Below are positions 1-34,715 of a stretch of 34,715 bases of DNA, piece by piece. Each line of letters opens with the position of its first letter. Position 1 is the first letter of the stretch. The position numbers and the translations under genes were made by a program. This DNA is from a virus. The DNA lies in IMG/VR virus record IMGVR_UViG_3300037586_000477, positions 1 through 34,715 of that record; one strand, written 5' to 3'. Under the pieces are notes generated by a model. That model worked only from the letters and a program-made list of their open reading frames with translations. It did not search any database and was not told where the DNA came from.

Positions 1-1505
1 GCATAGAAGCATTAGAAGGAGGTTTCAGAGTTGGTACTAAATACTATCCAGCTCCATTCTTTAAACAAACCAAAGGAACCCTTATGCCAGGACCTAACCC
101 ACTTCGAACTGTCTATGATAGAAAGAAAGGGGGATCATGGCAAGAAGTTGGATCTCGTTCCAAACTACATCACCGATCATTTAAGGATAAACCTACAGCT
201 GGTAACGGAACTAGACCAGGCCTTACTGTCTTGGAAGAAGTTGGTTTCATGGGGAATCTACGTGAAGCCCTTGGTCCACTCAAGGAATGTACTGCCAACG
301 GAGCTTATAAGTTTGGTACCATCTATATGTTTGGTACTGGTGGAGATATGGAAGGAGGGTCTACTGAGGCTGTCCAAGAAGTGTTTAATGAGCCATGGGC
401 ATGGGATTGTCTAGCTTTCCCTGATTACTATGAGTCCGATGGGGCTAGGGATATTGGGTACTTTGTATCATATGCCAAAGGCTTAAACCAATTTAAAGAT
501 GAAGAAGGAGAAACTGATCATGAGAAAGCCGGTAAGTGGGTAGAGAAGAAACGAGCTAAATTAGCTAAAGGATCATCTAAGCAACCTTTGAATGATGAAC
601 TACAGTCTAACCCAATGGTTCCTTCGGAAGCCTTCCTTGTTACAAGTGGAAACATCTTCCCGATAAAGGCCTTACAGGATCAATTAAACTTTGTCAATTC
701 ATCCGTAAAGGATTTCGTAAAGGGTCAACTAGGTGAATTCGTTCTAGATCCAGCTTCTTCTAAAGGGGTGACTTGGATCCCAGATCTCGATAATAAACTA
801 GAGGCAGCAGGATACCCAATTAAACGGGGAGCCACTGTGCCAGGAGCTATCCAAATTTGGGAACATCCTCCAGCAGGGCAGATACCTAATGGTATGTTCG
901 TTGCAGGCAATGACCCTTATGATCAGGATCAAGCTGAGAACTCGGCTTCCCTTGGTAGTACCTTCATCTATAAGATAGGAGATTTCCGAGAAGGAGGCCT
1001 TCGTGATATCATAGTTGCAGAGTACACTGGAAGGCCGGAGACGGCAGAGGAACACCATGAGACAGTACGTAGGCTTCTGATGTATTACAACGCTCAGTGT
1101 CTCTATGAGAATGAGAAGAATACGATGAAGTTCCACTTTAATAATAATAATTCTTTATATTTGTTAAACAACACCCCTACCTTTCTTAAAGCAACAGAAG
1201 GGTCGACGGTGAATAGAACGTACGGTTTACACATGACTGTTCCGATCAAGAGTGAACTTGAGATCTTTGGAAGGGATTGGTTAACGGAATCTATAGGAGA
1301 TGGACTAACAAGAGTGAATACGATTTACTCTATAGGTTTACTCAAAGAACTTATCATGTATAATCCTTCGGGAAACTATGACCGTATAATTGCATGGTTG
1401 TTGATGATAGCGAACAAGATGCAGCATCACAACGTTGTAGTAGAGAAGAAGAAGGAAATAGAACTAGATGAATTCTTTGAAAGAAAACACTTTGAAGGCG
1501 TATGA
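1..1505 (+). CDS. terL: Terminase large subunit (partial, 5' end outside window)
   Basis: This is the DNA-packaging motor: an N-terminal ATPase that drives genome translocation into the prohead and a C-terminal RNase H-fold nuclease that cuts concatemers. The frame is open from base 3, so about 500 residues are visible and the true start is upstream; the Met at 84 is internal. A Walker B-like strand ends in Glu-Glu (VLEEVG, codons at 231-248) and a coupling motif GTGGD follows (333-347). The nuclease part shows an acidic triad pattern: Asp in GNDPYD (codon 912), Glu in YENEKN (1107 or 1113) and Asp in NYDRIIAW (1380). The Walker A loop is not in the window. The stop TGA overlaps the portal start (ATGA). 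Family assignment is strong; the exact catalytic residues are inferred by pattern. Confidence 0.9.
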   Translation, partial: IEALEGGFRVGTKYYPAPFFKQTKGTLMPGPNPLRTVYDRKKGGSWQEVGSRSKLHHRSFKDKPTAGNGTRPGLTVLEEVGFMGNLREALGPLKECTANGAYKFGTIYMFGTGGDMEGGSTEAVQEVFNEPWAWDCLAFPDYYESDGARDIGYFVSYAKGLNQFKDEEGETDHEKAGKWVEKKRAKLAKGSSKQPLNDELQSNPMVPSEAFLVTSGNIFPIKALQDQLNFVNSSVKDFVKGQLGEFVLDPASSKGVTWIPDLDNKLEAAGYPIKRGATVPGAIQIWEHPPAGQIPNGMFVAGNDPYDQDQAENSASLGSTFIYKIGDFREGGLRDIIVAEYTGRPETAEEHHETVRRLLMYYNAQCLYENEKNTMKFHFNNNNSLYLLNNTPTFLKATEGSTVNRTYGLHMTVPIKSELEIFGRDWLTESIGDGLTRVNTIYSIGLLKELIMYNPSGNYDRIIAWLLMIANKMQHHNVVVEKKKEIELDEFFERKHFEGV

Positions 1506-3937
1506 GTAATTCAAGATATGGAGGAGAGTTTCCAACGATGCCTCCTCAAAAGATAGCCCTCGGTATGAAGGGCGACAAATGGAGGGAGATGTGCGTCGAT
1601 GCTATTGATGGTCTTGCTACCTCCGTAGCCTGGGATGGAAGATCTTCCAAACAGCGTAAGCAGATTAACTATAATTTACTTAACTCCAAACTTGACGAAG
1701 GTGACTATAAGCATGTCTTAGATCCCTATGGTATAGGAGACAAGTATGGTAAGTCCCCTGCCCGTTTACATGATATTAATATTATACGCCAGAAGGTCGA
1801 GCTGCTCAAAGGAGAGGAGATTACTCGACCTTTCGACTTTATGATCATGTGTGTCTCTGGTGGTGGTGTTTCAGAACGAGAGGAATTCGAGAAAGATTTA
1901 GCTATCAAGACTGCACGTTATCAGATGCAGAAGGAAGCAGGCCTTAATCCAGAAGAGCCGGAGGAAGGAATGCCTAAGAGCCTTAAGGATATTCAAAGCT
2001 ACATGGAGAACGAGTATGTCAATATTCGGGAAGAGTACGCTGGTAATGTCATGCGTAATGGCTTAGAAGAACAACGCCTAGAGTTCAAGTTCTCCGAAGG
2101 CTTCGAACACGCCTTGGCTGTAGCTGAGGAAGTATATTACTCGGGCATCGTTGCTAACGAACCTGTGGTAAGGGTGGTCAATCCATTATACTTCGAGTGG
2201 GAGAAAGGACCAGAAGTACGTAATGTACAAGATGCTGGTTGGGCCAGAGAGGAGCGCTACATGACTACCTCCGAAATAATTGATGAGTATTCGGAGTTCT
2301 TAACTGAGAAACAAGTAACAGACCTGGACAATGGTTTGAATAGCTATGGGATGAATCGAAATACGATGCTTCCTGGTTATGGTTATCAGATGGAAGATAT
2401 GATGTCCTATGAACAGATGGACAACTATAGTGATCGTTCTCAGACCTCTTATCTTCGTGTACTTACTGTTGTATGGAAATCACTTAAAAGAATTGGTTTC
2501 CTTCGTTACTTTGATGAAGAGGGAGAGGAGCAAGAAACGATCGTTGAAGAAGGACACAAATTGACTCCAGAAGAGGAGGAAGCAGGAGCAACTATAGAAT
2601 GGCAATATATAAGTGAAGTTTGGAAAGGTACTAAGATCGGTGATGATATCTTCTTGGATATCAATCCTACTGAGAACCAAATGCGTACAATGGATAACCC
2701 ATCTGAATGCAAGCTTCCTTATGTTGGAATGACATATAATAATACCAACTCAGTACAGACTTCATTGGTGGATCTATTAAAGCCTCACCAATACTTGTAT
2801 AACGTTGTTTGGTATCGAATAGAGAATGAAATAGCTAAGGCTAAAGGTAAGAAGGTTCAAATAGATTTGGCTCAAATGCCTAAGTCTCACGGTATGACTA
2901 CTGAGAAGTGGATGTACTACTTTGATAATATGGGTATCATCTATATCAACTCCTTCGAGGAAGGTAAGGCTGGTACTAGGGCTCAAGGTATGCATGCAAA
3001 TCAGAACTTGGTAAGAGAGATTGATCTAAGTTTATCCAATGTTGTACAACAATACATGATGATCCTCAATAAGATAGAGGAACTTATCGATGGTATTTCT
3101 GGTGTATCTAGACAAAGAGAAGGGGCTATCCACCAGAATGAAACCGCTGGAGGTGTAGAGAGGGCAGTTAATCAATCTTCAACGATTACTGAATACTACT
3201 TCCATCGCCATGATGAAATTAAACGAGAAGTCCTTCGCCAATATATAGAAACTTCTAAGTATGCATACGCAGGAGGAAAGAAGATACATCGTATTACTTC
3301 CGATATGCAACGTATCTCTATGGAGATCGATGGGGAAATTTATGTAGATTCAGATTACAATCTATTCCCCACCAACGCTACTAGAGATAAGATTATGAAA
3401 GCCAAGCTTGAAGGTTTGGCTCCTATAGCGATGCAACAAGATAAAGCAAACCTATCTGATCTTGTTAGTCTGTATAAATCGAACTCTATGGCTGAGTACG
3501 AGAAGAAACTTATTGCAAGTGAGAAAGCTAAGATTGCTAGGGATCAAGAGATGCAACAACAAGCAGAAAGGATCAACCAGGCTAATATCGAAGCACAACA
3601 AGCTGCTGATGAGAGAGAACACGAACAGAAACTTGAGGAACTTGATCGTAAAGGTGAATGGGATGTACGTAAGGCTGTTGTAGTTGGCTCAGGGTTTGCC
3701 GAAGATAAAGATATGGATGGTGATGGTATTCCAGATATCTCTCAAGAAGGTGAACGCCAATTAGAATCTGCCCGAGTAAATGGTGAATTCCTATCTAGGG
3801 AACGCCAACGAGGAGCAGATGCTATCAAGCACGATAAGGAACTTCGCTTCAAGCGAGATGAGATGGCATCCAAGGAACGGATGAATAAAGAGAATAATAA
3901 GACCGCACTTAAGAACAAAGTAACCGGAGAGAAATAA
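1502..3937 (+). CDS. Portal protein
   Basis: Portal proteins form the dodecameric ring at one capsid vertex through which DNA enters and leaves. At 811 residues this fits a crAss-like or P22-like portal. The order terL-portal and the ATGA overlap support it, as does a conserved-looking segment at residues 533-560 (SGVSRQREGAIHQNETAGG). Residues about 665-730 are a Lys/Glu/Gln-rich coiled coil, as expected for the C-terminal barrel region. Just after it, residues 735-745 read DKDMDGDGIPD, a calcium-loop-like pattern (see findings). The stop overlaps the next ATG as TAATG. No Shine-Dalgarno of note precedes the start; the overlap with terL decides it. Confidence 0.88.
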   Translation: MSNSRYGGEFPTMPPQKIALGMKGDKWREMCVDAIDGLATSVAWDGRSSKQRKQINYNLLNSKLDEGDYKHVLDPYGIGDKYGKSPARLHDINIIRQKVELLKGEEITRPFDFMIMCVSGGGVSEREEFEKDLAIKTARYQMQKEAGLNPEEPEEGMPKSLKDIQSYMENEYVNIREEYAGNVMRNGLEEQRLEFKFSEGFEHALAVAEEVYYSGIVANEPVVRVVNPLYFEWEKGPEVRNVQDAGWAREERYMTTSEIIDEYSEFLTEKQVTDLDNGLNSYGMNRNTMLPGYGYQMEDMMSYEQMDNYSDRSQTSYLRVLTVVWKSLKRIGFLRYFDEEGEEQETIVEEGHKLTPEEEEAGATIEWQYISEVWKGTKIGDDIFLDINPTENQMRTMDNPSECKLPYVGMTYNNTNSVQTSLVDLLKPHQYLYNVVWYRIENEIAKAKGKKVQIDLAQMPKSHGMTTEKWMYYFDNMGIIYINSFEEGKAGTRAQGMHANQNLVREIDLSLSNVVQQYMMILNKIEELIDGISGVSRQREGAIHQNETAGGVERAVNQSSTITEYYFHRHDEIKREVLRQYIETSKYAYAGGKKIHRITSDMQRISMEIDGEIYVDSDYNLFPTNATRDKIMKAKLEGLAPIAMQQDKANLSDLVSLYKSNSMAEYEKKLIASEKAKIARDQEMQQQAERINQANIEAQQAADEREHEQKLEELDRKGEWDVRKAVVVGSGFAEDKDMDGDGIPDISQEGERQLESARVNGEFLSRERQRGADAIKHDKELRFKRDEMASKERMNKENNKTALKNKVTGEK

Positions 3938-5088
3938 TGGCCAAGAAAAGCAAACTAAGAAGCCGTAAAGAACAGAATCGTCTGAAGGGAGCTATGGCAA
4001 GCCCAAGCCTCAAGGTACATGAAGCTACTACAAGTCCACGTATTCGAACAATAACGAAATCAAGTAGACGATATAGGTTCGGTGCCAAGGAGGTGAAGTT
4101 CCAAGAAGAACAACCTGTGCCTAAGTTTAACTTTGGTATGGGCAGCATCATGTCCATGTTCGGAGGCGGTGCCTCTGGAGGAGGTGGAGGTGGAGGTATG
4201 CTTAGTGGAATAATGGGTAAAGGCGGTGGAGACACTGGAGCAACTGCAATGAGGGCCTTATCCAAACAAGGAGAAGAGAAGAAAGAAGGAGAAGCAGCGC
4301 CCCCACAAACAGAGGGTATGCCTGATCCAAAGGCTAATGCTGGAAGCATGCCTGGAGGTGGAGGTCGTGGTGGTCTTGCTGGTAAGATTCCTGGACCAGT
4401 AGGTATGATTATCCAAGCTGCTGATAAGAAACTAGATGAGCAAGGGGCTGCTATCGCTCCATTAAATGAGAGAGGCAGGCGCTTGAATAAGTATAAGCAA
4501 GGTGTAAGACAGTACGAAGGAGGTACACCATACTACACCGGCAATGAGGATATGGGCGGTATTGTGCAATTCCAAAAGAAGAACCCGCTTAAGAAGTGGA
4601 AGAATGTTGGAAAGGCAATGAAGATTGGAAGCTCAGTGGCAAGCGTATTGAACCAACCTGTCGACAAGGTAACAGGTGGAATGGCTACCAAGGGCACGAA
4701 CAACATGGCCTCATTAGGAAGCGCGATGGGGAATACTACTATAGGGGAGAAGGATTTCGGGGGATCTGCAGGAAACAAGCCAGTAGCTGCTGCTCCTACT
4801 AACCCTGAGGCTACTCAATTTATAGACCCAAATAAGTCCTATGGTAAACGTATGAGTACTGGTACCAAAGCAGGAGCTAGTGCAGATAATTTAATTGACA
4901 GCACTACCAACAAAGCTGGTATGGCTCCGACAACACCATTGACTACTCCTTCAAGCAAACGAGCTACAGGGGGCGCTACTAGAATTACGAATAAAGCAAT
5001 TATGGAGGGTGGTCTTGATCCTCTTGGTATACCAAAGCAGAAGAAAGGAACTAGGAAACTTAAACTTAAGAAGGCTAAGCGTAAGTAG
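3937..5088 (+). CDS. Gly-rich basic virion-associated protein, unknown function
   Basis: This 383-residue protein sits between portal and scaffold, a position held by an uncharacterised conserved gene in crAss-like phages. Both ends are strongly basic: the N-terminus starts MAKKSKLRSRKEQ and the C-terminus ends in Lys/Arg repeats. Residues about 66-100 are Gly/Met-rich (a run of Gly after FGGGAS), and Gly-rich, low-complexity sequence continues through the middle. It carries EEQPVP at 57-62 and NKYK at 184-187, motifs also found in the 716-residue protein downstream. Composition suggests a flexible, DNA-facing internal or portal-associated protein. No enzymatic motif was seen. The start overlaps the portal stop (TAATG); the stop is TAG. 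Confidence 0.75.
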   Translation: MAKKSKLRSRKEQNRLKGAMASPSLKVHEATTSPRIRTITKSSRRYRFGAKEVKFQEEQPVPKFNFGMGSIMSMFGGGASGGGGGGGMLSGIMGKGGGDTGATAMRALSKQGEEKKEGEAAPPQTEGMPDPKANAGSMPGGGGRGGLAGKIPGPVGMIIQAADKKLDEQGAAIAPLNERGRRLNKYKQGVRQYEGGTPYYTGNEDMGGIVQFQKKNPLKKWKNVGKAMKIGSSVASVLNQPVDKVTGGMATKGTNNMASLGSAMGNTTIGEKDFGGSAGNKPVAAAPTNPEATQFIDPNKSYGKRMSTGTKAGASADNLIDSTTNKAGMAPTTPLTTPSSKRATGGATRITNKAIMEGGLDPLGIPKQKKGTRKLKLKKAKRK

Positions 5089-5110
5089 GTATACATAGTG
5101 ATATAAGAGG

Positions 5111-5142
5111 CCCATATAGTTTTACAAATGTATAAGGGTTTT
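5111..5142 (+). terminator. Weak candidate terminator hairpin
   Basis: Just after the 383-residue gene, CCCATATA (5111-5118) can pair with TATAAGGG (5131-5138) with one A-A mismatch, followed by TTTT. The stem is AT-rich, so this is a weak candidate. Confidence 0.3.
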
Positions 5143-5151
5143 AATTATAAT
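5121..5151 (+). promoter_or_regulatory. Candidate promoter upstream of the scaffold-like gene
   Basis: An exact TTATAAT lies at 5145-5151, 26 bases before the ATG at 5178. TTTACA at 5121-5126 is a near match to a -35 box, with a 19-base spacer. The same TTATAAT occurs in the gaps before 9810 and 23459. It does not match the Bacteroidota TAnnTTTG -7 box, so host recognition is uncertain. Confidence 0.3.
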
Positions 5152-5177
5152 GAACAATTAGTTAATATATTAGTATT

Positions 5178-6389
5178 ATGAAGGATGAGGAAACAGTAGA
5201 CGTCACCCCTGGTACGGGTGATGCAGAAAGCGATGGAGATAATTTCTTCGGTGCTTTCTTTAACGAGGAAGACGGTGAAGAAGGCTTAGAAGCTGAGGAA
5301 GTCGAAGAAGATCCAGAAGATCTGGAGGAAGATGAAGATTTGTCTGAGGATGAACCCGAAGATGATGAAGACGAAGCCGAGGATGAAGATGATCCTGAGG
5401 AAGAGGAAGAAGAGGATGAACCTGAAGACGAACCTGAAGAGGATGAAATCGTTGAAGAGGATAAGCCTACTAAGAAGACAAAGAAAACAAAGGAAGCAGA
5501 GCCAGAAAGCTTGAGTTTAGAAGATACTCTTGTAGACTTTGTTGAGAATGGGGTACTTGACGTATTAGATGAAGAGAAGGAGTATACACCGGATAACGAT
5601 GGTTTTAAAGAGCTTGTTACTGATACAGTAGAAGCAAGGGTTAAAGCTAAAGAAGACGAAAGACTTGCAAAGCAAGATCCTAGAGTTGCGGAACTCGATC
5701 AGTATCTGCAAGAGAATCCAGAAGGTGATATCTCTACTTGGGCACAAGACCAAGACCAAACGGATTACAATGAGGTAGACCATACAAACCCTGAGTACGC
5801 AGCGTACTTAATTGAAGATGATCTAACCCTACGTGGTTATCCAGAGGATGAAATTGCAGACACTATTGAAGGCTACAAGAGGGATAAGTCCTTAGGTAGA
5901 CATGCTTTAAGAGCGAAGCAAACGTTGATTAAGAAACAAGCAGCGGATAATGAAGCTAAGAGCGCAGCTCGATCTGCAGCAGAGCAACAACGGAAATCTG
6001 CCATTGTAGAGCAACAAAGGAAATTTGAACAGAAGGTTCTTAAGACTGAGAAGATTGCTGGGTTTAAGATAGACCCAAAAGAACGACAAGAGCTGGCTGA
6101 TTACATTATGAAGCCTCTTGATGATCAAGGTAATACTCAATTGATGCTTGATGAAGCTAATAACGGAGAGTCTGATTTGCTATACGCATTCATTCAGAAA
6201 CGTAAGTTAAACCTTTCGAAATTACAAAGAAAGGCTACGACTAAGGCTGCTATTAACTTTAAGAGAAAGATTGATAAGCACACAGATAAGAGTGCAAAGA
6301 AGTTGCCTAATCGAGCAGAAGAACACCCAGACCAAGGGCAAGATAACGGAGAAATAGATGACTCTGTATTAGGCACTTGGAACATGTAA
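5178..6389 (+). CDS. Acidic, scaffold-like protein
   Basis: This 403-residue protein lies directly before the MCP, the usual place for a capsid scaffolding protein, which guides prohead assembly and then leaves or is cut. Residues about 29-95 are almost wholly Glu and Asp, followed by a short Lys/Thr stretch (KPTKKTKKTK). Residues about 220-285 are Ala/Gln/Lys/Glu-rich and likely helical or coiled coil, and the last 90 residues are basic. A charged, helical, bipolar protein beside the MCP is typical of scaffolds, but I see no sequence motif that proves it. A less likely alternative is an internal acidic head protein. The ATG at 5178 follows an 89-base AT-rich gap. Confidence 0.65.
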   Translation: MKDEETVDVTPGTGDAESDGDNFFGAFFNEEDGEEGLEAEEVEEDPEDLEEDEDLSEDEPEDDEDEAEDEDDPEEEEEEDEPEDEPEEDEIVEEDKPTKKTKKTKEAEPESLSLEDTLVDFVENGVLDVLDEEKEYTPDNDGFKELVTDTVEARVKAKEDERLAKQDPRVAELDQYLQENPEGDISTWAQDQDQTDYNEVDHTNPEYAAYLIEDDLTLRGYPEDEIADTIEGYKRDKSLGRHALRAKQTLIKKQAADNEAKSAARSAAEQQRKSAIVEQQRKFEQKVLKTEKIAGFKIDPKERQELADYIMKPLDDQGNTQLMLDEANNGESDLLYAFIQKRKLNLSKLQRKATTKAAINFKRKIDKHTDKSAKKLPNRAEEHPDQGQDNGEIDDSVLGTWNM

Positions 6390-6410
6390 ATTGATTAAAG
6401 ATTAAATTTG
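6377..6410 (+). promoter_or_regulatory. Possible Bacteroidota-type promoter before the MCP
   Basis: TAAATTTG at 6403-6410 matches the Bacteroidota -7 box TAnnTTTG. A TTG lies at 6377-6379, 23 bases upstream, at the long end of the usual spacing. Transcription would begin almost at the ATG, leaving a very short leader, so this is a weak call. Confidence 0.2.
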
Positions 6411-6419
6411 AAATAAATT

Positions 6420-7886
6420 ATGGCTTATTCTAAAACCCAAGTCTCCCCGTTGCAGATATATTCAACGAGGAACTTTACGGGTCTTTCTGAGTCGAACCAT
6501 TTGAGTAACGCTTACTTAACCCGACCAGAGAAGATCGGCTCTTTGATGGCTTACGCGTATGGTTATCAGGAAGACAACGTGCTGACTTTGCTTACTGGCG
6601 GTATTGGTAATACCAAGACAGTAACCAATCGTGAGTATGAATGGGATCTACATTCTCAATCTGAAAGAGTGATTGAAATTGTTGCCGATTCTCCACAAAT
6701 TGCCTCTGGTACTCCAGGTATTGGGCAGACACCAATCCAACTTTACTTCGGTGAAAGATGGTTTGAAGAGACTGATAACATCGTAGCCGATGATCAGACT
6801 ACTTATCACATTGAGGATATTTATCCAGAAGGTGCATATTATGTGTATACAGTTAGACCAAATGATCCAGATCCTACAAGCTTTGTAGAGGCCGAGGTGA
6901 TCAGTACTGGTGCTGGGTTCTCGAAAGATTACTCTACTGTATCTGAATACTCTCCTAGAGGCGGTGGTGTTAGTTATGCTACTCCATACACTTTGCAGAA
7001 CCAATTGACTACTTTGCGTAAGACTTACAACGTTACTCGTAACGCTGCTAAGGCTGTAATGGTATTGGAGCTATCCGATCCTAAGAGCAAGAAGAAGACC
7101 AAGTTCTGGACTAAGTTGTCTGAATGGACTGCAATGGCAGAATGGTATAGAGAAATTGACAGATCGATGATTTACTCTGTGTACAACAAGAACCTTCGAG
7201 GGGAAGTTGCACTTAAAGGAGCGAATTCTAGACCTGTGTATCACGGTGCAGGCTTAAGGCAACAAATTGCACCAGCGAATATTCGTTTCTATACGAAGCT
7301 GACCTTCGAGATCCTGGATCAATTCCTGCTTGATCTTTCTTACAACGCTGACAAGTGGGGTGGAAACAAGAACTTCGTAGCCTTAACTGGTAAGATGGGA
7401 ATGAGAGAGTTCAACAACGCAGTCTCTGCGCACGCTACTGGTAATAACATTACTGTAACGGATTCTGGAACCTTTATCTCAGGTAAAGGAGACAGTCTGA
7501 CATTCACAGGATACTTCAAAACTGTAGAGTTCTTGAACAACGTATCACTGACTGTGAAGGAATTCCCTCCATACGATGATTTGATTCGTAACCGTATACT
7601 TCATCCTAAGACTAAGAAGCCTTTGGAGTCGTATAGATTTACTATTCTTAACTTCGGTAAGAATAAAGACGGTGGATCTAACATCAGAAAGGTTGTGATG
7701 AAGGATTCTGAGATGGCCTACTGGCATGTCGCAGGTTCTACTGATCCTTACGGTGGGGTAGGTAAATCGATCTCTACTTCTAGAGCATCGGGAATAGATG
7801 GATATGAAGTTCACTTCTTGTCTGAATGTGGAATTATGCTTGAGGACCCAACTTCGTGTGGTGAACTCATAATGGGCTTAGCCTAA
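6420..7886 (+). CDS. Major capsid protein (crAss-like, HK97-fold family)
   Basis: This 488-residue protein would form the icosahedral shell. Position (terL, portal, two genes, MCP) and length fit crAss-like capsid proteins. The segment at about residues 268-335, including GAGLRQQIAP, LDLSYNADKWGG and LTGKMGMREF, resembles the conserved core of that family. The N-terminal part has a region rich in beta-prone residues that could hold an insertion domain, and TLRKTYNVTRNAAKAVM precedes the core. A hairpin terminator follows directly, consistent with a highly expressed gene. The start follows a 30-base AT-rich gap lacking a Shine-Dalgarno. The HK97 fold is inferred from the family, not seen directly. 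Confidence 0.85.
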   Translation: MAYSKTQVSPLQIYSTRNFTGLSESNHLSNAYLTRPEKIGSLMAYAYGYQEDNVLTLLTGGIGNTKTVTNREYEWDLHSQSERVIEIVADSPQIASGTPGIGQTPIQLYFGERWFEETDNIVADDQTTYHIEDIYPEGAYYVYTVRPNDPDPTSFVEAEVISTGAGFSKDYSTVSEYSPRGGGVSYATPYTLQNQLTTLRKTYNVTRNAAKAVMVLELSDPKSKKKTKFWTKLSEWTAMAEWYREIDRSMIYSVYNKNLRGEVALKGANSRPVYHGAGLRQQIAPANIRFYTKLTFEILDQFLLDLSYNADKWGGNKNFVALTGKMGMREFNNAVSAHATGNNITVTDSGTFISGKGDSLTFTGYFKTVEFLNNVSLTVKEFPPYDDLIRNRILHPKTKKPLESYRFTILNFGKNKDGGSNIRKVVMKDSEMAYWHVAGSTDPYGGVGKSISTSRASGIDGYEVHFLSECGIMLEDPTSCGELIMGLA

Positions 7887-7893
7887 GATAAAA

Positions 7894-7924
7894 GAGAGAA
7901 AGGGAGACATTCTTCCTTTCTCTT
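7894..7924 (+). terminator. Hairpin terminator after the MCP
   Basis: GAGAGAAAGG (7894-7903) pairs with CCTTTCTCTT (7915-7924) over 10 base pairs with one G-T pair, around an 11-base loop, 8 bases after the MCP stop. The downstream tract is AT-rich but not a pure T run, so it may be leaky and partly read through. Confidence 0.6.
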
Positions 7925-7955
7925 ATTATATTTGAAGAAAGGAATTAACAATACT

Positions 7956-9035
7956 ATGAGGAATATAAAGAATAAGAAAGAGAAATTACTATCCACGGAA
8001 GAATTAACCAATGGCGTTACGAAGTGGAAGTTAAGAAGAGCACCAAAGGAAAACTGGTCCAAGATAGCTCAGTATGACCATACTGAATTTAAGCTTGCGC
8101 CATTAGTAAGTTCACGAACTGGTAGACCATCAACAGGCCTAACAGTAGAGACAGCAGAAAGACTTGCAGCTGCTTTAGGTTTGGAGAAGACAGAACTGTA
8201 TGATCGTTCTAGTTATTGGGATGATTTCTTCGTTGGTATAGGAGATGGTATCACTGTTTTAGATGTAACAGACGCAGAAGAAGAGTTGATCTTCTTGTTT
8301 CTCTGTGCTAACAAGTTTGTTGCCTTTGGGCATAAAGAGTTGAAGATTAATTCAAAGGCTTTATTTGTTCTCTACAATGATGTAGATGAAGCTAAAGCCC
8401 AGGTGAAGAGTAGGAACTCTAAGAAGAGAGCCTATAAGCACTTCAATGACATGGATAACCAAGAGATGATTGATACTCTGATGGTTATGGGAGAAAAGAT
8501 AGTATCAACAGATCCAAGTATTGTGGAAGCAATGATGGGTAGAATCGTTGATAAACGCTCTGGAGAATTCGTAGAGATCTTCGGTGATGAGGACTTCAAG
8601 ATGAAGTTATTCATTACTAAGTGCCTACACTACGATATTCTAAAGAGAGGCCAAGGAAAGACCCTTGAGGATATGAAGATGTCCTTTGGTAATGATGTTA
8701 TCGGTATAGGTATTGATGAGGTTACTGAGTTCTTGAAGAAGAAAGCAAACCAAGATACCTACTTAGCATTAGCTAAACGAATTGAAATGGCCCAAGCTGC
8801 TGGTACTCTAGCAGGAACTCCGGTTCTTTCTGGGTATGAAATAGAAGAGCAGATTAAAGCTCAACCAACTAGGAAACAGAAAACCGAACGTAAGGTAGTT
8901 TCTGTGGCCCAAACTGGGAAGATTCGTAAGGATCTTAAAGGTAAAGGCCATGAGAATGTCGTACAGAAGGGAGGCGTAAGCGAAGTTGTAGGCTCAGGCT
9001 TAGACTCTGCTGAATATGAAGAAAGCGAAATGTAA
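7956..9035 (+). CDS. Conserved head/neck-region protein, unknown function
   Basis: A 359-residue protein follows the MCP, as an uncharacterised conserved protein does in crAss-like and related phages. The frame can be opened by TTG at 7932, but the ATG at 7956 is preferred because it leaves AAAGGA a few bases upstream and avoids overlap with the terminator tail. The pattern is recognisable to me only as a family: SSYWDDFFVGIGDG, DAEEELIFLFLCANKFVAFG, then helices holding AYKHFNDMDNQEMIDTLMVMG. The last 60 residues are basic and low complexity. It ends three bases before the next gene. A virion assembly role is inferred from context. No catalytic motif was seen. Confidence 0.7.
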   Translation: MRNIKNKKEKLLSTEELTNGVTKWKLRRAPKENWSKIAQYDHTEFKLAPLVSSRTGRPSTGLTVETAERLAAALGLEKTELYDRSSYWDDFFVGIGDGITVLDVTDAEEELIFLFLCANKFVAFGHKELKINSKALFVLYNDVDEAKAQVKSRNSKKRAYKHFNDMDNQEMIDTLMVMGEKIVSTDPSIVEAMMGRIVDKRSGEFVEIFGDEDFKMKLFITKCLHYDILKRGQGKTLEDMKMSFGNDVIGIGIDEVTEFLKKKANQDTYLALAKRIEMAQAAGTLAGTPVLSGYEIEEQIKAQPTRKQKTERKVVSVAQTGKIRKDLKGKGHENVVQKGGVSEVVGSGLDSAEYEESEM

Positions 9036-9037
9036 GA

Positions 9038-9736
9038 ATGTTAATACCTACAGCCCATATAGAATTTCTAATTACAGTAGATAAACAATCTACCTCTCAG
9101 GTGCCAGAGATGCCTGATGAAATGGTTGATTACTTCTTAAATGAAGCATATGGTCGATTTGTTAAGACGCGCTATGCGAAGAATAACATCTATAAAGCTG
9201 GGTTTGAAGAGATACAAAAGAGAACTGAGGATCTAAAGGGTTTAGTAGTAACAGAACTTGTTACTACTATTCCAGTTCCTTATGAACTAGATGAGACGGC
9301 CTTTCCAGCTGTTCAAGCAGTATTGACAGATTTAACATTACCATATTGGTTCTACCTAAGAAGTAGGACTTTAGTTACAAGGGAATCATGTTCTGATAAA
9401 TGGAAGAAACCTAAGCTTGTTCAACAAGATGACTTGGAGACAGTGTTGGAAGACCCATTTAATAAACCAAGAACATATAGACCAGTGGTATACTTTGAGA
9501 ATGGTAATATTCTCATAAGGACTGATGGAACTTTTACCGTACCTAGCGTTAAGCTAACGTATATAAAAGAACCTCTTCCAGTAAACCTTGGTACTTATGG
9601 AGGAGCAGTGCAAGAGTTTGAAATCTCTGATCACACCCATAAGGAAATTGTACAGCTTGCTGCTGATATAGCTATAGAGAACATTGAGTCTCAAAGAATA
9701 CAAACGCTTAAACAACAGCTTGCAACTATAGAATAG
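9038..9736 (+). CDS. Ring/neck-type structural protein (putative)
   Basis: This 232-residue protein begins two bases after the preceding stop. Features fit a family conserved beside crAss-like capsid genes: an early Asn-Ala-type helix (YFLNEAYGRFVKTRY), FEEIQKRTEDLKGLV, a mid segment DLETVLEDPFNKP, a strand pair around residues 160-185, and a C-terminal helix (HKEIVQLAADIAIENIESQR). Such proteins probably sit between portal and tail as ring or connector subunits. That role is inference from order and overall pattern, and it could instead be a head-completion protein. The stop is TAG, followed by a 73-base gap. Confidence 0.65.
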   Translation: MLIPTAHIEFLITVDKQSTSQVPEMPDEMVDYFLNEAYGRFVKTRYAKNNIYKAGFEEIQKRTEDLKGLVVTELVTTIPVPYELDETAFPAVQAVLTDLTLPYWFYLRSRTLVTRESCSDKWKKPKLVQQDDLETVLEDPFNKPRTYRPVVYFENGNILIRTDGTFTVPSVKLTYIKEPLPVNLGTYGGAVQEFEISDHTHKEIVQLAADIAIENIESQRIQTLKQQLATIE

Positions 9737-9775
9737 TATCAATGGAGCTACTTAGGTCTTCCTTCGCGCTCATGA

Positions 9776-9782
9776 TTATAAT
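9776..9782 (+). promoter_or_regulatory. Candidate -10 box before the 453-residue protein
   Basis: TTATAAT lies 27 bases before the ATG at 9810, in a 73-base gap. It is one of three identical copies in intergenic gaps of this module. A -35 box is not clear (TTAGGT at 9752-9757 is a poor match). Confidence 0.3.
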
Positions 9783-9809
9783 TATTGTTAAATTTTAAAT
9801 TACATAACA

Positions 9810-11171
9810 ATGTCTAGTACGTTAAATTACGTAAATACGGTACACATTGGAAGTGGTACCAACAGTGGCGCAGTAACCCTAGCTACAATTCAGCTAGGAG
9901 ATATCTTGCTAGTGAATGCGAAGACGATGGTTCCTATTACTCAAGCAACAGTAGGAGCACTTACTAAGAACGATTCCGTTTTCATTGCATCAGGTGTTGG
10001 GGGTGTTGGGGAGTTTCATCTCTCAGATGCCATTAAGGGGGACTTAGTTACTCAATATGGAGGAACTACTTTCGCTGCCCGAGCAAACCAAAGATCTTAT
10101 GTTGGCTTCAATGAAGTAACAGCTGCAGGAACTCTTCCTATCTCTGCTGAGGCTGAGTATCGCTTTACAATTGTGATCAAGGATAACCAAAGAGTTCATG
10201 GGCAGAAACAAACCAGAGAGCTTTACAACTACGAAGCTGGGCTTACGCCTACTGCCAACCAAGCAGCCTTTGCTATGGCATCCTTATTTGGGATTAGAAG
10301 CATGAATGGTAACTACAAACAATTCAACGGAAGGTTCGTTGATATGGAAGTAGTTAGTGATGCTGCTTCTCAAGGTGTTAGTGATAATGCTGTAGATGTT
10401 ACTTACGGTTCTAAAAGGATTACATATACAACTGCTGCCGAGTATGGCGCAGGGGCTTATACTGTTGCAGTAGGAGACTACTTAACTTTCGACAATGCAG
10501 ATGGTACTAAAGGCGATTACCTTGTACAAGCTGTAGATGGTTTGATTGTTACATTGGACCAACCGTACAATGGAGCAACTAAAACGGTTGCTGCTGGAGA
10601 TTCTGATTATTACCTAGAAGCGCAAGCAGTTGCTGCTAACTACGGTTTCAGAATCGATTCACAAACTGTGACTTGGAATAACATCGACACGGATGAAATC
10701 GTTGCCTTCGATGCTTCTTATTTCGATATCTCAGATACAGATATTTCTACTCCTGTTGAAGGGGCTGCACCGTATGCAAGAACAGTTGCACCATTTGGGG
10801 GCGCTGGGCATTTCCGTCAAGTGTATGATCTAGAGTACTTTGCTCAGGGAAATATTGGTGTGAATTCCAGAATGAGATGGTATGATAGTCTTGCTTTGAA
10901 TCCTGCTGCTTTGACAGATGTAACTGGAGCTACTAGCTACAACATGTTGTCGATCACTTTCGATAAGTCGAAACTGGGGAACTTCCAAAGCAAAGATAAT
11001 CATCCTTGCGCTGTGAATATCGCTATTCCAAACATTGCTCCAGGTGGAGCGTCTGTTACGGGTAACCAAGAGCACACCGCTGCTGCTGGTACAACCGTGT
11101 TAAACCTTGCGTATATCCTTAACCAATACTTCGCAACAACCCTTGGGTTTGTGGCCGTAGACTTCGGATAA
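9810..11171 (+). CDS. Beta-rich virion structural protein (head decoration or tail component)
   Basis: The 453-residue sequence is rich in Gly, Ala, Thr, Val and Tyr, lacks Cys except one near the C-terminus, and looks beta-structured, as for phage structural proteins. Short recognisable pieces are QRVHGQKQTRELYNYEAG around residues 129-146 and a central region (about 185-270) of repeated strand-turn elements that may be an inserted domain. It is flanked upstream by a gap with a candidate promoter and downstream by a strong hairpin terminator, so it forms its own transcription unit, as expected for an abundant virion protein. I cannot tell a capsid auxiliary protein from a tail tube or hub protein by eye. 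Confidence 0.65.
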   Translation: MSSTLNYVNTVHIGSGTNSGAVTLATIQLGDILLVNAKTMVPITQATVGALTKNDSVFIASGVGGVGEFHLSDAIKGDLVTQYGGTTFAARANQRSYVGFNEVTAAGTLPISAEAEYRFTIVIKDNQRVHGQKQTRELYNYEAGLTPTANQAAFAMASLFGIRSMNGNYKQFNGRFVDMEVVSDAASQGVSDNAVDVTYGSKRITYTTAAEYGAGAYTVAVGDYLTFDNADGTKGDYLVQAVDGLIVTLDQPYNGATKTVAAGDSDYYLEAQAVAANYGFRIDSQTVTWNNIDTDEIVAFDASYFDISDTDISTPVEGAAPYARTVAPFGGAGHFRQVYDLEYFAQGNIGVNSRMRWYDSLALNPAALTDVTGATSYNMLSITFDKSKLGNFQSKDNHPCAVNIAIPNIAPGGASVTGNQEHTAAAGTTVLNLAYILNQYFATTLGFVAVDFG

Positions 11172-11199
11172 GACCAGGTTTAAATATTGATTAATTATT

Positions 11200-11236
11200 A
11201 AGGAAGGCGAAGGGTTGTTACTCTTCGTCTTTTTTC
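11200..11236 (+). terminator. Rho-independent terminator
   Basis: A 13-base stem, AAGGAAGGCGAAG (11200-11212) with CTTCGTCTTTTTT (11223-11235), has three G-T pairs and a 10-base loop. It runs into a T tract. It sits 28 bases after the stop of the 453-residue gene and before the ATG of the next gene. Confidence 0.75.
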
Positions 11237-11253
11237 GTATTATTAGGGTCACT

Positions 11254-11940
11254 ATGCTACAGAGCGAACTTATATTTAACGTAAAGAATCTAAGGGCTGG
11301 AGGAATCCAATCCGACGATGAGAATCTGTCTGATCATCAAATTGCCTTCATAATTAACTACTATAGGGCGAAGTTGATGAGGCAAGAGGCGATGAAGCAC
11401 AAACATGTGGATCGCCAAGATATTCAAGATTTGGGGAAGGTTAACTTGATTTCAGTTGATCCCCATGAATGTGATTGTCCTTCTGATGGTTGCGTGTTAA
11501 GAACCGAATTACCTATTCCAGATACATTAGAGCTTGGTGGTGGGAAATCTCACGCCTTTACTTTCGTAGGAGCTTATGGTGGTACTGCTTGGCAAGAAAC
11601 CACTTGGCAACGTGCGCCTTGGGACTCTTATGCTAAATATACAGGAAAGCAGACTAAGTGGTTGATAAAGGGTCGATACATTTACATACTTAATCCTCCA
11701 ACAGCTGAGATGTCTTATATGAACATCCAAGGCTTATTCGAGGTACCAAAAGAAGCAGAGGAATTCAGAACTTGTGATTGTCCGGATAACGATGCTGATT
11801 GTAATGATGGTTTCGACTTTGAGTATCCAATGTCCTTACATTTAGTGGATACATTAATGAAGTTAATAATGGAGAATGAGGTTAGATGGAGTGCCCTCAT
11901 TCCAATAGATACAACTAATGATAGTTTAGATAGTAATTAA
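11254..11940 (+). CDS. Ring/connector-type protein with two CDCP cysteine clusters
   Basis: The ATG at 11254 gives 228 residues. The upstream TTG at 11215 is rejected because it lies inside the terminator hairpin. The N-terminal part (SDDENLSDHQIAFIINYYRA) and the pattern VDPHECDC, then RTELPIPDT, a Trp/Tyr-rich centre, FEVP, a second CDCP and a final YP-helix match a family found beside portal and tail genes in crAss-like and other Bacteroidota phages. It probably forms part of the ring stack joining portal and tail. Cysteines are at 73, 75, 80 and 174, 176, 182, in two similar clusters that could bind metal. It ends one base before the next ATG. Confidence 0.65.
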   Translation: MLQSELIFNVKNLRAGGIQSDDENLSDHQIAFIINYYRAKLMRQEAMKHKHVDRQDIQDLGKVNLISVDPHECDCPSDGCVLRTELPIPDTLELGGGKSHAFTFVGAYGGTAWQETTWQRAPWDSYAKYTGKQTKWLIKGRYIYILNPPTAEMSYMNIQGLFEVPKEAEEFRTCDCPDNDADCNDGFDFEYPMSLHLVDTLMKLIMENEVRWSALIPIDTTNDSLDSN

Positions 11941-11941
11941 T

Positions 11942-12487
11942 ATGGCTGAAGTTAGCAAGGGAGTAAGTTATACGCATGCTTACAAGTTTTACAAAGCACA
12001 ATGCGAAATGATAGATGAGAAAGCGTTGGATGAGCGCGCATTTAAACAAGTTTGTTATGCTTTTAATAAAGCAGCAGTAGCGAATGCAATAGAGGGCTTT
12101 CATACACAGTTTCCACATAAGATGGGCTTTTTGCGTGTAGTACGAAAGAAACCCGAGGTAGAAAGGTTAGCTGTTGATTTCCAAGCAACAAAGGAACTAG
12201 GAAAGACAATCTTCCATGATAATAAACATAGTGATGGTTGGTATGGGGAATGGAGTTGGGGTAAGATGAATATACTTACTCCCAATATGCTTCATTACTC
12301 CTTTAAGCCTACTAGAGCACTTAAGAAATTGATAACAAAGGCTTTCAGAAAAGAAGGTAATTACTATAAACGATATATGCCTTTAAAGATACGTAAAGAG
12401 CCTTGGAAAACACAGAAAGAGATAAAAGCTGCTCGTACAGCTCCGATGATTAAGCCACCAAATTCTAACTGTACTTATGATTTATAA
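11942..12487 (+). CDS. Small basic protein, possibly HU/IHF-like DNA-binding
   Basis: This is a 181-residue basic protein with unknown function. Residues about 30-70 read as helix, then GFHTQFPHKMGFLRVVRKKPE, which resembles the helix-turn-strand layout of HU/IHF (a Gly, a short loop, then a beta arm with basic residues). IHF-like genes are known in this part of some crAss-like genomes, which supports the idea. The C-terminal third is Lys/Arg-rich and lacks the classic HU arm motif, so the call is tentative. Its reading frame overlaps the next gene by 11 bases, suggesting coupled translation. Confidence 0.55.
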   Translation: MAEVSKGVSYTHAYKFYKAQCEMIDEKALDERAFKQVCYAFNKAAVANAIEGFHTQFPHKMGFLRVVRKKPEVERLAVDFQATKELGKTIFHDNKHSDGWYGEWSWGKMNILTPNMLHYSFKPTRALKKLITKAFRKEGNYYKRYMPLKIRKEPWKTQKEIKAARTAPMIKPPNSNCTYDL

Positions 12488-13364
12488 ATTAACAACTATT
12501 CACCAGATAATAGGCAAGGTAGTTCGTGATCTTGATCTGAGTGATAAGGAGGTACCTTGGCAGGACATGATTGAATGGATAGCTGAGGGTTTAGAACACA
12601 TAGGCTCTTACTATCAATTTGCAGAGAAGGAAGCTATTATTGTTATTGAGGACCATAAAGGAGTATTACCTTGTGATTTCCACAAATCAATTAAGTTTCT
12701 CCAAGGTTGTGATGTAGGCGGTTTAGCTAACAGTGTTCCTCTTTGGGGCCTGTTAAATAATGCTTTAGATTGTTGTGATTGGCGTACTACTAATCCAGAG
12801 GGAACGGTGGAAGAAGGAGACTGCATGCAGATAGTGGATGCTTTGTCTTTCCAGAAGCTTCAATTGGCACAACATAGCCAGGCAACCTATGCTACTAGTT
12901 TCTATAACCATCTTCCAAATTCGCAGAATTTAATGGATCAAGGCCTTACTTATAGTGGAGCCAATGGAAATGCTTATAGGGTAAACTTTGATACAGTTAC
13001 TGCTGCCTTTAGGTATGGTTTCATCTCCTTGAGATACTTAGCTATACCTGTAGATACTGTAGGGTATCCACTTGTTCCAGATGATGTATCTTTTCGAGAT
13101 GCTTTGATGTGGAAGTGTGCTTATCAGTTATCTTTACGTGGGCATCAATTTAAGAACCCACAATTACAAGACTTCGAGACTTGTAAGTTCTATTGGAACC
13201 AATATTGTATACAAGCAAGAGCAGAGGCTAATGCCCCTGATCCAGATCAAATGGAAAGACTTGCACGTATATTCAATACATTGTCTGTAGATTATCATCA
13301 ATACTATGATGATTTCAGAAACCTCGGAGCCCCCGAGCATTTAAACTTTGATGGAATTTCATAA
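12477..13364 (+). CDS. Tail adaptor/ring protein (P22 gp4-like, putative)
   Basis: The 295-residue protein has the marks of a conserved crAss-like ring protein upstream of the muzzle gene: an N-terminal helix pair (IIGKVVRDLDLS, IEWIAEGLEHIGSYY), LPCDF near residue 62, a middle strand region ending RYLAIPVDTVGYPLVPDD, and a C-terminal helix (ARAEANAPDPDQMERLARIFN). Such proteins stack below the portal and hold the tail. It starts 11 bases inside the preceding gene, and its stop overlaps the muzzle ATG (TAATG). The P22 gp4 comparison is functional and positional; I cannot show homology from sequence alone. Confidence 0.7.
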   Translation: MIYKLTTIHQIIGKVVRDLDLSDKEVPWQDMIEWIAEGLEHIGSYYQFAEKEAIIVIEDHKGVLPCDFHKSIKFLQGCDVGGLANSVPLWGLLNNALDCCDWRTTNPEGTVEEGDCMQIVDALSFQKLQLAQHSQATYATSFYNHLPNSQNLMDQGLTYSGANGNAYRVNFDTVTAAFRYGFISLRYLAIPVDTVGYPLVPDDVSFRDALMWKCAYQLSLRGHQFKNPQLQDFETCKFYWNQYCIQARAEANAPDPDQMERLARIFNTLSVDYHQYYDDFRNLGAPEHLNFDGIS

Positions 13365-16300
13365 TGAAAGAGGAAGTACGGTCATTTCTTGGTGGAGTCA
13401 ACAAGGACTCCAATGCTTTAGTACAACCTAAGGATACATACAGACAAGCTTGGAATCTTGTACAGATCTCCAATGAAGGTAATGTATACGCTTTGGTGAA
13501 TGAAGAAGGCACAGTACAGACTACTACAGTCTTTCCTGATGGCTTTCATGTCATAGGTAAATTTGTATTAGATACTGACCTTATTGTCGTATTGGCTCAT
13601 CCGTCTGGATACTCACAGGTAGGCATTGTAGATGCTACAGGGCTGTATGAACGTAAGGTACCAAACCCTAACGATGGGGCTCCTGGTGATGTTAATTCGG
13701 AACTAGGCTTGAATATCGATAACCCTGTAGACCTAATAGCTAGGAAACGATTAGCAGGAGATCGAATTGTATACTTCTGTGATGGACCTAATGGAAGACC
13801 TATGGGCTCTTTGAACCTAGATAATCCACCACCTTTAGGAGATATAAGCGATAATTCAAAGGTTATCCCTGATCAGAACCTTACTCAAATTGACCTATTG
13901 GAGGTTCAAGAAGTTTCTGGAAACCTACGAAATGGGATGTACCGTTTCGTAACAAGATATTATACAGCCGACCTTACTCCTACTTCCTTGGGTATTCCTT
14001 CTAATGGGGTCCCTATAGTTGAAGATACTCGTTCAGAGGGCAGAGACAAGTTCGATGGGGAATACCCAGACTTTGGTGCTGTGAACAAATCGATAGCCTT
14101 AACGGTAAGTAACATCGATACTTCATATCCTTTCATGTCTTTGATTGTGATTAGGTATGAGAATATAACAAACACCCTTACTGTAGAGGAGCAACCGCTT
14201 ATCAATATTACAGGGGATAACATGGTAGTCAATTATTCCGGCGATGAGACTGAGGTTACGCCGTTGACACAGGAGGAATTACAAGAGATTTCCATTTCCT
14301 ACAACACAGCTAAGTGTGTGACACAGAAGGATAATATAGCTTTCTGGTCCAACTTAACGGATAGTACTAATACGTTTGATGCAGAATTACAAGAGGTAGC
14401 TAATGACATTAAAGTAGAATGGGTAGTAAAGGAGGTAGACTATGCTCCTTCTGATGCTATAACTACTTTAGATGTCTTCGAGTTACAAAGCCTTCCATAT
14501 GTATTGGAGAATGATGCTACCATGATCTTTGAGTACATAGTATTACGCTTTACTCGTTCGATCAACTTTCCGATCTCTTCGGATGTAAATAACTATACCT
14601 TTCATAGTAGAGGGGACAATGCTAGTGCTACCATACAGATAACAAGCCCAGGAGATTTCCATGATGGCTTGGTTGGTGATACTATCCTTATCGATACTGT
14701 TACCTTTGTAGCTGTTCAAGCTGCTCCAGCGTTGCCAGAAGAATTTGATGTTACATCAGCCGATACTCTTACAATCTTAGCTAATTTAAATACAGCTATA
14801 AACAATCACCCTACACTTGCTGGTGTTGTATCTTCTGGTACAGATGGTATAGATACCATTACATTAGTAGCAGATGTAGTGGGAGTTGGCGGTAATAGCA
14901 TAGCCTTAACTTATACAGATATTACAGGCGTGGCTTCAGTAGTTACTGTAGGCTTCGCTGGGGGTGCTGCCTCTGTTGCGTATACTCCAGATGATGTTGT
15001 ATTGCCAGCAGGAACTGATACAGATCTTATTTACTTGCTGTTCAATGATGCACAATTTGGTGGTACTGGTAGTGGTATACCTCCAGGAGGTACATTAGAC
15101 ATAGCTGGTGTTCAAGATAATACAGGACAAGTCTTTGCTGATACAGGGGTAGAGGTAAGTTCAAGCTCTACTGGAGGGGCTGCAGATGCTGCTATTGCCC
15201 TTGGTGAATTTACCGATTATAAAGCAGAGGCTATGACCTTCTATTTCAAAGGATACAGAAGGCAAGAAGTGTACTCCTTAGGTATGTTGGTTAATTTTAC
15301 AGATGGTGCTCCCTCTTTTAATTACCATATTCCAGGTAATGATAAGTCAACTGTAGCAACTACAGAGGCGGTTAGAGATGCAGCATTTCCTGACTACCAT
15401 GATGAAACTTATGGACTTACAGGTACTTATGTATCTGCTACAGATAATCCAACAAATCAACTATATCCAGGGCCTGATCCTGGGGATGATAACCTATGCT
15501 ATGACTCTGTTCTCGAAACAGATGTTATACCAGCTAATAGGAAGACTAGACATCATAAGATGCCTACACTACAATTGGAGCCTCACTTTAGAGTTGATCC
15601 AACTACAGGTATTACCAAGATACGTATCCTAGGACTTAAGTTTACCTTTAATACGCCTATGTCGGCAGGCCTTAGGGCTAATATTCAATCTATTACATTC
15701 ACTAGAGAGCGTAGAGATACGGCCCAGAATCGTAGTATATGGGCGCAAGGGTTAGTAACAAGGTATGTAAATCTCTTTAGAACCTTCCCATACAAATGGG
15801 ATTATGATCCATTGGAGGAAGCTAGTGATGGAAGATGGCGTAAGATGCCTTTCTATAACAACACCTTCATCAATAATCAAACTACAGATGAAGCCAAGGG
15901 GACAGCTATTATTAATGTGGCCGTAGGAACAGCTCCATCTATTGCTTATGAAGTGGCAGACGACCCTGCAGTAGACGATGGTACAACTGGAGCCAGTAAT
16001 ACACGTATGGCCTTCTTCTCTCCAGATACGCAATTAGGTGTGTTTAATCCTAACTCTGCTGAAGGGACTAAACTGGTTCCACAGATGCGACTGAATGGTA
16101 CTTACATTTCTGGAGGAGAAATTAAACCTTCTCATAACTCAGAGGATGCCTTTGGTAGTGACTTGGTAGCTTCTACTACTACTACTAGATTGTATAAGTA
16201 TATGCAAATCTGGACTATCGTAGATTATACTAACTTCGAAGGGCTCGCCAATGGGGGCTCCTCTGATCCTGCGTTGAACCCAGCAATTGCTGAAGCTCGA

Positions 16301-18268
16301 TATATACCTAAGGGAGCAGAGGTACGGATATCAGACTTGATCCACAAGATCGACAACTCAACTAGTTCAAGACACTTATATATTAGAACAGCTGCAGCTC
16401 CTACCTTTGGTGTAGATTTCGCAGCAAAGCAACAGGTTAATTTCAAGGCAGAGATGTCAGCAGGGTTTAACTGGTTCTTCGATGATGGAAGTTATAGCAA
16501 TGATGATAACTTCAGTGAAGGAAACGTACACAATCATCTATTTAGTATGATTGCGGAAAACCTTAATCAATATGGTTCTCTTTCTGGCTCTGTCTATATT
16601 CCTATAGCTACAACTAGAAACCTTCCCGCGTTTGCGGGGGCGGTACCAGAACCTGAGATATTTGAAGGAGATACGTTCATATCCAAATTCGCATATCGAA
16701 ACGTAGATGTAATTCCTTACAAAGGGCTACTGTCTTCTGTAGGAGGAGATATTATCACAAAGGTTAATACTGGAAATGGCTATTCTCAAGAGGATGCTAC
16801 ACAGCATGATGACTCTCCTATACGAGGAATGAATTTCAAAGCGATCGGGTATTTCTTTGTAGAGTCTGGTATCAACTGTGAATACAGACACCAATATACA
16901 GATCGATCTGATCCTTTAGCAGAGATTCAAGAAGTTCCATACTTTCCAAAGGTGGACGCATATACAGCCTTGCAACAGCAAGCACAAGAAGGAGACTCCA
17001 AAGGGTATAACCTACAGTACTCCTTCGACAATGATTCCAAGACCTATTCTAACAAATCGGCTGCTCAAGTAACTGTAGGTGTATTTGAGAATAGGACTAT
17101 ATACTCTCAATCAGCTTTAGAGGATGAAATACTTGATTCCTATAGAATCTACGCTCAGAACAATTTCTATGATATGCCTAAGCATACTGGTCCCATTTGG
17201 GATAACTTTGTGTATGCGAATACTTTATATTTACACACACCTAAGTCTCTATGGAGGGCTTATGTTAATGATGCAACAATGCAGGCTACTTCTATTGGAG
17301 AGGTAGTACAAGGTACAGGAGGTTTATTCTCCATCCCGGCTAAGGAAGTAATAGTAAGTACTGGTGGTTACGCTGGCAGTATTTCCCAATTTGCTGGTGT
17401 CTTAACGCCTGTAGGTTACTTCTTTCCAGATGTATTACAAGGTAGGATATTCATGTTGGGCGGTGAACAACTTCGGGAAGTCTCTAATCGAGGTATGCAG
17501 AAGTACTTCGAGAACAACATGGCAGAGGGTTTAACTAATGGTTCCGACTACATAGATAATCCGTATACTGGTGTAGGCATCACAGGCGCTTATGATTTCA
17601 ACAAACGTAGATATATTCTAGTAAAGAGAGGTACTACAAACGATTTCACATGGAGTTTCAGTTCCCTCACAGAGAAATGGATATCACAGCATAACTATTC
17701 TCCGAACCTACTCTTCTCCCAGAATAATAAACTCTTGTCAATAGAAAACGCTACAGGGGCGAACGCAACTCTCCATGAACATAATGTGGGAGATTATGGT
17801 ACATACTATGGAACTACATATGCTTCCTCTCTCCAGATGGTCTTCAATGAAGGCGCAGGCATAGAGAAGACGTATGATAATATGTTGCTCCATACCAAAT
17901 CCTTAAACGGAGATACTGTAGTACAATTTGATACTTGGGATACTTTACGTGTCCATACTGATACTAGGAACACGGCTACACATACAGTTGTGCCTACCAA
18001 TGCCTATGGCACTAAAGCTGTAGATGGTACGTTACAAGAGATACGTGCCACCAGAGTAAAGAATAAATATGCAATTGCCATCCCTGGAGATGCTGTAGTT
18101 GATGAATCATTGAGTATCTTTGATGTAGGTAACCTAGATAGTGCTCGGCCTTATAAGCCAAGAATTAAAGGAGACCACGCAACAGTAGACTTAGTGTACA
18201 ACAACACAGATAATTACAAATTTATTATTAATTTTATATCCTGTCTATTTAGACCAAACGCTTCATAA
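13364..18268 (+). CDS. Tail muzzle / tail stabilization protein (P22 gp10-like)
   Basis: The 1634-residue protein would form the distal tube or nozzle of the short tail through which DNA and proteins exit. The N-terminus has the classic pattern GGVNKDSNALVQPKDTYRQA (residues 10-29) followed by a strand on the theme 'AxNxxxxxxGNVxALxNEEGT', seen in tail-stabilization proteins. The C-terminal end (RPYKPRIKGDHATVDL, then an aromatic-rich tail) also fits. Size exceeds P22 gp10 but is in range for crAss-like muzzles. Residues about 420-535 look like an inserted beta domain (see its own entry). The start overlaps the previous stop, and the next gene follows after one base. Sequence is mostly beta-rich, with no enzyme motif. 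Confidence 0.82.
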   Translation: MKEEVRSFLGGVNKDSNALVQPKDTYRQAWNLVQISNEGNVYALVNEEGTVQTTTVFPDGFHVIGKFVLDTDLIVVLAHPSGYSQVGIVDATGLYERKVPNPNDGAPGDVNSELGLNIDNPVDLIARKRLAGDRIVYFCDGPNGRPMGSLNLDNPPPLGDISDNSKVIPDQNLTQIDLLEVQEVSGNLRNGMYRFVTRYYTADLTPTSLGIPSNGVPIVEDTRSEGRDKFDGEYPDFGAVNKSIALTVSNIDTSYPFMSLIVIRYENITNTLTVEEQPLINITGDNMVVNYSGDETEVTPLTQEELQEISISYNTAKCVTQKDNIAFWSNLTDSTNTFDAELQEVANDIKVEWVVKEVDYAPSDAITTLDVFELQSLPYVLENDATMIFEYIVLRFTRSINFPISSDVNNYTFHSRGDNASATIQITSPGDFHDGLVGDTILIDTVTFVAVQAAPALPEEFDVTSADTLTILANLNTAINNHPTLAGVVSSGTDGIDTITLVADVVGVGGNSIALTYTDITGVASVVTVGFAGGAASVAYTPDDVVLPAGTDTDLIYLLFNDAQFGGTGSGIPPGGTLDIAGVQDNTGQVFADTGVEVSSSSTGGAADAAIALGEFTDYKAEAMTFYFKGYRRQEVYSLGMLVNFTDGAPSFNYHIPGNDKSTVATTEAVRDAAFPDYHDETYGLTGTYVSATDNPTNQLYPGPDPGDDNLCYDSVLETDVIPANRKTRHHKMPTLQLEPHFRVDPTTGITKIRILGLKFTFNTPMSAGLRANIQSITFTRERRDTAQNRSIWAQGLVTRYVNLFRTFPYKWDYDPLEEASDGRWRKMPFYNNTFINNQTTDEAKGTAIINVAVGTAPSIAYEVADDPAVDDGTTGASNTRMAFFSPDTQLGVFNPNSAEGTKLVPQMRLNGTYISGGEIKPSHNSEDAFGSDLVASTTTTRLYKYMQIWTIVDYTNFEGLANGGSSDPALNPAIAEARYIPKGAEVRISDLIHKIDNSTSSRHLYIRTAAAPTFGVDFAAKQQVNFKAEMSAGFNWFFDDGSYSNDDNFSEGNVHNHLFSMIAENLNQYGSLSGSVYIPIATTRNLPAFAGAVPEPEIFEGDTFISKFAYRNVDVIPYKGLLSSVGGDIITKVNTGNGYSQEDATQHDDSPIRGMNFKAIGYFFVESGINCEYRHQYTDRSDPLAEIQEVPYFPKVDAYTALQQQAQEGDSKGYNLQYSFDNDSKTYSNKSAAQVTVGVFENRTIYSQSALEDEILDSYRIYAQNNFYDMPKHTGPIWDNFVYANTLYLHTPKSLWRAYVNDATMQATSIGEVVQGTGGLFSIPAKEVIVSTGGYAGSISQFAGVLTPVGYFFPDVLQGRIFMLGGEQLREVSNRGMQKYFENNMAEGLTNGSDYIDNPYTGVGITGAYDFNKRRYILVKRGTTNDFTWSFSSLTEKWISQHNYSPNLLFSQNNKLLSIENATGANATLHEHNVGDYGTYYGTTYASSLQMVFNEGAGIEKTYDNMLLHTKSLNGDTVVQFDTWDTLRVHTDTRNTATHTVVPTNAYGTKAVDGTLQEIRATRVKNKYAIAIPGDAVVDESLSIFDVGNLDSARPYKPRIKGDHATVDLVYNNTDNYKFIINFISCLFRPNAS
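14621..14968 (+). other. Inserted beta-sandwich-like domain within the muzzle protein
   Basis: Residues about 420-535 run ASATIQITSPG, GDTILIDTVTFVAV, a helix with NTAINNHPTLAG, DTITLVADVVGVGGNSIAL, then VGFAGGAAS. This strand-helix-strand layout recurs in modular phage tail and baseplate proteins. It interrupts sequence that otherwise looks like the tail-stabilization family. Confidence 0.5.
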
Positions 18269-18269
18269 T

Positions 18270-20420
18270 ATGGCAAAAGGAAATAGTAAATATACCGATC
18301 AAGGAAAGAAGAAGAATGCAAGGTATAAACGTAAGAAGTATCCTAGTGGTGTTCAATATGCCGAAGAACAACCAGAGCCAAATGGTTATGATGTAGCAGG
18401 AGAGACTACCCAATGGGCTCAAACTGGTGGTAAGATGGCAGGACCGGGCGGTGCTGTAGCTGGTGCAGCTATTGGACTTGGTTTAAGTTTGTACAACCGA
18501 AAGAAGATCAAAGAAGCGAATCGGCAGATCAAAGCTGAGAAGGAAGCGTACGAAGAGTTCGGAGGTTATGCTACCGATCCTAAACTTATGATGGATCCGG
18601 ATGCTACAGCCAAGAAAGGCTTGCGTTCATATAAAAGCAAGGTTACTAAGCTTTCCTCGAAGAAGGCTAATAAGATATTAGAAGACGGTTCTGTCTATGG
18701 CAAACGCCTATCAAGTAAACAGAAGCGATTCTTTGGTGCCATGGCTGAAGGAGGAGAATCCTCGGGCAATGGTGTAATAGAGATTGAAGGCAAGAATGGT
18801 GTTGGGGAGATCCACACTGATGCCGATTTCAATGTTAAAAGCGTTGGAACCACTCCACATACTAAAGGTGGAGACAAGGTAAAAGCTGCTAAAGGCGATG
18901 TTGTTTTCAATACTCAAGGTAAGCCTGAGAAATTTGATAAGGTTATGGGTAAGATAAATCGCTACAAGGCTGGAGGAAGTAAGATTCCTATAGAACAAGA
19001 GAGACGTAAGTTACCAACCGACGATGCCCCAAAGAAAGTAGATGGAGATGAGAATGTCGTTCCAGGCTCTGCTCCATTCATTCCTCAACAGGTAATGGAC
19101 GACAAACGGGCTGGAGTCGCCCCTGTAGAAGATACACCAGGTAATGCTCCAGCTATGGCTCCTTTCGTAGAGAGAGGAACCTTGGATGAGGAGTTTGGTA
19201 ATCCACAAGGAATTGACTATGATCCCAATAAGCAACGGTTAGTATATGACCAAGAGATGCAGAAGTCTTTCGATGATGTATATCAAACAGATAATCCATA
19301 TCATGCTTTCCTAGCTAACCCAGAGAACCAAAAGCAATTTAAAGCCTTTCAGGAAACTGAGGCCACAGATCCTACAGGTACTTATAAACAATTCCAAGAC
19401 TTCATGGTTGGTCAAGGAATTAACTCAGGAGATTATCTTCAATATCTTAGGGATCAAGGATTAGATCCAGGCACTGAAGGATATGGTGTTGGAGATGCGA
19501 GAAACTTGGAAACTAAGAGTTTAGCTGCTTCTTTACGATACATGGATCAATATAATAGTGATCAAAGTGTATTGGATAAAGGTTTGTATACTGTGGAGGA
19601 TTTACCTCAAAGTGTACCAACAAGTCCTGCAGATGCTGCCACTCTTACTGAGGAAGAAGTAGAAACGGAAGAGAAAGAGACTGGGAAAGGGAAGGCTAAG
19701 AAGGTAGGTAAAGCTATCACTGATAAGCTTTCTCGTAATGCCAATGTCATGGGGAACTTATTGGATTCCATGGGGGGTATTGAAGGATACAACAAGAGTG
19801 CCTTGAAACTTAATCGATATAAGTATCAAGATCTTTCTGCTCCTCAAATAAAGGAAGCCAATGTTGCTGGTGCTATTAGAAGAAAGAACCGAAGAGGTTT
19901 AGTTGGATCTAAAGGCCAACAAGTATCCCAAGCTGCACAAGACGAAGTAATGATGCAGAAGGCTAAGGAGCGTATCCTTAATAAAGAAATTGAGAGAAAG
20001 CTTAGAATTGAGAATGCAAATGTTGATCTTAGTAATGCTGAACGTAAGTTCGCTGCTGGAGAAGATGTTCGAGCTAAGGACATAGAACGAATGCAGAGAG
20101 CTAAGAACCGTAAGTTTGGGAGAGCTGCAACAGCAGAACTTACCCAGATGCACAACATAGACAAACAGCGTGAGTATATGATGAGCCGGGATGAGAAGCT
20201 TTACGCTCGGGATAATATGCTTGCTAGTATTCTAGGAAGTAGATCATATGATTTAAATGTTACTAGAGACGCTGAGGGTAAGTATAATAAAGATGTAGAA
20301 AAGACGCTCCGTGAGCCATATAGAATGGGTATTGTAGAAGACGAGAAGAAAGAAGAAGCAGAAACACCTAAGACTACACAACCAGAGAAGAAGAGAAAAG
20401 GTACTAATCGATATAAGTAA
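18270..20420 (+). CDS. Virion internal or cargo protein, Gly/Ala segment and NRYK motifs
   Basis: This 716-residue protein lies directly after the muzzle, where crAss-like phages encode cargo proteins stored in the capsid or tail and ejected with DNA. The first 30 residues are Lys/Arg-rich (MAKGNSKYTDQGKKKNARYK), then EEQPEP (32-37), a Gly/Ala hydrophobic stretch near residues 50-72 (GGAVAGAAIGLGLSLY) and LSSKQKRFFGA at 147-157. A segment at about 176-236 (GEIHTD, TPHTKGGDKVK, GDVVFNTQG) looks like a small beta domain. NRYK occurs at 230, 515 and at the very C-terminus (713-716). The rest is helical and charged. The function is inferred from position; the stop overlaps the next ATG as TAATG. 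Confidence 0.65.
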   Translation: MAKGNSKYTDQGKKKNARYKRKKYPSGVQYAEEQPEPNGYDVAGETTQWAQTGGKMAGPGGAVAGAAIGLGLSLYNRKKIKEANRQIKAEKEAYEEFGGYATDPKLMMDPDATAKKGLRSYKSKVTKLSSKKANKILEDGSVYGKRLSSKQKRFFGAMAEGGESSGNGVIEIEGKNGVGEIHTDADFNVKSVGTTPHTKGGDKVKAAKGDVVFNTQGKPEKFDKVMGKINRYKAGGSKIPIEQERRKLPTDDAPKKVDGDENVVPGSAPFIPQQVMDDKRAGVAPVEDTPGNAPAMAPFVERGTLDEEFGNPQGIDYDPNKQRLVYDQEMQKSFDDVYQTDNPYHAFLANPENQKQFKAFQETEATDPTGTYKQFQDFMVGQGINSGDYLQYLRDQGLDPGTEGYGVGDARNLETKSLAASLRYMDQYNSDQSVLDKGLYTVEDLPQSVPTSPADAATLTEEEVETEEKETGKGKAKKVGKAITDKLSRNANVMGNLLDSMGGIEGYNKSALKLNRYKYQDLSAPQIKEANVAGAIRRKNRRGLVGSKGQQVSQAAQDEVMMQKAKERILNKEIERKLRIENANVDLSNAERKFAAGEDVRAKDIERMQRAKNRKFGRAATAELTQMHNIDKQREYMMSRDEKLYARDNMLASILGSRSYDLNVTRDAEGKYNKDVEKTLREPYRMGIVEDEKKEEAETPKTTQPEKKRKGTNRYK

Positions 20421-23416
20421 TGCCAGTTAACGAACATGATGAGCCGTATGTAGTTCCACACCAACAAGCTTATACAAGCCAGTATGTGCAATTACCCTTT
20501 CAACAATTACAGAACTATGCAGATAGAAGTCAACAGACCTTCGACGCTGCTGAGCAAGGAGAGAACAGTATACGCCAAAAGCTTTATGCTGCTCAGGCTT
20601 TGAATAAAGACAAAGCCCTTCGTAATGAGATTCTGAATAAGTACGAATCAGACATGGTAAAGAACCTTGAAGCTGTAGGAGGTGACTATGCTATGGCCAT
20701 ACCTAGGATTAAGGAGCAAGGGCGACAAATGAACGAAGACTTTACTCGGGGAAGGCTTGGTGCCATCGTTGGAAACCAACGCGCTGCTCAAGCGTATCAA
20801 CAGGATTTACAAACTAAATATAATGATGGGAAGATAACCCTCACTCAATATAATGGTTTGGCTGGGATGTCTATGGCCAATTACCAAGGAGTACAAGATG
20901 CCCTACAATCATCTGGTGTTTACAATAGTTTCAGTGGTATTTCCGCTGCAAATAAAGTAGATATCGATGCAAAGGTTGAAACACTTATTAAAGACTATGC
21001 AGCAGACAAATGGGACTCAAGCCAATACCAGAAAACCTTAGACGGGGGATATAGATTTCTTACGAAGAATGGTTGGAAAGAGGTACGAGCAGAAGATGTC
21101 TATAGAGATGTAGAAGGTTCACTTAGAAATGATAAAGAAGTAATGGATTACCTCAGTCAGCTTACTATGATTGAAGGACATCAAGCAAAGCAAGCGGGTA
21201 AACCTTTTGATGCAGAATCCTCTTTAAATAAGCACATACGTCAATATGCTTCCAGGGGGGCATCTAAAGCAGGTTTTCGTGAAGCGTATAACCAACAAGA
21301 AGACTATAAGGCTGATGAATATAAACTTGCTCGTTTTAAGGCAGGCTTAGAACATGAGTATGAGATGGTAGCTGATGATATGCAATACCAATCGGAAACG
21401 ATGTCTCAGAACAACGTCTTGACACATGCTACTAATTATCAAGGAGATAAGGTAGATGGAGTTGAAGGCTTAGACTTTAACCTTGCTCAATGGGACAAAC
21501 AAGGAGCCAAAGCTCTTAAAGGCTTTATCCATGATTTGGATATAGACGTAGCTACACATCGAACCAGTTCTGATTATGGTAAGTATGTTGCTCAACTTGA
21601 TAAGCTTAAGCAGATTATGGAAGGAGAGAATGGATACATTGAAGTATATAAGATGCTTCGTAGTCCCGATCATGGAGGTATTACCTTCCTTTCAGAAAAA
21701 GAAATTAATGAAGCTGTAGCAACGATGGACGGCTTCATGAATAATAGGGCAGACGCGCTTAATCTTAAGAAACAAGCAGAAGCAATAGCCATGGAGAAAA
21801 CTGGCTATGATCCTCAGAAAGACCACAATGCAGGTATGGCAGCAGCAGCAAAGTATGCAGCAACTAGCCTTAAGGATCTACCAGAGGGATTAACTGCTCA
21901 GAATGTTCTTGATGCAGCCTTTGGAACTGGTGATGGAACTTGGAAACGAGAACGAGATGCTGATTGGGTACAGAAGCCTTTAGGTAGATGGGGGACAGCT
22001 ACAGGCATGGAAGGCGATACTCGTATAGTCAACACTAAGACGGGTAAAATTTATACATTACCTAAGCGTGAAGATATGCGAGACGCTGATGGTAGAATGA
22101 CAAAGAAGAACATACTTGTACAACTTGATGAGGCTTATAAAGGGGCTATTGATATAAAAGCAAGGACAAACTATAATAAAGCCGTCGACAAGTATTTAGA
22201 TAGTGATGAAGTAAATGTGTACCAAGCTGGAGGAGGCCCTGTAGGAAGTATAGGCCCTGGATATGTACAGAATGGAGCAACAGGAGAATGGGAGCATAGT
22301 GAAGAGCAGGCGTTAAAGAACACTAAGGCAGCTAATAATTATTGGTTTCAAGATCCTAAGAAGGGAACACTTCATCAAGGTAATTGGATAGGCCTCAATG
22401 GTTTCATACTTACGCCTGATGGTATGAAAGAAGGAGGCATTGTAGATCTTCTTATGGAAGAGGTTGATTTAGATCCAGATGATGCTGAGGATAGACAGAA
22501 GTTCTTTGAGAATGCTAGATCTAGTTCTCAACACTTAAGTAAGGCTCCTACTCTTAGATACCAAGGACAGCCTAGACGCTTCTATGAATTTAAAGTAAAC
22601 TATGGGGGCAATACAGGTGTAGTTAAGGTTCCGGCCACTACTTCTAATATTACAAGCACCTCTATTCAAGAAATGATTAATAACCCAGCAGAGCAAATAC
22701 TTACTAGGGTTTATGATATGCGATCTAAAGGAGTTAAGGTTTCTCGTTGGGACCAACATCCAGACGTCATCTTTGATATGACTAAGGAGAAGAATAAAGT
22801 AACAATGCCTAATCCTTATGTTAATGTTAAAGGACATAAATGGCAAGGACAAGCTACAGTAACTGTAGATTTACAAGAAGCTATTCCTGCTCTTACTGGG
22901 TTTATAGAAAAGAAGAAGCATGGAACGTTGGATAAAGGGTATCTTAATGAATTAAATGATGCCCACTTTGAAACAAATTTGGCTCCACAAGCTGATCCAA
23001 GACAAGTAACCGCTGCCTTTAATAAAGTTAAGGTGAATACACATGGAAATATAGACTTCAATAGTATGGCACATGCTAGGAATACAGCAGCAACACACCC
23101 TAATACTATTGAACCTAATTCGTACTATCGTGTTTCAGATGAATCTGGCACTCCTCAGAATGTATTAGGGGCAGATATCTTAAGTGAAGGAAGCGGAACT
23201 CAAGAGAAACAAGATTACCGAGACTATGTACAAGAATTGATGGATGACGGTATGAGTAAGAACTGGGCTATAAGCAGAGCAACTAAGAAATTTGGACATG
23301 CTTATCCTATTGCTGAGCCCCAAACTGTACAAGGAGCACAAGAACGAGTAAGGAATCCTAATGATCTTTATCAATTCAGTCCATATGAGGCAGTGAAAGA
23401 AACTTTCTTAAATTAA
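20420..23416 (+). CDS. Large internal virion / cargo protein
   Basis: The 998-residue protein is mainly helical and Gln/Lys/Glu-rich. Its N-terminus (YVVPHQQAYTSQYVQLPFQQ, then a Gln/Asp/Ala helix and YAAQALNKDKALRNEILNKY) resembles the start of long internal proteins encoded next to crAss-like tail genes. Residues about 60-130 contain IKEQGRQMNEDFTRGRLGAI, a further family-like pattern. No catalytic motif, signal peptide or clear membrane segment was seen. Placement between another internal protein and the virion RNA polymerase suggests it is packaged and perhaps ejected. The start overlaps the previous stop; a 42-base gap follows. Confidence 0.62.
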   Translation: MPVNEHDEPYVVPHQQAYTSQYVQLPFQQLQNYADRSQQTFDAAEQGENSIRQKLYAAQALNKDKALRNEILNKYESDMVKNLEAVGGDYAMAIPRIKEQGRQMNEDFTRGRLGAIVGNQRAAQAYQQDLQTKYNDGKITLTQYNGLAGMSMANYQGVQDALQSSGVYNSFSGISAANKVDIDAKVETLIKDYAADKWDSSQYQKTLDGGYRFLTKNGWKEVRAEDVYRDVEGSLRNDKEVMDYLSQLTMIEGHQAKQAGKPFDAESSLNKHIRQYASRGASKAGFREAYNQQEDYKADEYKLARFKAGLEHEYEMVADDMQYQSETMSQNNVLTHATNYQGDKVDGVEGLDFNLAQWDKQGAKALKGFIHDLDIDVATHRTSSDYGKYVAQLDKLKQIMEGENGYIEVYKMLRSPDHGGITFLSEKEINEAVATMDGFMNNRADALNLKKQAEAIAMEKTGYDPQKDHNAGMAAAAKYAATSLKDLPEGLTAQNVLDAAFGTGDGTWKRERDADWVQKPLGRWGTATGMEGDTRIVNTKTGKIYTLPKREDMRDADGRMTKKNILVQLDEAYKGAIDIKARTNYNKAVDKYLDSDEVNVYQAGGGPVGSIGPGYVQNGATGEWEHSEEQALKNTKAANNYWFQDPKKGTLHQGNWIGLNGFILTPDGMKEGGIVDLLMEEVDLDPDDAEDRQKFFENARSSSQHLSKAPTLRYQGQPRRFYEFKVNYGGNTGVVKVPATTSNITSTSIQEMINNPAEQILTRVYDMRSKGVKVSRWDQHPDVIFDMTKEKNKVTMPNPYVNVKGHKWQGQATVTVDLQEAIPALTGFIEKKKHGTLDKGYLNELNDAHFETNLAPQADPRQVTAAFNKVKVNTHGNIDFNSMAHARNTAATHPNTIEPNSYYRVSDESGTPQNVLGADILSEGSGTQEKQDYRDYVQELMDDGMSKNWAISRATKKFGHAYPIAEPQTVQGAQERVRNPNDLYQFSPYEAVKETFLN

Positions 23417-23434
23417 GTTTATTTCTACATTACG

Positions 23435-23441
23435 TTATAAT
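23435..23441 (+). promoter_or_regulatory. Candidate -10 box before the giant ORF
   Basis: An exact TTATAAT lies 17 bases before the ATG at 23459, in the only gap (42 bases) between the cargo gene and the giant gene. A -35 box is unclear (TTAAGT at 23413-23418). Confidence 0.3.
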
Positions 23442-23458
23442 TGTTTATCTTTATCGCT

Positions 23459-26400
23459 ATGCCAGAAAACAATAAACCTACGAGTATAAAACCTACTGTT
23501 AATCCATTATTTGGACCAGGAGAAACTGAACTAGCTATTAATCCTTTGACTAGGCTTCCAGTAGAGGCCCCGAAGCGAATGGATAGACGAGAGCAGGCTC
23601 ATTTCCAAACCACCATGGATCAAGTCCCTGACCTACAACATGTCAAGGACTTAGGAGACTATACAGAATATGGTGTTTCTATGTTTCCACAACTGGAGCA
23701 TAATTGGAAAACAGAGCAAGCCCAAAACCAATCTGGATGGGAACATGCCTTGGGCTTCCTAAACCAAGGAGTTGTAGGTGAAGTTGTAGGAGGTATGATC
23801 GAAGGCTTTGGTTGGCTTGGTGAATACAATACATGGGCTAATATATCTAAAGGCGAAGAGGAAGAAGTGGGCAATTTCCTTATTGATATAGGCGAAGGAA
23901 TACAAGATTGGACTAAAGAGGCTACACCTATTTATGAAGATCCTAATGCCTCTGCTTGGAATCCTGCATCTTCTGCATGGTGGGCATCTAAAGGTACTAG
24001 TGTACTTTCATTCGCTTCTATGCTTATTCCTGCTGCCGGGGCTGTAAAGGCCATAGGCGTTGTAGGTAAAGGCTTAGGTATGCTTGCTAAAGCAGCAAAG
24101 CTTGCCAAAGGCCTAGGGAAGTTAGGTAAAGTTGGTAAGGCTCTTAAAGGCGTTCAGATGTCTGCAAAGGGATCGAGAATGTTGAAACTGGCTGGTAAAG
24201 GTATGGCACAAGCTGTAGTTTCCAGACACATTGAGAATAATATGGAGGCCTCAGGTGTCTTCAAAGAACAATATGATAAGTTTATCTCTGCTGGTTTAGA
24301 TGATAAAGAAGCAAAGAAATTAGCTGGTGAGGCTGCACAGGATACATATGTAAGGAATTGGGCCATGCTTGCTCAAGATATTCCCCAGTATATGCTAATG
24401 GGTAGTAAAGTTAAATTAGGAGGCTTTGCCGAGAAAGCTTTAACCAAGGCAGCAGGGGCTACAGCAGCGAAGGCCTTAACTAATAAGTACCTTGTTACAG
24501 GGCTCTCAGAAGGCTTAGAAGAATCCTTCCAATTCTGGGTAGGAGAAGAAGCCAAGTATCTAACAGATGTAAAGGCTGGTATAGCTAAGGAGTCCTCACA
24601 TGGAGAAAGGATGAAGAAGTATCTCAAGAATGGAGAACTTTGGACATCGTTCTTCTTCGGTGCGTTCGGTGGTATGGCTATGGAAGGAGCAGGGCCAGGT
24701 ATAAAGAAAGTAACGGAAGGAGCAACTGAGAGGTTATCTACGATGCCTGCTAAGGGCTTGCACCATCTAGGGGCTTCTATTTCTGCTATTGCTAGAAAGA
24801 CAGGAAGGAATTTATTCTATAGTGATGCTATTAAAGCTGCTGATGAATCTGGAGATAAAGAAGCTAGTACCTACTTACGAAAGAAGTGGAATATAGATAC
24901 AGCTATCGACCACTTAGACCAGGATACATTTGCTGGCTATATGGAAGATATAGAGAACTTTAGTGAGACAAGTAAAGAAGATAAAGAAGAATTTGCTGAG
25001 AAGCATGGATTGGATCCACAACAATTATTGGACTTACAAACTAACTATGCTTCTTATATCAAAGATGCTGGACAAGCTAAAGAAATATATGACGGGTATA
25101 AGAACGATGGCTATGCGGAAGCTACTTTAGCTCCAATGGTTATGAGAGCTATGGATGCCCAAATCGCTTCTGATTTAAGTATTCAAGCCTCTGAACAAAT
25201 AGTGAATAAGTCTGCTACCCGAGGTAAGGAATCTCTTACTCCCGGTTCAGGAGAAGCCGTTTATAGTGCGAGTATCGAAGTTCGTCGTATCAAAGAGGCT
25301 CTTAAGGTATACTCGAAGGAGGCTAAGAATAAAGGAACAGGAAAGGCTCGACAAGAAAGGGTAAGCAAACGAGTAAAGGAACTTACCTCAGAGCTTAAGG
25401 ACGCAGAGAAGGTTCTAGTAGAGGCCAACGCTATTGAAAGAACTGCAAGCGAGAAACGAGCTGACGCCCGAGTAATAAAGCGTGCCCTTTCCGAAAGGGG
25501 CTTGTTCAAGGCATATAATACTAAGGAGTATAATGATATGCTAACGGAAGAGGCTCAGGATGAAATTGATCATCTTCAAGGAGATGCGATCCAGAATGAG
25601 CATAAGTATACTACCGACGTAAACGAATTAATTAATGCAAAGGATAGAGGAGAACATAATCAAGTTGTAGACAAGATAAGGGAGAAGTACGGAGAAGCTA
25701 TACCAGAGCCTATAGCTAAAGCAATAGCTGGTACTTCTAAGATGATGCAACTCAGGGAGATGCAAAGCTCTGAGAAGAAGCAAGCGAATGCAAATGAGAA
25801 GGGCATAGCTGAGAAACGTGAGGAGATTAAGAATGAAACTGATTTAACCAAAGCCGTTATGGATGCCGATGGCATGCGTAAGGATATGGGAGAAGAAGGG
25901 GCGTCTGCCTTGGAAACGGAACAAGTAACTAGTACTGTCTCAACTAAACAGAACATAGAAGGAGCTACTAGGGCTTCTGATGCCGTAGCAGCATCTAATA
26001 CGAATGATGAGAACCCAGGCTCAGCAGAACCAACAACCAATTCTGTGCCTTTGCCTAAGGTTACGAAGTCCATGAAGGATAGTATGCTTTCTTTCAATTG
26101 GACCTCGGCACGTAATGGAGGGTCTACAGACTCTGCTAATCAAGTACTTACAGATCTATTAGAAGACCCTAAGTTCAAAGCTGTTGGTACTAAGCTTGAA
26201 TTGGTAGTAGAAGGAGATGGTATTAGAGCCATACTTTTAAATGCCGATGGCGAATGGATAACAACCAACGATAATCCAGTTGGTCCTCTATTACATATGC
26301 CGATCGATCAGAAAGATAATCCTAATTTCACTTCTGGAAAGCGGGCTGAACTAGGAGCATTGATCGCCCAAGTACGTGAGGCATCTGAGAAAGGCTTGAG

Positions 26401-29400
26401 AGTCTTCACAGAGATCACCAAGCGTACAGGTGGACATAAGCAACTAGGATTAGAACCGATATCCATCAGGGAGATAGAAACAGCTACAGGGGCTCCTGCG
26501 AAACTTATGGTTTCCTTAGGAACTTCATTGATGTATCATAATGGTAATCCCGTAACCGATACGGATGCTACTGGTACAGGTGGGGCTATATACTTAGAAA
26601 CTAGGGATATTGAAGGGAACTTGGTTCCTATGAAATTGGATGCTTCTTACTTAACCAGAGAAGAAGCAAACCTTATGGTGGATCTCTATACAGATTTCCA
26701 GAACAGGAACACCTGGTTCAATACACCAGTAGCTGATAACCCAATGGTTGAGGGCCTTACTTATGGACAAGCTTTCGAATTGCTTGCGTATGAAGGTTCT
26801 AAGACAGCGAATACCATTATAACAGATGAGGAAAGCGAAGATTATGGCAAGCGTAAGGATTTATACTACAATAAGAATACTAAGTCGCTTCATTTCGGAG
26901 CTAAGGCTATTCCTATTGATAAGATAAACGAAGTTCGAGAAGACATCGTTGATTGGATGATGGCTATGGTGCCGAGATATGCTTCCATTAAGAAATTGAA
27001 TCTTCCTATGAGTGAGTGGGCTACTAGAGACGGACGTACGTCTACAGCCAAATTCTCTTTCATGGGAAAGGACTATACAGTTAAGGATAAGTATAATGAC
27101 TTCCTTATCGATAGTGAGAAGTACTTAACTAATCTCTCACCAAACGATGGTAAGTTATTTATCCAACCTACTATCGAATTCTCTTCTACTTTAGATATAG
27201 AAGAAGAGACAGCTCAAGAACCTGTTGTTCCTACGCCAGAACAGACAAAGGAAGCAGGAGGAGACACTAAGGAAGCCAAAGCCCCAGATAATCCATTTGG
27301 TGGAGTAAAGCGTAAGAAGACAGGCTTTAATCTAATGGCTGCACCTAGTGGAGGATATACTATAGCTAATATGGCTGAGGAAAGAGCTTGGCTTGAAGCC
27401 GTTCTTCCGAATGTTCCTGTAACAGTTATAGATGGCTTGATTAGAATGGCTAATAAAGGCGGTCGTGCTTACGGAGCCTATGTTAATGGTATGATACAAC
27501 TTTCCAATATAATGGAAAAGGGCACAGCTTACCATGAAGCCTTCCATGCAGTATCTCAATTGTACTTATCTGAGAATGAAAGAACTGAATTATATGAGGA
27601 AGCAAGATCTAAGTATGGAACTCCTACACAAGAACAGCTTGATGCTCGAAAAGTAGAATCGGAGCAAGATTGGTTTGAGGAGAAGCTTGCTGATGATTTC
27701 AGAGCCTTTGTACACTCTGAGGGAACCATGAGCTTCCATCCTAAGGCCAAGAGCTTCTTTGGAAAGCTATGGGAGATGATCAAACACTTGTTTGGTTCTC
27801 GTTCTAAAGTAGATCAAGTATTCGCTAAGATCAATAGAGGATACTATGCTACTGCTCCAATGTCTGGAAGAGTAGCCAAGATGACCAATAAGGCTTTATA
27901 CAATAGAGCCGATAATTTAAATGTAAGTCAATTCTATGACATAGTTGATACGATTACATTCTCTGTAGTCCAGGAGTCAAAGTTAATGGAGACTGAGGAT
28001 ATTTCAGCTCTTACTATGGAGGCTATCAGCACTGATGCTATTTCCGGACATCTTGCTACATACTATGATTTGGCAATGGAGGCTAATAACCTAACTACAG
28101 CCAATATCTTTATAGCTGCTAATGCTGATGTAGACGCTATAAGGTCTGCAATCTTAGATAAATTTAATGAGATGCAGTTAGAGGTCAACCCAGAGGTTCA
28201 AGCTATTCTTGATACTGATGACCTCACAGAGGAAGAGAAGACTGAGAAACTGAATACTAAGTCAGCTTTCGAATACTCAGGTAAGGATAATGCCACTGGA
28301 AACGTTAAGCTTCTACTTTCCATGGTTCCTAAGCTTAAGAGCACAGACTTGATAGAACAAGAAGATGGTAGTGTTGTTAAGGATTACGAAATCAATCCTA
28401 ACACTGGTCTTCCTAGATTAGCATATGCTGCTTCTACTTGGGCAGCTTTGGCTAAGTCTTTATCTGGTATTGTCGATAGCTACATATATGAAACAGGAGA
28501 ACTTACTACAGCTTTCGATAAGATGCTTGTAGCTATGGATGAGTTGACAACAACTCGACCAGAAATCTCCATCCTAACTGCCAAACTACGGGACCCTGCA
28601 TACCCAATGCATAAGAAGATTCAATTCTTCAGTGCCTTCTCTAAGGCTAATATGCAATACTATACAGCTAGATTTAAGAAAGAAGGACAGATCAAACAAT
28701 TTGTCTTTAGTAAATCTGAATCAAGGAGCCCAGCGGAGCAAGTAAGAAATGAGTGGGTTCAGAATTTCAGAGATAAGATGTATGCTTACTCTGGAGACCA
28801 TATGGCTTTAGATAGTGAACCTTTGACCTTTGCTTACTCTCTTATGGTTTCTCTTAAGGAAGATGTATTGGAGGCGATACAAGCTCGAAAGGAACTGAAT
28901 GTAGAAGTACCAGTAGAAGAATACAAAGAGCAATTGTTCCAAAGCTTGAACAGTGTTGGTATCGAGCTTTCAAGGCCTGCCTTTAATTATTGGATGGAAG
29001 GGCGTCCTGGAAACAACGAAGATCAACGCTTGAAGAATGCTGTTACAAAGGTTGCTATTATGTTTGAAAGTCCTACAGGGCTTACTAAGGTTATTACAGA
29101 TGGTGCCGAAGGTAAGAAACCTTGGGTGAAGAGCGAGAAAACCGCATTAGCTTTAGCTGAAGTAGAATCTCTATTTAGAGAAGACCTCTCAGAATCTGGA
29201 GTACTTGGAGCAGATAACTCTATGTACTATACATACTCATTGAATAACTTCTTGATTAAGAAGATTCAAGAGATAAAGAATAACGATGAATACCTTGAGA
29301 AGTTAAGCAAGATTCCAGGTAATGCTAATGCTATTTGGATTTCAGAGCTTCTAAACAATAAGAAGACTAGAGAAGAGTTTAACTATAACGTATTCAATAA

Positions 29401-32400
29401 CTTACGTGAGGAAGCAGCAGGAGATACGGGAAGTAAGTTCTCTGATCTTAAGCCTGCAGATGAGTTAGCTTTAAGGATTAACCAAACACTGCAAGGCAGG
29501 TACTCATTGCTTACTGCTGCGGATAAAGGTGTATACACTACCATTACTGGCTTTGCCCCTAAGAAACTTGAGTTAGATTTCAGGGGAGATGATATAATCT
29601 TCAACAACGTATCCACAGTAGATATCATAGGGAATTACTTCATAGATGAACTTGCTAGAATGTCTCAAGCTTGGAATGAGGTACATGGGCCTAATGCTAT
29701 CCCTGTAGAGCAACAAGTAGAGCATTACCATAAAGGTAAACGTCATGCTTTCAAATCTCAATTATTTCCTTCGCTAAGCCCGATCGAAATTACCGAATCG
29801 GGAGAGGTGGTGGATAATATAGATTTGGATGTAGATACGCTTGAGCTTATTAAGACATACATTACCTCAGATAATAATAAACCTACTTGGGGAACAAAGA
29901 CAGTTAATCAACTAAGACCAAAGGTAGAAGGCCTTCTTAAGCGATTAGCTGAGAAAGAGATAGACCTAGCAGTGCAGACAGGTGTCCTTCAAAAGCAAGG
30001 AGGCAACCTTATTAATGTGGGGTTAGATACTTCTGTGCTTAAGACCTTTAGAAAGAAGGGCGCTACAGATACTCAGGCAATCAAATCTATGATGGCTGAT
30101 TATATGGTTAATTCGTTGATTGCCCATGTAGAAACTGGAAAGCTATTCACTGGTGACCCTGCTTACTACAAGTCTCTCGATGACTTGAAGAAGCGTGTAC
30201 CAGGAATTATAGCTCCAGGGCAAGACCTATTCATCCATCCCGCAGAAAACGGAAGAGAGAGACAATTCTACAATGTAGCCATTGTAAAGGACATCGAAGA
30301 AAACATGGCTGTAACGCAGCCTGAGGTCTATAAAGGGTATAAAGATGCTTTAATAGAATCAGGAATGTCTGAATCTGAGGCAGAAGAAGCCTTAAGTCCT
30401 TACAGAGAAATTAATGTAGCAGATGCTCAGGCATATGTTACTATGGAACGATATAAAGACTTGTTGCAAATGCTTGGTAAGTGGAGGCCTTCTATGGAAG
30501 CCCCTTTCGATAGATTAAGCAAAGGAGAAGAAGTAGTTGCGGAAGACGTTAGCTTATTCCTTCAACCATTGAAAGGGATGTACTATGATCTAGTGCCTTC
30601 ACCAACTGGTAATCGTATGCAACCGGTCTACCTTAAGTATTCTTTGGCTCCATTGATCCCTGGCATGATCCGTGGAACCAAGATGCAAGGTGTCTTGGCT
30701 GCAATGAAACGAGATAAAGTACAAGAGCTTGTATTTGAATCAGGTATCAAAGTAGGAGCAAGGGGACAAGTAGACATCAAAGATGCAGACCTCAAGTTTA
30801 ATCCAATAGAACTTGATAATCGTAACTGGAAGTTACAACAAGATCTTTCTGCTAAGTATTTGAAGAAAGGAGAAGCTATTGAAGGGTCTCAAGTACTTAA
30901 GAATGCCTTAGCGAATATCAATCCTTCGGCAATGTATGGAGATAAGGAAGGCGCTCAACTCATTGAGGAGTTTGTAGCAGCTGATAGATACCTATCTGAT
31001 CTTGGTGCCGAAAGCCTTAAGAAGGAATTTGGTGTTACTTTAGATGAGAAAGGAGGTATTGTTTCTATTGATAAGAAGAAATTGTACCCAGTACTTATTA
31101 AGGAACTCAAAGCAGAAGCTCCTAAATATGTACTAGAGGCTTTAGATAGAGGTGTAGCCTTAGATGCCATACCTCAATTCCGTAAGAAGATCCAACAGAA
31201 ATTGCTCTCAATGGTTACAGCAAGGACTGTAAGATTGAAGATGCCTGGAGGATCATTTGTACAAATGTCTCCAGCAATGTTTGAGGCAATTACTGGTTCA
31301 GATATATATAAAGAATCGGACATACTTTGGTTAACGGATGGTACTGCGTTATTACCTCCTAGAATAGAGGACGGAATAAGTAAGCCTGGACAAGTACTTG
31401 TACCTCATAGCTTGGTTAATAAGTATCCAGGATTTATGGATATGACTAAAGCTGAACAAATTAAGCTACTACGTCAAGCTCAAAAGGAAGGACTATTAGA
31501 GGGTGTTGGGTACCGTATCCCGAATCAGGATATGGCTTCTACAGATTATCTGGAGGTTGCTGGTGTTCTACCAGCGTATATGGGAGATACTATCATAGCC
31601 TATTCAGCCATTACCGCGAAAACAGGCTCTGATTATGATATCGATAAGATGTACTTCATGCTTCCTAACTTTGATCTTAAGATCAATAAGAGAGCAATGA
31701 GAAAGGACTTCTTAGAAAACAATAAAGGGCTTTTCGATACATTACGTGAGGAGGCACAGATTAAGGATATGGATAATTCTACTTTGTTTAAGTCTATACA
31801 AGAACAAAGCAGAAGTGGTCTTGATCTTACAGAAACAGAACAAGCTTTAGTAAAGGCTTGGAAAGATATGAATAAGGAAGACTATGTAAGTGGCATCACT
31901 AAGACGCCTTCTTCCTTAGACAACAAACGGTCTGCACAGAATTACAAATTAGATAGGTATAAGGAGATTCTTCTTGCTAAGGAAACCTTTACTCGATTGA
32001 TTTCTCCTATCGATGCTGAATGGTTAAAGAATGACACAAAGAAGATCAGAGAACTACTTGGTCAAGAGACTAAACTTGGAGATCTTGAATTCTTTTCTGG
32101 ATATGAACAATATGTAACCAAGCGTAAGTTCGCTGGGGGACAACATGGTGTAGGACAAACAGCTAATCACCTAGTTGATCATGTTCTTACTCAAATGGCT
32201 GGAGTATTCCTTACAAGAAACTTTGGCTTGGGGCATGGTTATGGGGATGCTACTTCTGTTGCCGAAACTAAGGAATTAGATGGTTCGAGATATATTACTT
32301 CAAACGTCTCTGCTTACATGAATGCGTATGTAGATATAGCTAAAGATCCATATATCTTTGATTTGAACAATAATACGTTCACAGCGAATACAGTCTTCTT

Positions 32401-34715
32401 GCTTATTAGAATGGGGGTAAAGCCTGAATGGATTAATCGATTCACGACCCAACCTATCATCAAAGAATACACAGACCTTACTTTAAATAGTGAAGGTAGA
32501 GTAAACGAAACGCAGTATGATGATGGTAAGCCTATTAAGCCTATTGATATCATTAAGCAAATGGAGAAGTATGCGGTGAAAGAGGTGATACCTTTCTCCA
32601 ATGATAGCATGCCTTCTAAGAAGACACTAGAGGCTCAACTAAAGGATCCAACTGCAGCTACACAACGTCAATTGTTGTCCTTGTTCTTAGAACTTCAAGA
32701 GTATGCTAAGGCATTGAACCTACAATTACGGGCATCTAAAGCAGATACCAAAGGAGCTGGAAGAACTTTAATGGAAGCCTTTATTGCACAGAATGTAAAG
32801 CTAGAAGCCTTAGCGAGTCCATTGATAGAGAATGTCGATCGTAAGTTCGATAGCACTATGTTGGGAACATATTATGATAACTCAGTCCTTCTTTCGCTCC
32901 AAGCATTTGGTGGAGAGTTTATGGGGATGTCTAAAGCTGTACAAGGAACTGTTGAGAAGATTGGAACTATGACCGGTAAGTTTCCGGTTACTGATCTTGA
33001 GATAGCTACTCTTATTGAGAATGAGGCGTACACGTACTTAATGAAGGACTTTCCTTTATTCCAACATGAGAACCCACGTAGCTTATTCTTTGGTAATACA
33101 AGTACAGCTAGGGCCTTAGAAGCTCTACAGAAAGGAGAAGACTCTCCAGTTAAGGAGAATTTGCTAATTAGAAACTTACAAGTAAATCGAGGAGAAGGGC
33201 TTGATCCAGACTTCATCGACATTGCTGGATCAAGTAAGAAGGATAAGCAAGGACAAGAAGCCTTAAGTGAAGCATGGTATGATCTTATTACTCATCCAGA
33301 TGAGGTTATCTCAAACTTTGGGAAAGAGTTGATTACTTATGCTTTCCAAACAACTGGTTTGAATCAGACAGCTTCTGCTTTCTTTGACTTAATGCCTCCA
33401 AGATTCTTAGAGGAGCATAAGTTCAAGGAGTATGTCAGTGGTATGAACTCTGTTGTTCAGGAGACGGCTGGAGGAGTAGGCTACCTTGATAACTTCGCTG
33501 GTCGATTCCTTCGAAATAACTGGGCCAACAATAAGCTTGTGCCTGTAGCTTCTGATATGGCCAAGCAATCAGTCAATAATTATCCTGAATCTATTGCTTT
33601 CCGTATTCATGAGAAATCGTCTAACTATGTTGTAGGTTTAGACGAGAATGGTAGGAAGGTATTCTATCCATACCTCAAGACAAAAGCTTCTCTATTTCGT
33701 CTACAGGGATATAAAGACACACTTAAAGGTAGAACCGCTATTTATTCTAGAGCTACGAAACGTGGTCTAGATGCAGGAAGATATAAGATCAAAGACTACA
33801 ATAAGCGTCCAATGGATTTGGATGACACCTTAGGCGTTCAATTAATAGAGGGACAAGACTATACTACTAAGTATATGCCTCCTATGGAGCCTTTTACAGA
33901 GGATGAAACACAAGAACAACGTTTCTCTTCTATGGCTGCAGAAACTATGTCTGGTCTCCATACTAAGATAGAACTAGTTCAAGGGCTATTTGATGCTGAT
34001 TTCGTATTGGATGAGACGCTGCCAGGAGTAGCTAATGTGAAGCCTGGAACTACAGGAAGACCTTTGATTACCATCAATCCTATCAAGATGAAGGAAGATA
34101 CGGTTATCCATGAGGTAGGCCATATCTATATCGATTCATTAGGAGGCATGGGAGACCCTTTCATACGTGCTGGGGTTGAGCAATTGAATGGTTCTGTAGC
34201 AGAACAGATTGTAACTAAGAACTATCCTAATATGACAGGAGAAGCTAAGAGCAAAGAAGTTCTTGCTACTGCTATTGGTATGGAAAGTGCTAAGCTCTTT
34301 AATGCAGAGGTACACAAGAAAGGAAAGTGGAATAGGTGGCTTGTAGGCCTATGGTCTAAGGTAAAGGCAATGTTTGGTATCAAGCCAAATGTAGCTAAGC
34401 AGATGGCTAGGGAAATCCTTACTGATCGTATTCGAAAGGGAGAACACTCTTTATCGGAGTATACCCAAGAACAACGTGACGAGGCTGCACAAGACAATAT
34501 GGATGATCTCGATGCAGTGCAATCGCTTCTAAATAGACTTAAAGCGTCTATGCGTCTTAAGATCAATATCCATGAGAAGAAGACAGAGGCTGCGCACAGT
34601 AAGGAGACTAAAGAGTTGAGAGAGGCGCACTTAGCGAAACTTGAAGAGCTTCTTGGTCAAATTGAGAAGGCTCAGAATTATGAAGGCTTGCTCTTATTTA
34701 TCGAGAAAGCACAGA
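23459..34715 (+). CDS. Giant virion RNA polymerase polyprotein with two zincin domains (partial, 3' end outside window)
   Basis: The frame was followed codon by codon from ATG 23459 to the edge, at least 3752 codons without a stop. Order of parts by residue: N-terminal region with Gly/Ala/Lys hydrophobic stretch (about 179-250) and a second (SFFFGAFGG, about 397-410); helical coiled coil (about 600-800); flexible linker (about 800-870); unknown globular region (about 870-1240); acidic Pro linker (about 1242-1290); zincin 1 (H1359); long unknown region; crAss-type RNA polymerase core (recognisable from about 2214) with DYDID at D2725/D2727/D2729; zincin 2 (H3551). In Cellulophaga phage phi14:2 the homologous polymerase is a packaged enzyme that transcribes early phage genes. 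Here it is fused in one much longer chain. Self-processing is inferred, not shown. Confidence 0.9.
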   Translation, partial: MPENNKPTSIKPTVNPLFGPGETELAINPLTRLPVEAPKRMDRREQAHFQTTMDQVPDLQHVKDLGDYTEYGVSMFPQLEHNWKTEQAQNQSGWEHALGFLNQGVVGEVVGGMIEGFGWLGEYNTWANISKGEEEEVGNFLIDIGEGIQDWTKEATPIYEDPNASAWNPASSAWWASKGTSVLSFASMLIPAAGAVKAIGVVGKGLGMLAKAAKLAKGLGKLGKVGKALKGVQMSAKGSRMLKLAGKGMAQAVVSRHIENNMEASGVFKEQYDKFISAGLDDKEAKKLAGEAAQDTYVRNWAMLAQDIPQYMLMGSKVKLGGFAEKALTKAAGATAAKALTNKYLVTGLSEGLEESFQFWVGEEAKYLTDVKAGIAKESSHGERMKKYLKNGELWTSFFFGAFGGMAMEGAGPGIKKVTEGATERLSTMPAKGLHHLGASISAIARKTGRNLFYSDAIKAADESGDKEASTYLRKKWNIDTAIDHLDQDTFAGYMEDIENFSETSKEDKEEFAEKHGLDPQQLLDLQTNYASYIKDAGQAKEIYDGYKNDGYAEATLAPMVMRAMDAQIASDLSIQASEQIVNKSATRGKESLTPGSGEAVYSASIEVRRIKEALKVYSKEAKNKGTGKARQERVSKRVKELTSELKDAEKVLVEANAIERTASEKRADARVIKRALSERGLFKAYNTKEYNDMLTEEAQDEIDHLQGDAIQNEHKYTTDVNELINAKDRGEHNQVVDKIREKYGEAIPEPIAKAIAGTSKMMQLREMQSSEKKQANANEKGIAEKREEIKNETDLTKAVMDADGMRKDMGEEGASALETEQVTSTVSTKQNIEGATRASDAVAASNTNDENPGSAEPTTNSVPLPKVTKSMKDSMLSFNWTSARNGGSTDSANQVLTDLLEDPKFKAVGTKLELVVEGDGIRAILLNADGEWITTNDNPVGPLLHMPIDQKDNPNFTSGKRAELGALIAQVREASEKGLRVFTEITKRTGGHKQLGLEPISIREIETATGAPAKLMVSLGTSLMYHNGNPVTDTDATGTGGAIYLETRDIEGNLVPMKLDASYLTREEANLMVDLYTDFQNRNTWFNTPVADNPMVEGLTYGQAFELLAYEGSKTANTIITDEESEDYGKRKDLYYNKNTKSLHFGAKAIPIDKINEVREDIVDWMMAMVPRYASIKKLNLPMSEWATRDGRTSTAKFSFMGKDYTVKDKYNDFLIDSEKYLTNLSPNDGKLFIQPTIEFSSTLDIEEETAQEPVVPTPEQTKEAGGDTKEAKAPDNPFGGVKRKKTGFNLMAAPSGGYTIANMAEERAWLEAVLPNVPVTVIDGLIRMANKGGRAYGAYVNGMIQLSNIMEKGTAYHEAFHAVSQLYLSENERTELYEEARSKYGTPTQEQLDARKVESEQDWFEEKLADDFRAFVHSEGTMSFHPKAKSFFGKLWEMIKHLFGSRSKVDQVFAKINRGYYATAPMSGRVAKMTNKALYNRADNLNVSQFYDIVDTITFSVVQESKLMETEDISALTMEAISTDAISGHLATYYDLAMEANNLTTANIFIAANADVDAIRSAILDKFNEMQLEVNPEVQAILDTDDLTEEEKTEKLNTKSAFEYSGKDNATGNVKLLLSMVPKLKSTDLIEQEDGSVVKDYEINPNTGLPRLAYAASTWAALAKSLSGIVDSYIYETGELTTAFDKMLVAMDELTTTRPEISILTAKLRDPAYPMHKKIQFFSAFSKANMQYYTARFKKEGQIKQFVFSKSESRSPAEQVRNEWVQNFRDKMYAYSGDHMALDSEPLTFAYSLMVSLKEDVLEAIQARKELNVEVPVEEYKEQLFQSLNSVGIELSRPAFNYWMEGRPGNNEDQRLKNAVTKVAIMFESPTGLTKVITDGAEGKKPWVKSEKTALALAEVESLFREDLSESGVLGADNSMYYTYSLNNFLIKKIQEIKNNDEYLEKLSKIPGNANAIWISELLNNKKTREEFNYNVFNNLREEAAGDTGSKFSDLKPADELALRINQTLQGRYSLLTAADKGVYTTITGFAPKKLELDFRGDDIIFNNVSTVDIIGNYFIDELARMSQAWNEVHGPNAIPVEQQVEHYHKGKRHAFKSQLFPSLSPIEITESGEVVDNIDLDVDTLELIKTYITSDNNKPTWGTKTVNQLRPKVEGLLKRLAEKEIDLAVQTGVLQKQGGNLINVGLDTSVLKTFRKKGATDTQAIKSMMADYMVNSLIAHVETGKLFTGDPAYYKSLDDLKKRVPGIIAPGQDLFIHPAENGRERQFYNVAIVKDIEENMAVTQPEVYKGYKDALIESGMSESEAEEALSPYREINVADAQAYVTMERYKDLLQMLGKWRPSMEAPFDRLSKGEEVVAEDVSLFLQPLKGMYYDLVPSPTGNRMQPVYLKYSLAPLIPGMIRGTKMQGVLAAMKRDKVQELVFESGIKVGARGQVDIKDADLKFNPIELDNRNWKLQQDLSAKYLKKGEAIEGSQVLKNALANINPSAMYGDKEGAQLIEEFVAADRYLSDLGAESLKKEFGVTLDEKGGIVSIDKKKLYPVLIKELKAEAPKYVLEALDRGVALDAIPQFRKKIQQKLLSMVTARTVRLKMPGGSFVQMSPAMFEAITGSDIYKESDILWLTDGTALLPPRIEDGISKPGQVLVPHSLVNKYPGFMDMTKAEQIKLLRQAQKEGLLEGVGYRIPNQDMASTDYLEVAGVLPAYMGDTIIAYSAITAKTGSDYDIDKMYFMLPNFDLKINKRAMRKDFLENNKGLFDTLREEAQIKDMDNSTLFKSIQEQSRSGLDLTETEQALVKAWKDMNKEDYVSGITKTPSSLDNKRSAQNYKLDRYKEILLAKETFTRLISPIDAEWLKNDTKKIRELLGQETKLGDLEFFSGYEQYVTKRKFAGGQHGVGQTANHLVDHVLTQMAGVFLTRNFGLGHGYGDATSVAETKELDGSRYITSNVSAYMNAYVDIAKDPYIFDLNNNTFTANTVFLLIRMGVKPEWINRFTTQPIIKEYTDLTLNSEGRVNETQYDDGKPIKPIDIIKQMEKYAVKEVIPFSNDSMPSKKTLEAQLKDPTAATQRQLLSLFLELQEYAKALNLQLRASKADTKGAGRTLMEAFIAQNVKLEALASPLIENVDRKFDSTMLGTYYDNSVLLSLQAFGGEFMGMSKAVQGTVEKIGTMTGKFPVTDLEIATLIENEAYTYLMKDFPLFQHENPRSLFFGNTSTARALEALQKGEDSPVKENLLIRNLQVNRGEGLDPDFIDIAGSSKKDKQGQEALSEAWYDLITHPDEVISNFGKELITYAFQTTGLNQTASAFFDLMPPRFLEEHKFKEYVSGMNSVVQETAGGVGYLDNFAGRFLRNNWANNKLVPVASDMAKQSVNNYPESIAFRIHEKSSNYVVGLDENGRKVFYPYLKTKASLFRLQGYKDTLKGRTAIYSRATKRGLDAGRYKIKDYNKRPMDLDDTLGVQLIEGQDYTTKYMPPMEPFTEDETQEQRFSSMAAETMSGLHTKIELVQGLFDADFVLDETLPGVANVKPGTTGRPLITINPIKMKEDTVIHEVGHIYIDSLGGMGDPFIRAGVEQLNGSVAEQIVTKNYPNMTGEAKSKEVLATAIGMESAKLFNAEVHKKGKWNRWLVGLWSKVKAMFGIKPNVAKQMAREILTDRIRKGEHSLSEYTQEQRDEAAQDNMDDLDAVQSLLNRLKASMRLKINIHEKKTEAAHSKETKELREAHLAKLEELLGQIEKAQNYEGLLLFIEKAQ
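23993..24208 (+). other. Membrane-active-like Gly/Ala/Lys segment of the giant protein
   Basis: Residues about 179-250 start with a hydrophobic run (SVLSFASMLIPAAGAV) and continue as a repeated Gly-Lys-Leu pattern (VVGKGLGMLAKAAKLAKGLG). This is like amphipathic or pore-forming helices. Such a segment could help pass the protein through the bacterial envelope. Confidence 0.45.
27476..27853 (+). other. Zincin-type metallopeptidase domain 1 (within giant protein)
   Basis: HEAFH at residues 1359-1363 is the HExxH zinc site. E1408, in EEKLADDF and 49 residues after H1359, is a likely third ligand. A trailing GKLWEMIKHLFG has its Trp at 1438. A strand (MIQLSN) precedes the HExxH. Confidence 0.75.
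30098..32788 (+). other. Single-chain RNA polymerase core (within giant protein)
   Basis: Recognisable blocks by residue: LFTGDPAYY and DDLKKR (about 2230-2245), DAQAYVTMERYKDLL (from 2322), PVYLKYSLAPLIPG then RGTK, EGVGYRIPNQD (about 2682-2692), GSDYDIDKMY with the metal-binding DxDxD at 2725-2729, KRKFAGGQHGVGQTAN (about 2888), AKDPYIFDLNN (from 2961) and QPII. The DxDxD corresponds to the magnesium-binding aspartates of double-psi beta-barrel RNA polymerases. Confidence 0.87.
34046..34408 (+). other. Zincin-type metallopeptidase domain 2 (within giant protein)
   Basis: HEVGH at residues 3551-3555 follows a strand (LITINP) and KEDTVI. E3600, in KEVLATAIG, lies 49 residues after the first His. 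VGLWSKVKAMFG follows with its Trp at 3632. Spacing mirrors domain 1. Confidence 0.75.

Follow-up and report, generated by a model that had tools for sequence, protein, structure and literature searches.

The window, the whole stretch of 34,715 nucleotides of viral DNA analysed here, carries the marker genes of Crassvirales, its terminase, portal and major capsid protein matching PHROGs 6681, 6547 and 11589 (E 3e-72 to 1e-128). It also carries the gene order of that group, with matches to Cellulophaga phage phi14:2 gp74-gp71 and gp68 lying in order and including IHF, the tubular protein, the stabilisation/muzzle protein and cargo genes. These are followed by a giant open reading frame, and the 998-aa gene just upstream of it probably encodes a further cargo or ejection protein (Table 1).

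Table 1. Features of the locus and modules of the giant protein. Positions refer to the window, except where locus L002 (a second contig, described below) is named; residues are those of the giant protein.
Feature	Position	Strand	Basis or remark
716-aa gene	18270..20420	+	Weak similarity to crAss001 gp45 (cargo protein C1); Cys = 0
998-aa gene	20420..23416	+	Similar to phi14:2 gp68; Cys = 0
Giant ORF	23459..34715	+	3752 codons in window; in-frame cysteine codons = 0
N module (residues 83-387)	23705..24619	+	Homologue of phi14:2 gp67 N-terminal part; profile 286 bits
Hydrophobic stretch within N module (residues 185-203)	24011-24067	+	Hydropathy
Z1, zincin-like (residues 1268-1474)	27260..27880	+	HEAFH at 1359, conserved downstream Glu
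RNA polymerase R (residues 1562-3441)	28142..33781	+	Homologue of phi14:2 gp66 / PDB 6vr4
Conserved core of R (residues 2212-3092)	31631-31645 (catalytic DYDID)	+	
Z2, second zincin-like (residues 3484-3822, cut by window edge)	33908..34714	+	HEVGH 34109-34123
C module (residues 4039-4721)	Outside window, L002:15473-17521		

Extent and modules of the giant protein

From ATG 23459 (or TTG 23441) the giant frame continues without a stop to the edge of the window. The preliminary description had reported it as open there after at least 3752 codons, and a second assembly, IMGVR_UViG_3300025082_000005 (71,998 bp; locus L002), both confirms this and completes the frame. In their 34,390-bp overlap the two sequences differ by 32 substitutions, without any indel, and the six substitutions that fall within the giant ORF are all synonymous. 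Extending the contig located the C-terminus: the complete protein has 4726 aa (L002:3359-17539, with the stop at L002:17539), the window protein is its exact prefix, and the remaining 974 residues at the C-terminus are encoded past the window edge. Within the window part of the ORF, the phase of codon-position GC does not change.

Comparison with the second assembly makes an artefact very unlikely, given the absence of indels, the synonymous character of the ORF changes and the exact-prefix protein. Although both contigs are metagenomic assemblies and their samples are possibly not independent, homology continues through the joints in one frame, and the junction cysteines that split relatives carry (see below) are absent, as a true fusion predicts. 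We therefore find it scarcely credible that a sequencing or assembly error masks one or two stops between proteins that are really separate. The 32 differences cluster in short patches (window 389-671, 5222-5264, 33028-33038 and 34315-34348), which look like strain mosaicism or mixed-strain assembly.

Along its length, the giant protein is collinear with a run of three neighbouring virion genes of phi14:2, namely gp67 (N), gp66 (R) and gp65 (C), which bears out the earlier reading of a virion polymerase fused with other modules in a single ORF. In phi14:2 the same three proteins, all annotated as virion proteins, lie in the same order; unlike in the window phage, however, they are encoded by three genes (1797 + 2180 + 1421 aa), Z1 is lacking, and four Cys are present, all at junction ends. 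Similarity to gp67 (residues 90-391 and 1042-1181) is weak in pairwise comparison and reaches 286 bits by profile. Profiles were needed for the N module because tblastn with the N-terminal 1347 aa found no relative among named phages. Pfam and PHROGs, for their part, returned nothing useful for the window protein.

With phmmer, residues 1562-3441 match 6vr4 (phi14:2 gp66) over 1880 residues at E=2.2e-152, and the DYDID at residue 2725 aligns with DFDID 1361 of gp66, in agreement with the complete-looking crAss-type polymerase core described beforehand. From its full-length homology to the solved structure, R is expected to hold two double-psi beta barrels in one chain. The accompanying figure of about 2200 extra residues ahead of the core was overstated, since gp66 homology begins near residue 1560, which leaves about 1560 residues ahead of the polymerase protein proper. 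Residues 3710-4722 align with phi14:2 gp65, whose N-terminal part is the counterpart of Z2. In crAss001 and p-crAssphage, the N protein ends with the counterpart of Z1. In phi14:2 the C-terminal part of gp67 (about residues 1590-1690), which is the Z1 region in other phages, lacks HExxH and, judged by eye, includes a stretch that resembles an acetyltransferase.

A membrane-active module had also been proposed. Such activity is at most suggested by two single hydrophobic stretches of 19 residues each (185-203 and 4597-4615), but their number is no higher than in shuffled sequences and lies below the shuffled mean. No fold in the PDB significantly matched the AF2 model of the C module (mean pLDDT 81).

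Zincin-like domains and fusion architectures among relatives

The HExxH motifs at 1359 (Z1) and 3551 (Z2) are invariant or nearly so across the alignments. By sequence, we predict two protease-like (zincin) domains in the chain, one per joint, in keeping with the protease modules of the preliminary description. The comparisons of the Z1 profile with Pro-Pro endopeptidase (E=0.03) and of the Z1 and Z2 profiles with each other (59% probability) are both no more than suggestive. An AF2 model of Z1 (core pLDDT above 90) likewise had no significant structural counterpart in the PDB, the best match being PprI, a metalloprotease, at a probability of 0.10.

Relatives were collected via the polymerase core, 80 from viral contigs and 26 from genomes; a further 30 loci, including some repeats, and about 18 named phages were then added, and modules were mapped by profiles. 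N, R and C are separate in most surveyed relatives; N-R fusions are frequent, and R-C fusions are seen in Intestiviridae and marine contigs. Just two N-R-C fusions turned up in the survey, that of the window phage and that of a crAss-like Chitinophaga sp. YR573 prophage. In a FastTree phylogeny of the polymerase core, whose deep branches are unsure, the two have separate origins, and the N-R fusion state changes many times.

The Chitinophaga sp. YR573 element (NZ_FOJF01000001; IMGVR_UViG_2690315653_000003; L101/L136) encodes a portal and an N-R-C fusion of 5485 aa without Cys. It lies in a bacterial chromosome, its 76-kb IMG/VR record has a phage integrase close to one end, and it is apparently a temperate crAss-like prophage. 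Its ORF is, like that of the window phage, an N-Z1-R-C single chain, but it differs in its independent origin on the tree, its degenerate Z1 motif and the lack of a Z2 profile match.

Two-way fusions, such as p-crAssphage gp44 (R-C) and those of Suoliviridae cr4/cr114/cr56 and Flavobacterium phage Fpv3 (N-R), are likewise giant polymerase ORFs of 4000-5000 aa; in these, however, one break remains, with a terminal Cys pair. A giant two-way fusion and a zincin are already present in p-crAssphage annotations, and Crassvirales polymerase genes of up to about 6000 aa have been mentioned (PMC10136315). Two-way fusions were previously known in Crassvirales, and the three-way cargo fusion is new.

The preliminary description envisaged a delivery polyprotein that is packaged, ejected and then released. 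Its cargo part is supported through homologues: phi14:2 gp65-gp67 carry MS/MS-based annotations as virion proteins, gp47/gp49/gp50 belong to the virion cargo of crAss001 (PMC10172136), and homologues of the crAss virion RNA polymerase are known to travel in the particle and to act early in infection (PMC7886860, PMC10172136). The release part, in which the chain would be packaged and ejected whole and Z1 and Z2 would cut the joints, freeing the polymerase, fares worse. An HExxH domain does lie at each joint, and the share of loci with HExxH ahead of R is higher among N-R fusions (12/16) than among split phages (4/47). Zincins are present, however, also in phages in which N, R and C are separate genes and there is nothing to cut (Z2 in phi14:2 gp65, Z1 in crAss001 gp47), four fused loci, the Chitinophaga full fusion included, are without HExxH before R, and no cleavage site was identified in the chain. 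The protease is thus neither retained in every fused lineage nor tied to fusion. For these reasons, zincin release is possible in the window phage but unsupported as the reason for the architecture, and we regard a self-cutting chain as an unlikely account of it.

Coliphage N4 gp50 is a T7-like polymerase, and our solved-structure search matched 6vr4 only, with no N4 homology found. It is smaller (3500 aa) and yet similar in layout, being likewise an ejected single chain without Cys in which an N-terminal domain, a membrane domain, is followed by the polymerase and a C-terminal domain (PMC12633501). Thermus phage P23-45 likewise has its virion polymerase inside a giant 5,002-residue virion protein, but this is a tape-measure-protein fusion with the polymerase at the N-terminus and a very long tail (PMC10770324).

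Cysteines at the ends of cargo chains

Our counts show that the cysteines of crAss cargo proteins are almost exclusively at junction ends and are lost on fusion. The 4726-aa protein contains no Cys, where the rate in the other genes of this phage would predict about 52, and TGT/TGC codons are absent in frame from the giant ORF, while its two remaining frames contain 91 and 241 of them. In split relatives, nearly every Cys lies at a chain end that faces a missing joint, so that N has one at its C-terminus, R one per end and C one at its N-terminus. In phi14:2, for instance, gp67 ends in SNTIC, gp66 starts with MACK and ends in QECK, and gp65 starts with MSCK.

When chain ends were classed by module content alone and Cys was scored within 12 residues of the end, 260/264 junction ends and 1/140 free ends carried one, a contrast for which Fisher p-values overstate the evidence because the loci are related, although the cores are mostly only about 25-35% identical to the query. 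Internal Cys number 27 in 430,113 residues, and several additional ones occur in gut phages. The number of Cys per chain goes with architecture: 1 in N, 2 in R, 1 in C, mostly 1 in N-R, 1 in marine R-C and 0 in N-R-C. Fusions drop exactly the Cys pair that the fusion made redundant, most N-R fusions retaining the C-terminal Cys only, the marine R-C fusions L155 and L158 the N-terminal Cys only, and both full fusions none.

Other sources of such a pattern were considered and ruled out. Gene overlap cannot yield the terminal Cys, because the spacing of the joined genes ranges from -13 to 3499 bp and the N gene is on the opposite strand from R and C in crAss001 and DAC15. General Cys frequency does not account for it either, since in other ORFs of these loci the matching end windows contain a Cys in 13/187 and 31/187 cases. 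Post-hoc fitting of the rule is excluded by held-out loci that had not been used in forming the idea, in which 33/33 junction ends and 0/22 free ends had a Cys.

The rule holds in the isolates phi14:2, crAss001, DAC15, Fpv3 and crAss002. Two of the four junction ends without Cys belong to N chains with a Cys 31 and 17 residues from the end, and the other two to one polymerase gene (L067), which is interrupted by an intervening stretch. Apparent exceptions in crAss002 gp33 (L013/L169) and the cr110 R-C gene (L127) vanish if translation starts at an internal MSC, and the annotated starts of both genes are probably too early. Phage phi17:2 and the cyanophage Leptolyngbya phage Lbo-JY46 (L131, L130) have N and C homologues with the same terminal Cys, and among the proteins tested neither gave a significant polymerase-profile match. 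The 517-residue middle protein of phi17:2 has one Cys per end; scanning with the C module of Lbo-JY46 gave no hits. Among virion-region proteins, p-crAssphage gp47 (L124:5795-8368) and Fpv3 gp30 (L006:29912-31708) have a single terminal Cys with no identified partner.

Cysteine scarcity may be a general mark of ejected proteins, which are nearly free of Cys in N4 (0 in 4294 residues), P22 (0 in 1309) and T7 (1 in 2261). In all three phages these proteins are Cys-poor relative to the other genes of the same phage. In this regard, the giant ORF could be a plain gene fusion without functional meaning, low in Cys since cargo proteins generally avoid this residue, and it is true that fusion boundaries shift often in Crassvirales. 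A general depletion, however, leaves the contrast between junction ends and free ends unexplained, which makes this account distinctly improbable. A literature search, with key subscription papers outside its reach, found no report on Cys or disulfides in crAss cargo or in phage ejection proteins.

A proposed continuous cargo chain

The cysteine pattern points to the joined chain as the functional form. We propose, with a probability of roughly 70%, that crAss cargo is one continuous N-RNAP-C chain that is threaded N-terminus first, its links being disulfides in most phages and gene fusion in the window phage. The extra internal Cys of gut phages and the partnerless terminal Cys of a few other virion proteins count against this proposal. 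In its more specific form, which we also favour if with somewhat less assurance, N, the polymerase or another middle protein, and C would be joined by disulfides, threaded as a polypeptide of about 5000 residues and uncoupled in the reducing cytoplasm.

From their placement we infer that the terminal Cys of neighbouring chains are disulfide-bonded in split phages, where the C-terminal Cys of each chain would pair with the N-terminal Cys of the next. For phi14:2 this predicts bonds from gp67 Cys1797 to gp66 Cys3 and from gp66 Cys2179 to gp65 Cys3, giving a train of about 5400 residues. The virion would then hold an N-S-S-R-S-S-C train in the same order as the fused protein, in which N, possibly membrane-inserting, would lead and be followed by Z1, R, Z2 and C. 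Internal Cys would be excluded, we propose, because they would mispair. The train would pass through tail and periplasm N-terminus first as a continuous polypeptide, and its disulfides would be reduced by the cytoplasm. In the window phage and, independently, in the Chitinophaga prophage, fusion would substitute for the disulfides, no Cys remaining; the fused polymerase would then act tethered, as in the single-chain vRNAP of N4, or be freed by zincin. Published work on crAss001 resolved disulfides between other virion proteins, suggested equal copy numbers for the three large cargo proteins and proposed N-to-C ejection for the C1 protein (PMC10172136).

The terminal Cys might instead have a different role, for example in docking the ends non-covalently or through a metal bridge, or in attachment to other virion proteins, and be dispensable after fusion. 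Sequence cannot reveal chemistry, and terminal Cys occur also in a few other virion proteins. Two ligands per joint, however, are by themselves too few for an ordinary zinc site, and the 1-2-1 valence fits a linear chain rather than homodimers or a common partner; we thus consider this alternative rather unlikely.

Returning to the disulfide-joined chain, it would amount to a delivery device of general use whose middle car can be exchanged, because the N and C proteins of phi17:2 and the cyanophage follow the rule without a recognisable polymerase. If true, such a disulfide train would be a new kind of protein delivery. The fused ORF serves as a key to the whole order: it suggests a reason why three giant proteins travel together, and it would supply the order and direction of the cargo, N first. 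A covalent link is predicted in the virions of the cultured phages phi14:2, crAss001 and DAC15. The near-absence of Cys together with terminal Cys pairs is a rule that can be used to spot ejected proteins and to correct phage start codons. The proposed chain would explain how large polymerase-associated proteins are kept in register during ejection and separated in the cell.
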